Below are positions 1 to 64,000 of a stretch of DNA of 64,000 bases, in pieces. This stretch comes from Planctomycetia bacterium (GTDB lineage: Bacteria; Planctomycetota; Planctomycetia; Gemmatales; HRBIN36), in NCBI GenBank assembly GCA_016795155.1, contig JAEUIE010000002.1, forward strand, positions 1-64,000, read 5' to 3'. The notes under the pieces were generated by a model. The model was not told where the DNA came from. It was given only the letters and a program-made list of their open reading frames with translations, and ran no database searches. The position numbers were made by a program, and so were the translations under genes. Positions within the stretch are counted from its first letter, which is position 1; each line of letters begins with the position of its first letter.

Positions 1-1026
1 GCCAAGCTCGCGGAAGAGCAGCGATGGAACCACGTCCTGTACGCTTCATCGGAAATGAAAATCCGGAATGGCTACTATTACGATCCACGACGCGGCGTGG
101 CGCAGCCTGCACTCGATCTGCCGATGGAGCAGGTCGCTGAACGTGACATCATCCGTATGCGGTTTATGCCGAAGAGTCCGCGTGAGGATGCGATCATCGC
201 CGATGCGCTTCTTGAAGTGGAGAACGAGGAAGCGGAGGCCGATGCCTGGTACGAGAAGGTCAACAACATGGAGGTGCCGACCGATGCGCGGAAGTTCGAC
301 CCGGTGTTCAACGAATCGCCCGGCATGCAACACGCCAGGAATCGAGGCTACGTGACCACCGCGAAGAAGATCTTTCTGGAACGGCTAAAACATTACAACG
401 AAGTCTGGCAGAAGGCGGAAGAAAAAGTCGAAGGCCTGATGGAAGCCATCGGCATCAAGATCGGCTTCTGCCACGAATCGGTTGGTCTGCCGAGAAGTGT
501 ACAACGAGCCGCTGAAGGCGATGCGGAGGCGATCAAAGCGTTGAAGTCAGCAGTGAAGGAGATGCAGGCCAATAAGTCAACGATCAAGAGTGAAGCAGAG
601 AAGAAGGAACAGTTGAAGCATGCGCTCAACACGCCATACCATGTGCAGGCGTTGGCCATCTTCCTGGCGTTCAGCAGTTTGTGGACGTGTACGAGTATGG
701 TGTTTGCCGTGGGACACGTTTCCAACGTGTCATCGGGGATGAGTCGCCCAGGCATCGCAAGCCGCTGGCACGATACAATCGTGCCCCACGATGTTGTGGA
801 ACAGGATTCCAATCCTGTTCGCGGTGACAATACGCTGTCACCGCTCGACACTGTCAAGATTGGAATCTTGACCCACCACGGACTGCCAGGAGCAGGGGAC
901 GCTCACGCGATTCCGGACTTATTTTGCCACTTTTCTCCGCGCGGCCCCGCCCCGGGCTTAAAGAGACCGGGGCTAAATGAGCCTTTTTCTACGCTTTTTT
1001 CCACGGTTCCGACCGACACTGGCTAA
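1..1026 (+). CDS. C-terminal part of an unrecognised protein (5' end outside window)
   Basis: The reading frame is open from base 1, so the gene starts to the left; the ATG at 55 is internal or an alternative start. The first ~200 codons look like real protein: charged, helical, with Glu/Lys-rich stretches such as EVENEEAEADAWYEKVNN and AEEKVEGLMEAIGIKIGF. I do not recognise the family. From about base 640 the translation becomes unlike protein and runs through three DNA palindromes (713-872) before stopping at 1024-1026. The true gene may therefore have lost its original end by frameshift or by repeat invasion, and the last ~120 codons may be meaningless. A 12-bp hairpin at 1043-1073 separates it from the convergent sdh operon. 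Confidence 0.5.
   Translation, partial: AKLAEEQRWNHVLYASSEMKIRNGYYYDPRRGVAQPALDLPMEQVAERDIIRMRFMPKSPREDAIIADALLEVENEEAEADAWYEKVNNMEVPTDARKFDPVFNESPGMQHARNRGYVTTAKKIFLERLKHYNEVWQKAEEKVEGLMEAIGIKIGFCHESVGLPRSVQRAAEGDAEAIKALKSAVKEMQANKSTIKSEAEKKEQLKHALNTPYHVQALAIFLAFSSLWTCTSMVFAVGHVSNVSSGMSRPGIASRWHDTIVPHDVVEQDSNPVRGDNTLSPLDTVKIGILTHHGLPGAGDAHAIPDLFCHFSPRGPAPGLKRPGLNEPFSTLFSTVPTDTG
713..872. repeat. Cluster of three short palindromes with a shared TTCCAA/TTGGAA centre
   Basis: Three perfect palindromes lie within 160 bp. At 713-731, arms GACACGTT and AACGTGTC flank TCC. At 799-820, arms GAACAGGATT and AATCCTGTTC flank CC. At 853-872, arms GTCAAGATT and AATCTTGAC flank GG. The arms differ but the centres are all TTCCAA or its complement. 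This resembles a REP-like planctomycete repeat family; that identification is an inference. They lie in the doubtful tail of the preceding reading frame. Confidence 0.7.
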
Positions 1027-1042
1027 TCGCCAATCCGCCGTC

Positions 1043-1073
1043 GAGTGGGAAAAAATTCACGTTTTTCCCACTC
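1043..1073. terminator. Bidirectional hairpin between convergent genes
   Basis: A perfect 12-bp stem (GAGTGGGAAAAA / TTTTTCCCACTC) with a 7-nt loop lies between the plus-strand gene ending at 1026 and sdhB ending at 1134. The A and T runs are inside the stem, so it could terminate transcription from either side. Confidence 0.5.
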
Positions 1074-1133
1074 AAATCAGCGGAGATGCTGCGCGCGGTG
1101 GAGTTGCACTTGTCGGAGGCTTCTATGAGACGT

Positions 1134-1886
1134 TTACTTCTTCCCGCGTTTAAACAGGAAATTGGCAACCATTTTGATCGGATCATAGTATTCATCGACG
1201 ATGCGTTCCTTGAGAGGAATGATGGCATTGTCGGTGATGTGAATATGTTCGGGGCAGACCTTGGTGCAGCATTTCGTGATATTGCAGTATCCCAGGCCCT
1301 GCTGATTCTTGAGATCGGCAAGCCGGTCGCCTTCATCGATGGGGTTCATTTCGAGCGCCGCGGAATAGACAAAAAACCGCGGGCCGATGAATTCATCGTG
1401 CTTATGGTGATCACGCAAAACGTGACAGACATCCTGGCAGAGGAAGCACTCGATGCACTTGCGGAACTCCTGAGGGCGGTCGATGTCGGACTGCGCCATC
1501 GTCCAGGTGCCATCGGGACGATCGGCCTTCTTGGGAGAGAAGCCTTTGATCTTCTTTTTAACTTCGAAGTTCCAGGAAACATCAGAGACCAGGTCGCGCA
1601 TGTGGGGGAACGCCCGCATGGGTTCGACTGTGATGGGATTTTCCGCAGGCAGTTGCTTGATCTGGGTCATGCACATGAGCTTGGGCATACCGTTGATTTC
1701 AGCGCTGCAGGAGCCACACTTGCCAGCCTTGCAGTTCCAGCGTATGGCGAGGTCTTGTGCGTTTTCAGCCTGGATCTGGTGCATGGCATCGAGGACCACC
1801 ATGCCTTCGGTGACTTCGGTGGTGTAGTCTTTGAACTCACCTTGTCCGCTGTCGCCTCGCCAGATGCGGAAGGTAACCTTGCTCAT
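1134..1886 (-). CDS. sdhB: Succinate dehydrogenase/fumarate reductase iron-sulfur subunit
   Basis: 250 aa, full length. It carries electrons from the flavoprotein to the membrane anchor through three Fe-S clusters. The 2Fe-2S ligands are Cys52, Cys57, Cys60 and Cys72 (CKAGKCGSC...C). The second half has the ferredoxin motif CIECFLCQDVC starting at Cys144 and a further cluster YCNITKCCTKVCPEH near residue 200. The start codon overlaps the sdhA stop (ATGA), so the two are translationally coupled as the last genes of an sdhC-sdhA-sdhB operon. No oddities seen. Confidence 0.95.
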   Translation of the reverse strand: MSKVTFRIWRGDSGQGEFKDYTTEVTEGMVVLDAMHQIQAENAQDLAIRWNCKAGKCGSCSAEINGMPKLMCMTQIKQLPAENPITVEPMRAFPHMRDLVSDVSWNFEVKKKIKGFSPKKADRPDGTWTMAQSDIDRPQEFRKCIECFLCQDVCHVLRDHHKHDEFIGPRFFVYSAALEMNPIDEGDRLADLKNQQGLGYCNITKCCTKVCPEHIHITDNAIIPLKERIVDEYYDPIKMVANFLFKRGKK

Positions 1887-3700
1887 TTCTTCTGGTCCTC
1901 GATGATTTGCTTGAGTTCTTCAGGCATCGGAGTAAGAGGCCTGCGCTGGAGTTGCATGGCGCCGTCCGGGCCTTTTTTGATGATGCTGTTGTACGTGCCG
2001 CCATCGGTGGATTTGTCCGGATAGTCATCACGGAAGTGACCACCACGGCTTTCCTTGCGGTCGAGAGCAGCCTTGGCAATGGCTTCGGAAACCGTGAGCA
2101 GGTTGGCGAGATCGATGCAGGTGTGCCAGCCTGGGTTATACACTCGGCCACCACCCACACCGGCATTCACCGCCCGTTTCTTCAGATCACCAATCACTTC
2201 CAGGGCCTTCTGCATTTCACCTTCGCGGCGGACGATTCCAACCAGATCCTGCATAGTATCCTGCAATTTGGCTTGAACCGCATAGGGAGATTCAGCAGAA
2301 GAACCGCGTTCAAGCGGAGCCATTGCCTTACGGATATGTTCGTCAACTTCGGCCTGATTGATTTTGCCAGCTCCCTGCTTTTTGGCAAATTCTGCAGCGA
2401 AATCGCCAGCACGTTTGCCGAAAACAACCAGATCGGAGAGCGAATTGCCACCCAGTCGATTGGCGCCATGAAGCCCGGCCGCCACTTCGCCAGCTGCGAA
2501 CAGTCCGGGTACACTGGTCATCTGGCTGTCGCCATCGACGCGGACGCCACCCATGATGTAATGCGTTGTCGGACCCACTTCCATGGGAACCTTAGTGATG
2601 TCGATATCTGCCAGTGCCATAAACTGGTGATACATGCTCGGCAGTTTCTTCTTAATATGCTCCGCGGCATTGGGTATCTTTTCCTTGATCCAGGCTATAT
2701 CGAGGAAAACTCCGCCATGTGGGCTGCCACGACCTTCACGTACTTCACGCTGGATGCAGCGGGCAACGTGATCGCGAGTCAGGAGTTCCGGTGGACGGCG
2801 AGCCGATTTATCACCCAGCACATAGCGCCAGCCTTCTTCGGGGCTGTCAGCGGTCTGGTTCTTGTAATTATCCGGGATGTCATCAAACATGAAGCGTTTG
2901 CCATCCTTATTGCGAAGGACGCCACCTTCACCACGAACTCCTTCGGTAACCAGAATGCCTTTCACGCTGGGTGGCCAGACCATGCCTGTCGGATGGAACT
3001 GCACGAACTCCATGTCCATGAGTTCTGCTCCGGCGTGGTAGGCGAGAGCCTGACCATCACCGGTGTATTCCCAGCTGTTACTGGTAATCTTGAAGGCTCG
3101 GCCCACACCACCCGTAGCCAACACAATGGCTTTGGCATGGAAGAGTTTAAATTCGCCCTTTTGACGATCATAGCTGAGCGCACCACAAACCCGGTCGCCA
3201 TCTTTCAGAAGGGTGCATACGGTGTGTTCCATGTGGACATCAATGCCCTGATGAACACCATGATCCTGCAAGGTGCGGATCATTTCGAGACCAGTGCGGT
3301 CGCCAACATGTGCCAGTCGTGGGTAACGGTGTCCGCCGAAGTTGCGTTGCAGGATGCCACCATCCTTGGTGCGGTCGAAAAGTGCGCCCCAGGCTTCCAG
3401 CTCGCGAACACGGTCAGGCGATTCCTTGGCATGAAGCTCAGCCATGCGCCAGTTGTTGAGATACTGGCCGCCTCGCATGGTATCAGCGAAGTGTACCTTC
3501 CAACTGTCTCGGTCATCCACATTAGCCATGGCAGCTGCCATGCCACCTTCAGCCATGACGGTGTGGGCCTTGCCCAGTAGCGATTTGGTGATCAGCCCGA
3601 CTTTGACACCGGCAGCTGCTGCAGCGATGGCGGCACGCAACCCGGCACCGCCTGCTCCAATCACCAGGACGTCATGTTCAAGTTTTGCAATCTCAGGCAT
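1883..3700 (-). CDS. sdhA: Succinate dehydrogenase/fumarate reductase flavoprotein subunit
   Basis: 605 aa, catalytic FAD subunit oxidising succinate to fumarate (or the reverse). Visible landmarks are the dinucleotide-binding motif GAGGAGLRAAIAAA near residue 16, the FAD-attachment context KAHTVMAEGG, FVQFHPTGM, the active-site region LVTEGVRGEGGVLRN, HYIMGGV, and the C-terminal FAD contact AAGEVAAGLHGANRLGGNS. Length is normal for the family. It overlaps sdhB by 4 bases and lies 72 bp downstream of the membrane-anchor gene. Whether the complex runs as succinate dehydrogenase or fumarate reductase cannot be read from sequence; an aerobic planctomycete makes the former likely. Confidence 0.95.
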   Translation of the reverse strand: MPEIAKLEHDVLVIGAGGAGLRAAIAAAAAGVKVGLITKSLLGKAHTVMAEGGMAAAMANVDDRDSWKVHFADTMRGGQYLNNWRMAELHAKESPDRVRELEAWGALFDRTKDGGILQRNFGGHRYPRLAHVGDRTGLEMIRTLQDHGVHQGIDVHMEHTVCTLLKDGDRVCGALSYDRQKGEFKLFHAKAIVLATGGVGRAFKITSNSWEYTGDGQALAYHAGAELMDMEFVQFHPTGMVWPPSVKGILVTEGVRGEGGVLRNKDGKRFMFDDIPDNYKNQTADSPEEGWRYVLGDKSARRPPELLTRDHVARCIQREVREGRGSPHGGVFLDIAWIKEKIPNAAEHIKKKLPSMYHQFMALADIDITKVPMEVGPTTHYIMGGVRVDGDSQMTSVPGLFAAGEVAAGLHGANRLGGNSLSDLVVFGKRAGDFAAEFAKKQGAGKINQAEVDEHIRKAMAPLERGSSAESPYAVQAKLQDTMQDLVGIVRREGEMQKALEVIGDLKKRAVNAGVGGGRVYNPGWHTCIDLANLLTVSEAIAKAALDRKESRGGHFRDDYPDKSTDGGTYNSIIKKGPDGAMQLQRRPLTPMPEELKQIIEDQKK

Positions 3701-3772
3701 TCAGTGCTCCCTCTGAGATGGCTTTGTGTCATTTTTTATCTGCTGTTTACGACACAAAGGGACGCAGAGAAA

Positions 3773-4582
3773 TTAAAGTGTAAAGTGAAGGTCCTTCCAT
3801 ATGCCCATGGAACACATGCGGATATAGATGTCAGAAAAGGCAACGGAGAACAGCGACGCCCATGCCCATCTGTGATGATTGTTGTTCAAGCAGGTGGAAC
3901 AGTCGTAGATTTTCTTCTTGATCGGGTGCAGGGAGAGTACATCGAGAACTCCACCCACCAAGTGACGGAACGAATGGCAACCAAAGGTGTAACCTGCCAG
4001 AAGGTAAACATTCAAGCAAAGTATCAGCGTTCCAACGCCTATGCCAAAGGTCTTACCGCTACCGTCTGGCTTATCCCAGATGAATGCAAGTACCGCATCG
4101 TAGGCGAGGAAACAGATAAACAGGATGGCAAAGTAAAGGAAATAGCGATGGATGTTTTGCAACACTAACGGCAGTGTTTTCTCACCGAGATAGCTGCTAC
4201 GCCATTCTCCAACTGCACAAGAGGGCGGATCACTCCAGAATGCCTTGTAATAGGCTCCACGATAGTAGTAACAGGTAAAGCGAAAGAATGCAGGGAAGGG
4301 GAGTATGATCAAAGCAGGTGAGAAAGGAAGCCAACCAGGCCACCATGTTGGCTTGGGGCCAAACCAGGCGTGTGGCGAATCTCCCCAGAGTTCAGGTGAA
4401 TAAAACGGCGATAGATACGGGCCCCAGGTATAAAAAGCATTCTGGAACGCGGCCCACGTTGCATAAATGATGAATGAACTGAGGATCACAAACACAATGA
4501 GAGGTTGAACCCACCAGGCATCCTGCCTTAACGTTTCGCCCATTCGTCGAGGTGGTGACATGGGCAAAGACACACGAGACAT
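3773..4582 (-). CDS. sdhC: Membrane anchor of the succinate dehydrogenase complex (five-helix type)
   Basis: 269 aa with about five hydrophobic segments, and conserved-looking features CYYYRGAYYKAFW, NIHRYFLYFA and FGCHSFRHLVGG, whose histidines could ligate heme. The position as first gene of the sdh operon and the size match the single long anchor found in actinobacterial Sdh1-type complexes, rather than the short SdhC/SdhD pair of proteobacteria. No separate sdhD is present. Assignment rests on context and topology; sequence similarity to characterised anchors would need a search. Confidence 0.75.
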   Translation of the reverse strand: MSRVSLPMSPPRRMGETLRQDAWWVQPLIVFVILSSFIIYATWAAFQNAFYTWGPYLSPFYSPELWGDSPHAWFGPKPTWWPGWLPFSPALIILPFPAFFRFTCYYYRGAYYKAFWSDPPSCAVGEWRSSYLGEKTLPLVLQNIHRYFLYFAILFICFLAYDAVLAFIWDKPDGSGKTFGIGVGTLILCLNVYLLAGYTFGCHSFRHLVGGVLDVLSLHPIKKKIYDCSTCLNNNHHRWAWASLFSVAFSDIYIRMCSMGIWKDLHFTL

Positions 4583-4946
4583 ATGTTCTCCCAGCCTGAG
4601 TTATGCTTTACTCATTAATCTAGTAAAGCATGCCTGTCAATGAAGGATTTTTTCATCTCCTCCTGGCATTCTTACAAATCAAACTGCCTGTAAGAATACT
4701 CGATTCCGGCTAAATGTTATTCGACGCTCTTGTTCTGGATGGATTTTGTAATTTTCCATCTACATGAGATCAGGCTTATGTAACCGTGTGCTTAATGGCT
4801 CAAACCAAACGAATCCAGATATTTGCCTGCCAGTCTCATCTTCTCATAATTCTCCAAAAAACAGAATATCGCACCATCAACGCATTCACATTCAGATTTT
4901 ATCTGTTACAGTGGTTATGCGGGATGCCTTTCATATCGAGGTAGTC

Positions 4947-5543
4947 ATGCGGATTTCAATATTGCTTTTGTTTTCACTTGCACTCTTGTTGACTTCAAGC
5001 GTTTGTGGCGATGATAAAGATGCCGTTAAGAAGGAAAAACTGAGCAAAATTCCTCCCCTGACATTTGTCGGGAGTCTGGAGGGCGAAATTGTTCATGTAG
5101 AGGGTGGAGATCGACTGGTTTTAAAAACCAAAGAAATTGTTCCTCAATGGGTCAGCAATTCTGCGGCGCAGGCAGGTGCCGCTGGCAGGGTAAACAATCT
5201 AGTTAACCTTAGGTCTAACACAGGGGGCGGCGGAACATTTGTTCCCAAGGAACAGATCAAGGATATACCGTTGAATCTATCCCCTGATCTGAAAGTCCGG
5301 ATCATGTATACCACTGCCTCCGATAATAAGAAGGATACAAATACGAAAAGCAAAAAAAGTAAGGCTACAAAGGAAAAAGAACTTGCTGAAAAAGACCCTG
5401 ACTACAAGCTGGGTGGGTCTGCAGGTACCAAATCCCAATTAGCCAAAGGACAGTGGGTTCGAGTTGCAGTGGGAAGAAATAACGATTTAGTGAATCCACA
5501 AATCTATGGCATGGTGGTTTTCGTCATAAGAGAAGGCAAGTGA
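4947..5543 (+). CDS. Secreted protein of unknown function
   Basis: 198 aa from the ATG at 4947. This start is preferred to in-frame ATGs further upstream because it is preceded by GAGGTAG and begins a clear signal peptide (MRISILLLFSLALLLTSSVC). The mature part has a lysine-rich stretch (NKKDTNTKSKKSKATKEKE, residues ~130-150) between regions predicted to be beta-rich, and ends MVVFVIREGK. I recognise no family. It lies upstream of another secreted protein in the same orientation with a 190-bp gap. Confidence 0.7.
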   Translation: MRISILLLFSLALLLTSSVCGDDKDAVKKEKLSKIPPLTFVGSLEGEIVHVEGGDRLVLKTKEIVPQWVSNSAAQAGAAGRVNNLVNLRSNTGGGGTFVPKEQIKDIPLNLSPDLKVRIMYTTASDNKKDTNTKSKKSKATKEKELAEKDPDYKLGGSAGTKSQLAKGQWVRVAVGRNNDLVNPQIYGMVVFVIREGK

Positions 5544-5734
5544 CAGTTCGGTTCCCGAACGCGAACAATCTTAGCGGATGTAGGGTGACTATTCGAGCCC
5601 CCCTACTCTGAATGATTGAATTAGGAGTTGTTCGCAATCCATAACCGGATAGAATCTGTTCTGCCCCAAATCATGCAATGTGGCACTACCACAGCTTTGC
5701 AGAAGAAAAGCCTCACCACAGGGAGCGTATCGAA

Positions 5735-7990
5735 ATGAAGCGTTATTTATTAAGCATGGCCGTTTGTGCAGCCTTGGCGACTCCACTTATTGCTGATTAC
5801 CTGGTTATCCGCATCAATTTAGGATCAGAAACCTCATCACCATTAGCCAATACGAATAGTAATCAGCAGGGAATCGGGGCCGGTGGGTTAGCTGGTGGTG
5901 GTGCCATGGGACAAGCTAATCGAGGACGAGGTCTTGGTGGAAAGGGTGGTGGCCTTGCAGGAGGCGGTGGTGGTGCAGGGGGAGCAGGACTAGGTGATTC
6001 AGGCGGAGGTCCTATTGGAGGTGGGTTAGGATTAGGAGGAGGTGGTGGAGCAGCCGCTGGAGGCGGTGGTCCCGTTGGTGGTGGATTAGGACTCGGAGGA
6101 GCTGGTGGTGCAGCTGGCGGTGGTACAGGAGGTAATCGAGGAAGAGGTCTTGGAGGCAAAGGCGGAGGACTTGCGGGCGGTGGTGGAGGAGCAGCCGGTG
6201 GTGCAGGTGCAGGTGCAGGTGGAGCTGGTCTCGGAGATCTTGGTGGTGGTCCAATCGGAGGTGGTATGGGGCTGGGAAATATGGGTGGCGCCCCCAGTGG
6301 AGGTCCGATTGGCGGTGGCATAGGTTTGGGTGCATCTGGAAATAATGCTGGACAGAATATCAATCAAGCAACTGGTCTTGTTGCCAATAAAGGTGATCTC
6401 TTCATTGTTGCAACTGAAGTGACTGTCACCAAGCCACGCAATACTGATAAAGTTCTGATCTCCCATAAATGGGGGCAGTCAGTTATGAACCCCGAATGGT
6501 CTTTGCCTGGTCGGGCAACCATGCAGATAATTAAAGTACCTGGTCTCGATGCACGCTATACCAAGAAACGAAGTGAATTGATCGAATCAGGCAACAAAGA
6601 ATACTTAAAGCTTGCCGAGTGGATGCTGGAAAACTGGAATATGCCTGCTGAAGGTAAGTTTTCGATGCAGGCAAAATTTGAAGCTTACCTCAATGAATTG
6701 AATTCTCAGTCATCCAAGTTGACACCCTCAGATAAAGCTAGGATCGATGCGCTGTTAGCGGTTCGCTCAGAATTGGCGAAACCCATCAAGCCTGCTTCCG
6801 AGGAGCAAGAGTTAGTCAAACTGGTTCTGAATAATGTTGGCAAAGATTACAAGACCCTGCAGAAAGGTCACTTTGTCATTTACTATCCGCCGCGAACGGA
6901 AAAAGAAGCTGAAGCTAAACTCGCCCGCATGGAACAATCATATCTTGGTATCATGTACTGGTTCGCACTTCAGGGAAGGGCATTGCCCGTTCCAGAAAAG
7001 CAGATGATCTGCCTGCTTGCTGAAACTCCTGACAAATTCAAAACTCTGCACAAGATGTTTGATGAAGTTCCCATGTACGCGGACGGATTTTATTCTTCCC
7101 TTGATAATGTCACCATTCTGGCACCTGCTAGAGTTGATCCTGCCTATGACAAGTTTTACAGCATGTACAAGAGCGTAGAGACTTCTCTCAAGACCCATAG
7201 CCTGGATTACAAAAAGCTGCTGAATGATCGACTTGATAAACCGGCGGTAAATCCTTCAAAAGATGATCAGCAGAAAGTAAGTGATGCTGTCACCGGATAT
7301 ATTTTTGCCTTGGCTGCCAATGCTGCCAATGAAGAAGGCGATGTAGCGACTGCTACCGTCGAGGCTTTCAGGCAGGTAGCTGCTGCTACAGGCTATATGC
7401 CCCGTTCCGTGTTGCTTCCAAGGTCTGTCAAAGAAGGTCTGGCTTCATTCTTTGCAACTCCAAAAAGCTCAGGAGAACTCAATCTGCCTTCACTATGGTC
7501 AGGAATTGGTGGGGCTCATTGGTTATATCTCCCGCTATTCCGCAAGATGGCTGATGCACGTAAGGGTGGTGAAAACGCTGAGGTTTCTGTTGATGAAAAG
7601 ACTGCCAGTCCACGAAAAATCAAGATCGGAAAACTTGATGTAATGGCAGTGGTCTCAGATCGAGTTTTTCGCAAAGCTGAAACCGCTACTAGCGAAGACA
7701 AAAGCTTTATGATGAGCAAGGCGCAAGCTGAGTCTTGGGCCTTGATGTACTATCTGGCCAAGAATCGTCTTCCTGAATTGCGAAAGTACTTCGAAGAGCT
7801 TCGGGATATGCCTCGTGATATGGAACTTTCGGCAACAGTTCTCGAACAGGCTTTTGCCCGAGCATTCAACTTGCTGGATGCTCAGGGTGAAAATCTTGAC
7901 AAGAACAAAGTAGCTAAGTTCGAATCAGATTGGGCGAAACAAATGGAAATGGAACGCCTGACTGTCGAGAACTCCGAAACTGGCAAGTAA
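5735..7990 (+). CDS. Secreted glycine-rich protein with a DUF1570-like C-terminal region
   Basis: 751 aa from the ATG at 5735, which opens a signal peptide (MKRYLLSMAVCAALATPLIA). Residues ~45-215 are a low-complexity Gly/Ala/Leu tract built from repeated units such as GRGLGGKGGGLAGGGGGA and GGPIGGGLGLGG. The remaining ~530 residues look globular: a segment around GHFVIYYPPRTEKEAEAKL resembles the planctomycete DUF1570/peptidase-like family, but no HExxH zinc motif is evident. The gene ends with a strong terminator at 8016-8045. A cell-surface or extracellular role is likely; the biochemical function is unknown. Confidence 0.75.
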   Translation: MKRYLLSMAVCAALATPLIADYLVIRINLGSETSSPLANTNSNQQGIGAGGLAGGGAMGQANRGRGLGGKGGGLAGGGGGAGGAGLGDSGGGPIGGGLGLGGGGGAAAGGGGPVGGGLGLGGAGGAAGGGTGGNRGRGLGGKGGGLAGGGGGAAGGAGAGAGGAGLGDLGGGPIGGGMGLGNMGGAPSGGPIGGGIGLGASGNNAGQNINQATGLVANKGDLFIVATEVTVTKPRNTDKVLISHKWGQSVMNPEWSLPGRATMQIIKVPGLDARYTKKRSELIESGNKEYLKLAEWMLENWNMPAEGKFSMQAKFEAYLNELNSQSSKLTPSDKARIDALLAVRSELAKPIKPASEEQELVKLVLNNVGKDYKTLQKGHFVIYYPPRTEKEAEAKLARMEQSYLGIMYWFALQGRALPVPEKQMICLLAETPDKFKTLHKMFDEVPMYADGFYSSLDNVTILAPARVDPAYDKFYSMYKSVETSLKTHSLDYKKLLNDRLDKPAVNPSKDDQQKVSDAVTGYIFALAANAANEEGDVATATVEAFRQVAAATGYMPRSVLLPRSVKEGLASFFATPKSSGELNLPSLWSGIGGAHWLYLPLFRKMADARKGGENAEVSVDEKTASPRKIKIGKLDVMAVVSDRVFRKAETATSEDKSFMMSKAQAESWALMYYLAKNRLPELRKYFEELRDMPRDMELSATVLEQAFARAFNLLDAQGENLDKNKVAKFESDWAKQMEMERLTVENSETGK

Positions 7991-8009
7991 TCGGAATCTG
8001 CAAGTCTTT

Positions 8010-8792
8010 TTATTCTGCCTCCAGAGATTCTGGAGGCATTTTTTTGGAATTTTCCTTTTGGTTCACATACCAGCTAATCTGTCTTGCTAATCCATGCAGT
8101 ATCTTGTTTTCGGTTTCCGTGATTTGTGCTCGCCCCAGTAAATGCCGTATGGCATGAAAAACCGATGGACCTTTCTCTCCCCAGACAAAATGGATGGCAC
8201 GCAACGCTGCTTCCAGATGCTCAAACATGCTTTGTGTCTGATAGGCTGAAGCAAGTTGAACAGCTTCATGTTTCGTAGGATTTATTCCATTTGAAAGATA
8301 CCATTCATAGAGTGTGATCACCACTGCCTGTGCAAGGTTCAATACAGGATAGTCAGCATTTGCGGGGATCGTCAGAACATAGTTACAGATAGAGATTTCT
8401 TCATTTGTCAGACCATGATCTTCGGGGCCAAATACCAATGCGATTCTGCCACGATCACTTGTTTCTCTGGCCTTCTGAATACCATGTTGTAGTTCGACAA
8501 CGTTTTGTTTTCTAAAAAGGCCCCCTGTTCGCGCCGAGGTACAACCTGTCCATACGCAATCAGATATTGCATCAGTCAAAGATTGAAAGGTTTGCGATTT
8601 CTCAAGAAGCATGGCACCATGTGTTGCCATCGATCTGGCTTCGTGTGAACACGGATTTGCAAGAGGATTGACCAATCGAAGCTCACTGATTCCAAAATTG
8701 AGCATAGCGCGAGCAACTGAGCCCAGGTTGCCGTCGAATTTGGTTCGAACGAGGATAACACAACAGGCTTGGTGTAAGGTTGATTCGATCAT
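8010..8792 (-). CDS. trmJ: TrmJ-type tRNA/rRNA 2'-O-methyltransferase (SpoU family)
   Basis: 260 aa SPOUT methyltransferase, predicted to use S-adenosylmethionine to methylate a ribose 2'-OH of tRNA (TrmJ acts on position 32). The family motifs are visible: motif 1 GNLGSVARAMLNFG near residue 22, motif 2 LVFGPEDHGLTNEEI near residue 125 and motif 3 YPVLNLAQAVVI near residue 152; these form the trefoil-knot cofactor site. The C-terminal ~90 residues match the helical extension of TrmJ. It is divergent from the PII gene, with only 36 bp between the start codons. Substrate position is inferred from the family. Confidence 0.85.
   Translation of the reverse strand: MIESTLHQACCVILVRTKFDGNLGSVARAMLNFGISELRLVNPLANPCSHEARSMATHGAMLLEKSQTFQSLTDAISDCVWTGCTSARTGGLFRKQNVVELQHGIQKARETSDRGRIALVFGPEDHGLTNEEISICNYVLTIPANADYPVLNLAQAVVITLYEWYLSNGINPTKHEAVQLASAYQTQSMFEHLEAALRAIHFVWGEKGPSVFHAIRHLLGRAQITETENKILHGLARQISWYVNQKENSKKMPPESLEAE
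8016..8045 (+). terminator. Rho-independent terminator
   Basis: Stem TGCCTCCAG / CTGGAGGCA (9 bp, 5-nt loop) followed by seven T. It ends the glycine-rich protein gene and lies within the last codons of the convergent trmJ-like gene. Confidence 0.85.
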
Positions 8793-8828
8793 AAATTAGA
8801 AACAGGTAAATCCTTGGTAAATCACAGA

Positions 8829-9176
8829 ATGAAACTTATCTTAGCAATCATTCAGCCTGCAAGGCTGGAAGCTGTGAAAGAAGCACTCGCTCGTGTAGCG
8901 GTGTTCCGTTTAACCGCTATCGAAGTTCAGGGTTTTGGTCGACAGAAAGGGCAAGGCGAAACATATCGAGGTCATGCATTCAGCATGAATCTGTCTCGTA
9001 AAATACAGTTGCAGATTGCGGTGAATGAAGACTTCGTAGAACCCACAGTGAAAGCAATAATGGAGGCAGGCCGTACCGGCCCTACTGGCCAAATCGGTGA
9101 TGGAAAGATATTCATCTTACCTCTCTCTGATTGCATTCGAATTCGTACTGGGGAACAGGGACCCGAAGCTATCTAG
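8829..9176 (+). CDS. glnB: PII signal-transduction protein lacking the uridylylation tyrosine
   Basis: 115 aa. PII trimers bind ATP/ADP and 2-oxoglutarate and control nitrogen and carbon targets. Signature elements are MKLILAIIQP, the T-loop start GFGRQKGQGETYRG, and the B-loop/C-terminal block IGDGKIFILPLSDCIRIRTGE. Two departures are seen. The residue aligned with E. coli GlnB Tyr51 is Phe51 (YRGHAF), so uridylylation at that site is impossible. The B-loop has three extra residues (GRTGPTGQIGDGK). It is followed 30 bp later by a receiver-like protein and then cstA, suggesting that the targets include the transporter (inference). No amtB or glnA is nearby. Confidence 0.9.
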   Translation: MKLILAIIQPARLEAVKEALARVAVFRLTAIEVQGFGRQKGQGETYRGHAFSMNLSRKIQLQIAVNEDFVEPTVKAIMEAGRTGPTGQIGDGKIFILPLSDCIRIRTGEQGPEAI

Positions 9177-9206
9177 TTTTTTATCTTTAAACAGCCAGGG
9201 TGAAGT

Positions 9207-9566
9207 ATGCAACAAGGCTATCTTCTATGCGATGATCTCATGTGGATGAGCCGAGTCATGGCTGAGGCCAGGGAACTTGGATTGAAGATCGTTCCATCCA
9301 GAACTTTGAAACAGTTAATAGATGCAATCAAAGTGAATGGTATACACAGTGTTATTATAGATCTGGCACAAGCCGAAATTGGCGATAACCCATCGATAGT
9401 TATCGATCAATTGAAGTCAGTTGGCGTTTCCAGGTTGATTGCTTACGGTTCGCATATCGAAACCGATCTGTTGCAAGCTGCCGCACATGCTGGTTGTGAT
9501 CCAGTTTTAGCCCGCAGCAAGATGGCTGCACAACTCAGAGTACTGCTTCCTGAATGGTTGGCTTAA
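9207..9566 (+). CDS. Small receiver-like protein, degenerate
   Basis: 119 aa with alternating hydrophobic strands and helices in the order of a CheY-like fold: YLLCDDLMWMSRV, then SVIIDLAQAE where a phosphoacceptor Asp could sit, then RLIAYGSH and an Ala-rich helix. The usual paired acidic residues and conserved lysine are not clearly present, so it is probably a non-phosphorylated pseudo-receiver. The start is supported by AGGGTGAAG just upstream. It sits between glnB and cstA on the same strand with short gaps, so co-transcription is likely. Family assignment is tentative. Confidence 0.6.
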   Translation: MQQGYLLCDDLMWMSRVMAEARELGLKIVPSRTLKQLIDAIKVNGIHSVIIDLAQAEIGDNPSIVIDQLKSVGVSRLIAYGSHIETDLLQAAAHAGCDPVLARSKMAAQLRVLLPEWLA

Positions 9567-9661
9567 ATTCCTCTCATCTGTATTGGTTCCTTGAAATTTT
9601 CGTGGAAAAGCCGTGTTATCTGAATAGGTTATTCTCTCACGTTAATTAGCGGAACTATGCC

Positions 9662-11866
9662 ATGTCTCTGTTCGCCAACCTCTTCTACGAAGAATCTGCA
9701 TCTGGAATCATGCTTCGGGCTATGCCTCTGCTGATCTTTATTCTGGCAGTAGTTGCAATTGCTTACCGTTATTATTCGGCATTCATTGCGGCAAAAGTAT
9801 TAGCACTCGATGACAAGAACGAAACGCCTGCTCACCGTCTCAATGATGGCAAAGACTACACTCCCACCAATAAGTGGGTATTGTTTGGCCATCACTTTGC
9901 AGCCATATCCGGTGCTGGGCCACTGATTGGACCAGTGTTGGCGTTGCAATTTGGATATGCACCTGGACTCTTCTGGCTGGTTATTGGAGTTTGTCTGGCT
10001 GGAGCTGTACAGGATATGACCGTACTCTGTGCCTCCGTGCGATTTAATGGCAGATCGCTGGCAGAAATTGCAAGACAGGAACTTGGAAGCTGGGCCAGTC
10101 ATATTCTTTCTCTTGCTACGGTAGTCATTGTCATTATTGCCCTGGCTGGACTTGGTTTTGTTGTGGTAAAGGCGTTGGGTGGCGATGAAGTGGAATATGC
10201 CCGTGGCACCATTATAACTGCTCCTCCCAATGGCGAATTCAAATGGGAATACATCGATACCGGTGCATCTGGGTATTATACCACCGTAGTTTTATGCCCA
10301 GCAGGTAGCACAATCACGTTTCCACGTGATAAAGATAAAGACGGTAAGATCATAACCCATGCTAACGACACCATCAAAGTGCATCGGCCCGAAGAATTCA
10401 TCATTAGATTCCCTCAGGAAATTCCTCCTCTTCGGAAGGAATTACGACTGCTTGAAGGAAGCAAGGAAATTATTAAGGGTAGTTCATGGGGATTATTCAC
10501 TATAGCTGCCACCATTCCAATCGCTTTGCTTGTAGGTTTTTATATGTATCGCGTGCGGCCAGGAAAAATTCTGGAAGCCTCAATTCTGGGCGGCGTGCTG
10601 GTTATTGCAGCAACCATCGTAGGAGCCTGGATTCCTGGATCAGCTATTGAAAAGTGGTTCTTATTGACAAAAACTCAGACCATCTGGGCTTTGTGTATTT
10701 ATGGTTTTGTCGCCTCCGTTCTCCCCGTCTGGATGCTCCTTTTGCCTCGCGATTACATTTCAAGTTTTCTCAAAATCGGCACTATCGCACTGTTAATCGT
10801 GGGTACCATCATTGCCAACCCGGTTTTAAATCATCCTCCAATGAATCCTGCATTCCAGGAATCAGGCCCAACCTTCGATGGCAGTGTATTCCCGTTCGTG
10901 TTTATTTGTGTCATGTGTGGTGCCATTTCCGGTTTTCATGCACTGGTGGCATCGGGTACCACTCCCAAAATGATTGATAAAGAATCTCACATTCGAACCA
11001 TTGGTTATGGTGCAATGCTTATGGAAGGAATGGTTGGTGTCGTAGCGTTAATTGCTGCCGCTGCATTACCAGTTCCCCTGTACTACGATATCAATGTGAG
11101 CCAGGCTGATATGAAGAAGTATCAACCTGCACTGGTTAAGCTTTATTCAGATTTGGGCCTTGATCAAAAACAAGTGAATGATCCTTTGCATCAAGTTCAG
11201 GCGGATAGCCTGCAGCATTTGAAGCTATCTCAAGTGGAAGAAATGGTTGGCGGTGAAACACTGCGAGGTAGAACTGGTGGGGCGGTGACATTGGCTGTAA
11301 GTATGGCACTGATCTTCACCAAAGCGCTTGAATGGACAGCATTACCAATACAAGCAATCATCAAATATTGGTATCACTTCGCTATTATGTTTGAAGCGTT
11401 GTTTATTCTAACGACCATTGATGCCGGTACCAGGATTGCACGGTTCATTCTGCAAGATGCACTTTCGCGATTTCATCCTAAATTTAGCGATACAGCATGG
11501 CTTCCTGGTTCTGTCATCGCAACCGCACTGGTTACCGCTGGTTGGGGTTGGCTGATCGCTAACGGAACGATTCAAACTATCTGGTCCATGTTTGGAGTTG
11601 CCAATCAGTTGCTGGCTGTTGCCGCCCTGGCAGTTGTAACCACCATGCTCTTTAATCGAGGCAAGGGACAATATGCATGGATCACACTTCTCCCGATGTT
11701 GTTTATCACGACGACAACCATGTATGCTGGCGGCTTGATGATCAAGAAATTCATTTATGCTGACAACTGGGTGAGCATTACTCTTACCTTCTTCATAATG
11801 CTGAGCGTTGCTTTGCTTCTGCTGATCGCGATAGGGCGATGGCTTGGAGTGATGTTTAAGAAATAA
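9662..11866 (+). CDS. cstA: CstA-family carbon starvation / peptide-pyruvate transporter
   Basis: 734 aa, polytopic inner-membrane protein. Conserved CstA features include HRLNDGKDYTPTNKWVLFGHHFA, ISGAGPLIGPVLA, CLAGAVQDMTVL and FHALVASGTTPKMI. In E. coli CstA supports peptide and pyruvate uptake during carbon starvation. The unusual part is a hydrophilic block of about 100 residues (roughly 174-273, with PRDKDKDGKI and beta-rich segments) between the helix ending VVVKALGG and the helix starting SSWGLFTIA, a junction that is direct in the E. coli protein as I recall it. It lies 95 bp after the receiver-like gene and ends in a terminator at 11925. Confidence 0.9.
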   Translation: MSLFANLFYEESASGIMLRAMPLLIFILAVVAIAYRYYSAFIAAKVLALDDKNETPAHRLNDGKDYTPTNKWVLFGHHFAAISGAGPLIGPVLALQFGYAPGLFWLVIGVCLAGAVQDMTVLCASVRFNGRSLAEIARQELGSWASHILSLATVVIVIIALAGLGFVVVKALGGDEVEYARGTIITAPPNGEFKWEYIDTGASGYYTTVVLCPAGSTITFPRDKDKDGKIITHANDTIKVHRPEEFIIRFPQEIPPLRKELRLLEGSKEIIKGSSWGLFTIAATIPIALLVGFYMYRVRPGKILEASILGGVLVIAATIVGAWIPGSAIEKWFLLTKTQTIWALCIYGFVASVLPVWMLLLPRDYISSFLKIGTIALLIVGTIIANPVLNHPPMNPAFQESGPTFDGSVFPFVFICVMCGAISGFHALVASGTTPKMIDKESHIRTIGYGAMLMEGMVGVVALIAAAALPVPLYYDINVSQADMKKYQPALVKLYSDLGLDQKQVNDPLHQVQADSLQHLKLSQVEEMVGGETLRGRTGGAVTLAVSMALIFTKALEWTALPIQAIIKYWYHFAIMFEALFILTTIDAGTRIARFILQDALSRFHPKFSDTAWLPGSVIATALVTAGWGWLIANGTIQTIWSMFGVANQLLAVAALAVVTTMLFNRGKGQYAWITLLPMLFITTTTMYAGGLMIKKFIYADNWVSITLTFFIMLSVALLLLIAIGRWLGVMFKK

Positions 11867-11924
11867 TCAGAGTTCTGTGTAATCTGTAATAACGTTAGAA
11901 GATATGACATTAGTCAAGAATACA

Positions 11925-11951
11925 GGCCAGACTTGAGTCTGGCCTTTGTTT
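11925..11951 (+). terminator. Rho-independent terminator after cstA
   Basis: Stem GGCCAGACT / AGTCTGGCC (9 bp, 2-nt centre) followed by TTTGTTT. Confidence 0.75.
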
Positions 11952-12168
11952 CTGCATATGGACTCCATTTGAGTCACCATGAAAAGGTTGTTGAAGGAAC
12001 AAATTGAAAAGTGAAAGAATCGGGAAATCTATTTCAAAGCACTTGTGATTGATTTCAGGATTGTTTACCCTTGTTATAGCTCCGGTTCATGGAAGTACGC
12101 GAACCTTGTGGGGGTCGTGGCGTTCTTTTCGTTGAATGCCCCGATAGTCCGGTGCATGGAGGAGTCCA

Positions 12169-12795
12169 ATGAACGACGCAGCTCTCGAATCAAATGTCCT
12201 GGCTCTGAATCGCCTTTACCTGGCGATTCATGTGATCTCTGCCAAACGTGCCTTTTGTTTGCTCTGCAAAGGTCTGGCAGAAGTCATCGATTCTCAGGAT
12301 GGTTCGTTCGTCAATTATGATTTCTCCAGTTGGATGGAAGTAAGCGAACATCGCAAACTCAATGCCCGTGGCCCCAACGATGACTGGGTACGAACGGTAA
12401 CCACTGAAATCCAGGTGCCTCGTATCATTCGACTCCTATCGTATGAACGGATGCCTCGCCAGACGGTCAAGTTCAACCGGCGCAATATCTTCGCACGCGA
12501 TCACAATCAGTGTCAGTATTGTGGCAAGCGATTTGCCACGTCTGATCTGTCACTTGATCACGTGGTTCCACGCAGTCAAGGTGGTGGAGCAACCTGGGAG
12601 AACATTGTCTGTGCCTGCCTGGCTTGCAATATCAAGAAGGGTGGCCGCACTCCTAAGCAGGCGAATATCAAGCTGATTCGCAAACCGGAAAAGCCCAAAC
12701 GTTCGCCACTCCTGAGCCAGAAGCTGACCCAGGAAAAGTACCAGTCGTGGAAGAGCTTCCTCGACAGTGCTTACTGGTCCGTAGAACTCAAGTAG
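12169..12795 (+). CDS. HNH endonuclease-domain protein
   Basis: 208 aa. The C-terminal half holds a zinc-supported HNH fold: CQYCGKRF, then LSLDHVVPRSQGG with the catalytic His, then TWENIVCACLACNIKKGGRT with the second Cys pair. The N-terminal ~105 residues are typical of a widespread family of bacterial HNH proteins of unknown substrate. The start follows GGAGGAG (12162-12168 region). It is monocistronic: a terminator precedes it (11925) and follows it (12821). Nuclease activity is predicted; a role in defence or repair is not shown by context. About 250 bp upstream are non-coding and hold nothing I recognise. Confidence 0.85.
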   Translation: MNDAALESNVLALNRLYLAIHVISAKRAFCLLCKGLAEVIDSQDGSFVNYDFSSWMEVSEHRKLNARGPNDDWVRTVTTEIQVPRIIRLLSYERMPRQTVKFNRRNIFARDHNQCQYCGKRFATSDLSLDHVVPRSQGGGATWENIVCACLACNIKKGGRTPKQANIKLIRKPEKPKRSPLLSQKLTQEKYQSWKSFLDSAYWSVELK

Positions 12796-12820
12796 GCTGA
12801 GCAAGCCTGTCGATTACAAG

Positions 12821-12850
12821 ATAGGGTTGTGTTTTTCACAACCCTATTTA
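12821..12850 (+). terminator. Rho-independent terminator after the HNH gene
   Basis: Perfect 11-bp stem ATAGGGTTGTG / CACAACCCTAT with a TTTTT loop, followed by a short T-rich stretch. Confidence 0.7.
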
Positions 12851-12894
12851 TCTCCACTGGTCGAGGCGGAATAAAGTCTTAGAATTGCATTCCG

Positions 12895-12968
12895 GGGCGT
12901 TTAGCTCAGTTGGCTAGAGCACCAGCTCGACACGCTGGGGGTCACAGGTTCGAGTCCTGTAACGCCCA
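12895..12968 (+). tRNA. tRNA-Val (anticodon GAC)
   Basis: 74-nt cloverleaf: acceptor GGGCGTT/AACGCCC, D-arm GCTC...GAGC, anticodon stem CCAGC/GCTGG with loop TCGACAC, T-arm ACAGG-TTCGAGT-CCTGT, discriminator A. CCA is not encoded. Reading the 7-nt loop gives anticodon GAC (Val), with C instead of the near-universal U at position 33. The 3' half from the anticodon loop onward is duplicated perfectly at 30072-30115, marking this gene as the integration target of the island to its right. Confidence 0.9.
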
Positions 12969-12970
12969 CT
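12927..12970 (+). other. Left attachment-site repeat (attL) within tRNA-Val
   Basis: 44 bp from the anticodon loop to two bases beyond the discriminator, identical to 30072-30115. Bases outside the block differ on both sides. Starting in the anticodon loop is typical of tyrosine-recombinase sites in tRNA genes. Confidence 0.88.
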
Positions 12971-12976
12971 CGATCA

Positions 12977-13009
12977 GAACCGTTGACAGGAATTGTCAGC
13001 GGTTCTTTT
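12977..13009 (+). terminator. Terminator downstream of tRNA-Val
   Basis: 12-bp stem GAACCGTTGACA / TGTCAGCGGTTC with one G-T pair and a 5-nt loop, followed by TTTT. It lies just inside the island. The ~260 bp between it and the next gene hold no gene I can support. Confidence 0.75.
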
Positions 13010-13271
13010 GTTGTGCCGTGGCAACCACTTACGTCTGATGTATCCACCGACGGTGTCCGCTTGGCATTTGCTGGCGTACTGACTGGTGTGACCTCACATT
13101 GTCCTGCTTGCATCTGAGTTGGTGCAAGTACCGCTTCACAAATTCATTTTCTCCATTCAGATACTATATCGCCCGAAGGCCTATCCTCTGCTGCGTATCG
13201 CACACATGGTCCATACTGTGGCCATGAACACTCTTAAAATACGGAATCATTATTTCTCGATGTAAGCCATT

Positions 13272-14690
13272 TCAAGCGAGAACATCCCGCACTACTCGAC
13301 CCGAAACATCGGTCAGGCGATAGTCTCGGCCGGAGTGGCGGTAAGTCAGCCGTTCGTGGTCCAACCCCATCAGGTGTAGGATGGTCGCATGGAAATCATG
13401 GACGTGAACAGGATTGTTCGCGGGTCTGATGCCGTACTCGTCTGATTCGCCGTACGTGATACCTGGCTTCACGCCGGCACCGGCCAGCCATGACGAGAAG
13501 ACCCAATGATGATGTTCCCGGCCCTTGGCGTAGGCAGCGGCATTGAAGGGAGTGCGTCCAAACTCAGTGGTCCAGACGACAAGGGTATCCTTAAGCAAGC
13601 CACGCTGCTTGAGATCGCGAAGCAGCCCTGCGATGGGTTGATCAACATTTTTGGCCAAAGGTGTATGGGTCATCATGTCGCCGTGGGCATCCCAGTTGTT
13701 GGAGGAGCCAACGTCGATCAGTTCGACGAAACGAACTCCCCGTTCGACGAGCCGCCGTGCTACCAGGCATTGCCAGGCGAAGCCTTTGGTGCTGCCGCGT
13801 TCGAGGCCATACATCTTGAGGGTTGCCTCGGATTCTTTAGTGAAGTCAAATACCTCGGGCATCTCGGCCTGCATGCCGAAAGCAGTCTGGTATGATTTCA
13901 TCCGGGCAGCCAAAAGGGGATCATCGGAACGTGATGCCAGGTGCCGTTGATTCATTTTGGCCAGGTAGTCGAGTTCCAACTCTTGCAGCCTACTGGAGGG
14001 TGTACGTCGATGGATGTTGGCCACCGGTTCGGAACCAGGCACGACGAGGGTTCCCTGATGGGCAGCAGGAAGAAAGTCACTGCCCCAAACCTGGCCACCA
14101 GCGTACGGCGATTGCGGAGCGATCACCATGAACGATGGCAGATTGCGGTTCATCGTGCCCAGCCCGTAGCTCAACCAGGATCCGATGCTGGGGCGGGCAA
14201 AGGTGAACGAACCGGTGTGGATACCAAGCGTCGCTTCATAGTGATTGGTGTGATCGGAAGTCATGGATCGGATGATACAGAGATCATCGACACATTCAGC
14301 TAAGTGCGGAAAGAGCGAACTGACACGGGTTCCACATTTGCCATGCGGGGCAAAGTCCCAGCGAGGCCTGGTGAGGAACATCTTGTGATCGCCCTTGCGG
14401 CCCTGGAACTCGTTGACAGAGACAGTCTTGCCGGCATCGGCGAACAGTTTTGGCTTGTGATCCCAAGATTCAATGTGCGAAACACCGCCACTCATGTAGA
14501 GAAAGATAACATTCTTCGCTTTGGCGGGAAAGTGCGTGGGCTTGGGGGCATAGGGATCAGAAGACTTACTGTCTTCGGCCATCAGTTGTGAGATCATCCC
14601 CGGCAACAACATCGATCCGCCGATCATGGATCGCAGCAAGCCACGGCGAGAAGGAGAATAAAGGGGGGTAGTGCTCATCAATGATCTCAC
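13272..14690 (-). CDS. DUF1501 family secreted protein (first pair)
   Basis: 472 aa from the GTG at 14690; an ATG four codons in is also possible. The GTG overlaps the stop of the upstream PSD1 gene (GTGA), implying translational coupling. A twin-arginine type signal is seen (SRRGLLRSMIGGSMLLPG, residues 14-31). The body matches DUF1501, a family related to the alkaline phosphatase/sulfatase fold: HFPAKAKNVIFLYMSGGVSH, RSMTSDHTNHYEA, WDAHGDMMTH, LVVWTTEFGRTPF and [20 protein letters not shown]1501 genes nearly always accompany PSCyt1/DUF1549 genes in planctomycetes; the substrate is unknown. Exported by Tat, it would work in the periplasm or outside. Confidence 0.88.
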   Translation of the reverse strand: MRSLMSTTPLYSPSRRGLLRSMIGGSMLLPGMISQLMAEDSKSSDPYAPKPTHFPAKAKNVIFLYMSGGVSHIESWDHKPKLFADAGKTVSVNEFQGRKGDHKMFLTRPRWDFAPHGKCGTRVSSLFPHLAECVDDLCIIRSMTSDHTNHYEATLGIHTGSFTFARPSIGSWLSYGLGTMNRNLPSFMVIAPQSPYAGGQVWGSDFLPAAHQGTLVVPGSEPVANIHRRTPSSRLQELELDYLAKMNQRHLASRSDDPLLAARMKSYQTAFGMQAEMPEVFDFTKESEATLKMYGLERGSTKGFAWQCLVARRLVERGVRFVELIDVGSSNNWDAHGDMMTHTPLAKNVDQPIAGLLRDLKQRGLLKDTLVVWTTEFGRTPFNAAAYAKGREHHHWVFSSWLAGAGVKPGITYGESDEYGIRPANNPVHVHDFHATILHLMGLDHERLTYRHSGRDYRLTDVSGRVVRDVLA

Positions 14691-17600
14691 TCGACGTGCA
14701 GGAATTCGTTGCTGCCGAACAGGGTACGTAAGAAAGCGGCCAGGGAACGGGCTTCGAGGTTATCTTTCTTATCCGCTTTCAACTCAGTCTGGTATGAAGT
14801 GAGAAAGGCTACGGCATAGGCACTTTCAGCTTCGGTGGGTGGACGGCCATATGCCTGACGGTAAGCTTGAGCGATACACTCCGATTGGCTGGCCGAGGCT
14901 GATCGCAATCGCTGGGCCCATTTCTCACTGGCGCGGTGAATGAAGGGATCGTTCAAGAAGTAGAGTGACTGCGTGGGTACCGTGGTCACCAGGCGATCAG
15001 CGGTGGAAGCATTTGGGTCAGCTCCATCAAAGAGCGCCAGGAACGGATGCCGTTTGAGACGTTGGGTCATCAGGTAGATACTGCGTTTGTTGTGTGCATA
15101 GACGGCGATGAACGGATCGTGCTGCGTGAAGCCCCAACGGATTGGCGAAGGAAAGGGATGTTCATGGCCCGGTGCAATGTCGAGCTCCCCACTAATGACC
15201 AGGATGGCATCACGGATTTCTTCAGCACTGAGGCGACGCCGGGTAAAGCCTGCATAGAGATCAGAAGATGACTGGGATGCTTGCTGATAAGTTGCACTGA
15301 GCATGATCAGGCGGTGCATTGACTTGATCGACCATCCATTGCGAATGAATTCGGTGGCTAAGTGATCAAGCAACGCTGGATCTGAGGGTGGCTGGCCACG
15401 CACCCCAAAATCATTGGGGGTCTTCACCAGTCCCTGTCCGAAGTGATGTTGCCAGATGCGATTGACCATAACACGCGCTGTGAGTGGATGTTCGGGCCGA
15501 GTAAGCCAGTGGGCAAGTTCCATCCGTCCGCTACCGGTGGTTCCCTCGGGTAAAGACTTTCCGCCCAGCGACTTGATGAAGCCACGTGCTACCTCTTGGC
15601 CTGGTTGATCCGGTTCGCCACGCAGTTGAATGCGACAGTTATGCGGGGTGCCTTCTGCTACGCCATATGCCATCGCAAAGGGTTCGCTGGCCAGCAGGGT
15701 TTCCAGCTGTTTTCTGGCCTTGGCGGTTTTGGCCTGGATAGCTGCGAGTTGCTGGCGAATTTCAGCGATTTGTGCGCGTCGCTTTGAGTCGTCCCTGATT
15801 GGTACTGCGGTGGCTTCAAGAGGTGGTGTTGACGCATTGCCAAAGTAAAAGTTGTCGGCATCCAGCGACGGGCGAACGCCAGGAAGGTGGCCATAACTAT
15901 CGATGAATGAGTAATCGATCACGCCATCCCACGGAGTTGCCAGTTGGCCACTGAAGTTGATCTTGCCCTTCTGTGAAACCAGCACCCCTGTGTAGGTTTT
16001 TGCTTTCAGATCCAGAGTCAGTTGCACCTGGTACCACTGACCGAGCAGAAGCGGCCCGACTGACTTTGTGAGATCACCGCTGCGCTGGAAGAACTCATGA
16101 TCGTTAAAGAAGAGTTCGATGGCTGCGGAGTTCCCAGGACCATGCCCAAGGTAGTAACGCCAGGAGCCTAGGCCACCTTTGGCGTTGGAACCACAGCGGA
16201 AATCGAAGCTGGCATAAAGGCGCTGCTTGTCGTCCGGTTTGAGGTTGGCAAGAACTAGTCCAAAGCCGTCGTATTCACCACGATTAGGCAGGTGCATGCC
16301 GAGCTTGCCGGACGGATAGCGATTATGGAAGGGACTTTGCGAGCTGGCTGAAAGCTTCACGACACTATTGGGGCCAGCGTTCCAGGGACTGGCGGGTGGT
16401 GTAGCATCTGTCTGATGTTCAAGGTCGCCATCTATCCCAGTTAATGCCTTTAAGCGATCGTTGAGTATTATCGGGTCTGGTTCATTTGACGATGTGTGAA
16501 CAGGTGGTCCCTTCGAGACTGGCGCAATAGGTGTATCCTGAATGCCCAGGTTATCAAACTCAATCGCGGGTAGTTTTCCATCTGCTTGGCCATAACGTTC
16601 AAATATCACATGGTTGATAACAGCGGACCACTCGGAGTTAATAGATTTGGCGGCAAAATCAGGAGTTGAGCCTGGTATGCCGATACAACCCGCAATTGTC
16701 TTCTTGTGTAGATCGAGAGTCGCTTGCAGATTGTACCACTGATTCAGCTTCACAGTGTAGATCGGCGTAGGCACCCCGCTGGTGTGAAGTAACACTGAAT
16801 CGCCAGTGATCAGGATTTCAACTGCAGACTTATCTCCGAGTGTGCCCAGAGCGAAGCGATGCGATGCTTTGGAGCCTTGATCTATTGAGGTTACTCGGAA
16901 ATCGAGATTGATGTAGAGCGTTTTGCAGTTCGTTGGGGTCCGCGCTGGAGAGATCGCCTGGGTAAATTGGTACATTCCCGCATCGGCAGGAACACTTGCG
17001 CCAACTTTCCCCAGCCGATAGAGATTCTGGTACGGACTCTGAGCAGTGTTGGTAATGGCTATTTTGCCCTTGTAAAGCCAGGGCGGAACGAGCACGCCAT
17101 TGCTGCCACCTGCAGCCGGGGCTTGGAGCTCGAAATCGCCATCCATGTCGTGAAGAGAACATAATAATGCTGCGGGAATCGGCTGCTTCTGTTTTGCTAA
17201 TGTGTGGGACAGGACGGCCAACTCGGTTTGATACTCATGCCATCTTGTTTGTGATTCTCTGGATGGCAGCAATGGTGCCAGGGAACGTATCTTCTGCTTT
17301 TGCTCTGAACCGGGGAAAGCGTAGCGAGTGCTATCAAAAATGCCATACAGAGCGTAGTAGTCGTGCATGGTGATGGGATCGAACTTGTGATCATGGCAGC
17401 GTGCACAGCCAACGCTAAGGCCCATCACAGATTGGCCCAGCGTATCGATGGTATCCTGAATGGTGAGATGGTGATAGTTCTCCGAATCGAAGCCGAAGCG
17501 GCGAGAGAGAGCGAGAAAGCCAGTGGCAGTGACACGTTCGGCAAAGCGACCACGTGGTCCATGGTCGGCAAGCACATCGCCGGCCACCTGTTCACGCAAG

Positions 17601-18445
17601 AACTCATCGTAGGGTTTGTCCGAATTGAAGGAGTCGATGACGTAATTGCGATAGCGCCAGGCTGAGGGCACCGGGTAATCAGCCGTCTCGCCGGCTGTAT
17701 CAGCGTAGCGAACAACATCAAGCCAATGACGTCCCCAGCGCTCGCCATAGGCTGGCGATTGAAGCAGTCGATTCACGACAGTCTCGAACGCCTTGGAAGA
17801 GTTGTCAGCCAGGAAGGTATCGATCTCGTTGGGTGTCGGAGGTAACCCGGTCAGATCGAAGGTGGCACGGCGGATCAGGGTCAGCTTGTCTGCGGGAGTA
17901 GCAGGGCGAACGCCAGCCGTTTCCTGTCTGGCACGGATGAAGGAATCAATGGACGTTTTAAGCCACGTCTTGTCTTTGACTTCTGGCAGTGGTACATCAC
18001 GAATCGGCTGGAACGCCCAGTGTCTGGTGGTCTCAAACTTCTTTGAACTTGCCGGCCAATATGCACCAGACTTCACCCAACTTACCAGGTCAGCCACCTG
18101 ATCAGCCCGTAAGGCATGTTTCTTCTCCGGTGGCATGGCGGCAACACCGTCCTGCCTTTGGATGGCACGGATGAGCAGACTATTCTCTGGTTTGCCGGGC
18201 ACAATAGAGGGGCCTGAGTCGCCGCCTTGGAGCAAAGCTTCACGTGAATCGACTCTCAATGATCCCGATGTTTTTCCGTCACCATGACAACGAAAGCAAG
18301 TGCCCAGAAGAATAGGCCGTATTTTGGCTTCAAAAATCGCATCATGATCATCGGCGCGGGCCGAATCAACTGAAACAATCGAAAGGCTCAGAACCAGTAG
18401 CATACTGTTTCGAACCAGCCAGGTCATAAGCCTTGCTTCTGTCAT
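14687..18445 (-). CDS. PSD1-type cytochrome protein (PSCyt1-DUF1549-DUF1553) with two inserted lectin-like domains
   Basis: 1252 aa. It has an N-terminal signal, then a planctomycete cytochrome domain with CFRCH (Cys50-Cys53-His54), DUF1549 ([32 protein letters not shown]) with a second CxxCH in [12 protein letters not shown], and C-terminal DUF1553 ([43 protein letters not shown]). Between DUF1549 and DUF1553, residues ~430-880, are two similar ~200-residue units. Each opens with DGD(F/L)E, shares [13 protein letters not shown] / [13 protein letters not shown] and a predicted LamG-like beta sandwich. The protein is longer than most relatives for this reason. It is coupled to DUF1501 downstream. 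Heme binding is predicted from the motifs only. Confidence 0.88.
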   Translation of the reverse strand: [1252 protein letters not shown]

Positions 18446-18899
18446 CGCTCAATGCCTATTCGATGTTGTGTTGGCGGTAACGGTCAAATTTCTGGTGGGA
18501 CTGCCTTGTTAAGCAGTGGTTCAAGAAAGTACTCAGTATCGTACACGATCATCTGGTAAATGCCCAGCATTAGCCATAGTGAGATTGAGCAATTCCTGGT
18601 TTGTTAGTGAAATGGTGTTTTGCTGGAACGATGTCTGAGCGTGTGTCACAACTCATACTTCGATCAGACCACAGCATTAGCCAATCTGGAAGGTCTGTGA
18701 AAGCAAATTGATGAACGAGAACTTGGACTCCAAACGATGCAGCCATCAAAGCTCTGGCTTGTGCCTGAGCATCATTATAAATTTCGCCAGTCGGTTCGAG
18801 GTATATATCACAAGATTGTGTTCTGCTGTGGCATGCACGTTGACAGACGGAACAATCAAATATGATGCTATTCCTGACGTAGTTTACGTGGTATATATT
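18446..18899. other. Gap inside the island with no recognisable gene
   Basis: 454 bp between the PSD1 gene and the fhs fragment. Short open frames exist on both strands, but none resembles a known protein convincingly. Likely decayed sequence. No promoter, terminator or repeat stood out. Confidence 0.5.
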
Positions 18900-19322
18900 T
18901 TAGGCCAACCCAGCCGCTTGGGATAATGTGTAAGCGAGTATTGCGTCTTGGCAATGCAGACTTTCAGTTACCACGTAGTCAGCCAGACGTACCGCCATGA
19001 GATCAGCGATAACGGAAGAGTTGCCGTGAGCAATCTTGGCAAAAGGCCCGGCATGCACCAGGGCAGGCGTTCCCTCTGCAGTCTGCACCAGGTTAGGCCG
19101 AAAGGTATCAGCCAGAAGGGCTGCCATCGCCCCGGCGGTGCCAATCTGTTCAGCGATAACTGGTGATCCCTCTACAGTCTGTCCCACTACGATGCATCCC
19201 AGGCATTCACGTATATCAAAGTAACAACCCGTGACAATGCTACCCAGTCCACTCATTGCGCATTCACCATGAGGAGGCCCGATAAACAGCAACCCTTTCT
19301 TAACTAGAGAAGAAGTGAGCAA
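18900..19322 (-). pseudogene. fhs: Fragment of formate-tetrahydrofolate ligase
   Basis: 140 codons are open. The central part matches the FTHFS core as known from the family: CIVVGQTVEGSPVIAEQIGT, AGAMAALLADTFRPNLVQT, EGTPALVHAGPFAKIAHG and MAVRLADYVVTES. Intact FTHFS is about 550-560 aa; here the ATP-binding N-terminus and the C-terminal half are missing. FDIRECLG looks like an internal deletion joining FDI to the ERLGRIVVG region, and normally invariant residues are changed (HAGPFAKIAHGNSSV for the usual HGGPFANIAHGCNSV). This is a relic inside the island, not a working enzyme. Confidence 0.8.
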
Positions 19323-19348
19323 AAAAAATAACCCTGCATAAGCAGGGC
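19318..19348 (-). terminator. Terminator for the fibronectin-III protein gene
   Basis: On the minus strand: stem CCCTGC / GCAGGG with TTAT loop followed by TTATTTTTTTT, 23 bp beyond the stop codon at 19371. Confidence 0.75.
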
Positions 19349-19370
19349 TTTTGGATTAGAAAATTGATAT

Positions 19371-20303
19371 TTAGGGACGAGTCCTTGCTTGGACGTTCAC
19401 CCAAGGAGAAACCGAGGAGGTCGTATTTAATCGTACTCGATAAAGATAGAGAGTTTGACGCTGTAGTCCGGAATCTACGTAGCGGTTCATATTAGCGTTC
19501 ACCTCGGCAACAGTGTTCCATAAGGCAGTGTTCAGATCAAATTGTTGTATCTGCAAGGTGGTACCCGCGTCGTAACGCCCACGCCAGGAAATCTCAATGG
19601 AGGTTGGTGTTTTGGGTCGAGCTTGGACCCCCGCTGGTGAAGCGAGTCCAGGACCGGTGTTAACAGTGACTGTATCGGGAGCACCTGTGGCTGTGGTAAA
19701 TCGCCAAGGCCGAACTCGGTAAATGTAATTCGTACCGGTTTTCACTTGGGTATCGTAATAGAAATTGGAATTTGGGGGTAAGGTGGCAATCACTTCGAAA
19801 GCGGTGAATCCTTCTTCCACTCGCTCAACGTCAATATGTGTTTCATTCGTGGCATTTTCAGTCCAAGTAATCAGTGCACCCACGCCATCGTAGACTCCAG
19901 CCAGATTGGTAATCTGCGCTGGCATCAGAAAGGTAGTTGTCGCAGAGGCTTCATTACTGAAGGCTGATATGGTCGTATTCGACAGAGCACGAACCCGGTA
20001 AATGTAAGTGGTGTTCTCATCCAAACCGACATCATTCATCGAGTTGATATTGAAGGGGACGATTTTGATCGTGGCAAAGCCAGCGGGGTCACCCGATTTC
20101 ATGCGCTGCACTTCAAAGCCTGTTTCGCCTACGGAGTTGTCATCCCAAAACAAAGATATAGCCATATCGCCAGGCACACTGGCCATGGCAATCAAATTCG
20201 TTGGAGGAGGGAGATTCTGCGCAGAAAGCTGCGAAATACCACTCAAGGTAATCATCAGTGTCAGTACTATGCTGAGCTTTCCCACTGGTGCTCTATGTGA
20301 CAT
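19371..20303 (-). CDS. Secreted protein with three fibronectin type III domains
   Basis: 310 aa with a signal peptide (residues ~1-28, ending ISQLSAQ). Three tandem units of ~90 residues show the FN3 pattern: an N-terminal proline-rich start (PPPTNL, PAQITNL, SPAGVQA), a Trp in the second strand (SLFWDD, LITWTE, EISWRG) and a tyrosine-corner strand (TTYIYRVRA, TNYIYRVRP, TLYLYRVRL). No catalytic domain is attached, so it is probably a binding or surface protein. It stands alone with its own terminator between the two PSD1/DUF1501 pairs of the island. Confidence 0.82.
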   Translation of the reverse strand: MSHRAPVGKLSIVLTLMITLSGISQLSAQNLPPPTNLIAMASVPGDMAISLFWDDNSVGETGFEVQRMKSGDPAGFATIKIVPFNINSMNDVGLDENTTYIYRVRALSNTTISAFSNEASATTTFLMPAQITNLAGVYDGVGALITWTENATNETHIDVERVEEGFTAFEVIATLPPNSNFYYDTQVKTGTNYIYRVRPWRFTTATGAPDTVTVNTGPGLASPAGVQARPKTPTSIEISWRGRYDAGTTLQIQQFDLNTALWNTVAEVNANMNRYVDSGLQRQTLYLYRVRLNTTSSVSPWVNVQARTRP

Positions 20304-20390
20304 GTTTGTATTCCTTTCAGTGAAATGAAGCTCTTCTCATCAAGAGGAGGGGGATTGGTGCCTCGCATCCGCCATAATTAACTGGAATCA

Positions 20391-20700
20391 CTCGCAATCT
20401 GTAATGATCATACCCGTAAAGAGATAAGTGTTGCGGTTAAGACGTGCAATAACAGCTGGAAAATCAGGATTCGTTTCCATGGCTGTCGGTGCATAGATGG
20501 TATCATTGGTACCGTGCATGCCATCGCCACTGAGATAAGGTCAGTAGCGCACCATCATTTGTTCACATACTTTTGCCAAGTTTTATCATAAGCATGGATG
20601 TAATACTTTGGGGAGCCAATGTTGAACTTTCCGCCAAGTGTGGAACGCGTAGCAACTTGAGAGTGGATACGATGAATATCCTGGTATATTATCAATGACT
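20391..20700 (-). pseudogene. Degraded coding remnant, family unknown
   Basis: Upstream of the fibronectin protein, two protein-like minus-strand stretches lie in different frames. One (~20575-20690) reads RSTLGGKFNIGSPKYYIHAY and then ends at a stop. The other (~20391-20530) includes GMHGTNDTIYAPTAMETNPD and ends FTGMIITDCE before a stop. Together they suggest the end of one gene broken by frameshift or stop. The family is not recognised. The rest of 20304-20762 shows nothing else. Confidence 0.35.
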
Positions 20701-20762
20701 GATTCAGTGCCCGTCTAGTGACTCAATGCCTGCCTCGAAAGATGCTGCCATTGGAACGATCC

Positions 20763-23540
20763 ATGAAGTTGACCTCAAGCCTTGTCATCGCGGCTCTGCT
20801 GAACCTCTGTTGTAGCGCGTATACAGATGATCCCATTGATTTTGTCCGTGACGTTCGACCCATCTTTGACAAGCACTGCATCCACTGTCATGGTGCGGCG
20901 AAGCAACGATCGGGATTTCGACTGGATGTGAAGTCCGAGGCGATCAAAGGGGGCAACACCTTTCAACCCGCGATCATTCCGGGCAAGGCTGATGAGAGTC
21001 CGATGATCCACCTGGTCACCGGAAAGAACAAAGACCTGGTGATGCCGCCCAAAGGCGAGCGATTGACGGAGAAGGAAATCAAGGCGCTCTCGGCATGGAT
21101 TAATTCAGGGGCTAAGTGGCCGGCAGGAGTTGATCGACTAAAGCTGGAGAACAAACGGAATCACTGGTCGTTTCAACGATTGAGCACGCCCGAGGTACCC
21201 AGGCCGGCCCAAGAAGCCTGGCCGCGTAACGGCATCGATCGATTTATCCTGGCACGGTTAGAGAAAGAAGGCCTTGCCCCCAGTGCAACCGCTGATCGTG
21301 CGACCTGGCTGCGGCGGGTGACGTTCGATCTCACCGGGTTACCTCCGACACCTGATCAGGTGCAAGCATTTGTCAATGATCAACGTCCGGATGCTTACGA
21401 ACGAGTTGTGGATGAACTGCTGCGATCACCCCGCTATGGCGAACGCTGGGCCCAGCACTGGCTCGATGTGGTGCGTTATGCTGATACGCATGGCTACGAA
21501 GTGAATACCGAGCGACCCAATGCCTGGCCGTACCGTGATTACGTCATCGACGCGATCAATAAGGACACGCCGTACGATCGCTTTGTTAAGGAGCAGCTTG
21601 TCGGCGATGCGATGGGGAAGGATGCCGCGACGGGGTTCCTGGTGACCTCCTCGGTGCTGCTACCCGGCCAGATCGGGGCGGATGAGCCATCGAAACGACT
21701 AGCCCGGCAGGATGCGATCGATGAAATCGTAATCAACGTGGGACAAACCTTCCTAGGTCTGAGTATCGGTTGTGCCCGCTGCCATGATCACAAGTTCGAT
21801 CCGATCAGCCAGCGTGATTATTATGCGATGCAGGGGTTTGTCGCCGGGGTGGAGTATGAGGACCGTCCGCTGCAGACCCTGGAAGCAGTAGCGGCGAGGA
21901 AAGCCATTGCCGAGGCGAATGCTGCGATCGCTGAGATCGATCAGCAACTGGCACGCCTGGTACCGCTGGCTCGTTCCGGTGTCAAGCGGCCCATGCTGAA
22001 TGCCCGCATGAATGTTGAACGGTTCACTCCGGTCAAGGCAAAGCGTCTTCGTCTGACCATCCACGCGACCAACAACCTTGAGCCATGCATTGATGAACTG
22101 GAAGTGTTTGACAGCAAAGGAAAGAATGTCGCTCTGGTCAGCGCCGGCACGAAGCCCACCGCCTCGGGAAGTACGACGGTGGCGGACCGCCATGAATTGC
22201 GTTTTGTCAACGACGGGGTATATGGCAACTCCCGCAGCTGGATGGCAGATCGCACCACGGGCTGGATCACACTCGAATTCACTGAGGAGCAGATGATCGA
22301 CCGAGTGGTCTGGTCCCGTGACCGTGAAGGCAAGTTCACCGACCGGCTGGCGACAAACTATGTCATCGAAGTATCCATTAGAGACGATAAGTGGATGGTG
22401 GTAGCTGACTCGAGTGATCGCGTGATCTTCGATGCCAGCAATGGGAGTGCCCAGACGTTTTCCACAGATGGGCTGAGCAAGGATGAAAAGCAGGAATCCA
22501 CGAAGCTTCTGGCACAACGGAAAGTTCTCGAACGGAAAGTGAAGCAATCGAACGTCGCCCTGGTGGCGTTTGCCGGCCTGTTTCGCAAGCCGGATGTCAT
22601 CCGGCTGCTTTCACGTGGCGACCCGGAACAACCTAAGGATGAGGTCTCAACCGCCATTCCTGAAGTTTTCGGCAAAACGAACCTGGCGAAGGATGCGAGC
22701 GAACAGCAGCGCCGCCTGGCACTGGCTGAGTGGATAGCCAGCCCGGAGAATCCGTTGACAGCCCGGGTGATCGTTAATCGCCTGTGGCAGGGCCATTTCG
22801 GAACCGGGCTGGTCGATACGCCCAGTGATTTCGGGTGGAATGGTGCCAAGCCAACGCATCCGGAATTACTGGACTGGCTGGCGAATGAGTTCATCCGAAA
22901 TGGTTGGTCCATGAAGCACATTCATCGCCTGATTGTTCTGTCGGCCACTTACCGACAAGGCAGCCGGATCAACGCCAGTGCACAGGCAAAAGATGCGGAT
23001 GATCGACTACTCTGGCGGTTTCCTTCACGCCGGCTTGAAGCAGAAGCGGTACGTGATTCGATGCTGTTTGTCAGCGGACAATTGAACCTGCAAATGGGTG
23101 GACGGGGCTTTGACTTGTTCGACAAGCGAGGCGGGCTGACCGGGTTCAAGCCCATTGAAACGCTGACCAAGCAAAGCCGGCGGCGCATGATCTATGCTCA
23201 CCGGGTCCGACGGGAGCGGGATGGCGTGTTTGGGGCGTTCGATTGCCCTGACTATGGTCAAAGCACTGCCCGCCGACGGGAATCGACAACGCCACTGCAA
23301 GTGCTCAACCTCTTCAATAGTTCATTTACCTTCGATGCAGCAAAAACGTTTGCTGAGCGTATTGAACGGGAGGCAGGAACGAATCGTACTGCTTCCATCC
23401 GCCATGCTTATCTGCTGGCACTGGGCCGGGATGCTTCCGCCGATGAGATTGCTGACGCCAGCAAGGTGGTCAGCGACTATGGGCTGCCTGTGCTATGTCG
23501 GGCCTTATTCAATTGCAACGAATTTCTTTACCTCCCCTAG
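20763..23540 (+). CDS. PSD1-type cytochrome protein (PSCyt1-DUF1549-DUF1553), second pair
   Basis: 925 aa from the ATG at 20763, chosen because it opens a hydrophobic signal ([17 protein letters not shown]). PSCyt1 has CIHCH (Cys39, Cys42, His43). DUF1549 has [14 protein letters not shown] and [18 protein letters not shown], ending in [12 protein letters not shown] with a second CxxCH. A discoidin-like middle segment (residues ~430-600) precedes DUF1553 ([39 protein letters not shown]). Seven bases separate it from the following DUF1501 gene, so the two form an operon. It runs opposite to the first pair in the island and lacks that protein's tandem insert. Confidence 0.9.
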
Positions 23541-23547
23541 GTAACGC

Positions 23548-24996
23548 ATGAATCCCTATTCGAACTTTTTTGATCGCCGGCGCTTCCTGGGCCAGAGTTC
23601 CACGGCGCTGGGGGCGATTGCGTTGACCAGTCTGCTGGGTCACGAGGGAATGCTGGCAGCGCAGGACCCGGTGATCGATCCGGGTAAACCCTATGCGCCG
23701 CGTGCTACGCACTTCCCGGCGAAAGCAAAACGGGTGGTGATGATTTTCTGTGCCGGGGCGGTCAGTCAACTGGAGACGTGGGACTACAAACCTGAGCTGA
23801 TCAAACGGGACGGCACTCCGCTGGCTGGTGGCCCTGCAGTCACGTTTCAGGGGCCGGCGGGCAACCTGGCGCGCCCACAATATGAGTTTCGACAACGGGG
23901 CAAGACGGGGAAGTGGGTTTCGGAGCTGATTCCGCATCTTGCTGAGCTGACCGATGATATCGCGTTTGTCCATTCGCTGACCAGCAAGAGCAATACGCAC
24001 GGCCCCGCGGAGAATTTCCTCTCCACCGGTTTCGTGCTGGATGGATTCCCCAGCGTTGGTTCGTGGGTGACCTACGCGCTTGGAAGTGAGAACCAGAATC
24101 TGCCCGCCTTCGTGGCGATCCCCGATCCACGAGGCGTTCCGCAGGCGGGATCAAACAACTGGGGGCCGGGCTTTCTTCCTGCGGATTTCCAGGGCACGCC
24201 ATTCAGCGCTACTGAGAAGATTCGCCACCTGTCGCCGCCGAACGGAGTTTCGACCGAAGTGGACCGTGCCACCCGGAAGCTGCTGGATCGCATGAATGAG
24301 CGGCATCTCGAGAAGAACCCGGGCGATAGCCGGCTGGCGGCCCGGATTGCCAGCTATGAGCTGGCGGCGCGCATGCAGCTCAGTGTTCCCGAGCTTTATG
24401 ATCTTTCCCAGGAGCCGGCCCATGTAATGAAGCTGTACGGAGCTGACGATTCGACCAATCCGACCAAGGCTGCGTTTGCCCGCAACTGCATCCTGGCCCG
24501 CCGACTTATTGAAAAGGGCGTTCGCTTTGTTCAGCTCTTCAACGGTGCTTATGCCAGTGGAGGCGACCTGAACTGGGATGGGCACAACAAACTCAAGGAA
24601 CAGTACGACAAGCATGCCGCCATTCTCGATCAGCCTGCTGCAGCGCTGATTCAGGATTTGAAACAGCGCGGGCTGCTGGCTGATACCCTCGTCGTGTGGT
24701 GTACCGAGTTTGGCCGGATGCCGTTCTTCCAGAAAGGGGCCAAGGGCCGCGACCACAACCCGGATGGTTTCACCTGCTGGATGACCGGGGCAGGCATCAA
24801 GCCGGGTATCAGCCACGGTGTGACTGATGAGATCGGCCAGCGAGCTGTACAGGACATTCACCCCCTGTATGATTTCAACGCCACGATCCTGCATCTGCTC
24901 GGCCTGGATCATGAAAGACTGACGTTCGAACACAATGGGGTGCGACGCCGATTGACCAATGTCGAGGGACATGTGATCAGGGAGATGCTGCTCTAG
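23548..24996 (+). CDS. DUF1501 family secreted protein (second pair)
   Basis: 482 aa. Tat-type signal [20 protein letters not shown] near residues 8-27. DUF1501 landmarks: [81 protein letters not shown] and [20 protein letters not shown]. The family resembles the alkaline-phosphatase/sulfatase fold; no substrate is established. It is the downstream partner of the PSD1 gene in the same operon. It is clearly divergent from the other DUF1501 protein in this island, so the pairs are not a recent duplication. Confidence 0.9.
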
Positions 24997-25168
24997 GATT
25001 CACCAGTAGCGATGGCATTTCGCGGAAAAACGTCTCGCAGTGGATTCGCAGATGGTGATTCCCGAAATCATTGATCTTCCCCTTGTATTTGTGCCTGAGA
25101 CTAGATTAGTACCTCTGGTGTTTGAGCTGAACCCCGTCTTAGGTCCAAGCAGGAAGTTAGGGAAACAG

Positions 25169-25201
25169 GGTTTTCACTGGGGGCCCCCCCCAGTGAAAAC
25201 C
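25169..25201. repeat. Perfect 15-bp inverted repeat beside the transposase relic
   Basis: Arms GGTTTTCACTGGGGG and CCCCCAGTGAAAACC flank CCC. It lies immediately at the 3' end of the IS3 transposase remnant, where an IS end or a terminator might be. The ~160 bp to its left show no gene. Confidence 0.7.
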
Positions 25202-25361
25202 GCGCGAACTCGATCGGCGACCGCTGCCCGAGAGCGCTGTGCGGTCGATGATTGTTGTAGTCCAGTCGCCAGGTCTCGACACGATTCTGGGCATCAGCCA
25301 GCGACTAGAACCAGTTCTGATTCAAACACTGTTCTCGCAGCTTCGCGTTGGTAGCTCTTTC
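25200..25361 (-). pseudogene. IS3-family transposase C-terminal remnant
   Basis: Translation gives ERATNAKLREQCLNQNWF, then an in-frame TAG, then SLADAQNRVETWRLDYNN and HRPHSALGQRSPIEFARF. This is the end of the DDE catalytic domain of IS3 OrfB (the usual form reads LRDECLN.HWF.SL.DA...W..DYN..RPHSSLG..TP.EFA). The stop replaces a leucine codon. The rest of the transposase and the IS ends are missing. It abuts the broken tail of the sulfatase gene, suggesting IS-mediated damage. Confidence 0.8.
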
Positions 25362-25382
25362 ACAGCCTACGCAAGTAGTTAT

Positions 25383-25559
25383 CTAAGGGATTACAAGCTG
25401 ATATTTGGCCATCGCCGCCGCGAACGCCTTTCCGAGTTTGAGTTGACCAGCGGCGTTGTAGTGGACGGTGTCGGGCATGAGGGAAAAGCCGTCGGTGGAT
25501 ATCATCGTAGTGTTCATCATCGCCGCCGGTTTACCGGAGGCTGAATCACACGCAGTCAT
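25383..25559 (-). pseudogene. C-terminal remnant of a sialate O-acetylesterase (SASA/SGNH) domain
   Basis: 58 codons whose ATG shares a base with the sulfatase stop. Residues STDGFSLMPDTVHYNAAGQL and KLGKAFAAAMAKYQ match the end of SASA-type esterases, where the catalytic His follows the Asp (D..HY). The start of the same domain (VYLLAGQSNMQG) is the tail of the sulfatase reading frame, so a central part of the esterase domain has been deleted and the frame shifted. Confidence 0.65.
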
Positions 25560-27280
25560 CACTTCGCGGTGCCGAGGGCGAAGCCAACTTCCGGGCCGAA
25601 GTCAGTGATCCGCGTCGAGATTTTCGTCGTGCCCAACACAAGCGGCTCGAAATTCTGGCCAGTCCAGAAGAATGTGTGCGGAATGGTCTTCGGCACGTCG
25701 GCAGGATGATCCGCGATTCTGCCGATTCCCTGCATGTTCGACTGGCCGGCGAGCAGGTACACCTCCGCCGGCTTGGCGACCTTTGCTTTCCGCGTCACAC
25801 GGTCGGGCCATTCGATTGGCTGTCTGGTTTCCTTGTCGGTCGGCATCTGGGCATCCATCACCCGCAGACGTTCACCCAGTACCTTTGCCAATTCGACCAC
25901 CTTGTCTGGTTTGGACGCCGCGAGGTCAGTCGTCTCGCCAATGTCATCGTTCAGGTTGAACAGTTCCTGCTTGCGCGTGATGTGGTGGTAGATCAGCTTC
26001 CACGGCCCTTGCCGAACGGCGCTAAACGGCGTGCAGCCATACTGATGTGGATAGTGCCACACGAACGCCCGGTCTGGCGGGGTGTTCCCATTGCCTTTCA
26101 AGAGTGGTACGAAGCTCTTGCCGTCCACCTGTTGCACCGTCTCTAGCTTTGTCACGCCCGCCATTTCCAAGATCGTCGGGAAGAAGTCTTCCACGACAAC
26201 CGGATTGGTGTTCACCGAGTTAGCCTCCGTCACTCTGGGCCACTTGGCGATCAATGGTACGCGAATGCCGCCCTCGAAAGGCGTGATCTTGTGCCCTCGC
26301 AATGGCAGGTTATGTGGACACTGAGACGGCGACCCGTTGTCAGAAAGGAACAGAATGACAGTATTCTGGTCCACATGGAGCCGTTTGACTGCTTCCATTA
26401 CGTCGCCAAGCGACTTATCCATTCCCTCGACCATGGACGCGAGTGTCGCCTCGAACGGCTTCAACCCGGCATCGATATACTTCTGGTAGAAGCGGGCATC
26501 TTTCTCCCACGGGGCGTGAACGGCGTAATGTGATAAGTAGAGGTAGAACGGCTTCTTCTCCATGACGGCCTTTTCAACGGCCTTAATCGCTTCCAGAGTG
26601 ATGGCTTCGGTCAAATAGACCTCTTTGCCGTGATAGGCTTCCAAACCTGGCACATCCCAGATGCGATCTTCCTTCCGCCAAGCAGCGCTGAAGTTCTTCT
26701 CTCCCCAGTAGCTACCCGGTCCTCCAGCCGCGTGCCCTGCGATGTTCACGTCGAATCCGAAATGCATGGGATCTTCGCCTGGTGTACCTTTGGCTCCGAA
26801 ATGAGCCTTGCCTGCGTGGATGGTTCGATACCCCGCGGCGTTCAGGAGGGCAGGCAGTGGCGTGATGCGAGTCGTACGCTCGAGGTTCGCCTTGGTAGCC
26901 ACGCCGTTCAGGTGCCACTGGGGAGGCTCGACGAACTTGCTGGGCTGATCCGGGGAACGATCCTTTCGCAGCGTCCAGTTGGTCACACGGTGGCGGGCAA
27001 CGTTCATTCCCGACAGGATGCTGACCCTCGACGGCGAGCACACGGCGGAGGCATATGCCTGGGTGAACCTCATCCCGTCGGCGGCGAGCCGTTCCATGTT
27101 CGGCGTGCGATACCGTTTGTTCAGCTCAGTCACTTCCGTGTGAAACGGGACGGAGGTTTCCTGCCAGCCCATGTCGTCCACAAGGAAGACGACCACGTTC
27201 GGTATTGGTGCTTCAGCTTCAACTTGAGTACACACGGACAGGAGCAGTATGACTACTACGAAAACAGGTTTGAAACTCAC
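25559..27280 (-). CDS. Formylglycine sulfatase with a truncated C-terminal SASA esterase domain
   Basis: 573 aa from the GTG at 27280, preferred because GGAG lies 8 bases upstream and a signal peptide follows; the frame is open 20 codons further. It is an S1 sulfatase: metal site NVVVFLVDDMGWQ, modification motif CSPSR in SAVCSPSRVSILSG, then HAGKAHFG, FLSDNGSPS and GWKxxx-like QGPWKLIYHH. The sulfatase domain (~residues 25-480) looks complete. After it comes the start of an SGNH/SASA esterase (VYLLAGQSNMQGIGRIADHP) that stops after FGPEVGFALGTAK. Sulfatase activity may persist; esterase activity cannot. The natural substrate, probably a sulfated polysaccharide, is not shown. Confidence 0.82.
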   Translation of the reverse strand: MSFKPVFVVVILLLSVCTQVEAEAPIPNVVVFLVDDMGWQETSVPFHTEVTELNKRYRTPNMERLAADGMRFTQAYASAVCSPSRVSILSGMNVARHRVTNWTLRKDRSPDQPSKFVEPPQWHLNGVATKANLERTTRITPLPALLNAAGYRTIHAGKAHFGAKGTPGEDPMHFGFDVNIAGHAAGGPGSYWGEKNFSAAWRKEDRIWDVPGLEAYHGKEVYLTEAITLEAIKAVEKAVMEKKPFYLYLSHYAVHAPWEKDARFYQKYIDAGLKPFEATLASMVEGMDKSLGDVMEAVKRLHVDQNTVILFLSDNGSPSQCPHNLPLRGHKITPFEGGIRVPLIAKWPRVTEANSVNTNPVVVEDFFPTILEMAGVTKLETVQQVDGKSFVPLLKGNGNTPPDRAFVWHYPHQYGCTPFSAVRQGPWKLIYHHITRKQELFNLNDDIGETTDLAASKPDKVVELAKVLGERLRVMDAQMPTDKETRQPIEWPDRVTRKAKVAKPAEVYLLAGQSNMQGIGRIADHPADVPKTIPHTFFWTGQNFEPLVLGTTKISTRITDFGPEVGFALGTAK

Positions 27281-27340
27281 AGAAATCTCCGGTTGTGAAG
27301 TATTGCCTTTGCTCCGATCCCACTCCGCAAACCAGAACAT

Positions 27341-27736
27341 TCAAGCCGAGTACGACCACGTCGTGTAGGTCGTCGCCTACCAGGACGATCTGTGGCAAAA
27401 CCTATGGGTCGTTCTCTCTTAGACTGGTTCCATAAAACTGGTCGAGTTCAAGGAAAAATAAGTCCGCTTCTCAGCGCACCCCGCCAGCCTACTGAATTTG
27501 TTGCCCTAACGCAACTAAGAGCGATCTTGCTGGACATGTACAATAGCGATCGTGTTGCACTTTCTCTAGAACATTCCGGCTAATATCAAACCGCATTTCA
27601 AGAACAGTCTCTATCCAAAACATCTCTCCCTCATCGAAACAATGAGCCAGCCTTGGCAGAGTCCCCGCAATGTGGATCAGTAAAACAAAAGGACAAGCAA
27701 CATCGACTTGATGCGAACATAGAAAAGACCACTGGC
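27341..27736. other. Island gap without recognisable content
   Basis: About 400 bp between the sulfatase and the S9 peptidase relic. No convincing gene on either strand, and no repeat or terminator noted. Confidence 0.4.
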
Positions 27737-28004
27737 ATGAAGATTACAATGCATCTTACATTCTTGGCTGCTTTGGCCATCGTATTTTTGATCCTGCACG
27801 GTCCACGGCACTGGTGAAACGAACACGCACCTGCAAATCACGGAAAGCCTGGTGGATCGACTGATCGAGCTGGGCAAGAAATTCGACTACATGGCTTACC
27901 CGAACCGCGACCACGGCTTGCGCGAGGGCAAGGGCACACCGGTACACCTGCGAATGTTATTGACACGATATCTAATCGATCATCTGCCCCCTGGCTCCCG
28001 GTGA
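27737..28004 (+). pseudogene. Remnant of an exported S9 peptidase (dipeptidyl-peptidase IV type)
   Basis: From 27801 the frame reads VHGTGETNTHLQITESLVDR, LIELGKKFDYMAYPNRDHGL and VHLRMLLTRYLIDHL, then stops at 28002-28004. This is the end of the prolyl-oligopeptidase catalytic domain, including the active-site His of the RDHG motif. Just upstream, in another frame, an ATG at 27737 opens a signal peptide (MKITMHLTFLAALAIVFLI). The gene has lost its beta-propeller and nucleophile Ser in a large internal deletion. Confidence 0.75.
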
Positions 28005-28145
28005 TCTCATTACCAATTTTGCATATCATCAATGAATGATAGAGGGAGCAGTAACAGCGAAATTACCTCCCCGACCACGGCGGCTGACTGTTCCGCGCGG
28101 AGCGGGTGATCGAGTGATTGAATTTCCAAGTTCCTGAGGGTTCAA

Positions 28146-29437
28146 ATGCGTTACGCCCTGGTTGTGCTATCGGTTATTCTTGCCATCGGAACACTTTCGG
28201 CCCAACAGAAACCGAACATCGTGCTGATCGTCTCAGACGATCAGGGCTGGACCGACTACGGGTTCATGGGCCATCCTTACATGCGCACGCCTCATCTCGA
28301 CAAGCTGGCAGAGGAAAGTCTTGTCTTTCACCGCGGCTATTCCGTCACGAGCGTGTGCTGCCCCAGCCTGGCATCAATCCTCACTGGCCTGTCGCCACAC
28401 AACACACAGATCTGCAACAACGATCCTCCCAAGCGGGGCAAGACGGCGAAGGAGCTAGCCAACGACGCCGAGTACGCCGAGGCACGTCGACGGCTGGTGG
28501 TCAAGATGGAAAAACTGCCGACAGTGCCCCGGTTGTTGGCGCAGCAGGGGTACGTGAGCTTCCAGACGGGCAAGTGGTGGCAGGGAAACTTCGCCACCGG
28601 CGGATTTACGGCAGGCATGAGCCACGGCGACCCTGCCAAGGGAGCCCGCCACGGTGATGCCGGGCTGGACATCGGCCGGAAGACGATGCAGCCGATGTTC
28701 GACTTCATGGATAAGGCCGCTAAGGACAACAAGCCGTTTATCGTCTGGTACGCCCCGATGCTACCGCACCAGCCGCACAACCCGCCTCCCAAATACCTCA
28801 ACCATTTCAAGGACAAGGGTAAGAGAGATTTCGAACGGAAGTACGCCGGCAACGTCGAATGGTTCGACGACACCTGCGGGCAACTGCTCGCCCACCTCGA
28901 CAAGACGAAGTTGGCGGACAACACGATTGTGGTCTACGTGACAGATAACGGCTGGATACAGGACCCCAACGCGAACAAGTTCGTGCGTTCAAAGCTGTCG
29001 CCTTACGACGCCGGTCATCGCACCCCAATCATGGTCCGATGGCCTGGCAAGGTGAAGCCGGCCAAAGTCGAGGAACTGGCGAGTTCGCTGGACATCGCCC
29101 GACGCTGCTGGCGGCAGTCGGCATTAAGGCTGACGCCGCAGTTGAAGGACTGAACCTCCTGGACGCCGATGCCCGGAAGGCCCGCACCGCCATCTTTGGT
29201 GAGGACTACAGCCACGATGCCGTGGATATCGACAAGCCGGCCAGTTCTCTGCGATTCCGCTGGATAATCGAAGGTGAGTGGAAGCTGATCGTGCCGAACC
29301 GAGCGGTTGAACCAAAAGCAGAGGTTGAACTGTACCACATCACAATTGACCCGGCCGAGAAGACGAACCTTGCCAGGTCGGAACAGGAACGGGTGACGGC
29401 GTTGGCTAAGATCATGGATACCCGATGGAAGCCATAG
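28146..29437 (+). pseudogene. Sulfatase gene broken by a single-base frameshift
   Basis: Frame one (28146-~29098) encodes a signal peptide and a sulfatase: NIVLIVSDDQGWTDYGFMGH, motif CCPSL in TSVCCPSLASILTG, QTGKWWQG, YVTDNGW and MVRWPGKVKP, up to SSLDI. The sequence then continues in another frame (29099-29437) as PTLLAAVGIKADAAVEGLNL, RFRWIIEGEWKLIVPNRAV and ending KIMDTRWKP, as expected of a sulfatase C-terminus. One missing C in the run at ~29098-29100 would explain it: ATC GCC CCG ACG would restore LDIAPTLL. The motif has Leu where C-x-P-S-R sulfatases have Arg. This is either a real pseudogene or a sequencing error. Confidence 0.8.
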
Positions 29438-29465
29438 GCACAGGCCTCTCGGACCCGCCACAAAA

Positions 29466-29744
29466 TCACTTCTTTGCTTTAGGGGTGGAACTCGACAAGG
29501 GTAGCGGGAGGAAGTCACGTTCTAAAATCATCCACTCCATCAAGGCGGCTCGCAAAGTGTTCTCGGCTTCAGCCGCTTCAGGCTTGCCTGCCAAGTTGAC
29601 AAACTCGCTCGGATCATTGGTCAAATCGAATACCTCAATCATTTTCCGAGCTCGCCCGTCGTACAAAGCATTAAGCGGTTCAGGCAGTTTCTTTGCCTTT
29701 GCAAGGTTTTGCACCTCTTTAAACAAGGTTGATGAATACCTCAA
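29466..29744 (-). pseudogene. C-terminal fragment of another sulfatase
   Basis: 92 codons containing MIEVFDLTNDPSEFVNLAGK, the standard sulfatase C-terminal strand-turn (xxLYDLxxDPxExxNLA), preceded by PEPLNALYDGRARK. No catalytic core is present on either side, and the gene faces the frameshifted sulfatase. A stand-alone function is unlikely. Confidence 0.65.
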
Positions 29745-29754
29745 TAAAGACTAA

Positions 29755-30071
29755 TCCATGTGCCCAGTGCGGTTTGACCCACGGTTGTCCGACCGAAGCG
29801 CTTTCGGAGTTTTACTCAAGCTGTACTTGTCACAGTTTCTGATTGCCCATGATCGCATGATGACTCCCGATTTCTCGACAGCGAATGAACTTTGATTACT
29901 GATCATATGTCCATAAAAAGTTCTCGCAAAGTTCCCGATATCGATAATCGTGATTGCATTTTCCCGCTTGTTTTTGCAAATTTTTGCAACTCACTGATTT
30001 CGAATCATAAAATCAAAAACAGCCTGGAAATCATGGGTTTTAACCGTGTTTTCGCGGTCCTTCAGGGCAAA
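29755..30071. other. AT-rich right end of the island with a tandem TTTTTGCAA repeat
   Basis: No gene. From ~29890 the sequence is AT-rich. Adjacent direct repeats TTTTTGCAAA (29971-29980) and TTTTTGCAAC (29981-29990) lie about 80-100 bp from the right attachment repeat, where arm-type integrase or IHF-like sites are often found. That function is inference. Confidence 0.4.
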
Positions 30072-30115
30072 TCGACACGCTGGGGGTCACAGGTTCGAGT
30101 CCTGTAACGCCCACT
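30072..30115 (+). other. Right attachment-site repeat (attR), copy of the tRNA-Val 3' half
   Basis: Perfect 44-bp copy of 12927-12970, with no tRNA 5' half before it. It is probably the displaced original end of the tRNA gene. Confidence 0.88.
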
Positions 30116-30318
30116 GAAACATCTAGAGCCTGAACAAAGCTCTGTTCATTCAGTGACCCGCCTAACGACACAATCATCCTCCATGAATCCCCCTACATCG
30201 GGACTTATGGGGGATGTTTGCGTTAATGAGGTATTGTTCAGGGAAAGTACGGTACTTACCTGACAGCCAGAATTTTTCTTCCCAATAGCTATTCGTTGCG
30301 AATAGCGGAGAAAACATC

Positions 30319-30727
30319 ATGGCTAGTTATCGTGATAACAAAGGCAGTTGGGAAATACGATGGTCATATAGGGGCAAAGATTATTCCAATGGATTGCCAT
30401 TACCAGTGATGATCAATGCTCAATCTAAAAATTTTGACAAGACAATGCAGTGAAGTTATACAGTTATTCATCAGCATATTCGAAACAGGACTGACTCAAA
30501 TTCCAGCCGATTGCCATGATCTTCGTCATTGGCTGTTTACAGCGGGCAAAATTGGTGCTAATGAGATCAAGCTCCCCATTACTCTCAAACTGATGGAACT
30601 CCTTGAATGGTTTACGACCACTCTCACATGGTCAAACTACGAAGAGAAAACAGAACAAACTGCAACCACTCACTCCTTAAGAAACTGTGGCGTCGCTCGG
30701 GACTACCTTGGCCTGACAGGTTGTTAG
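30319..30727 (+). pseudogene. Broken tyrosine-recombinase (integrase) gene, N-terminal part
   Basis: The ATG at 30319 begins MASYRDNKGSWEIRWSYRGK, the arm-binding N-terminus pattern of planctomycete phage-type integrases, and stops after 44 codons (30451-30453). A second frame (about 30416-30727) continues plausibly with LTQIPADCHDLRHWLFTAGK and LPITLKLMELLEWFTTTLTW, like the segment leading to the SAM-like core-binding domain. The catalytic domain with R..HxxR..Y is absent. An 8-bp palindrome (GCTATTCG/CGAATAGC, 30288-30306) precedes it. Its place 200 bp outside the right repeat ties it to tRNA-Val integration. Identification rests on a short region. Confidence 0.55.
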
Positions 30728-30766
30728 CTTCCTGAGGCGTAATAATTCCCGCTCAAAAATAAAACA

Positions 30767-30783
30767 CTGACAGTTCCTGTCAG
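30767..30783. repeat. Short hairpin resembling the tRNA-Val terminator core
   Basis: Arms CTGACAG and CTGTCAG flank TTC. Its reverse complement, TGACAGGAACTGTCA, differs by one base from 12984-12998 beside tRNA-Val. It may end the small gene at 30808 on the minus strand or be a relic of the tRNA flank. Confidence 0.4.
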
Positions 30784-30807
30784 CATTTCTGCAGCATTTT
30801 TTCCTGG

Positions 30808-31011
30808 TTATCGCGATCGGACATGTCTGCCTGGTGGCATGCATTCATGGATCTCCTGTTCGATGAGATTGCATTCCGTACTGTTTGATGCTGCCAGATG
30901 ATGTACAAATACTTTACATAACAGACCTCGTTCGGTGACTCCTTCCCAAATGCGACATTCGACCCCGTCCAAGCGGGCAATTTGATCAGTAGCCTTGAGC
31001 AGTAATTCCAT
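30808..31011 (-). CDS. Small hypothetical protein
   Basis: 67 aa, MELLLKATDQIARLDGVECR followed by IWEGVTERGLLCKVFVHHLA, with several Cys/His residues and a PPG near the C-terminus. The start is supported by AAAGGAGA 8-13 bases upstream. A longer frame on the same strand (to 31064) gives a much less protein-like translation and is not chosen. It resembles small planctomycete proteins of unknown function from memory; no domain is recognised. Confidence 0.6.
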   Translation of the reverse strand: MELLLKATDQIARLDGVECRIWEGVTERGLLCKVFVHHLAASNSTECNLIEQEIHECMPPGRHVRSR

Positions 31012-31316
31012 GGGTTGAAGTCTCCTTTCGTGCTGGAAGAACTTGATGTGTTAGCAGTATTCATCTTCGGAATCGTGATTGATACGATTCATGCAGTTCC
31101 GGGAAGTTGAATTTGATTGCGATTGTATTTCATGGCATAACCTTCAAGATCGTCAAGGTCTTTTACTGATGGTGGTGGTGAGACTTCGAAATCACTAAAG
31201 AATATCGATTAGATCAGTTTTGTCGTGAACTGTTCTCGTGGAATAAACTCGATAAGAACAGTAATTCAAGCAAGTGCTCAATAACAATTATTGCTGTTGG
31301 AGACGATGCTCTTTCC
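31012..31316. other. Gap with one short minus-strand open stretch
   Basis: Contains a ~37-codon minus-strand stretch near 31090-31200 reading SPPPSVKDLDDLEGYAMKYN before a stop, without a credible start. It may be the tail of a lost gene. Nothing else seen. Confidence 0.3.
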
Positions 31317-31949
31317 CTAATTCGAGAATTCTTCAGATGATTTTGATTTAGGTTTCTTCCAGGTTACGGGTACTTCTTTTAGCTTTATTTCTCCCATGGC
31401 GTTGACATCTAGAACGGGATCGAACGTAGGCTCATCCAGTTTCTCGATTTCACTTTTGCCACCCTCCAGTTTGAGTTGATGACGCACCAGACATCGCAGT
31501 TGATCAGCAATATTTCCTGCCTGGCGCATTTCAAAGTGTTCGTCGTGTATTCGTTCATCACCCAGGGACATACCACCTAATGCGCCATCAATAAAGAAAA
31601 GTGTAGCCGTTTTTTCGTTGCCGGTAACATGAATCCTCATCTCCTCAGTGTTGTCTTTGAGAATGTACTTCAAATCCAACTGGGGCCAGCGAAATCGAAA
31701 GGTGCCGGGGCGATCAGTAGCCAGTTTCTTCTGTTCAGTGCTTACAATCAGATCTTCTGTTTTTTTAATCTTGCAGCATCGATAAATTTTTGGTTTGTTT
31801 TTCTTGTCTTGCAAGGTTGTTTTTGCAAGGCAGATGGCGTTTCGAATGGTAATCTCTGGCTTCGCTCTATTGCGTGTTCGTATGACAAGAAACGCAATGA
31901 CTCCAACGAGGCACACTACAATCAAGGACCACAAAATCAGATTCAGCAT
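31317..31949 (-). CDS. Membrane-anchored protein of unknown function (paralogue A)
   Basis: 210 aa. One N-terminal transmembrane helix (LILWSLIVVCLVGVIAFLVI, residues ~3-22), a basic juxtamembrane segment, then a soluble domain with PGTFRFRWPQLDLKYILKD, EHFEMRQAGNIADQLRCLVR and the C-terminal EPTFDPVLDVNAMGEIKLKE. The same framework occurs in the next gene (32149-32760), so the two are tandem paralogues with about one third identity by eye. No known domain recognised. Both are on the minus strand about 200 bp apart. Confidence 0.75.
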   Translation of the reverse strand: MLNLILWSLIVVCLVGVIAFLVIRTRNRAKPEITIRNAICLAKTTLQDKKNKPKIYRCCKIKKTEDLIVSTEQKKLATDRPGTFRFRWPQLDLKYILKDNTEEMRIHVTGNEKTATLFFIDGALGGMSLGDERIHDEHFEMRQAGNIADQLRCLVRHQLKLEGGKSEIEKLDEPTFDPVLDVNAMGEIKLKEVPVTWKKPKSKSSEEFSN

Positions 31950-32148
31950 TATATGACCACTCTTCTGGCTTAGGGGGGATCAGCAACGGGAGTGAGCAAT
32001 TCCCGATGCTACAATGTGATTCGCGATTTGCAAAGCTGAATTTCTTAGCATTTAAGTCTTTATCAGACCGCAGAGAATGTATAGTCGAACGAACTCCACT
32101 ATAATTCATGCTAAATAGAAATAATATCGAAATAGCGGAGAAGCTTAA

Positions 32149-32760
32149 CTACTCTTCGTAGTTTGGCATACGTTCTGGTGGTGCATTGCCTTTTAATTTG
32201 ATTTCACCAGCTTTATTGAGATCGAGAACGGGAGTAAAAGTCGGCTCTGCTGATTTTTCAACCTTCAGTGAACCACCAGGGAAACGCAAATGATAACGAA
32301 TGAAAGATCGAAGATGGTCGGCAATAGTTCCTGCATGTCGCATTTCGAAATTTTCTGTATCCAGCGTTTCCTTATCTTTCTTGACCGCAGCTAACACACT
32401 ATCTGCATAAAAGAGTGTAATGAGTTCTTTGTAATCACCAATTCTCAAAATGATTTTCTCGTTGCCATCTTTGAGAGTGTATCCAATTTCGAGCATGGGC
32501 CAGTGCAAATGAAAAGTGCCAGGAATTTCCATCCTGGATTTGTTCTCTTCAACAGGATTAAACGGAACCTCAGATTTGTCTTTCATTCTTCGCAAGATTT
32601 GAGGTTTATTTTTGCCGTCAAGCAATGCGGCTTTCGCTTCAGAGATGGCATGCCTGACAGTGAGGTCTTGCTTAGGAAATTTTGTGTTGCGTAACACAAC
32701 CAAAGCAATCAACGCGATAACCGCAAGTACTCCAAGGATGATCAACACAACATAGAGCAT
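32149..32760 (-). CDS. Membrane-anchored protein of unknown function (paralogue B)
   Basis: 203 aa, with an N-terminal helix (VVLIILGVLAVIALIALVVL) followed by KNKPQILRRMKDKSEVPFNP, PGTFHLHWPMLEIGYTLKDG, ENFEMRHAGTIADHLRSFIR and EPTFTPVLDLNKAGEIKLKG. Alignment with paralogue A is collinear throughout, which supports both starts. It ends 48 codons from nothing recognisable and lies just downstream of the BMC operon on the same strand (80-bp gap to its last gene), so read-through from the operon is possible. Confidence 0.75.
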   Translation of the reverse strand: MLYVVLIILGVLAVIALIALVVLRNTKFPKQDLTVRHAISEAKAALLDGKNKPQILRRMKDKSEVPFNPVEENKSRMEIPGTFHLHWPMLEIGYTLKDGNEKIILRIGDYKELITLFYADSVLAAVKKDKETLDTENFEMRHAGTIADHLRSFIRYHLRFPGGSLKVEKSAEPTFTPVLDLNKAGEIKLKGNAPPERMPNYEE

Positions 32761-32840
32761 GTGAAAACCTTTTTCTGGACCATTTCATGGTAGCAAAGTA
32801 AAAAGGGGGCTGTCTAATAGAAATAAAGATAAAACTGCTT

Positions 32841-34121
32841 TTACCCCCAAATCTTCTTCCGCTGCTCCGCATGATACGCCACCTTCTGGGCAGTCGTCAT
32901 CCTGGCAAAGTCAGGCTCACCACTGGCAAGCGTGGGGTAACCCTTCTTACTGGCACAGCATCCACCACCACACTTGCAGTTCTTCTTGGTCTCTGTCTTG
33001 CTGACAGCTGATGGCTGAGAACTGACAGCTGTTGCACGGCTTCCCCCGGTCATTGACCGGGGGCTAGTGGGGAGACTGATCACCGTTCCGTTCCCTGCGT
33101 AGCTCATCACGTTGGTCTGCAATTGCATATCTTCTTCGAGCGTTCGTTTGGGTTGGATCTTGAGCTTCTGCAGCACGCCATGGTAGGCCTTCACTGCATC
33201 CTCAGCGGTCAGGTCGCCGTCAGCGATGTGGCGAAGCAGACGGACGAAGGCCAACTGACATTCGGCACTGTTGATCTTGCGGCCATAGAGGGCTGCCCGT
33301 GCACCGTACTTTTTCGCTTCAGCCAGCATCTTGAAGGCATCGTAAGTGGTGCCTGCACTGCCGCCGAGAATGCCGACGACGAGGTGCGGATCGTAGGCGA
33401 CCAGTTCTTCCATCGCCTTCGGACCGTGGTAAACGATCTTGAGGAAGACTGGCCGACCTTTGCCCGTCACGCCAGCCAGCGTACGGGCGATGGCATCATT
33501 GACAAAGCCTGCGACCTTGTCCGCAGGTACCCGATCAGCCGGGTGTGGATCGAACACTTCGAGGAAGTGACGGAAGCCCTTGGCTTCTGCTTCGAGTCGG
33601 AAGCGTTTGTATTCTTCCAACCTTGCTCGATCGTCTGTTGCATCGTTATTGAACGTCAGACTGTAGAGCCCGAGATTCACACCCCGCAATCGCTCGGCTG
33701 GAGCACAGTTCAGGTGGCCACACTGGATGTGATCGAGCGTTGCAGAACTGAAAGGCAGCGCATCCTGGGTAATATACTTGCCACCACGCAGTACATGCAC
33801 ATCAGTCGTATCATTAGCCCGAGCCGCAGGCGTAACCGGACTATTCTCGAACAACTTCTCCTGCAATGCCAGCACTTCGCTGGTGCTGGCAGACATCAAC
33901 ATGATGTCGACCAACCCCTGCTGCAATATCTCGCGTATCTGGGCCCGATACTCAGCGAGAGTCTTGTACTTCAACTCACCATCATGCCGTTCAGGCGACA
34001 GCCCCGGCGCCCCAATACCAAACGCCATGTCGGCATCCTTGGCATCAGCCAGGATGAAGTCCTTCGCCGACGAAGGGTTGGCGTGTATGTTGGCCAGCTT
34101 TTGCTCAAGTGTCTTTTGCAT
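32841..34121 (-). CDS. BMC-associated aldolase-like protein with Cys cluster
   Basis: 426 aa, last gene of the BMC operon. The first ~330 residues look like a (beta/alpha)8 aldolase: a central strand PVFLKIVYHGPKAMEELV carries a lysine in the Schiff-base position of class I enzymes, followed by LVVGILGGSAGTTYDAFKML and ARAALYGRKINSAE. After residue ~345 comes a linker that translates two DNA repeats (SPRSMTGGS from a REP-like palindrome; SSQPSAVSKTE from CAGCTGTCAG units), then a cysteine cluster NCKCGGGCCASKKG, and a conserved-looking tail EPDFARMTTAQKVAYHAEQR. Planctomycete BMC loci contain such a protein; its reaction is not established to my knowledge. The cluster could bind metal or target the protein to the shell. 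Confidence 0.65.
   Translation of the reverse strand: MQKTLEQKLANIHANPSSAKDFILADAKDADMAFGIGAPGLSPERHDGELKYKTLAEYRAQIREILQQGLVDIMLMSASTSEVLALQEKLFENSPVTPAARANDTTDVHVLRGGKYITQDALPFSSATLDHIQCGHLNCAPAERLRGVNLGLYSLTFNNDATDDRARLEEYKRFRLEAEAKGFRHFLEVFDPHPADRVPADKVAGFVNDAIARTLAGVTGKGRPVFLKIVYHGPKAMEELVAYDPHLVVGILGGSAGTTYDAFKMLAEAKKYGARAALYGRKINSAECQLAFVRLLRHIADGDLTAEDAVKAYHGVLQKLKIQPKRTLEEDMQLQTNVMSYAGNGTVISLPTSPRSMTGGSRATAVSSQPSAVSKTETKKNCKCGGGCCASKKGYPTLASGEPDFARMTTAQKVAYHAEQRKKIWG
33001..33063. repeat. CAGCTGTCAG units plus REP palindrome inside the aldolase-like gene
   Basis: CTGACAGCTGATGGCTGAGA and ACTGACAGCTG occupy 33001-33031, and the palindrome CCCCCGGTCA-T-TGACCGGGGG occupies 33043-33063. 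Both keep the reading frame and encode a Ser-rich linker. Confidence 0.8.
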
Positions 34122-34127
34122 AGTTAG

Positions 34128-34239
34128 CCCCCGGTCAATGACCGGGGGTGGTTCTCGCTAGTGCTTTACTGTTGTTGCAATCATCCGTTGCAAATGATGT
34201 TGAGTACTTCGCCAACTCCCCCCGGCGACTCGCCGGGGG
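34128..34239. repeat. Pair of REP-like palindromes between the two aldolase genes
   Basis: CCCCCGGTCA-A-TGACCGGGGG (34128-34148) and CCCCCGGCGA-C-TCGCCGGGGG (34219-34239), both 21 nt. The pair opens with TAG and closes with CTA, giving a symmetrical two-unit element like a BIME. It fills the gap between 34121 and 34250. Confidence 0.8.
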
Positions 34240-34249
34240 CTAAAACTCG

Positions 34250-35149
34250 CTACGCTGCTTTCATCGCGGCCATGACTTGATCAGTGATGGCTTGCACCAG
34301 GCGTTCCAGTTCCGGTGGAGCTTTCGGAGCAGCAGCGGTTGCGGGGACGGCGCATTCAGCCTTGCTCACCATTTCCTGCGTCAACTTGGTGCTATCCCAT
34401 TCGGGGAAGGCGTACGCCGACGGAAGGAAATCGCTGTAGCCGGTTCGCAGCATGTTGTTGCTGCACATGTCGCAGTTCTCGCCTTTGCCCTTGAGGCGGG
34501 GGTCGTCGATGCCCAGACGCTTCTTGAACTCGAGCAATTCTTGTGTTTGCTGATTGGTGAAGTAGTTGATGCGGCCCAGTTGCCTGGCGAGAATGAGCAT
34601 CTTGCAGTAGGCATCCAGGATTTCGGTGTTGAAGTAAGCCGTCATCAGATCCTTGGCGAAAGCGATGGTGCCATGGTTGGCGAGAATCGCGATGCTCGAA
34701 TCATTGACGTAAGGCTTGATCGTATCAGCAAACTTCTGAGTGCCAGGCGTTTCGTACTCCGCAATGGGCACTTCGCCGAGGAACACTTCCACCTCAGGCA
34801 GAATGCACTTGGGGATGGGCTCATGGGCGATGGCAAACGCAGTGGCATGCGGCGGATGACAGTGAACAACTCCCATCACTTTGCTGTTCTCGCGGTAGGC
34901 GGTCAGGTGCAGCAGGATTTCGCTGGTGCGCTTCTTGATGCCCCGCAGTTGCTTGCCGTGATAGTCCACCACGCAGAGATCGTCAGGCTTCATGAAGCCT
35001 TTGCTGACACCTGTTGGGGTACAGAGGATCTCACGCTCATTCAGACGGATGGAGATGTTCCCATCGTTCGCCGCGGCAAAGCCCTTGTTGTACAGTCGGC
35101 GACCGACTTCACAGATCAGTTCACGGAGTTCACGTTCGCTCGTAGTCAT
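34250..35149 (-). CDS. Class II (zinc) aldolase, fuculose/rhamnulose-1-phosphate type, with encapsulation tail
   Basis: 299 aa. Expected reaction: L-fuculose-1-P or L-rhamnulose-1-P to DHAP and L-lactaldehyde. The catalytic domain (~1-215) has GFAAANDGNISIRL, PTGVSKGFM, zinc ligands in VVHCHPPHATAF, the acidic base in PEVEVFLGEVP and a third His in ILANHGTI. The extra C-terminal ~80 residues include CDMCSNNM and end in an amphipathic helix (PPELERLVQAITDQVMAAMK), the usual form of a BMC encapsulation peptide. It starts 3 bp after the BMC-P gene, so is coupled to it. It is probably the first enzyme of the compartment pathway; the exact sugar is inferred from planctomycete BMC biology. Confidence 0.85.
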   Translation of the reverse strand: MTTSERELRELICEVGRRLYNKGFAAANDGNISIRLNEREILCTPTGVSKGFMKPDDLCVVDYHGKQLRGIKKRTSEILLHLTAYRENSKVMGVVHCHPPHATAFAIAHEPIPKCILPEVEVFLGEVPIAEYETPGTQKFADTIKPYVNDSSIAILANHGTIAFAKDLMTAYFNTEILDAYCKMLILARQLGRINYFTNQQTQELLEFKKRLGIDDPRLKGKGENCDMCSNNMLRTGYSDFLPSAYAFPEWDSTKLTQEMVSKAECAVPATAAAPKAPPELERLVQAITDQVMAAMKAA

Positions 35150-35152
35150 GGC

Positions 35153-35452
35153 TTACTTTCTTGAGTTTGAGTCAGTGGATAGCTGCAAGCTATCGATAAT
35201 GCAGGCACAGTAACAATCGAGAGGTACCTTTCTGGGCTTGAATGGCATCGCAGCCTCAGCACCTTCGCTGATGGCGACAATGGTTCCCATTCCGGTACCA
35301 AGTTGATCCCAACTGACGAGTTCTTCGCCATCGGGTTGATTCTTTCGCAGTCCTTCGAGGCTGAAGGGATGAACGATCTTCCATGTCGCCCCCTGGAAAG
35401 CAGGGTGACAGCGTGACAACGAAACGGTTCCGATCACTTTCGCCAGACGCAT
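35153..35452 (-). CDS. BMC-P shell pentamer (EutN/CcmL family), copy 1
   Basis: 99 aa. The N-terminus MRLAKVIGTVSLSRCHPAFQ, then GATWKIVHPF, the GTGMGTIVAISEGAEA loop and PLDCYCACIIDSL are typical of pentamers that cap shell vertices. The start has a good GGAGGGT ribosome site (35458-35465 on the minus strand). A 105-bp foldback element lies just upstream. Confidence 0.92.
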   Translation of the reverse strand: MRLAKVIGTVSLSRCHPAFQGATWKIVHPFSLEGLRKNQPDGEELVSWDQLGTGMGTIVAISEGAEAAMPFKPRKVPLDCYCACIIDSLQLSTDSNSRK

Positions 35453-35469
35453 GGTTACCCTCCTTTCCC

Positions 35470-35574
35470 GTAGGGCACGCTGTGCGTGCTTCCCTTATCT
35501 TGTGTTCTTCTCATTCACAGACAGCGAAAGGTGACGCACACCTCTCGTGGTGAGGCACGCACAGCGTGCCCTAC
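35470..35574. repeat. 105-bp foldback (MITE-like) element, copy 1
   Basis: Begins GTAGGGCACGCTGTGCGTGC and ends with the complementary GCACGCACAGCGTGCCCTAC. The core includes AGGTGACG...CACCTCTCGTGGTGAGGC. It fills the gap upstream of BMC-P copy 1. Confidence 0.85.
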
Positions 35575-35829
35575 CTAATCGCAAATCCCCATGACGAACC
35601 ATCGTACCGGGGAGGTTTGATCATTCATCAACTGCCTGGCTCCTTTGCCATCGCTGCTGATGAGCACGGTATCGCCGATGCCTGCACCGAGGTGATCCAC
35701 CACGAGTGCCGGGTCGCCATCGTGCTGGCCTTTAATTCCCAGTGGTTGAACGATGAGCAACCTCCACCCCTTCATACTGGGGTGCTTGGTGCTGCTCACT
35801 GCTGTTCCGACCACTCTGGCTTGTTGCAT
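35575..35829 (-). CDS. BMC-P shell pentamer (EutN/CcmL family), copy 2
   Basis: 84 aa from the ATG at 35829 (MQQARVVGTAVSSTKHPSMK). Upstream in-frame codons belong to the neighbouring repeat and are excluded. The family pattern GWRLLIVQPL, VVDHLGAGIGDTVLISSDGK and PVRWFVMGICD is clear. The start codon is one base from the edge of foldback element copy 2, leaving no unique leader; the nearest Shine-Dalgarno-like GGGAGG lies ~22 bases upstream, behind a small hairpin in the repeat. Confidence 0.9.
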   Translation of the reverse strand: MQQARVVGTAVSSTKHPSMKGWRLLIVQPLGIKGQHDGDPALVVDHLGAGIGDTVLISSDGKGARQLMNDQTSPVRWFVMGICD

Positions 35830-35830
35830 C

Positions 35831-35937
35831 GTAGGGCACGCTGTGCGTGCCTCCCATGGCATTGTGTTCTTCTCGTTGGCTTACACTTCGACAGGTGACA
35901 AGCACCTCTCCTGGTGAGGCACGCAGAGCGTGCCTAC
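35831..35937. repeat. 107-bp foldback element, copy 2
   Basis: Same ends as copy 1 (GTAGGGCACG ... AGAGCGTGCCTAC). It abuts the BMC-P copy 2 start and supplies the TAG stop codon of the aldehyde dehydrogenase gene at 35934-35936. Confidence 0.85.
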
Positions 35938-37358
35938 ATGATTCGCATTCCGCCGTTCGCAATCGTGAAGCGGCGTTGCCTGGTGAATGTCAACGGCGTC
36001 GTGACACCTTCCCCGGTGGGGGTGGCGATGCTGTAGCTCAGGTAGCCTTCGCCACCGTTGCCGAGGCCTGCACCGCAGGGGCCGTTGACGACGAATATCG
36101 TGGTATCGAGTTCCTTGGCCATCTTGGTGATGGTGTCGAGGTTCTTTGAGTGAATGAGGGCAGTGTGCTTGTAGCCATGCTCGTACTTCTTGGCCAAGGC
36201 AATCGCCTGGTCGACATTGCGAACCCGGACGAACGGCACGAAAGGCATCATCTGTTCGTGATCGACAAACGGGTTGCTCTCGTCGGTCTCGCCGAAGAGC
36301 AGCACCGAAGAAGACCTCATCGAGATACCAGCGGCTTGGGCGAGGACGCTGGCGTCTTTGCCGATGAGGTCTTTGTTCAGCCCAACTCGCAAGGCATCGC
36401 CGCCGTAACCGGTGAACGCTACCTTCGTGAGCTTTTCGATCTCTTCCCGATTGAGTCGATAAGCACCAGCAGTCTCCATCGCACTCATCAGCTTGTCGAA
36501 GATGGCATCGACAGCGAAGACTTCCTTCTCGCCAATGCAGAGCAGATTGTTGTCATAGGCTGCACCAGCAATGATCGACTTGGCGGCATGTTCGAGATCA
36601 GCCGTTTCATCCACTACCACTGGTGGATTACCGGGGCCAGCGACGATCGCTCGCTTGGGGCTTTTCAGTGCTGCTTTACCTACCGCAGGTCCACCGGTCA
36701 CACAGATCATGCGGACAGCTTTGTGATCGAACAATGCCTGGGCTGATTCGAGCGTCGGTTCGCTGATGATGCTGATGAGGTTATCGATGCCGATGGCTTT
36801 CTGGATGGCCTGGTTGAACAGTCGAGTGCCGTGTACTGCAATCTTGGCACCACTGGGGTGTGGATTGATGACGACGCTGTTCCCTGATGCCAGCATGTTG
36901 ATGGCATTGCAGGCGAGCGTCGGCAGCGAGTGAGTCACCGGAGTGACAGCACCGATCACACCGAACGGTGCGTATTCAATGAGAGCCACCCCCATACTAC
37001 CGGAGTAAGTATCCGTCTTGAGGAACTCTGTTCCCGGGATGCGGTCAGCTACCACACGAAGCTTTTCAAACTTGTGTTCGAGTCGACCTATTTTGGTCTC
37101 TTCAAACTCCATCCGGCCCAGTTCTTCCGCTTGTTCGCGACAGATCTTGCGGATGCAGTCGAGTGCCTTGGTACGATCTTCGATAGGTCGCGTTTCGAAG
37201 ATGACCTGTGCTTTCGCCGCAGCTTCTACTGCCTCATCGACAGTACGGAAGACGCCATGCTGGTTCGATGGAGAAGATGCAGCAGCAGCCACCTTCTGGC
37301 CCATGGCTGCCAGCACTTCCTGAACGACTGATTTGATGAGTGCATCGTTGAGTTGCAT
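35934..37358 (-). CDS. CoA-acylating aldehyde dehydrogenase (PduP-like) of the BMC
   Basis: 474 aa. Expected reaction: lactaldehyde + CoA + NAD+ to lactyl-CoA + NADH. The N-terminal helix [20 protein letters not shown] followed by an Ala/Ser linker is a typical encapsulation peptide. The dehydrogenase body has [40 protein letters not shown] and the catalytic cysteine in [11 protein letters not shown] (Cys274), with substrate-side [16 protein letters not shown] near the end. The stop codon falls in foldback element copy 2, and a CAGCTGTCAG-type foldback lies just upstream of the start. Confidence 0.9.
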
Positions 37359-37364
37359 GTAAAA

Positions 37365-37494
37365 GCTCTCAGCTATCAGCTGTCAGCTATCAGCCAACAG
37401 CACTCTTTGGTTCAAGGTTCGATTCGTCATCCATGCTTCAACTCGGCAATGCCATTTTGAAGCTGACCGCTGACAGCTGATAGCTGACAGCTAA
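37365..37494. repeat. CAGCTGTCAG-type foldback upstream of the aldehyde dehydrogenase
   Basis: CTCTCAGCTATCAGCTGTCA (from ~37367) and the complementary CTGACAGCTGATAGCTGACA set (37464-37492) are the arms of a ~130-bp inverted repeat filling the gap between the BMC-P copy 3 and aldehyde dehydrogenase genes. Confidence 0.8.
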
Positions 37495-37799
37495 TTGGTT
37501 TTGAATACCTGTTTGCCTTCCACGGTCACTTCATCGACGATGCCAACGATGGCCGTATCGATGGGGAGTTTTTCCAGTTCAGGTGACATACGGGCGCTGG
37601 AGCCTTGCACGATGAGGACCAGTTGCCCAGTCCCTGCCCCAACGGTATCGACAGCCACAAAGCTGCGTTGCGACGAGGAGAGTTCGGTCCGGTTCTTGGG
37701 ATCGACCCGCAGTGGCTCGACGATGAAGAGCTTCTGCCCCGTCATCGACGCTAGCTTCTGCGTCGCTATCACACTGCCGGTAACACGTGCAAGAAACAT
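37491..37799 (-). CDS. BMC-P shell pentamer (EutN/CcmL family), copy 3
   Basis: 102 aa from the ATG at 37799 (MFLARVTGSVIATQKLASMT); in-frame codons further upstream translate the repeat and are excluded. GQKLFIVEPLRV, FVAVDTVGAGTGQLVLIVQG, SSAR and PIDTAIVGIVDEV fit the pentamer family. Its last codons overlap the edge of the CAGCTG foldback. Three distinct pentamer genes in one operon are usual for planctomycete-type compartments. Confidence 0.92.
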   Translation of the reverse strand: MFLARVTGSVIATQKLASMTGQKLFIVEPLRVDPKNRTELSSSQRSFVAVDTVGAGTGQLVLIVQGSSARMSPELEKLPIDTAIVGIVDEVTVEGKQVFKTN

Positions 37800-37809
37800 G
37801 GTTCGCCCC

Positions 37810-37916
37810 GTAGGGCACGCTGTGCGTGCCTCCCCTGATCTCATGTTCGTCTCGATTCGCAGCACACGACAGGTGACGGGCACCTCTCGATGTGAGGCAC
37901 GCACAACGTGCCCTAC
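37810..37916. repeat. 107-bp foldback element, copy 3
   Basis: GTAGGGCACGCTGTGCGTGC to GCACGCACAACGTGCCCTAC. It precedes BMC-P copy 3 and supplies the acetate kinase TAG stop codon at 37913-37915. Confidence 0.85.
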
Positions 37917-39085
37917 AGCACTGCGGCTGTTTGTCTCGCCACGATGATCTCTTCATTCGTGGGCATCGTCCAAAGCTCAACGCGGCTGTTCACAGTGTGA
38001 ATAGCTGCCTCGCCTTTGGCACTTTGATTTCTGGATGCATCCAGCTCGATGCCGAACCATTGCAGGTTGGCACAGATGGCTGATCGCATCGTTGCTGAGT
38101 TCTCGCCAATGCCACCGGTGAAGACGATGGCATCCGCTCCGCCGAGAACGACCAGGTACGCTCCGAGGTAATGCCGAATCGCTTCGACATAAACATTCAT
38201 CGCCAGCTGAGCATCGGTATTCCCTTGCTGGGCCGCGATCTCGATGTCTCGCAGATCGTTGCCCGCACCGGACAATCCTTCCAGCCCTGACTTGTTCGCC
38301 AAGTCTGCCAGCAATGCATCCAGCGTCTTGCCCGTCTTCTTCAGCAGTATCGGCAACGTAAAGATGTCGATATCGCCGACGCGGTTGTTCTGTGGCAACC
38401 CCGTCTGCGGGCTGAAGCCCATGCTCGTTGCCAGTGACTTGCCACTGTCAATCGCACAGAGCGAACTGCTGCCACCGAGATGACAGGAGATCACCTTGGG
38501 TTTCCTGATCACTTCTGCAGTTCGTTCTGCAATGAAGCGATGGCTGGCACCGTGAAAGCCATAGCGGCGGATGCCCAGCTTCACCCATTCCTGGGGAATA
38601 GCATAAAGCTGACGAGACATCGGGATCGTCTGATGGAACCCTGTCTCGAACGCTGCCACCAGCGGAATGTGAGGCAACTTCTCCGCGAGGAGTCGCATCG
38701 CTTTCACATAAGGCGGGTTGTGTGCCGGACAGACGACGTTGTAGGCTTCCATGGCTGCAAGCACTTCGGGAGTGACCCGTTGCACTCCGCTCAGTCCTTC
38801 TGCATGCACCGCCTTGAAACCGATGGCTGCGAGTTCCTTCGCATCCTTCAGCACGCCCATCTTGGTATCACACAGCAAGGCCAGGCACGCTTCGACAGCA
38901 GCTGCATGATCAGCTACCGTGTCGACTTTCTCACTACTACCTTTATCGGTGGTAGCGTAGCTGCGAGCCTTGTCTGAGCCGATCCGTTCGACCCCGCCCT
39001 TGGCCAACAACGCTTCCCCGTTCGCCATGTCAAACAGGCGATACTTGAAAGAGGTGCTGCCCAGGTTGGCGATGAGAATGTGCAT
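37913..39085 (-). CDS. ackA: Acetate/propionate-type kinase of the BMC
   Basis: 390 aa, ASKHA-fold kinase. Expected reaction here: lactyl-phosphate + ADP to lactate + ATP, the energy-yielding end of the pathway. Motifs: ILIANLGSTSFKYRL (phosphate 1), AHNPPYV, AAFETGFHQTIP, RRYGFHGASHRF, ISCHLGGSSSLCAI and VFTGGIGENSATMR. Length is close to the usual 400 aa. It is preceded by a CAGCTG-type foldback and followed by foldback copy 3. No clear encapsulation helix, so it may work in the cytosol or be targeted indirectly. Confidence 0.92.
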   Translation of the reverse strand: MHILIANLGSTSFKYRLFDMANGEALLAKGGVERIGSDKARSYATTDKGSSEKVDTVADHAAAVEACLALLCDTKMGVLKDAKELAAIGFKAVHAEGLSGVQRVTPEVLAAMEAYNVVCPAHNPPYVKAMRLLAEKLPHIPLVAAFETGFHQTIPMSRQLYAIPQEWVKLGIRRYGFHGASHRFIAERTAEVIRKPKVISCHLGGSSSLCAIDSGKSLATSMGFSPQTGLPQNNRVGDIDIFTLPILLKKTGKTLDALLADLANKSGLEGLSGAGNDLRDIEIAAQQGNTDAQLAMNVYVEAIRHYLGAYLVVLGGADAIVFTGGIGENSATMRSAICANLQWFGIELDASRNQSAKGEAAIHTVNSRVELWTMPTNEEIIVARQTAAVL

Positions 39086-39087
39086 AG

Positions 39088-39169
39088 TAGCTCTCAGCTT
39101 TCAGCTCTCAGCTGTCAGCATCAAACAAGACCAATCTTGCTGAAGGCTGATAGCTGACGGCTGAAGCTA
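39088..39169. repeat. CAGCTGTCAG-type foldback upstream of acetate kinase
   Basis: TAGCTCTCAGCTTTCAGCTC ... and the complementary GGCTGATAGCTGACGGCTGA at 39144-39163 form the arms. The element fills the whole 80-bp gap between BMC-H copy 1 and ackA. Confidence 0.8.
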
Positions 39170-39466
39170 TTTGTTGTTCACAAAGAAATCAATCACCGAC
39201 TCGCTGGGGCGAGGGATGATGTGGGCGGCGACGAGTTCGCCATTGGCGGTGGCTGCCTGTGCACCGGCATCCACAGCAGCACGAACGCTGCCGACATCGC
39301 CACGAACCAGGGTGGTAATGAAGGCATTACCGATCTGGAACTGGGCGACGAGATTAACGTTGGCTGCCTTCAGCATCGCATCGGATGCTGCGACAGTGGA
39401 GATGTAGCCCTTGGTTTCGATCAGCCCAAGAGCAAGGTTACCTGACGGAGTAGGATTCGCGGCCAT
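39167..39466 (-). CDS. BMC-H shell hexamer, copy 1
   Basis: 99 aa from the ATG at 39466 ([20 protein letters not shown]), with AGGAC about 10 bases upstream. BMC domain pattern: [59 protein letters not shown] and a short tail ending IIPRPSESVIDFF. Hexamers tile the shell facets and their central pores admit substrate. It shares its start pattern with BMC-H copy 2. Confidence 0.93.
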   Translation of the reverse strand: MAANPTPSGNLALGLIETKGYISTVAASDAMLKAANVNLVAQFQIGNAFITTLVRGDVGSVRAAVDAGAQAATANGELVAAHIIPRPSESVIDFFVNNK

Positions 39467-39484
39467 TGAGTTAAGTCCTGTATT

Positions 39485-39596
39485 GTAGGGCACGCTGTGC
39501 GTGCCTCACTATCGCTGGAGTTCGTCACTTGTCTGGTTTCGCTCATCGCTGCAAAGAGATGAGCACATCATGTGGCGAGGCACGCACAGCGCGCCA
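39485..39596. repeat. Foldback element, copy 4 (divergent)
   Basis: GTAGGGCACGCTGTGCGTGC at the left. The right end, GGCACGCACAGCGCGCCA, has drifted. It fills the gap between BMC-H copies 2 and 1. Confidence 0.8.
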
Positions 39597-39602
39597 GGCC
39601 GA

Positions 39603-39890
39603 CTATTTCTTCTGGGCTGGCAGTGCTACGCCGATTTCCTCGTGAGGACGGGGAATCACGGACGAGCTGACCACTTCGCCAATGCGCTGAGCAGCGGAAA
39701 CGCCTGCATCCACTGCAGCACGAACCGCAGCTACATCACCACTGACGAGAGCGGTGACCATGCCAGAACCAATCTTGGTCCAGCCGATCAGCTTGACATT
39801 AGCTGCCTTCAGCATTGCATCGCTTGCTTCGATCAGGCAGACCAATCCTTTGGTCTCGATGAGGCCCAGTGCCTCGAGGTTTGCTGCCAT
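39603..39890 (-). CDS. BMC-H shell hexamer, copy 2
   Basis: 95 aa from the ATG at 39890 ([20 protein letters not shown]), preceded by CGGAG. It shares [39 protein letters not shown] and the VIPRPHEE tail with copy 1; the two are clear paralogues. Upstream (39891-39990) is a leader with GTTGAGAGTTGAG-type repeats and a partly complementary arm, probably a decayed foldback of a third family. No BMC-T (trimer) gene is present in the operon. Confidence 0.93.
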
Positions 39891-39990
39891 GGGGAGTAAC
39901 TCCGTGGTTAAAAAGATGAAGTCCTGGTTTGAGTTAAGAGCAGGGCGCCGAGAGTAGATTAATTCTCTCTCAACACTCAACTCTCAACGG

Positions 39991-40692
39991 TTATTTGAAC
40001 AATTCCACCTTCGTCGCTTCGGGCAAGTTGCAGGCATTGCCTTCGTCGGTGTCAATGTGGATTTCGAGCTTTGAGTTCTTGTCAACGCGGCAGAGCAGGT
40101 TCTCGAGAACGATCGGGCAGTTGCTCACCACCCTCATGTTCATTCGATCGCCCTGCTTGACGCCGTAGTATTCTGCATCGCTGGGGTGCATGTGGACGTG
40201 CCGTTCTGCACGAATCACACCAGCTTTAAGTTCGATCATCCCCTTGGGACCCATGACCCAGCAGCCGGGCGTTTCATGATGGTTGCCGGAGGGGCGTACC
40301 GGGGCATCGATGCCGAGCGAAATGGAATCGGTGAAAGCGAGTTCAACCTGTGAGAAATCGCGGCACGGGCCGAGGATACGTACATTCGGAATCATTCGCT
40401 GGCGGGGACCGATCACGGTCACCACTTCTTCCGCAGCGAAAGCACCCGGCTGATAGAGATCTTTCATCGGAGTCAGATTGGCACCAGGACCGAAGAGTTC
40501 TTCGACGTGAGCTGGCGTCAAATGGACATGACGGGCCGAGATGTTGGCCACAATGCGTGGCTTGCCTGGTTCCACCGGCACCGGAGCGGATGACGAACCG
40601 ACGTGTTTTTGCAACGCAGAACGCACCAGTCGTTCAATAAGTTGGCGATCCACTGCAATGTTTGGTACTTTCACAGGTATTGTGGCACTCAT
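39991..40692 (-). CDS. pduL: PduL-type phosphotransacylase of the BMC
   Basis: 233 aa. Expected reaction: lactyl-CoA + Pi to lactyl-phosphate + CoA, recycling CoA inside the shell. Two PduL half-domains are recognisable by their metal-binding histidines: [20 protein letters not shown] and [19 protein letters not shown]. An N-terminal helix [18 protein letters not shown] followed by a Ser/Pro/Val linker is a typical encapsulation peptide. Start and DeoR stop overlap (ATGA), coupling regulator and first enzyme. Confidence 0.92.
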
Positions 40693-41474
40693 ACTCGTTG
40701 CTCCCTGTTGGTACCAGCAATAACCAATGACACACCTGAATGCTGTAACCAGCTTCGAGAATCTTCCGTGATACCGGCATCAACAACCAGTGCCGAGATA
40801 GACGAAAGTGGGCATAGTTGTGTTAATGCAGTCCGTCCCAGTTTAGTGTGGTCAGCCAGCACAAAAGTCTGTTCAGCGCTTTGAAGCATGGCTCGTTGTG
40901 TTTCAACAAGTAGAAAATTGTGATTAAACAACCCTTGCGAAGTCACACCATGGCAACTGAGAATAGCCTGGGTAACATGGATGTTCTTTAACTGCTCAAC
41001 AGTAGAAGGCCCAAGCGCTACGCCGGTACGCGGATAGACAAACCCACCCAGAAGAATTACATCTGGTTCTCGTGATTGTGAAAGCAATGTAGCAATCGGC
41101 AAGCTGTTGGTAACAACCTGCAAAGTACGGCCAACAAGCAGTTTAGCTAATTCCAGAGTAGTAGTACCGCCATCCAGCAGGATGGATGAACCTGTGGCAA
41201 TGCGTTCGTTCATTGCCTGGGCTATCAATCTTTTTTCAATCACTGCAGTTGCAACGCGATCTTCAAGTGCAGGCAAACCGTCTTGCGATGTTGTATCTGC
41301 GGGCCGGGCTCCGCCATGAGTGCGCTTGAGTTGCCCTTGCTGATCCCAGAATTCCAAGTCACGTCGAAGAGTAGATTCAGAAGTGCGCAATTCGGTGGCC
41401 AAGTCAGTCAGGGCTACAAACCCCCTGTCTTTTACCAATTCAAGCACTTTCTTTCGTCTTTCTTCGACAAGCAC
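40689..41474 (-). CDS. DeoR-family transcriptional regulator of the BMC operon
   Basis: 261 aa. N-terminal winged helix ([20 protein letters not shown], then [20 protein letters not shown], with HGGA wing), C-terminal DeoRC sensor domain with the sugar-phosphate binding pattern [42 protein letters not shown] and LADHTKLGR. DeoR regulators usually repress sugar catabolic operons and release on a phosphorylated sugar. It is the first gene of the operon and so autoregulated; candidate operators lie at 41506-41580. Confidence 0.92.
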
Positions 41475-41505
41475 GTTAAATTACCACGATAATCTATGCA
41501 GTTAT

Positions 41506-41580
41506 CAACCGTATGTTGCCTATATTACGGTTGAAAATGGTAAAAATCAATCATTATTTATCATAATCCATCATTATTTT
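41506..41580. promoter_or_regulatory. Candidate operator/promoter region of the BMC operon and cupin gene
   Basis: The 200-bp AT-rich divergent space holds a perfect inverted repeat CAACCGTA-N12-TACGGTTG (41506-41513 / 41526-41533) and direct repeats TCATTATTT at 41551 and 41571, exactly 20 bp apart (two helical turns). DeoR-family proteins often bind such paired sites. No experimental operator is known to me for this regulator. Confidence 0.45.
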
Positions 41581-41677
41581 ACATTATGTTTCAGTTGTAA
41601 ATCATAAGTTACGGCATGGTAATCATTTGCTTCAATATAAGATTTGCCGGTATTATGGTCATGACGTGGAGGTAATC

Positions 41678-42043
41678 ATGAAGCAGGCACTTGTTCACAG
41701 CTGGCAAAATCTGTCCCAGGATTCACCGATGGCGAAATTAAGCCGACGTAGAATCATTGGCGAGAAGATGATGATCTCAGAAATTTCATTGGAAAAAGGG
41801 TGCCTGGTTCCAATGCATCAACATGAAAATGAGCAGTTCAGTTGTATTCTGAAAGGTTGGTTGCGTTTTTCCATACAGCATTCTGATAACACAATTACAC
41901 AATATGATGTGAGAGCTGGTCAGGTGATGGAACTGCCTTCGCAGGTGCCTCATGCTGCGGAAGCTATCGAAGATACATTGGTTCTCGACTTATTCAGTCC
42001 GCCGAGCGCTACTACCGGTATTGATGTGCATAGGGGGCACTAA
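41678..42043 (+). CDS. Small cupin protein, KdgF-like
   Basis: 121 aa from the ATG at 41678, with GGAGG 6-10 bases upstream; earlier in-frame codons lack a ribosome site. Single cupin barrel: KGCLVPMHQHENEQFSCILKG gives the His-x-His...Glu metal ligands of motif 1, and GQVMELPSQVPHAAEAIEDT gives the motif 2 His. The ending LVLDLFSPP is like KdgF, which opens unsaturated uronates. It is divergent from the BMC operon across the likely operator, suggesting co-regulation with sugar breakdown (inference). Its 3' end overlaps the convergent next gene by 4 bases. Confidence 0.75.
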   Translation: MKQALVHSWQNLSQDSPMAKLSRRRIIGEKMMISEISLEKGCLVPMHQHENEQFSCILKGWLRFSIQHSDNTITQYDVRAGQVMELPSQVPHAAEAIEDTLVLDLFSPPSATTGIDVHRGH

Positions 42044-42699
42044 GCTGCTCGATTTCGGATGGGAAATCCTAGACGTCGTTCAGCTTCTATTTCATGAGCA
42101 GTGTAATCGGCTAATTTCTTCTTCTTCGATTTTCGACACAGAGCAAGCTGAATGAAGAGCGACAGCAAAATAACTCCAGCCAAGGCTGCGTGTGCTACGA
42201 GTGATTGATCTTTCAACCAATTCAAAGCAGCATACCATTTCTGTTGTTCGACATAGGCAATGGCTCCGTAACACAAAACCACTGAGCCGATAGCTGATGT
42301 CAGTAATACAACACAAAAACGATAGAACAGTGCGCTAAACAACCCCCCAGCACAGATGCATATTGCAGGAATGGCATAAGGCGGTGCCAGCCTTTTCATG
42401 GTATACCAGCATGCCAGGCCGTAGGCTAGAAAGAGTCCGACGCGGGAAAGTGACAACGCGAGACAACCAGCCGCTGCAGCAAGAAGCACTCCTGAAACAA
42501 CGGGTTGTGAGATACCCCAAGCGGAAGCTTGCCGCATTCCAATCAGCCCAGCGATAAGGCTGACACAGAGGGTCAGCCAGAATCGGTGCCATTTCCAGCC
42601 GGTGATAGCCAATAATAATCCCGTACTCATCATGGCCAGAAGTGCAGGCATGGGGAGTTCAAGAATATCTGTCAGTATTTCGGCTGAGAGTATTTCCAT
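42040..42699 (-). CDS. Seven-helix membrane protein, DUF4203/TMEM198-like
   Basis: 219 aa with about seven hydrophobic segments separated by very short loops (LLAMMSTGLLLAITGW, FWLTLCVSLIAGLIG, VVSGVLLAAAAGCLALSLS, AIPAICICAGGLFSALFYRF and others) and a basic cytoplasmic tail KSKKKKLADY. Topology and glycine-rich helices resemble the DUF4203/TMEM198 family of unknown function; this is a topology match only. It stands alone. Confidence 0.6.
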   Translation of the reverse strand: MEILSAEILTDILELPMPALLAMMSTGLLLAITGWKWHRFWLTLCVSLIAGLIGMRQASAWGISQPVVSGVLLAAAAGCLALSLSRVGLFLAYGLACWYTMKRLAPPYAIPAICICAGGLFSALFYRFCVVLLTSAIGSVVLCYGAIAYVEQQKWYAALNWLKDQSLVAHAALAGVILLSLFIQLALCRKSKKKKLADYTAHEIEAERRLGFPIRNRAA

Positions 42700-42804
42700 G
42701 CTGGGCAGATAGCTTACAGGCAGAATGCTGTCAAGCTGGAAACTCGGCTAGCATCGTTTCCGCAATCTGCTATAGCTCTCCCGTTCATATGCAGGGAGAG
42801 AGTC

Positions 42805-43494
42805 ATGTTGTTACGACGTGCATGGATGCCTGTCAGCCTGGCTATGATAACAGGGTTAGCTCTTGGCTGGATGCTAAATAACCGACAACCAGTTTTTGCC
42901 GGCGGCAGTACCGATCGTCATGAAGACTTCATCATGGCAACAGGCCCAATCAACCAGACTTTGACTGTTAATTCAAACCAGTCACAGAATGTAGAGCTCG
43001 ATGGAGTCTGGATACTTGACTACAAGTCTGGGAAACTTCTGGCAACAACGATGAACCGTCAAACGGGCAAGATGATTGCGTTTGGAGAAGTAGACCTCGT
43101 CAAGGAGTTTGAGATTGCTCCACGAGCGAATGTTCATTTTGTCATGACCACTGGATTGGTTATCCGTGGCCAGTCGGTGCTTTATCTCATGGAAACAACG
43201 ACTGGAAAAGTAGCGGTATACAGCATGTTTTCCGATGAATTCGGTCAAGGGAACAGATCAGAGCGTATTCTTATACGCCGTCACGATATGGCCAGTATTC
43301 GAACCGGCACTGTTCCGCCACCTGCTGACGTGCAGAATCTTGGTCAATCACCGTTGCCGCGTACACAGACCAACATGATGCCAAACCAATATTCTTACCC
43401 GCCAGCTATGCAGCAACAGTTGCCAAATCCTGTACAGCCACCGGCCCCTGTAAATCCATTGCAACAAACTGGGTTTGTCAATCCCAACAAATAA
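42805..43494 (+). CDS. Exported protein with proline/glutamine-rich tail, unknown function
   Basis: 229 aa. An N-terminal hydrophobic anchor or signal (AWMPVSLAMITGLALGWML) is preceded by GGGAGAG. The middle ~120 residues are beta-rich (VELDGVWILDYKSGKLLATT, SVLYLMETTTGKVAVYSM), and the last ~60 are rich in Pro, Gln and Asn (PPAMQQQLPNPVQPPAPVNP). A strong terminator follows. Function unknown. Confidence 0.7.
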   Translation: MLLRRAWMPVSLAMITGLALGWMLNNRQPVFAGGSTDRHEDFIMATGPINQTLTVNSNQSQNVELDGVWILDYKSGKLLATTMNRQTGKMIAFGEVDLVKEFEIAPRANVHFVMTTGLVIRGQSVLYLMETTTGKVAVYSMFSDEFGQGNRSERILIRRHDMASIRTGTVPPPADVQNLGQSPLPRTQTNMMPNQYSYPPAMQQQLPNPVQPPAPVNPLQQTGFVNPNK

Positions 43495-43520
43495 TAACAA
43501 GACAATCCAATTGAAACCAA

Positions 43521-43550
43521 GAAAGCCTCCGGAATCCGGAGGCTTTCTGT
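43521..43550 (+). terminator. Rho-independent terminator
   Basis: Stem GAAAGCCTCCGGA / TCCGGAGGCTTTC (13 bp around a single A) followed by TGTTTG. Confidence 0.8.
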
Positions 43551-43655
43551 TTGAATAGTGTTCGGTAATCATGATTGTTCAAACTAATGCAAGCTGCAAT
43601 CGTCTAATAAATTAGAGTCTAGTGTGCAATAAGTAAGAAATATCGGGAGACGGCT

Positions 43656-45986
43656 ATGTGCCACGTCATTCGGTTTCTGCTCGCTATGGTACTTCTAAAA
43701 TCAATGATGCTGTCGCCAACGCAGGCTCAAGGCCATTTGTTGCCACGTGATCGCTCATTGCCTCCTATGCAATTAGTGAATCACCACATCAAAGTGCTAC
43801 TGGAAGATCAGGTTGCAGTTACGAGAGTGAAACAGACTTTTCGAAATCAGTCGAACCGCCCGTTGGAAGCTATTTATTCGTTTCATGTACCAAGAGGTGC
43901 GTCGGTCAAAGATTTCTCGATGATGGTCAACGGGAAAAAAGTAAAAGGAGAATTGGTCGAGGCAGCCAAAGCCAAGTCGATCTATACAGAGATAGTTCGT
44001 CGAACAATGGATCCAGGTCTACTCGAATATGTAGGATCAGATCTGTTACAGATGTCAGTCTTCCCGGTACCAGCCAGGGGAGACCAGGAAGTAGAAGTCA
44101 GTTTTACCTCGTTGGCGAGCAAACGGGATTCAATCGTTGAATACCACTATCCTTTAAAAGGACAAACGCAGTTACTTCGTGTCAGCGGTGAGTTTTCCCT
44201 GGAGATGGAACTGAAATCCTCGCGACCAATTCACAATATCTATAGCCCGACACATCCTATTTCATTCAATCGCAAAAGTGATCGCCATGCGACAGTGTAT
44301 TTTGACAAGAGTATGGTTGCTCTCGATAGAGATTTGCAACTGTTTTACTCGACAGGCAAAGATGATATAGGCCTGACTGTTATTCACCACAAACCAGACC
44401 ATCGCGATGGCTACGCCTTGCTTCTTCTGGCGCCCCGGGCAGATATTACTCCGGAGCAACGAATTCCACGAGACATGGTATTTGTCCTCGATACCTCAGG
44501 TAGCATGCGTGAAGATGGCAAAATAGAACAGGCTAAAAAGGCACTGAAATATGGTCTTGATTCTCTTAAAACTGGCGATCGGTTTACTGTTATCCAGTTT
44601 GCTACTACGGTTAATGCATTCAGTACCAGCCTGGTAAGCGGTGCAGACCAGATTGCAAGTGCCAAAAAATGGATCGATACCCTTGAACCAACTGGGGGAA
44701 CAGCTATCAGCGATGCATTGACTGAAGCCTTAAAGTTGCAAGTCGGTGACAAGGAGAGACAGTATTGCATCATTTTTCTGACAGATGGTAAGCCAACCAT
44801 TGGAGAAACCGAGTCAGCTCGCATCCTTCAAACGGTTCAATCCCAGATACGTTCCGGCACGAGGTTATTCACCTTTGGTGTTGGGTATGATCTGGATGCA
44901 AGCCTACTTGATCAGCTGGCGGAGAAGAATCGCGGATCCAGTAGTTTTGTCAAGCCTCAGGAAGATATGGAAATCAAGGTTTCACATTTCTTCAGCCAGA
45001 TCAATCAGCCGGTTCTGACCGATTTAAAACTCACGACGTCAGAAGGTGTTCGTTTGCTCGATATGTATCCACCACAGATTCCCGACTTATTTCACGGCGG
45101 ACAAATAGTAGTACTGGCACGCACCCAAGGCACGGGCAAGTCATCCATAAAACTGTCTGGTTCAGTGGGCTCTCTCAACAAAGAATTTCATTATGAATTA
45201 GATTTGCAAGAAAAGCCTGATGCCAAACCTTATGTCGAAGAGTTGTGGGCCAGGAGAAAAGTAGGCTACTTGCTGGATCAAATCCGGCTGCGGGGTGAAT
45301 CAAAAGAACTGGTAGATGAAGTTGTCCTGCTTGCCAAAAAATATGGCATTGCAACTCCATACACCAGCTATCTGGTGATTCCAGATGATGTACCACGACC
45401 TGGAGAAAGGCGCTGGAGTCCTGTTCCACCTGGTCAGTCATCAGGTCTTGGGGGAATGGCAGGCGGTGGTGCAAGCTTAGAAAGAAGTCGATCAACTCGT
45501 GAAGTCCTCAAAATGCTTGAAAGCAGTAAGAGTGTTGCTGACTCCAGAGGAGCGACCAGTGCTGTCATGGGAGGCAAAGGGACTCTGGATCAGGCCAACA
45601 GGGCATTGAGAGCAGGAGACCTGCAACAGACACAGCAGGGACGGTTGGGTGTCGATCTATCTGTTCAGATGAACGAGATGAAGAATCAGTCTCAGCAAAG
45701 CAGGCAAATTCAACGCCAGGTCAATCAACGGAATTGCCTTGAAGTCAACGGAGTCTGGGTCGACGATCAGTATAAGAAAGCCACACCTACTTTTGCAATT
45801 AAAACGATGAGTAAAGCCTACTTCAAGTTGTTGGAAGTAAAGCCGGAGATGAAGGAAGTTCTCCAACTGGGCTCTTCCTTGATCTGGATTGCTCCCAATG
45901 GCACTGCTATTGTTGTCGATCCAAATACTGGAGAAGAAGAGATCACTGAAGCCGAGATAACAAAACTCTTTACAAAAGGAAGCTAA
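43656..45986 (+). CDS. Exported VIT/von Willebrand factor A protein
   Basis: 776 aa. Signal peptide (residues ~1-24), VIT domain (~35-165: VTRVKQTFRNQSNRPLEAIY, FPVPARGDQEVEV), then a vWA domain (~270-450) with an intact MIDAS: FVLDTSGSMRED (DxSxS), TGGTAISDAL (Thr) and IIFLTDGKPTIG (Asp). The C-terminal ~250 residues include a glycine-rich patch, Gln-rich stretches and the motif NCLEVNGVWVDDQY seen in planctomycete VIT proteins. The architecture is like the inter-alpha-trypsin heavy chain. Likely metal-dependent binding at the cell surface. Confidence 0.9.
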   Translation: MCHVIRFLLAMVLLKSMMLSPTQAQGHLLPRDRSLPPMQLVNHHIKVLLEDQVAVTRVKQTFRNQSNRPLEAIYSFHVPRGASVKDFSMMVNGKKVKGELVEAAKAKSIYTEIVRRTMDPGLLEYVGSDLLQMSVFPVPARGDQEVEVSFTSLASKRDSIVEYHYPLKGQTQLLRVSGEFSLEMELKSSRPIHNIYSPTHPISFNRKSDRHATVYFDKSMVALDRDLQLFYSTGKDDIGLTVIHHKPDHRDGYALLLLAPRADITPEQRIPRDMVFVLDTSGSMREDGKIEQAKKALKYGLDSLKTGDRFTVIQFATTVNAFSTSLVSGADQIASAKKWIDTLEPTGGTAISDALTEALKLQVGDKERQYCIIFLTDGKPTIGETESARILQTVQSQIRSGTRLFTFGVGYDLDASLLDQLAEKNRGSSSFVKPQEDMEIKVSHFFSQINQPVLTDLKLTTSEGVRLLDMYPPQIPDLFHGGQIVVLARTQGTGKSSIKLSGSVGSLNKEFHYELDLQEKPDAKPYVEELWARRKVGYLLDQIRLRGESKELVDEVVLLAKKYGIATPYTSYLVIPDDVPRPGERRWSPVPPGQSSGLGGMAGGGASLERSRSTREVLKMLESSKSVADSRGATSAVMGGKGTLDQANRALRAGDLQQTQQGRLGVDLSVQMNEMKNQSQQSRQIQRQVNQRNCLEVNGVWVDDQYKKATPTFAIKTMSKAYFKLLEVKPEMKEVLQLGSSLIWIAPNGTAIVVDPNTGEEEITEAEITKLFTKGS

Positions 45987-46049
45987 TGTTGGGTCTGTGT
46001 TGCCAATTGTAGATGCGACAGGGGGCGAGTTGTGTGCTAAAGTTGAAAC

Positions 46050-47210
46050 ATGCCCTCGCCCACTAACCCTCAACGACTTGATCTCATCGATGCATTGCGC
46101 GGCTTTGCAGCGCTATGGGTGTTCCTTTACCATATCTGGAATGTACTCAATCCCTGGAAAACCAGTCAGGTCGCACCAGTATCATGGGATGTAAACCAAT
46201 CCTGGTTTGACTCTCTCTCGTTCTTTGCCATTCAGTTCGGTTACTACGGAGTCACCATTTTTTTTGTTGTCAGTGGATTCTGCATCCATTTGCCGCAGGC
46301 CCGTCGTCGCGTTGTCGGTGGTCAGGATGGTTTGAAACTGGCAGCATTCTTTGAGCGCCGGTTTTGGCGACTCTATCCTGCTTACTTTGCAAGTCTGTTT
46401 GTAGCTTCACTCAGTTTAGGCGTAATGAGGCTGATGGAATATCAGTCGCGAGGCTGGCCACTGCCTTTGCCTGATGGGTTCTATGAGCAAGCTTTTGGCG
46501 TAAAGGAAATTCTTTACAACGCGTTCTTCTTGCTGCCATTCTTCGAATCAGCCAAAGACCTGAACAGTGTTCTGTGGACACTAGTATTCGAAGTGCAGTT
46601 TTATCTGTTGTACCCTGTGTTGCTCATCATGATGCGGAGAGTTGGCTTACTGCCAGTCGGTTTGATTCTCCTGATCTGCGAAATTATTATGGTCCCCATG
46701 CCCAAAAACAGCAGCAATTATTTGGATCATAGTCCATGGGATTACTTTTTTCTGGCGAAGTACTTTGAGTGGTATTTAGGTGTCATTGCAGCAGAATGTC
46801 TGGTGCGACAACGACGGCTGCCAAACAGAATGACATTGCTGTTTGTCGCTGTGGTGTGCCTTGCCATCAGTATGGTTTCAGTCTTTTACAGTGTTCTGTG
46901 GCCTTATCGTGACGTGTGGGTTGCACTGGCAACCTTCTTTTTCCTTCTGGGGATGCTTCCATATCAAAAAGAGAAAACGAATAATCACCTTTTCAAACTA
47001 TTGGTATGGTTAGGCCTGTTTTCCTACAGCTTATATCTGTTGCATATACCACTCATGCGCATAATGTATGCAGGTAATACTCTTCTCGCTGAATGGCTGG
47101 GGAGACCAGGTTGGCAACATGTGCTGATTTATGATTGCATTCCAATCGTGATATTCACCTCCTGGGTATTTTATCTCTGTTTTGAGAAGCCCTATCTCAA
47201 ACAACGATGA
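46050..47210 (+). CDS. Acyltransferase-3 family membrane protein (OafA/YrhL type)
   Basis: 386 aa with about ten transmembrane helices. The hallmark RxxxRGFAALWVFLYHIW near residue 14 includes the catalytic His, and an R-x10-H-like segment FFERRFWRLYPAYFASLFVA follows. Such enzymes O-acetylate surface sugars or lipids, usually from acetyl-CoA. It ends one base before the convergent HAD gene; the preceding VIT gene is 63 bp upstream on the same strand. Acceptor unknown. Confidence 0.88.
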   Translation: MPSPTNPQRLDLIDALRGFAALWVFLYHIWNVLNPWKTSQVAPVSWDVNQSWFDSLSFFAIQFGYYGVTIFFVVSGFCIHLPQARRRVVGGQDGLKLAAFFERRFWRLYPAYFASLFVASLSLGVMRLMEYQSRGWPLPLPDGFYEQAFGVKEILYNAFFLLPFFESAKDLNSVLWTLVFEVQFYLLYPVLLIMMRRVGLLPVGLILLICEIIMVPMPKNSSNYLDHSPWDYFFLAKYFEWYLGVIAAECLVRQRRLPNRMTLLFVAVVCLAISMVSVFYSVLWPYRDVWVALATFFFLLGMLPYQKEKTNNHLFKLLVWLGLFSYSLYLLHIPLMRIMYAGNTLLAEWLGRPGWQHVLIYDCIPIVIFTSWVFYLCFEKPYLKQR

Positions 47211-47211
47211 A

Positions 47212-47877
47212 TCAGAGCTTGGAACAGATAGCTACTGCGAGCAGTTCTTCTGCAGTAGAAACCTGGTGCGTCGGTTCTGCGTCAGCCAGTGTGTTCCAAT
47301 CGTTGATACCCCAACTCACTGCTGCAACATCAATACCTGCTTTGTGTGCGGCAGCAACATCGCGTACCTCATCACCGATGTACAACACATCTTTTTTCTG
47401 AAGTTTGTGCTGTTTGATTACACGTTTAATGCCTCGGGCTTTTCCTAACAGCTTGAAACAGCCTGCAGTAAATTCAAAGTATTCGGATATGCCATTGGCT
47501 TTCAAACATGCTTGGATATTTTCCGGCGAGTTAGAGGAAAGTATGGCATGTCGCATTCCAGCTGAATGCGTTTGCTTCAGGACACGCAGGATTCCCGGAT
47601 AGAGCTTAACATTCTCGATCTCATGCCGCATGGCCTGTTGAAATGCACGGGTAATCCGAGGCAACTTGAGGAAGCCGATGTTATGTTCTTTCATGAATTT
47701 CCGCACGGTCATCTTTCGTACGCTGTACGGATCGGTAATCGGCTTGAAACGGAACTGCGCAGCTAACCGATTGACAATAGTCAGCGAAATCGCCATCGAA
47801 TCAGCGATGGTGCCATCAAAATCCCAGAGTACCAATCGGTAAGGCATGCCAGTATCGGTGGGTTGCAAGATAGTCAT
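47212..47877 (-). CDS. HAD-superfamily phosphatase (phosphoglycolate phosphatase-like)
   Basis: 221 aa. Motif I LVLWDFDGTIADSM (nucleophile and acid Asp, residues ~17-19), motif II ILSSNSPENI, motif III lysine near KARGIKRVIK, and motif IV VLYIGDEVRDVAAAHKAG. The cap domain is alpha-helical between residues ~30 and 90 (C1 type). Substrate could be phosphoglycolate or another small phosphate ester. It is convergent with the acyltransferase and divergent from a second HAD gene. Confidence 0.85.
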   Translation of the reverse strand: MTILQPTDTGMPYRLVLWDFDGTIADSMAISLTIVNRLAAQFRFKPITDPYSVRKMTVRKFMKEHNIGFLKLPRITRAFQQAMRHEIENVKLYPGILRVLKQTHSAGMRHAILSSNSPENIQACLKANGISEYFEFTAGCFKLLGKARGIKRVIKQHKLQKKDVLYIGDEVRDVAAAHKAGIDVAAVSWGINDWNTLADAEPTHQVSTAEELLAVAICSKL

Positions 47878-47929
47878 CTCGTGATGTAACAGTATTGTAA
47901 GGTGAGAGGCTGATTTTTCCGTCTTCTTT

Positions 47930-48634
47930 TTGCAGAGATTCCAGGTTTTGTCTACTCCTTATGTATTCCTGTTCGACATCGATGGCACATTGCTTTCCAG
48001 TGGCGGTGCAGGAAAGATGGCACTGGAAACAGCATTCCTGAATCTGTTTGGACTTATGGAGATTAGAAAACAGGTGCCTTATAGTGGTCGTACCGATGTA
48101 GCGATTGCCCATGAATTGCTTCAGGCTCACGACATCGATCCCAGTTTAGAGAACATTTCAAAGTTGCAGGAATCGTATCTTAATCAGTTGCCACAAGCTC
48201 TGAATTGCAAAAAAGGAAGCGTTCTTCCTGGCGTCATCCCACTATTGGAAGCACTTCGTTCCAGTTCTCATTCGATAATGATAGGGCTTTTGACAGGAAA
48301 CATCCGTCGCGGAGCGCAGGTTAAGTTAGGCCATTATGACATGAATCACTTCTTCTCTTTCGGGGGATTTGGAGACGGAGTGCATACCCGCAATGAGGTT
48401 GCACAAGCCGCCTGGAATGAGGCACGGCAGTTCGCTGGAGTGGAACTCTCTCCAAATCGTACCTGGGTAATTGGCGACACACCGCTCGATATCAGCTGTG
48501 CTCGACATATTGGCGCTAAAGTCCTGGCGGTCTCAACTGGAATGCATCCACATGATGAGTTGGAAAGTCATAAGCCAGATCTACTAGCTGCGTCATTAAA
48601 TCATCCTGTATTGTTATCAAGGATGCTGGTGTAA
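47930..48634 (+). CDS. HAD-superfamily hydrolase
   Basis: 234 aa from a TTG at 47930. Motif I VFLFDIDGTLLSSGG, motif II GLLTGNIRRGAQVKLGH, motif III Lys/Arg in the following helix and motif IV WVIGDTPLDISCARHIGA. The LLTGN.. and GDTPxD.. forms are those of the planctomycete/proteobacterial family that dephosphorylates small metabolites. It is divergent from the other HAD gene with 52 bp between starts; the two are not close paralogues. Confidence 0.85.
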   Translation: MQRFQVLSTPYVFLFDIDGTLLSSGGAGKMALETAFLNLFGLMEIRKQVPYSGRTDVAIAHELLQAHDIDPSLENISKLQESYLNQLPQALNCKKGSVLPGVIPLLEALRSSSHSIMIGLLTGNIRRGAQVKLGHYDMNHFFSFGGFGDGVHTRNEVAQAAWNEARQFAGVELSPNRTWVIGDTPLDISCARHIGAKVLAVSTGMHPHDELESHKPDLLAASLNHPVLLSRMLV

Positions 48635-48673
48635 GATTTTTCAGAGATATCAACAGACAGCATCGTTCAGAAT

Positions 48674-51600
48674 CTACGGTTTTAGCAGTTTTGCCGGCTC
48701 AGTTCCAGGTGGCAGCAGTGTACAAAAGACTCCATGAGGGTTGTTTCCGTTGCTGACTTTGAGCAGTAACGTATTTTTCCCTTTCTTGAATTCAACGGCA
48801 ACACTATCCCTGCCGGGCTGTGCTGCTTCATGTCGTCGATGACGGAACACCAGCTTATCGTTGAATATCACATTGACACCATCATCAGAGCCGAGTTTGA
48901 TATCTCCCCATCCAGCTTGTGGTGCATCCACTTCAGCATAAAGATAGGAAACACTCATCGGTGCATCATCGCCATGTATTTGTGCAAGGTCGAGATAGCC
49001 CGACGAGTTTGCGAGTACTTGTTTCCATTCCACTCTATTCGATTTACCTTGATAGCTCGCTTTGCTGTAGTAACCTGTATCCGGTCCCATAACCTTATCC
49101 AACCCGCTGTCCTTTTCATCGTTCGGGAAGGGACCCATCAGTTGCCACCGATCAACAAGCAGAGCAGGGGACTTCATTGTGGACAGATACGCAACAACAT
49201 CGACCAGTTCATCTTCTGTCAGAAATCCTGCAAGGTTATCAGGCATCAACGATTTGGCGCTTTTGCTTCGTTTTTCGATATCACGAATAGCCAGCTTGGT
49301 GTCTTTGCCGCTGGCATCACGCAGGATGATGTGTTCTCCAGTTTCCTCGACCATCAATCCGCTCATGACAACGCCATCTTTGGTTTCGATGACATGTTGT
49401 ACGTACTGATCGGCAATTGCCTTATCAGGAGTTAAAATGGATTCGAAGAGATTCTCCACGCTTCCTTTAACACCAATCATGGAAAGATCAGGCCCGATAC
49501 TGCCACCCACTCCCTGAAAGCCATGACATTTGATACATGCCAGGTCTTGATGAGTTAGTACCAGTTTTTTGCCTTGTTCAGGATTACCCGTTTTCTTTGC
49601 CAACATGACAGGAGCAGGTAGGCTTGTCATGTTTAATTTTTTGGAAACTGGAAATGCGATAAGCGCTTTGTTTCGTAGATCAATGTAAGGGCTATTTCGC
49701 AGTAACCTTCCTGTTTCTGGAATCAGTGATTCAGGCAGCTCTTTTTTCGAGTGCAGTTCCAGTAGCCAACTATTCCCTTGTCTGCTTCCAGTAAGGCTTT
49801 CCAGAGCCAGTCGGCGATCTTCCATGTCGATTTTTTCATTGAGGAAGTAAGTTTGGAGCGGCTTCATCGCTTCAGTCGTGCCTATTTTCCCCAAGGCCGT
49901 CATGACGGCTTTACGAATATCCGGAGTTTCCGGGCGAATGAGAAGTTTGGTGAGAGTTGCTATCGATTCTTTGGATTTCAGATTTCCCAAGCCAGCAATA
50001 GCAGCAACGCGAACCTGGTTAGGATGCCCTTCCGAATTGAAGGCAAGCCTGTCCAGAAAGCCCTGAAAGTCCTTTCGTTCACAGACTGAGACGAGTTCAA
50101 CAACAGCAGGCAGCATTTCGCCATCAGTCATTTGGGTTTCGATGGCTTTGAGAACCAGGAAGGAGCTTTTCAGGCTGCTCCATTTCCCGCCAAGGTGTTG
50201 TAGCAGTGTCTTAAGAGCTGCTGCCCGCACATGACGGTTTGGCTTGGTGTCTTGCAGCAGCTTAAGCAACGATTCACCACCCTCTATTCCACTAGAAGCG
50301 GCTAGAGCACCAAGTGCTAATTCTGTTTGTAAGGGGGACATATTTTCGGAAGCAACCTTGCGCCCCAACTTGCTGATAACTGATGGTGGCCGGAGTTCCC
50401 ACACGAGCCAGGCTGTCTTGTCGTTCCATTCGGGGAAGTGTTTCTCGAAGTCTTTGAGAATGGTATTCCGCCTCTGCTGATCGGTGCCACAAGCAATGTT
50501 AAGGGCGGAGAGATAGGCGCGGTCATGGCCGTCGAAGAGGTTGGTGAGTTTGTAGAATCCATCTTTGACGACATCAGCATCAGAGTTTCGCCAACCAATC
50601 AAGAACTCACGCCAATTCTGAGCTGTAACACTCGCAGGCAGTTTATCGTCGATCAGGAGAAGGTTTGGTGAAGTATCACAGTATTGCCGACAAATGCAGT
50701 TCTTTACATGTGGTTCGGATCGTTCCAGAAAGCGTTCAAACGCTTCTTTCTCTGATAGTGTAAATGCTCTACCTCCACCGTTGGTCTTCGCAAGCAACCA
50801 GTAACATCGACATGCGATGACTGGGTCTGATGTTGCCAAGCCCTGCAGAAGTATCTTCGTCTGCTCACCAGGGCTAGTGAGTAACTTGCTGGCCGCATAA
50901 GCTCTGGTGGCAATACAGGGAGAACTGATCTGCATTAACATGTCATTCTTTTGTGGCTCAGAACTCGCCACACTATTCTTCACGCTATGTGTTAACCGAT
51001 AAATCCTCCCCCTGGTCGTATCCCCCATGCCATGACCACCCACGCCTGGGTCGTACCAGTCGGCAATGAAGATAGATCCATCGGGAGCAACGCAGACATC
51101 GCTTGGACGGAACCAGTTGTCGGTACTGGTAACCAGGTTCACCTTGTCGAGTTCATAGCCTGCACCCTTGGGACGCACGCCGAAAAGTCGTACTTCCCGC
51201 GGGCCAGCATCGGTGTGTAGCAGGAAACCTTCATACTGATTGTTTTTGCTGATAGCTGACAGCTGAGAGCTGAAAGCTTTATGAAGCAGTTTCCCTTCAT
51301 ACCAGCACATCCCAGTAGGCGAGCCAAAGCCGGTGCGGAGGGTTTTGTGAACAACTCCAGGCTGGTCTTCATGCCAGTGATGATCGCCTCGGTTTCTGGG
51401 CCAGTAGCCGTAATCGCCGCCGTACATCACATGACAGATGCGTGTTTGCTGCAGTCCATCATCGTCGTTGTCGGAAACGAACATAGTGCCAAAGCTGTTG
51501 ACAGCAGGTTCGTACTGGTTACGGAAGTTGTGAGCAAGCAGTTCCAGTCCGGTGCCATCAGTGTTACAACGCCAGATGGTACCTGCTTTGCAATCGGTCT

Positions 51601-52219
51601 GGTTGGTATTCCAGACTTTGCCGTTTCTATCCTTGAGGTTTTTTACACCCTGGTCGCCGACGGAGAAGTAGAGCTTGCCGTCTGGGCCGAAGTGGATGCC
51701 GTGGATGCCGTGATCATGATCATGGCCGCCAAAGCCGGTAAGCAGTATCTTGGGTGGCCCATCAGCTTTGCCATCGCCATTCGTATCTTCAAACAGATAC
51801 AAGTGAGGAGAATGGCAGACATAAACTTTGTAGCCGGGGCCGGCTGGGTCTTTAGAAACTGCAATGCCAAGAGGTGCAAGGAAATCGGGGGCCTGGTAGA
51901 AGGTAGTAGCGTTGTCTGCCTTGCCATCGCCATCGGTATCGTGAAGGATAACGATGCGGTCCCCTTCTTTGCGGTTGACCGGTTTGCGGTGTAATGTCGT
52001 ACGATAGTTGACCGATTCACAGACCCACACCCGTCCTTTTTCGTCGATATCCATACACGTGGGGTTGCTGAACATGGGCTCGCTGGCGAACAGTTCCAGT
52101 TTCAGGCCTGCTGCAACCTGAAATGAGCTGAGAGCCTTATTCGGTGGTAACTGTGCCATGGCAAATGAATGAAATATAAAGTAACTGAAACAGATAACTT
52201 GGTGAAATACGTGCTTCAT
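48674..52219 (-). CDS. PVC-type heme-binding protein with beta-propeller, HEAT repeats and cytochrome domain
   Basis: 1181 aa, signal peptide at the N-terminus. Residues ~30-430 form the membrane-bound-dehydrogenase-like propeller (PTCMDIDEKGRVWVCESVNY, HDTDGDGKADNATTF, GIHGIHFGPDGKLYFSVGDQ). HEAT-like helical repeats run to ~890. A cytochrome c domain has CIKCHGFQGVGGSIGPDLS. A final ~140-residue jelly-roll resembles PA14/galactose-binding modules. Inside the propeller, 51249-51277 is a CAGCTG-type repeat translated in frame (SSQLSAISKN). The family is abundant in planctomycetes and poorly characterised; a periplasmic redox or sugar oxidation role is often proposed. Confidence 0.85.
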   Translation of the reverse strand: MKHVFHQVICFSYFIFHSFAMAQLPPNKALSSFQVAAGLKLELFASEPMFSNPTCMDIDEKGRVWVCESVNYRTTLHRKPVNRKEGDRIVILHDTDGDGKADNATTFYQAPDFLAPLGIAVSKDPAGPGYKVYVCHSPHLYLFEDTNGDGKADGPPKILLTGFGGHDHDHGIHGIHFGPDGKLYFSVGDQGVKNLKDRNGKVWNTNQTDCKAGTIWRCNTDGTGLELLAHNFRNQYEPAVNSFGTMFVSDNDDDGLQQTRICHVMYGGDYGYWPRNRGDHHWHEDQPGVVHKTLRTGFGSPTGMCWYEGKLLHKAFSSQLSAISKNNQYEGFLLHTDAGPREVRLFGVRPKGAGYELDKVNLVTSTDNWFRPSDVCVAPDGSIFIADWYDPGVGGHGMGDTTRGRIYRLTHSVKNSVASSEPQKNDMLMQISSPCIATRAYAASKLLTSPGEQTKILLQGLATSDPVIACRCYWLLAKTNGGGRAFTLSEKEAFERFLERSEPHVKNCICRQYCDTSPNLLLIDDKLPASVTAQNWREFLIGWRNSDADVVKDGFYKLTNLFDGHDRAYLSALNIACGTDQQRRNTILKDFEKHFPEWNDKTAWLVWELRPPSVISKLGRKVASENMSPLQTELALGALAASSGIEGGESLLKLLQDTKPNRHVRAAALKTLLQHLGGKWSSLKSSFLVLKAIETQMTDGEMLPAVVELVSVCERKDFQGFLDRLAFNSEGHPNQVRVAAIAGLGNLKSKESIATLTKLLIRPETPDIRKAVMTALGKIGTTEAMKPLQTYFLNEKIDMEDRRLALESLTGSRQGNSWLLELHSKKELPESLIPETGRLLRNSPYIDLRNKALIAFPVSKKLNMTSLPAPVMLAKKTGNPEQGKKLVLTHQDLACIKCHGFQGVGGSIGPDLSMIGVKGSVENLFESILTPDKAIADQYVQHVIETKDGVVMSGLMVEETGEHIILRDASGKDTKLAIRDIEKRSKSAKSLMPDNLAGFLTEDELVDVVAYLSTMKSPALLVDRWQLMGPFPNDEKDSGLDKVMGPDTGYYSKASYQGKSNRVEWKQVLANSSGYLDLAQIHGDDAPMSVSYLYAEVDAPQAGWGDIKLGSDDGVNVIFNDKLVFRHRRHEAAQPGRDSVAVEFKKGKNTLLLKVSNGNNPHGVFCTLLPPGTEPAKLLKP
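51249..51277. repeat. CAGCTGTCAG-type repeat inside a coding sequence
   Basis: CTGATAGCTGACAGCTGAGA GCTGAAAGC, the same family as the BMC-operon foldbacks. It keeps the frame of the heme-binding protein and adds about ten Ser/Leu/Ala-rich residues. Confidence 0.75.
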
Positions 52220-52295
52220 GTGACACTCAAAATAACTTGTGAGTTTTCATACACCCCTGCAATATAACTTGAAGCAGATAATTAAAAACAAAAAA

Positions 52296-52316
52296 CTGCA
52301 CGATTGGCTCGTGCAG
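52296..52316 (-). terminator. Terminator of gyrA
   Basis: On the minus strand, stem CTGCACGA / TCGTGCAG (8 bp, 5-nt loop) followed by TTTTTTGTTTTTAATT, 25 bp past the gyrA stop. Confidence 0.85.
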
Positions 52317-52340
52317 TGATGAACTGGTGATAAATTGGCA

Positions 52341-55073
52341 TTATGCATCTTTGGTTGGTTCGGTAGACTCAGCTGTTATTTCTTCAATATTATCGAGTTC
52401 AGCCAGTTTTACAGCGGTTACTACTCGGTCACCCTCCTGCAGGTTGGCCAGGCGTACCCCTTGGGTATTGCGGCCAATGGAACGGAAATCGCTGACTTTC
52501 ATTCGAGTGACCATACCTTGTTGAGTGATAACCATAAGCTCATCACCTTCACGAACAGCAACAGTGGACACCACTGGCCCATTGCGCTCACTGGTGCGAA
52601 TATCCTTGAGCCCTTTTCCACCACGCCGCTGTGTTCGATAGCGCATATTGCTGGGAGAATTTTCATCTCCTTCAGATTCATTAGGCTCTGAATTCTCAAC
52701 AGGTTCTTCATCACCTGTTGCAGTAGACCCAGATGCTTCGCTGGGGCCAAAGCTCGTTCGCTTGCCATATCCGTTTTGACAAACGGTCAATAATTGCCCT
52801 TCAGGATCAGCAACAGCCAGGCCTACCACTTCATCATCTTTCCCGAGGTTGATGCCTTTTACGCCTTTGGTATCACGACCCATCGGGCGGGCATCTGATT
52901 CAGAAAAACGAATGGCCATTCCATTTTTAGTTGCCAGGACGACTTCGTCACCTTCGCCGACCAGCACTGCATTGATCAGAGAATCTCCCTCTTCTAGATT
53001 AATGCCGATGATGCCTCCAGCTCGAGGCCTTGAATACTGTTCCAGCGCTGTTTTCTTGACCAGGCCGCGCCGGGTGGCAATAAGCAGGTACTGATTTGGC
53101 TCAAATCGTCTTACTGGAATCACAGCACTGACTTTTTCCTCTGGCTTGAGTGAAATAACATTGGGAAGTGCCCGTCCAGCAGAAGTACGGCTCATCTGCG
53201 GAATGTCATACACCTTGAGCCAGTAGACCTGTCCAAAGTTAGTGAAGAATAGAAGGTAGGCATGTGTTGAAGCAGTAAAAAAATGTTCAACAAAATCGTC
53301 ATCGCGGGTTTGTCCGCCACTGACACCGCGTCCACCTCGTTTCTGACTGCGGTAAGTATTGCTGGGCAGCCGCTTGATGTAACCATTGTGACTGATCGTG
53401 ACTACATTCATTTCTTCTTCAATGAGGTCTTCATGCCTCATCTGGCTGGGGCCTTCATCAATGATCTGGGTGCGACGTTCATTGCCATATTTTTCACTGA
53501 TTTCATGCAGGTCTTTACGAACCACAGCGAGGATGTTTTTCTGATCGGAAAGAAGAGTTTCGTATTCGTTGATTTTTGCACGCAGACTTGCATATTCCTT
53601 GAAGATTTCGTCTCGTTCCAGTGCAGCCAGCTGACCAAGTTGCAGCCGGACAACTGCTTCAGCCTGCTCTTCGGTCATGGAGAAGCTGGTTTTTGGACCC
53701 ACTTCCTTGATCAGTGCATCAAAGTGTTCTTTGCCAAGAGCTCGTTGCATCACTGCTGCAGAAACTTCCAGGGCAACCAGGCGGTTCTTGGCTTCGGCTC
53801 GGCTTGGTGCGGCACGGCAGATGGCAATCACCTCGTCGATGCTGGCGATGGCAATCAGTTGTCCTTCTAGAATATGTGCACGATGCTTGGCCTGACGCAA
53901 CAGATATTCTGTACGGCGTCGAATGACGCGCACTCGATGTCGTAGGTATTCCTCCAACATCTGCTTCAAATTTAAAGTCTTTGGCCTGCCATCTACCAAA
54001 GCCAGCAAGATGATACTGAATGTTTCCTGCAGAGGTGTGAACTGGTAAAGCTGGTTTAATACCAGGTGAGGATCAGCATCGCGTTTGATGTCACAGACTA
54101 TGCGGACAGGTTCTCCTTTTCTTTCGGATGATTCGTCCCGAGGTGCGCCACTGATACCAGTAATTCTTTCATTCTTGATCGCTTCGCCAATCAACTCCAT
54201 GATGCGGTTGCGAGTTTGCTGATACGGAATATCGCTGATGATAATCTGGCTACGGCTGCCTTCTTCGTCGACCTTGGCTCTGGCACGGATAATAACCTTG
54301 CCTCGGCCTGTACGATATCCATCATAAATACCTTGGCGACCACAAATAACTCCACCGGTTGGAAAATCGGGGCCGGGTATGTGCTGAATCAAGTCATCAA
54401 TGGTTGCTGAGGGATGATCGATCAGGTGAATTGTGGCGCTGCATACTTCCGACAAATTGTGGGGAGGAATGCTGGTTGCCATACCAACTGCGATACCGCC
54501 GGACCCGTTCACCAGCAGATTGGGAAACCGACTTGGAAGAACCATGGGTTCTTTGACGCGACCATCATAATTAGGCACCATGTCGACGGTGTCTTTGTCA
54601 AGGTCAGCCAGCATCTCAGCAGCAAAATGGCTCAGTCGGGCTTCGGTGTATCGCTCAGCCGCGGGAGGCAGTCCGGCTAGAGAACCGAAATTCCCCTGCT
54701 TATCGATTAGCACATGACGCATGACCCAGTCCTGGGCCATGCGAACTAGAGTATCGTAAACAGCCATGGTGCCATGCGGGTGATAGTCGCCGGTAGTTTG
54801 GCCGGTGATTTTGGCACACTTCATACGGCTGGACGCAGGCCCCAGGTTCAGATCATTCATGGCAACGAGGATGCGACGCTGCGAGGGTTTCAATCCATCA
54901 CGAACATCGGGCAAGGCACGGCTGACAATGACCGACATGGCATAGCTGAGATAGCTGTCCTTCAGCTCTGATTCGATGTTGAGAAGTTGTTCCCGAGGGT
55001 TATTTTCCGGTGCAGGCGTTGCAGTCACATTGCCATCTGTGGGGGGAACATCAGGGGGTAGTGAATCAGGCAT
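52341..55073 (-). CDS. gyrA: DNA gyrase subunit A
   Basis: 910 aa. It breaks and rejoins DNA during ATP-driven negative supercoiling. The winged-helix/tower domain has the catalytic Tyr142 (ERYTEARLS). The C-terminal pinwheel has the GyrA box QKRGGRG, which wraps DNA, and a second box-like TQRRGGKG in a later blade. The quinolone region reads HPHGTMAVYDT: Met103 aligns with E. coli Ser83 and Thr102 with Asp82, while Asp107 (Asp87) is kept. An acidic insert (GDEEPVENSEPNESEGDENS) sits before the last blade. Single gene with terminator; gyrB is not in the window. Confidence 0.95.
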   Translation of the reverse strand: MPDSLPPDVPPTDGNVTATPAPENNPREQLLNIESELKDSYLSYAMSVIVSRALPDVRDGLKPSQRRILVAMNDLNLGPASSRMKCAKITGQTTGDYHPHGTMAVYDTLVRMAQDWVMRHVLIDKQGNFGSLAGLPPAAERYTEARLSHFAAEMLADLDKDTVDMVPNYDGRVKEPMVLPSRFPNLLVNGSGGIAVGMATSIPPHNLSEVCSATIHLIDHPSATIDDLIQHIPGPDFPTGGVICGRQGIYDGYRTGRGKVIIRARAKVDEEGSRSQIIISDIPYQQTRNRIMELIGEAIKNERITGISGAPRDESSERKGEPVRIVCDIKRDADPHLVLNQLYQFTPLQETFSIILLALVDGRPKTLNLKQMLEEYLRHRVRVIRRRTEYLLRQAKHRAHILEGQLIAIASIDEVIAICRAAPSRAEAKNRLVALEVSAAVMQRALGKEHFDALIKEVGPKTSFSMTEEQAEAVVRLQLGQLAALERDEIFKEYASLRAKINEYETLLSDQKNILAVVRKDLHEISEKYGNERRTQIIDEGPSQMRHEDLIEEEMNVVTISHNGYIKRLPSNTYRSQKRGGRGVSGGQTRDDDFVEHFFTASTHAYLLFFTNFGQVYWLKVYDIPQMSRTSAGRALPNVISLKPEEKVSAVIPVRRFEPNQYLLIATRRGLVKKTALEQYSRPRAGGIIGINLEEGDSLINAVLVGEGDEVVLATKNGMAIRFSESDARPMGRDTKGVKGINLGKDDEVVGLAVADPEGQLLTVCQNGYGKRTSFGPSEASGSTATGDEEPVENSEPNESEGDENSPSNMRYRTQRRGGKGLKDIRTSERNGPVVSTVAVREGDELMVITQQGMVTRMKVSDFRSIGRNTQGVRLANLQEGDRVVTAVKLAELDNIEEITAESTEPTKDA

Positions 55074-55299
55074 ATTTCCTCAATTTCAGCAGACATCAAT
55101 GCGGACTAATTCGAAGCTATATTTTAGGGTTTTGTGAGCATGTAGCCATGCTGATTCTTGAGGACAAATGAAGAATTTAGCACGAGTTTCTCAGTCAAAA
55201 GTACAAAATGAAATGCTTCATGTTCTTTCCCACTATTAATTTGCAACAACGGAGTTTTCATCTATCATGTGACCATCATTTAACGAATGGATCAGCACC

Positions 55300-57228
55300 A
55301 TGAAACGAGCAACACTTCTACTGCTTCTGTTAGGATTCACAACCTCTCTGATGGGACAAGCGCAACAGAGAAACCGCCAGCAGCAAGCTGCAACGGATGA
55401 AGAAAAACAGCATGCCGAGTATATTCTTGCCAACTACACCAAGTACGAGGTGTTAGTTCCGATGCGGGATGGCAAAAAGCTGTTCACATCGATCTATCGA
55501 CCGAAGGAAGACAGTCGGCCTTATCCCATCATGTTGATGCGTACGCCTTACAGTGTTGCGCCCTATGGAATAGACAAATACCGCAATCGACTGGGGCCAT
55601 CTGCAGCATTTGATAAAGAAGGATATATCTTCGTCAATCAGGATGTTCGCGGCCGCTGGATGTCGGAAGGTGACTTTGTCAACATGACACCGCACATCCC
55701 CAACAAAAAAGACAACACTCAGGTAGATGAAAGCAGCGACACCTACGATACCATCGAGTGGTTGATCAAGAATGTTCCGAATCACAATGGTAAAGTAGGG
55801 CAGTGGGGAATCAGTTACCCAGGGTTTTACACTGCGGCAGGGATGATTGATGCACATCCGGCTCTCAAGGCTGTTTCACCCCAGGCGCCTGTGACCGATT
55901 GGTTCATTGGTGATGACTTTCATCATAATGGAGCCTTATTCCTGCCTCATTGTTTCAACTTCATGGCCAATTTTGGCAAGCCTCGTCCGGAACCAACGAG
56001 TAAGTATCCATACATGCCGTTCGATCATGGCACCCCTGATGGGTACGATTTCTTCCTGAAAATGAAGGCGCTTAACTATGCAGACAAACTCCATCTCAAA
56101 GGACAGGTGGCTTTCTGGAATCAGATGATGGAGCATGGCAATTATGATGAGTTCTGGAAGAGTAGAAACATCCGGCAGTACATCAACAAGGATGTTAAGC
56201 CCGCAGTGCTAACCGTCGGTGGTTGGTTTGATGCGGAAAACCTCTTTGGTGCACTCCACGTTGGAAAGAATGTCTCTGCTAAGCCAGGCAACACCCTCGT
56301 CATGGGACCCTGGGTGCATGGCGGCTGGAACCGTGGCGATGGCGACAGCTTGGGCAATGTCAAATTCAATGCAAAGACAGGCGAGTACTTCCGTGACAAG
56401 ATTCAATTCCCATTCTTCCAGCATCATTTACATGACAAAGGAGAGTGGAAGGCGCCCGGCGCATGGGTATTTGAAACGGGAACGAATCAGTGGCGAAAGT
56501 TTGATACGTGGCCGCCTAAAAATGTCAGTCTTAATGATTTTCAATTGACTGGAAATGGTCAGTTAGCAATTGCGAGTGACTTTACAAAACAGCCTACAAG
56601 ACGACCACAATCAGATAACAGTTTTGACGAGTTCATCAGCGATCCCAGCAAACCTGTCCCTTACATCGACAAGATCGGCATTGGAATGGAAAAGGAGTAT
56701 ATGATAGCTGATCAGCGTTTTGCCAGCCGCCGAACGGATGTGCTCACCTATCAGACGGATGTTTTGAAAAACGATTTGACCTTGGCAGGCCCCATCGAAG
56801 TGGAACTCGTAGTCTCCACTACTGGTACCGATGCCGACTGGGTGGTGAAGATGATTGATGTCTATCCCGATGATGCTGCAGACCCTGATCCTAACCCTGC
56901 CAACGTGCGGATGGGGGGCTATCAGCAGCTTCTCCGTGGCGATGTCATGCGGGGTAAATTCCGCAAGAGTTTCGAAAAGCCTGAAGCCTTCGAGCCGGGG
57001 AAACCCACTAAAGTAAGTTTTACCATGCCAGACGTGTTTCACACCTTCCGTCCTGGGCATAAGTTGATGGTTCAAGTGCAGAGCAGTTGGTTTCCACTGG
57101 TGGATCGCAACCCGCAAACATTCTGCGATATCTACAAAGCCACCGAAGCGGATTTTCAGAAGGCAACACACCGCGTTTACCACTTCGCTGAAAACGGATC
57201 GAAGATTGTGGTAAGAGTCCTTAAATAA
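55300..57228 (+). CDS. Exported CocE/NonD family hydrolase (X-Pro dipeptidyl-peptidase fold)
   Basis: 642 aa. Signal peptide MKRATLLLLLLGFTTSLMG. The alpha/beta-hydrolase domain has the nucleophile elbow GQWGISYPGFYTA (Ser in GxSYxG), acid near TVGGWFDAENLFG and His near GPWVHGGW. The C-terminal jelly-roll is seen in FRPGHKLMVQVQSSWFPLVD. The fold includes cocaine esterase, alpha-amino-acid ester hydrolase and X-Pro peptidases, so the substrate is an ester or peptide derivative. It may be co-transcribed with the next two small genes. Confidence 0.88.
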   Translation: MKRATLLLLLLGFTTSLMGQAQQRNRQQQAATDEEKQHAEYILANYTKYEVLVPMRDGKKLFTSIYRPKEDSRPYPIMLMRTPYSVAPYGIDKYRNRLGPSAAFDKEGYIFVNQDVRGRWMSEGDFVNMTPHIPNKKDNTQVDESSDTYDTIEWLIKNVPNHNGKVGQWGISYPGFYTAAGMIDAHPALKAVSPQAPVTDWFIGDDFHHNGALFLPHCFNFMANFGKPRPEPTSKYPYMPFDHGTPDGYDFFLKMKALNYADKLHLKGQVAFWNQMMEHGNYDEFWKSRNIRQYINKDVKPAVLTVGGWFDAENLFGALHVGKNVSAKPGNTLVMGPWVHGGWNRGDGDSLGNVKFNAKTGEYFRDKIQFPFFQHHLHDKGEWKAPGAWVFETGTNQWRKFDTWPPKNVSLNDFQLTGNGQLAIASDFTKQPTRRPQSDNSFDEFISDPSKPVPYIDKIGIGMEKEYMIADQRFASRRTDVLTYQTDVLKNDLTLAGPIEVELVVSTTGTDADWVVKMIDVYPDDAADPDPNPANVRMGGYQQLLRGDVMRGKFRKSFEKPEAFEPGKPTKVSFTMPDVFHTFRPGHKLMVQVQSSWFPLVDRNPQTFCDIYKATEADFQKATHRVYHFAENGSKIVVRVLK

Positions 57229-57275
57229 CTTCTATCCGGACTGACTTGCAACATTGATTTGGAGTAACCCTATCT

Positions 57276-57632
57276 ATGCCTGTACAAGAAGATCATCCCA
57301 TACTGGCAGCAGTGAAATCGCAGCTGAAAGATCATGGCAAGCCATTTACGATGGCTGTCATGATCAAGATCAAACCTGAATGCAAAATTCAGTTCGAAGC
57401 AGCGTTCAAAGAGTGCATCAGGGCTACCAGGCAAGAACGAGATTGCATCGCTTATGACCTCAACAGCAGTTCTACAGATGAGGGCAATTACGTGAATTAT
57501 GAGCGATGGAAAAGTGTTTCCGCACTCGATGCCCATTTGAGGGAAGCGCATACCCAGACGCTTTTGAGCACGGTTGCTCCATATCTTGCTGGTTCGCCCG
57601 ACATCAAAGTTTATACTTTTGCAGGTGAGTAG
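57276..57632 (+). CDS. Antibiotic-biosynthesis-monooxygenase (ABM) domain protein
   Basis: 118 aa, single ferredoxin-like domain: FTMAVMIKIKPECKIQFEAA, ATRQERDCIAYDLN, NYVNYERWKSVSALDAHLRE and HTQTLLSTVAPYL follow the ABM/YgiN pattern. Family members act on quinones, heme or aldehyde-like intermediates; the function here is unknown. RBS TTGGAG-like upstream. It precedes the thioesterase gene by one base. Confidence 0.8.
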   Translation: MPVQEDHPILAAVKSQLKDHGKPFTMAVMIKIKPECKIQFEAAFKECIRATRQERDCIAYDLNSSSTDEGNYVNYERWKSVSALDAHLREAHTQTLLSTVAPYLAGSPDIKVYTFAGE

Positions 57633-57633
57633 C

Positions 57634-58080
57634 GTGAGTGAGAAGATGGAACAGAACAGCCGAGTTCAAAATCCGTTGGATTTCCGGATTCCCCATGAAC
57701 AGGTAGTGGTAGTGCGTGAAACTGATATCGATGAGTTGGGCCATGTCAATAACACGGTTTATCTTCGCTGGGTGCAGGATATTGCGATTGCCCATTGGCA
57801 ACTCATAGCGACTCCGGAACAGCAGCAGGAAATGGTTTGGATGGTGTTGCGACATGAAATTGATTACAAGGCTGCAGCACGATTGAACGATGAGATTATT
57901 CTGCGAACCTGGATTGGAATAGCAGAAGGCTTACGCTTTGACAGGCATACGGAAATACTGTCGATGGTTCGAAAGCCGCTGGCTATAGCGCGTACCGTGT
58001 GGTGCCCGGTGGATCCTGTCACTCAGCGCCCGAAGAAAGTAAATTCAGATGTGAGACGAATGTTCTCGGCGGAGAGTTAG
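57634..58080 (+). CDS. Acyl-CoA thioesterase, 4HBT/hotdog family
   Basis: 148 aa from the GTG at 57634, with AGGTGAG upstream; an ATG at 57646 is the alternative. Hotdog fold: ETDIDELGHVNNTVYLRWVQ holds the catalytic Asp and the D..GH.NN motif of YbgC-like thioesterases; then MVWMVLRHEIDYKAAARLND and ARTVWCPVD. It hydrolyses acyl-CoA thioesters; chain specificity is not visible. It starts one base after the ABM gene and overlaps the convergent receiver-like gene by 4 bases. Confidence 0.85.
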   Translation: MSEKMEQNSRVQNPLDFRIPHEQVVVVRETDIDELGHVNNTVYLRWVQDIAIAHWQLIATPEQQQEMVWMVLRHEIDYKAAARLNDEIILRTWIGIAEGLRFDRHTEILSMVRKPLAIARTVWCPVDPVTQRPKKVNSDVRRMFSAES

Positions 58081-58532
58081 CCAGCTGTCGACAATCGTTC
58101 CGCAATACTATTTTCAAGAAGTCGCTTCAACGTCGGCAGCCAGTCGTTGCCAATCCATGATATGCCATTAAATGGAACGATGCGTTCGACCGCCCAACGA
58201 TTTTTTTTGAGCTTACTGACCATTGTGGCCGCTTCATAGCTGTTTGTTGAATGTACGATGACTGGAAATACAGGTTCGATGGTTTGCAGATATCGAACAA
58301 CATCCATGCCGGTTGCATCACCGCCTGGGTACTTTGTGAAATCTGTGTCGTTCAGATCATGATCTAGCGAAAGGGCAGTAACTTCCTCAATCGAAGCTTG
58401 CAGACGTTCGATCAATGGTTTGGGATGATCAAAAACTTCAATGGCGAACATATAGAGTCGATCAGAAAGCCAGGCTTTCATCGCTTCGGCTCGTTCAGCA
58501 TTGTCCTCGAGTATCAGAATGGTTCTTTTCAT
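58077..58532 (-). CDS. Cyclic-phosphate-processing receiver-like (cREC) protein
   Basis: 151 aa from the ATG at 58532 (MKRTILILEDNAERAEAMKA). The fold resembles CheY: LILEDN, then TALSLDHDLND where the phosphoacceptor would be, then FPVIVHSTNSYEAATMVSKL with His in place of the usual T/S region. The SLDHDL...VHS.N pattern matches the divergent receiver family seen with nucleotide-processing enzymes (cREC/PF20274 as I recall). It is probably not a classical phosphorelay protein. The next gene upstream (58544-58924) is on the same strand 11 bp away, so the two are likely co-transcribed. Confidence 0.6.
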   Translation of the reverse strand: MKRTILILEDNAERAEAMKAWLSDRLYMFAIEVFDHPKPLIERLQASIEEVTALSLDHDLNDTDFTKYPGGDATGMDVVRYLQTIEPVFPVIVHSTNSYEAATMVSKLKKNRWAVERIVPFNGISWIGNDWLPTLKRLLENSIAERLSTAG

Positions 58533-58543
58533 GGTTGTTTGCC

Positions 58544-58924
58544 TTAGCAATTCAATTGTCGTATGCGTGTTCCGAAAGGGCAATACCACATGACCAATTT
58601 GACGGAAAATCCAAGCATGCGCAAGCGTTCAGCTACACCGCAAAGTGATCGCTGACTCCTAAACCGGAAAGTGCCGCTCAGGTTGTTGATTTCGGAAACA
58701 ATACCACGAGTGTCAATTGCTAGTTCCCCAGCGTATAACGCTTCTCTGGCGTTGCCTAGTATCTTTGGATGCACATGCAACCCATCGGGAACGACATGTA
58801 TGGTTTCTTTGATATCAACCGCATAGGCATATCGACCTGGAGGAATGCCAATATCAATTGCCTTGCTCGAAACAGAGCGCGGATAAGGCATGCGGTCGAT
58901 TGGCTTTTTGGCTTTTCCAAACAT
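58544..58924 (-). CDS. Hypothetical protein paired with the receiver-like gene
   Basis: 126 aa from the ATG at 58924 (MFGKAKKPIDRMPYPRSVSS). Segments GIPPGRYAYAVDIKETIHVV and PDGLHVHPKILGNAREALYA suggest beta strands; the C-terminus has two cysteines, RSLCGVAERLRMLGFSVK and MWYCPF. I recognise no family. It sits between the rpsA terminator and the receiver-like gene. Confidence 0.6.
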   Translation of the reverse strand: MFGKAKKPIDRMPYPRSVSSKAIDIGIPPGRYAYAVDIKETIHVVPDGLHVHPKILGNAREALYAGELAIDTRGIVSEINNLSGTFRFRSQRSLCGVAERLRMLGFSVKLVMWYCPFGTRIRQLNC

Positions 58925-59010
58925 GAATCGTCTTTTCAGGGAAGCAAGGCAATAATAATCCCTGAAACAAGCAATGCAAGGCTGGTCGATCCCGTGCGTA
59001 TTCACAAACA

Positions 59011-59040
59011 AAAAGCCCCTGATCATTGCGATCAGGGGCG
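59011..59040 (-). terminator. Terminator of rpsA
   Basis: On the minus strand, stem GCCCCTGATC / GATCAGGGGC (10 bp, 5-nt loop) followed by TTTTTG. Confidence 0.9.
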
Positions 59041-59065
59041 TCTTGATTATGACATATTGGGTTTG

Positions 59066-60844
59066 TTATTCTTCCTTAGCACCTGGCAAGGTGAATAGTT
59101 GCCCGCCACCGCTACCCATTCCACCCTTGAGTGGCTCACGGGCTGCTTTCTCTTCACTGGTTTCTACTTCTTCAATGACCTCATCATCGTCCTGACCGGC
59201 ACGTTTGCGGGACAAGCCGATCTTGCGTTCTTCGCGATCAATCTTTAGAACTTTGACATCGATGGTGTCGCCAACCTTGACGACGTTTTCCGGACTGTCG
59301 ACTTTGTCATCAGCCAGTTCGGAAACATGCAGCAGGCCTTCGAGCCCAGGTTCAAGTTCAATGAAGACACCAAAGTTGGTGATCTTGGTAACCTTGCCCT
59401 GAACAACCTGATTCTGCTTGTATCGTTCTGGTATGTCGGTTTCCCAGGGATCGCTCGAAAGTTGCTTCATTCCCAGTGCCACACGCTTGCGTTCCTGATC
59501 GACTGCAAGAACCACGCAGTTGACGGTCTGACCTTTCTGTAGCACTTCGTTGGGGTGAGATACTTTGCGTACCCAACTGATGTCGCTGACATGCAGCAAG
59601 CCATCGATGCCTTCTTCGATTTCGATGAAAGCACCATAGTTGGTGAGGTTGCGGACCACGCCGGAAACCTGGGTGCCGGTCGGATATTTCTCCGCGACTT
59701 TATCCCAGGGATTCGTGTGGCACTGTTTCATGCCAAGCGAAATTTCCTGCTTATCCTTATTGATATTGAGCACTTCGACTTCTATCTTGTCACCGATGTG
59801 TACCATTTCGTTCGGATGATTGATGCGTTTCGTCCAACTCATTTCCGAGATGTGGACGAGGCCTTCGATGCCGGGTTCGAGTTTCACGAAGGCACCATAG
59901 GTCATTACATTGACCACTTCGCCTGTATGTCGGCTGTTGACTGGGTACTTGGCTTCAACACCATCCCATGGTGAGGCCTGCTTCTGTTTCAGTCCGACTG
60001 CGATCCGTTCCTTGTCGCGATCAACATTGATGATGTAGACTTCGAGTTCCTGCTCGATGTGCACCATGTCGCTCGGGTGCTGTACGCGACCCCACGACAT
60101 ATCGGTGATGTGCAACAGGCCATCAATGCCGCCGAGGTCAACAAACGCTCCGAAGTCTGCAATGTTTTTGACAATACCCTTGCGAAGCTGGCCGGGAGCA
60201 ATCTCTTCCAGAAGCTTCTTCTTTTTCTCGGTGCGTTCATCTTCGATGAGCTTGCGACGGCTGACGACGATATTGCGTCGAGCTTCATCGATCTTAAGAA
60301 TCTTACAGCGAACATCCTTACCGATGTAATCGCCGATATCGGAAGGCCGACGGATATCTACCTGGCTGGCAGGCAAAAATACGTTCACGCCGATGTTAAC
60401 CAGCAATCCACCCTTGATCTTTTTGGTGACAGCGCCTTGAACAACATCGCCTTCTTTGTGCTGGCGGATTACTCGTTCCCATTCTTCCTGTCGTTTGGCC
60501 TTACGATAGCTGAGCATCAACAGGCCATTGGCATCATCGATATCTTCGAGTAACACTCGAACTTCATCACCCACCTGGGGAGGGCTGACCTTATTAGTGC
60601 CTTCATCCCACCATTCGTTGAGGGGAATGATGCCTTCGCTCTTATAGCCTACATCTACCACGACATCGTTATCGTGGATTTCACGAATCTTGCCGACGAC
60701 CACTTTGTTGGGGTCAAATTCCTGCTGTTGATCGACATAGATACTGGGGAGTGCTTCTTCAGCAGACATGCCAAAGCCGGCAAATGCCTGCTCGATATCC
60801 TGCTCTTCAATTTCAAAATCACGAATGAGGTTACGGTTAACCAT
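59066..60844 (-). CDS. rpsA: 30S ribosomal protein S1
   Basis: 592 aa from the ATG at 60844, preceded by AGAGAGA; the open frame further upstream is not S1-like. It holds six S1 RNA-binding repeats, visible by their repeating blocks: GVNVFLPASQVD, YGAFVKLEPGIEGLVHISEM, YGAFIEIEEGIDGLLHVSDI and FGVFIELEPGLEGLLHVSEL. S1 helps bring mRNA onto the ribosome. The acidic C-terminal tail (GQDDDEVIEEVETSEEKAA) is followed by a Gly-rich end. Length is normal. It has its own terminator. Confidence 0.95.
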   Translation of the reverse strand: MVNRNLIRDFEIEEQDIEQAFAGFGMSAEEALPSIYVDQQQEFDPNKVVVGKIREIHDNDVVVDVGYKSEGIIPLNEWWDEGTNKVSPPQVGDEVRVLLEDIDDANGLLMLSYRKAKRQEEWERVIRQHKEGDVVQGAVTKKIKGGLLVNIGVNVFLPASQVDIRRPSDIGDYIGKDVRCKILKIDEARRNIVVSRRKLIEDERTEKKKKLLEEIAPGQLRKGIVKNIADFGAFVDLGGIDGLLHITDMSWGRVQHPSDMVHIEQELEVYIINVDRDKERIAVGLKQKQASPWDGVEAKYPVNSRHTGEVVNVMTYGAFVKLEPGIEGLVHISEMSWTKRINHPNEMVHIGDKIEVEVLNINKDKQEISLGMKQCHTNPWDKVAEKYPTGTQVSGVVRNLTNYGAFIEIEEGIDGLLHVSDISWVRKVSHPNEVLQKGQTVNCVVLAVDQERKRVALGMKQLSSDPWETDIPERYKQNQVVQGKVTKITNFGVFIELEPGLEGLLHVSELADDKVDSPENVVKVGDTIDVKVLKIDREERKIGLSRKRAGQDDDEVIEEVETSEEKAAREPLKGGMGSGGGQLFTLPGAKEE

Positions 60845-61120
60845 GAATCTCTCTTGGTTGGATGGCGACAAGCCATCACAGAGTGCCAACGACCCGACGC
60901 AGCCACGCAACTATGCGTGGCAACCCATCATCGGGGGACAGGATAGTATAGGAAGAGAGAAGTCAGTAGCTAGTAGCAGGAATACAGGAGGTGGAATCAA
61001 ATGAGCAGAACCAATTATGGGCATACATGAACTGGAATTTGCCCATTATTCATGGATCCGGATAAGCTACTTTTCAGGGAAAACTTCTGTAGTTCACCCT
61101 TTTACAAACAATAGAGTCGA

Positions 61121-62164
61121 TTATTTACCCAGCAATACCTTCCAGGCACGTTCAGCACTGGCTTTGCCAATTCCGAGTGCCTCTTTCAGTAAGTAGTCCT
61201 TTGCAATCCAACTCTTTTCCTTGTTGATATTCTTGACCGTTTCACTGCCGATGCGAGCAGCGTAACTGCTGGGACTGATGGGAAATGGAAAGTCAGACCC
61301 GTGCAGGAGACGATCACAGATGGCGGTGTTCTCCAACAGTCGAGAGAAGTCGCGAACACGCCCCGCAGTTCCCAGCACGGCAGTGTCACCCCAAAGATTA
61401 GGGTAGCGCTTAAGCAAATGAGTGAATGCAGGAAGCTGATCAGGATAGTCGCTGGGCCAGCCAGTACCTGCATGGCACGCTACCACCGTGGGACCTTGAT
61501 CGAGCATGAGTTCAAGCCGGGCAGGGTTGGCGAGGTCTTTGTCAATGACAGGGGCACTATGTTCGTGGCCGGTGTGTACCATGATGACGAGTTTCAATTC
61601 TGCACATCGCTGGTAGAACTTCGTGTATTTTCTGTCCGCAACATTCACCCCTTGGGTGGGTGGATGAATTTTGAAAAGCCTGGCTCCCTGAGTGTGAATA
61701 CGTTCCAGCTCCTCGAGTGCATCTTTACGTTGTGGGTTTATGCCAGGGCAGGGGATCATCAGGTCCTGATGCTGGGCTGTTATCTTGAATAGGTAGTTAT
61801 TGGGAACATAGAAGCTGGTACGATTCCAGTCTGCTTCGCCATGAGAATCGTAGATAGCATCCTGGCTCAAAACGGCAACTTTGGTAAGTCCTGATTGCTT
61901 GATGTGCTGAATGAGCACGTTGACATAGGCTTCGTCAAGGGTCTTGCCCTGTGTTTTCAGATTGAGTGCAAGAGTGAGAACACGGAATTGAATGCCATTC
62001 TGAATGGACTCACTCAGCCTGCAGCCACTGCCGGAATCTCCCGTGCCGAACAGATGCACATGGATATCGAGCTTGGGTTTGTCATCTTTTGCAAATGTAT
62101 CAGTCTGCACGGTTGCGGTGCTTAAAGCCATCGCAAGCCATTCACGACGATTCATATATGTCAT
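61121..62164 (-). CDS. Amidohydrolase-family metal-dependent hydrolase, exported
   Basis: 347 aa. N-terminus MTYMNRREWLAMALSTAT looks like a short Tat-type signal. TIM-barrel amidohydrolase-2 pattern: DIHVHLFGTG (metal His pair), FKIHPPTQGVNV, VIMVHTGHEHSAP, TVVACHAGTGWP and the late Asp in LLHGSDFPFPISP. Relatives are decarboxylases or lactonases of aromatic or sugar acids; the substrate is not evident. It stands alone between rpsA and the last gene. The ~275-bp gap on its left holds no gene I can support. Confidence 0.8.
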   Translation of the reverse strand: MTYMNRREWLAMALSTATVQTDTFAKDDKPKLDIHVHLFGTGDSGSGCRLSESIQNGIQFRVLTLALNLKTQGKTLDEAYVNVLIQHIKQSGLTKVAVLSQDAIYDSHGEADWNRTSFYVPNNYLFKITAQHQDLMIPCPGINPQRKDALEELERIHTQGARLFKIHPPTQGVNVADRKYTKFYQRCAELKLVIMVHTGHEHSAPVIDKDLANPARLELMLDQGPTVVACHAGTGWPSDYPDQLPAFTHLLKRYPNLWGDTAVLGTAGRVRDFSRLLENTAICDRLLHGSDFPFPISPSSYAARIGSETVKNINKEKSWIAKDYLLKEALGIGKASAERAWKVLLGK

Positions 62165-62313
62165 CTAAACCTCCTGCATGATCTGACCCTCAAGGTTAAT
62201 GGTTTGTTGCAACCCTGAATATTAAAAAGTGTACTCTGTGAACGAAACAGTCATCAGGATGCCACTAATAAGGTGTGAGAGTAAGTATTTGGAAAATGAG
62301 AATAGAGGTTGTC

Positions 62314-64000
62314 ATGCGACTGACTTTACGAGGATTACTGGCTTATCTGGATGACCGCCTGGCACATAGCACAGCTTCACAGATCAGCGAACATGTTCAG
62401 GAAAACGACAAAGTACGCCAATTAACCGATCGCATCAAGCGGGTGGTTCGTCGTCGCAGGTTAAGTACGCCTGATGTTGCTGAGAGGCAGGATTTGCCAC
62501 CACATCATCAGGATGACCCCAACGAAGTAGCAGCGTTCCTCGATGGACAAATGAGTCAGGAGCAGGAAGCAGATTTTGAACAGATTTGCATTGATACCGA
62601 TGTCTATCTGGCGGAAGTGGCTGCCTGTCATCAGATCATGACCTTAGGGATGCAGGCAGTCAAAGTGCCTCCTTTGGCCCGACAGCGCATGTATGGATTA
62701 GTGGAAGGCCCCGAAGCTCAGCCATTACGAATCGTGCCTCGGGAATCACGACCTTCCAAACCACCACTTTGGGAGGTTAAGGAGACATTGCCACCTCGTG
62801 AAGACGAAGAGAACCAGGCCATCCTGGAACCCCTGTACCATGGTCTGGTAGATTCACGCTGGAAGCAGGGGCTTTTCGTAACAGGCGCACTAATGCTGAT
62901 GCTGTTGTTCACTGTGGTTGTCTGGAGCATCCCCTGGAACCGCTTAACCCACGAAAATGCAATTGTGGTACGAGAACCAGAAAATCTGGAAATACCAGCT
63001 CCAGATGTTGAGAATAAGCCAGAAGTCATCAAAGAGAACAAACAGAATCTGCCTGCTGCAATGCCAGTCATCAAAAATGTAAACGTATGGCCTGTTCCAG
63101 TCATCAGCATTGAAGGGCAGCCGAACTGGCAAACCACCGTTGATACCTGGTCGCTTTTGGCAGGCATGGTGGCATCTCGTCCCGGTATCCCCATGAATTG
63201 GATGATGAGTCTTGGACAGGAAAGTCAACCCAACGAGCCAGTAGTTACACTTCCTGCAATAGCGAACGCTCAGCCGCGTATTGCTGTTCCTGAACGCACA
63301 GCACATATTCCACTTGGTGTCAATGGTGCAGAATCGCTAGGCATGTTTCTGCAACAACGATCGGACGGTGGATACAGTCTCGTCAAGCCGCAGGCATCTG
63401 TCATCTCTAATGAAATGCTGATTGCGTTGCCTGGCTACACTGCAAACATTGCGTTAAGTAACGGCTTGAAAATCATATTGATGGGGCAGTTTTCGACAAA
63501 CCTGGCAAGTCATCCGGTTGCTGAATCCAGGATTTTCCTGCACCCCACCATGGATGCAGTAGCAGATATCACACTGATCAGAGGCTGTGTGATTGTGCAA
63601 GGACGCAATCATGATCTGGGTAATTCATTGATCTATCTTCGGTATTCCGGCCTCACGTGGGAAATTACCATTCCATCAGGGGGGGAGCTGGGAATACAGG
63701 CTGGCGGACGAGTGATTGCTGGCGAAGGACCATGGAAGTTGGAGGACTTGCTCGATCTTACCGTAACGAAGGGGAACATTGTTGTTAAGCAAGACCAGCA
63801 GCAGTTTACGTTGAAGCCAAAGCAAAAGCTGCATTGGGATTCAAGAATGCAGGAAGGCAAAAGTGGAGCTGTCAGTGAGTTGGCTGAGTTGCCAGCCTGG
63901 CTGTCGAAATATCAAACCGCACCGCGTGAAGCGGTTGACAGCCTGGTTTCACTACGAAGCCGCGTTCATGCCAGGTTGCAGCAGGATGGCAATGATCACA
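62314..64000 (+). CDS. Single-pass membrane protein of unknown function (3' end outside window)
   Basis: The frame from the ATG at 62314 stays open to the last base (562 codons). The cytoplasmic N-terminal ~180 residues contain DPNEVAAFLDGQMSQEQEAD followed by CIDTDVYLAEVAACHQIM, resembling the start of anti-sigma-factor-like planctomycete proteins. A transmembrane helix (LFVTGALMLMLLFTVVVW) lies near residue 195. The outer part is beta-rich with proline linkers. I recognise no catalytic domain. Anti-sigma or FecR-like function is possible, but no sigma-factor gene is in view to the left. Confidence 0.7.
   Translation, partial: MRLTLRGLLAYLDDRLAHSTASQISEHVQENDKVRQLTDRIKRVVRRRRLSTPDVAERQDLPPHHQDDPNEVAAFLDGQMSQEQEADFEQICIDTDVYLAEVAACHQIMTLGMQAVKVPPLARQRMYGLVEGPEAQPLRIVPRESRPSKPPLWEVKETLPPREDEENQAILEPLYHGLVDSRWKQGLFVTGALMLMLLFTVVVWSIPWNRLTHENAIVVREPENLEIPAPDVENKPEVIKENKQNLPAAMPVIKNVNVWPVPVISIEGQPNWQTTVDTWSLLAGMVASRPGIPMNWMMSLGQESQPNEPVVTLPAIANAQPRIAVPERTAHIPLGVNGAESLGMFLQQRSDGGYSLVKPQASVISNEMLIALPGYTANIALSNGLKIILMGQFSTNLASHPVAESRIFLHPTMDAVADITLIRGCVIVQGRNHDLGNSLIYLRYSGLTWEITIPSGGELGIQAGGRVIAGEGPWKLEDLLDLTVTKGNIVVKQDQQQFTLKPKQKLHWDSRMQEGKSGAVSELAELPAWLSKYQTAPREAVDSLVSLRSRVHARLQQDGNDH

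Follow-up and report, generated by a model that had tools for sequence, protein, structure and literature searches.

Within the 64,000 nt of planctomycete DNA analysed here (the window, contig JAEUIE010000002.1, positions 1 to 64,000), two mobile elements very probably became stacked at a single tRNA-Val(GAC) gene, in either order, and decayed afterwards, as in tandem accretion (we put the probability of this reading at roughly 85%). The tRNA carries an exact repeat of its 3’ part 17 kb away, remnants similar to two different types of tyrosine integrase lie one beside each copy, and like layouts with open integrase genes occur in other genomes. Such an arrangement is already known in kind; here it is strongly decayed. 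The features are listed in Table 1.

Table 1. Features of the tRNA-Val(GAC) locus in window coordinates.
Feature	Position	Strand	Basis
tRNA-Val(GAC), integration target, intact	12895..12969	+	ARAGORN
Left attachment repeat, 44 bp, tRNA 3’ part beginning at the anticodon loop	12927..12970	+	repeat comparison
58 codons, probably the C-terminal stub of a convergent tyrosine integrase	12970..13143	-	profile E=0.0015, tRNA and repeats masked
Left element, 17 kb	12971..30071		att-bounded block
DUF1501/PSCyt gene pair 1	13272-14690, 14687-18445	-	domain scan
DUF1501/PSCyt gene pair 2	20718-23540, 23548-24996	+	domain scan
Sulfatase	25559-27340	-	domain scan
Shortened sulfatase, little C-terminal part	28146-29153	+	domain scan
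Middle attachment repeat, 44/44 identical	30072..30115	+	repeat comparison
AT-rich stretch, GC 0.425, two paralogous genes, possible right element remains	30116..32840		GC windows, gene comparison
Integrase relic piece 1, family positions 1-32	30319..30450	+	profile of 21 relatives, E=1.3 alone, collinear with piece 2
Integrase relic piece 2, in a different frame from piece 1, family positions 36-112, terminated by a stop, lacking the catalytic part	30413..30727	+	profile of 21 relatives, E=3.4e-5

The two 44-bp copies (12927-12970 and 30072-30115) are identical and read in the same direction, the left one being part of the whole tRNA-Val(GAC) and the right one the 3’ part alone. With up to 3 mismatches allowed, a 43-base pattern found the two 44-bp copies and no other place, and two matches were obtained in 0 of 100 shuffles, which bears out the 44-bp attachment repeat of the initial annotation. 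The middle repeat seems to serve both as the right end of the left element and as the tRNA-proximal end of the right element. Since the stretches beside the two copies had these 44 bp and nothing else in common (direct repeats of at least 18 nt, the sensitivity of the repeat finder), a doubled single element was rejected.

A further 44-bp copy to the right, which the initial annotation had considered, was not found between 30116 and 124000 or elsewhere in the genome. In 30116-84000 no local match scored above 13, a value inside the range of ten shuffles (12-17), and no match in 64001-124000 exceeded 15 nt. Genome-wide, the search returned just a copy internal to tRNA-Val(TAC) and two 21-nt matches (E=0.4), and the sole other match to the 31-nt repeat core with up to 3 mismatches again lay inside the intact tRNA-Val(TAC). 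Rejected as third copies were C5:51579-51612, which belongs to this intact tRNA-Val(TAC), the 21-nt match at C48:9273, a T-arm-like stretch adjoining another integrase, and the 21-nt match at C13:586 (E=0.4).

Profile comparison identifies the sequence 30319-30727 as the frameshifted remains of a tyrosine integrase N-terminus. The 1856 stop-to-stop segments of the window were searched with a profile built from 21 full-length relatives (413 positions). Piece 2 (30413-30724) ranked first (E=3.4e-5, profile positions 36-112) and the segment containing piece 1 (30289-30450) third (E=1.3, positions 1-32 from its own Met), behind a chance segment at 37980-38447 (E=0.3). Piece 1, which is not significant alone, would be insufficient for an assignment, and it is the collinearity of the two pieces together with the shared start that makes the identification good. 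The relic begins with the Met at 30319, 203 nt to the right of the second 44-bp copy, matching the approximately 200 bp noted initially, and runs through two frames (30319-30450 and 30413-30724). It resembles the N-termini of full-length tyrosine recombinases as a remnant and not as a working member. No later part of its family, past about position 112 of 413, was found at a convincing score in the window segments, nor did the PF00589 catalytic domain match anywhere in the window at E≤0.001. The earlier description of this sequence as integrase-like, frameshifted and devoid of a catalytic domain is thus confirmed. The HMM check proposed for both frames succeeded with the profile of 21 relatives but yielded nothing with standard libraries: neither piece matched Pfam or NCBIfam at E up to 10, and piece 2 had no match in PHROGs at 0.01.

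Searched as a single sequence in 61 genomes, piece 2 gave weak matches (best non-self E=0.0046 per genome), the best non-self one being the N-terminus of an integrase similar to the host’s own C53 integrase. At least three of its 21 non-self matches (in G056, G045 and G017) are N-termini of the relic’s integrase family. The C53 integrase protein itself had a match in 94 of 101 genomes at E≤0.001, many of them weak. Weak matches of the relic in its own genome, at C29 and C44, were discarded because the relic profile gave none there at E≤0.05.

The genomic position of the relic’s relatives was compared with its own. Thirty relatives were fetched (L038-L067), 21 of which entered the profile and the spacing count, the other nine being left out for a late match start or a wrong frame; for L039, L044 and L048 (in G065, G034 and G028) the upstream view ends at the contig end. 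Eight of the 21 follow a whole tRNA recognised by ARAGORN (Leu, Asn, Gln, Met, Ser) on the same strand, six follow a T-arm without a recognised tRNA (nearly a whole tRNA in L040, apparently 3’ parts in the others), and seven have neither upstream. The distance from T-arm to Met is 142-200 nt in the 13 relatives with the motif and 217 nt for the relic, slightly beyond the family range. An open integrase of the family lies about 140 nt after tRNA-Val(GAC) in G067. The relic is placed close to where its family often sits beside a tRNA 3’ end.

The relic had been taken for the only integrase-like sequence of the locus, and the island for one without an integrase inside. Neither statement was confirmed: a second, probable remnant, 12970-13143 on the minus strand, abuts the tRNA at the island’s left end and is probably what is left of the island’s own integrase, of a type different from the relic. 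The minus-strand open frame 12904-13143 extends into tRNA-Val(GAC), and the unmasked match (E=3.3e-16) is mostly owed to tRNA-coded residues. With the tRNA and the repeats masked and a trimmed profile, 12970-13143 still ranked highest among 2306 window segments (E=0.0015 at 14.7 bits, against E=4.1 for the next segment). This profile was built from 14 tRNA-abutting integrases trimmed at the tRNA and retains L162, in a wrong frame, as well as L163-L165 and L167, which end past or short of the tRNA.

The match extends over 52 residues and ends at profile position 538, short of the profile end; 13 of the 19 strong matches of a control likewise stop at 536-538. In this control, 76 distinct stretches downstream of tRNAs were searched; 19 matched strongly at E<1e-20, 15 of which had been fetched by this very homology. 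These were followed by the window (5.1e-4), L152 (0.0018, in another profile region), L070 (0.16) and L084 (0.67), and the remaining 53 stretches had no match at E≤1. The window stub is therefore the best of the 57 of 76 stretches without a strong match of this integrase type. Beside the tRNA, the tail of the window stub reads KEPLTIPVNGS, compared with KEPLTIAVNGS-like tails in five relatives at tRNA-Val(CAC), tRNA-Gly(CCC) and tRNA-Pro(GGG); the tail is KEPLSIADNGS in one of three relatives at tRNA-Val(GAC) and less similar in the other two. The nearest tail relatives thus sit at tRNAs other than tRNA-Val(GAC). As the stretch 12970-13143 can form a hairpin, its conservation may in part be that of a terminator and not of a coding sequence. 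Several other integrases beside tRNAs of this planctomycete order are built likewise: in L154-L161, the complement of a tRNA 3’ end encodes the last residues of a convergent integrase.

A direct repeat of the tRNA 3’ end borders the left element on either side, and what may remain of an integrase at its border is the 58-residue stub with its weak match. Its main genes belong to the DUF1501, PSCyt and sulfatase families, which are common in planctomycetes, and it also holds gene fragments. A fragment of a formate--tetrahydrofolate ligase gene (18900-19322) matches 87 of 556 profile positions. A detached piece with weak similarity to a sulfatase C-terminus (29466-29750) lies on the strand opposite to the shortened sulfatase gene. 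No transfer or recombinase gene was detected in the nine main ORFs scanned with Pfam. The left element seems to be an att-bounded block without a recombinase, as in a cis-mobilizable element (CIME), and as such would be movable only by an enzyme supplied from elsewhere. CIMEs are described, in the sections of a review that treat them (PMC5704250), as having lost integration and transfer genes while keeping both flanking att sites. In 12971-30071 recombination and transfer genes are likewise absent from the nine main ORFs and both att sites are kept; no transfer genes are left by which a descent from an ICE or an IME could be placed.

To the right of the middle repeat, the AT-rich stretch 30116-32840 is possibly what remains of the right element. 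Its GC content was lower than that of every one of 613 sliding windows of the same size (lowest 0.426, in an overlapping stretch); the low GC starts near 29770, about 300 bp left of the middle repeat, and not at the repeat. The neighbouring paralogues 31317-31949 and 32149-32760 (minus strand) are 41% identical and had no matches in Pfam or PHROGs, and 31317-31949 had none in 30 other genomes. The gene that follows, 32841-34121, occurs in 10 of 30 other genomes. Nothing matching 30116-32760, and no empty site, was found at the eight loci around the relatives’ copies of this gene. At the tRNA-Val loci of G001, G003, G004 and G005, inspected for an empty site, just the left-hand HNH gene (G003) matched the window beyond the tRNA. 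Neither 30116-124000 nor the genome as a whole yielded a repeat that would mark the outer end of the right element. Farther right, 34250-40692 holds a gene group with aldolase, EutN-type shell protein, aldehyde dehydrogenase, acetate kinase and PTAC genes, which we take to resemble a planctomycete microcompartment locus.

Stacked layouts with open integrases were found in other genomes. G083, searched over 6584400-6664399, has a tRNA-Pro(CGG) (6635785-6635859) with an adjoining integrase, an exact 41-nt copy of the 3’ part 31 kb away (6604687-6604727) and a relic-family integrase 166 nt outside this copy. In G020, tRNA-Pro(CGG) (2435090-2435165) is accompanied by at least four further 3’ copies, at 2519666, 2561339, 2614392 and 2638837 (whole array C1:2435090-2638851, 204 kb), and the tRNA as well as each copy adjoins an integrase or a piece of one. 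These are, in order, convergent, convergent in two frames, relic-family, another outward-reading type, and convergent in two frames. G020 was searched in 2433000-2438000 and 2482000-2643000. For both genomes, copies were sought with a 41-nt query from the genome’s own locus; the first 30 nt of the G020 query match tRNA-Pro, and the four copies share 30, 30, 30 and 15 nt with this part, the second being the source of the query. At tRNA-Val(GAC) itself, G089 has a convergent integrase of the left-stub type; a 44-nt copy (95%) follows at a distance of 8.6 kb, and beyond this copy lies an open integrase from a different family. The tRNA-Pro loci of G020 and G083 resemble the window in belonging to the same order (Gemmatales) and in the integrase types (relic family in both, left-stub type in G020), but differ in the tRNA used, in having several integrases open and, for G020, in comprising at least five copies including the tRNA.

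A separate 3’ copy of tRNA-Val(GAC) of at least 33 nt was present in at least seven of 101 genomes, the genome of the window included. Among the matches listed, the copy lies on a contig other than that of the tRNA in G070, G058 and G054. G034 looks like a plain single element, with the integrase inside and the copy 10.6 kb on. G078 was left out of the stacking count, as the 20 kb beside its copy (23016-23076) contain no tRNA recognised as whole. The viral contig L151 carries the exact 44-bp tRNA-Val 3’ sequence (12160-12203) beside an open integrase (10962-12146). Another viral contig, L153, has in 8241-10976 a tRNA-Val 3’ copy (95%) flanked by two integrases, of which the right, outer one belongs to the relic family; this contig was not counted as stacking because an excised element with two integrases would look alike.

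Two stubs of different integrase types suggest that either element left one behind where such an integrase would ordinarily lie. Each element would have carried a copy of the tRNA 3’ part, and site-specific recombination of this copy with the tRNA 3’ end, or with the one that the other element had deposited, would have inserted the element so that the tRNA stayed whole at the left and a 44-bp copy stood at the right border. The left element (12971-30071) would have brought a convergent integrase gene running into the tRNA, of which the 58-codon stub before the tRNA remains. The right element (from 30116) would have brought an integrase of a different family, its gene directed away from the tRNA end and now reduced to about the first 112 of 413 profile positions and frameshifted. 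The rest of both genes was presumably lost after insertion.

The proposal of two successive insertions at one tRNA, with the right element as the older, is supported as to the stacking, given the real relic and the examples of G020, G083 and G089, but its order is not fixed by the layout. The same layout would arise from both orders, and the right element may thus be the older one or the later entrant. Neither a third 44-bp copy nor an empty site was found, and we infer the later arrival of the left element. In the reverse order, the left element would have come first and the element with the relic integrase would have entered its right-hand repeat. The decay of both integrases would suit this course, which we nevertheless regard as unlikely: the middle repeat still matches 44/44, as would suit a recent insertion of the left element, although this argument is weak over 44 bp, and the usual route, as presented in part of the review cited above (PMC5704250), has the decayed element first and the newcomer at the gene end.

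Tandem accretion is preferred to a single element as well. If the relic integrase had belonged to the 17-kb island and been rearranged to outside the right repeat, the lack of a complete integrase in the island would be explained, but this is highly improbable given that the island has its own, different stub at the tRNA, that the relic lies about where its family often sits beside a tRNA 3’ part and on the same strand, and that open integrases lie outside the 3’ copy in G083, G020 and G089. We give equally little credence to the idea that an element with its own tRNA 3’ part landed by chance at a secondary site 17 kb from tRNA-Val, leaving ordinary chromosome in between. The common cargo families and the nine scanned island ORFs without a mobility gene would fit such a course, but against it stand the 44/44 agreement of the copy with the nearby tRNA, in equal orientation, and the integrase stub adjoining tRNA-Val(GAC). 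A joining of two loci by short reads at the repeat is scarcely credible, for although the genome is a draft of 68 contigs, 44 bp is a short repeat for modern assembly and comparable layouts are present in long contigs, such as the single 10.1-Mb contig of G020.

Whether integrase types follow one another at tRNAs of this planctomycete order in a loose sequence, the convergent type next to the whole tRNA and outward-reading families behind, is very doubtful. The window and G089 at tRNA-Val(GAC) and the first members of the G020 array at tRNA-Pro show it, but the integrase at the last G020 copy is convergent and G083 starts with an outward-reading type, so any ordering rule would be loose.

Tandem accretion has been described for ICESt1-related elements (Pavlovic et al. 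2004, as cited in portions of PMC5704250 and PMC4891358). Passages of the latter describe successive elements at one target, with copies of the target end between them and integrases that can be unlike (PMC4891358). The window seems to share the succession at one target and the unlike integrases, each of the two types standing beside its own copy, and differs in that just two att copies are left, both integrases are stubs, the outer border of the right module is missing and the elements are not known to excise. The ssrA islands of Dehalococcoides, according to excerpts of PMC3146451, are arranged in tandem beyond the RNA gene and bounded by copies of its 3’ end, with the integrase gene 3’ end overlapping attL, and some are proposed to be cis-mobilizable. 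This overlap is like that of the convergent left-stub type, but serine recombinases act there at a tmRNA gene, in contrast to tyrosine recombinases at tRNA genes here (PMC3146451).

Of the four papers listed by a literature search for planctomycete tRNA islands, none was on this subject by its title. Altogether, the locus shows that planctomycete genes of ordinary appearance, bounded by tRNA sequence, can be identified as a decayed mobile element even where two standard domain libraries detect no integrase, and tRNA genes in this planctomycete order appear as deep stacking sites, as in G020 with tRNA-Pro and its at least four copies over 204 kb.
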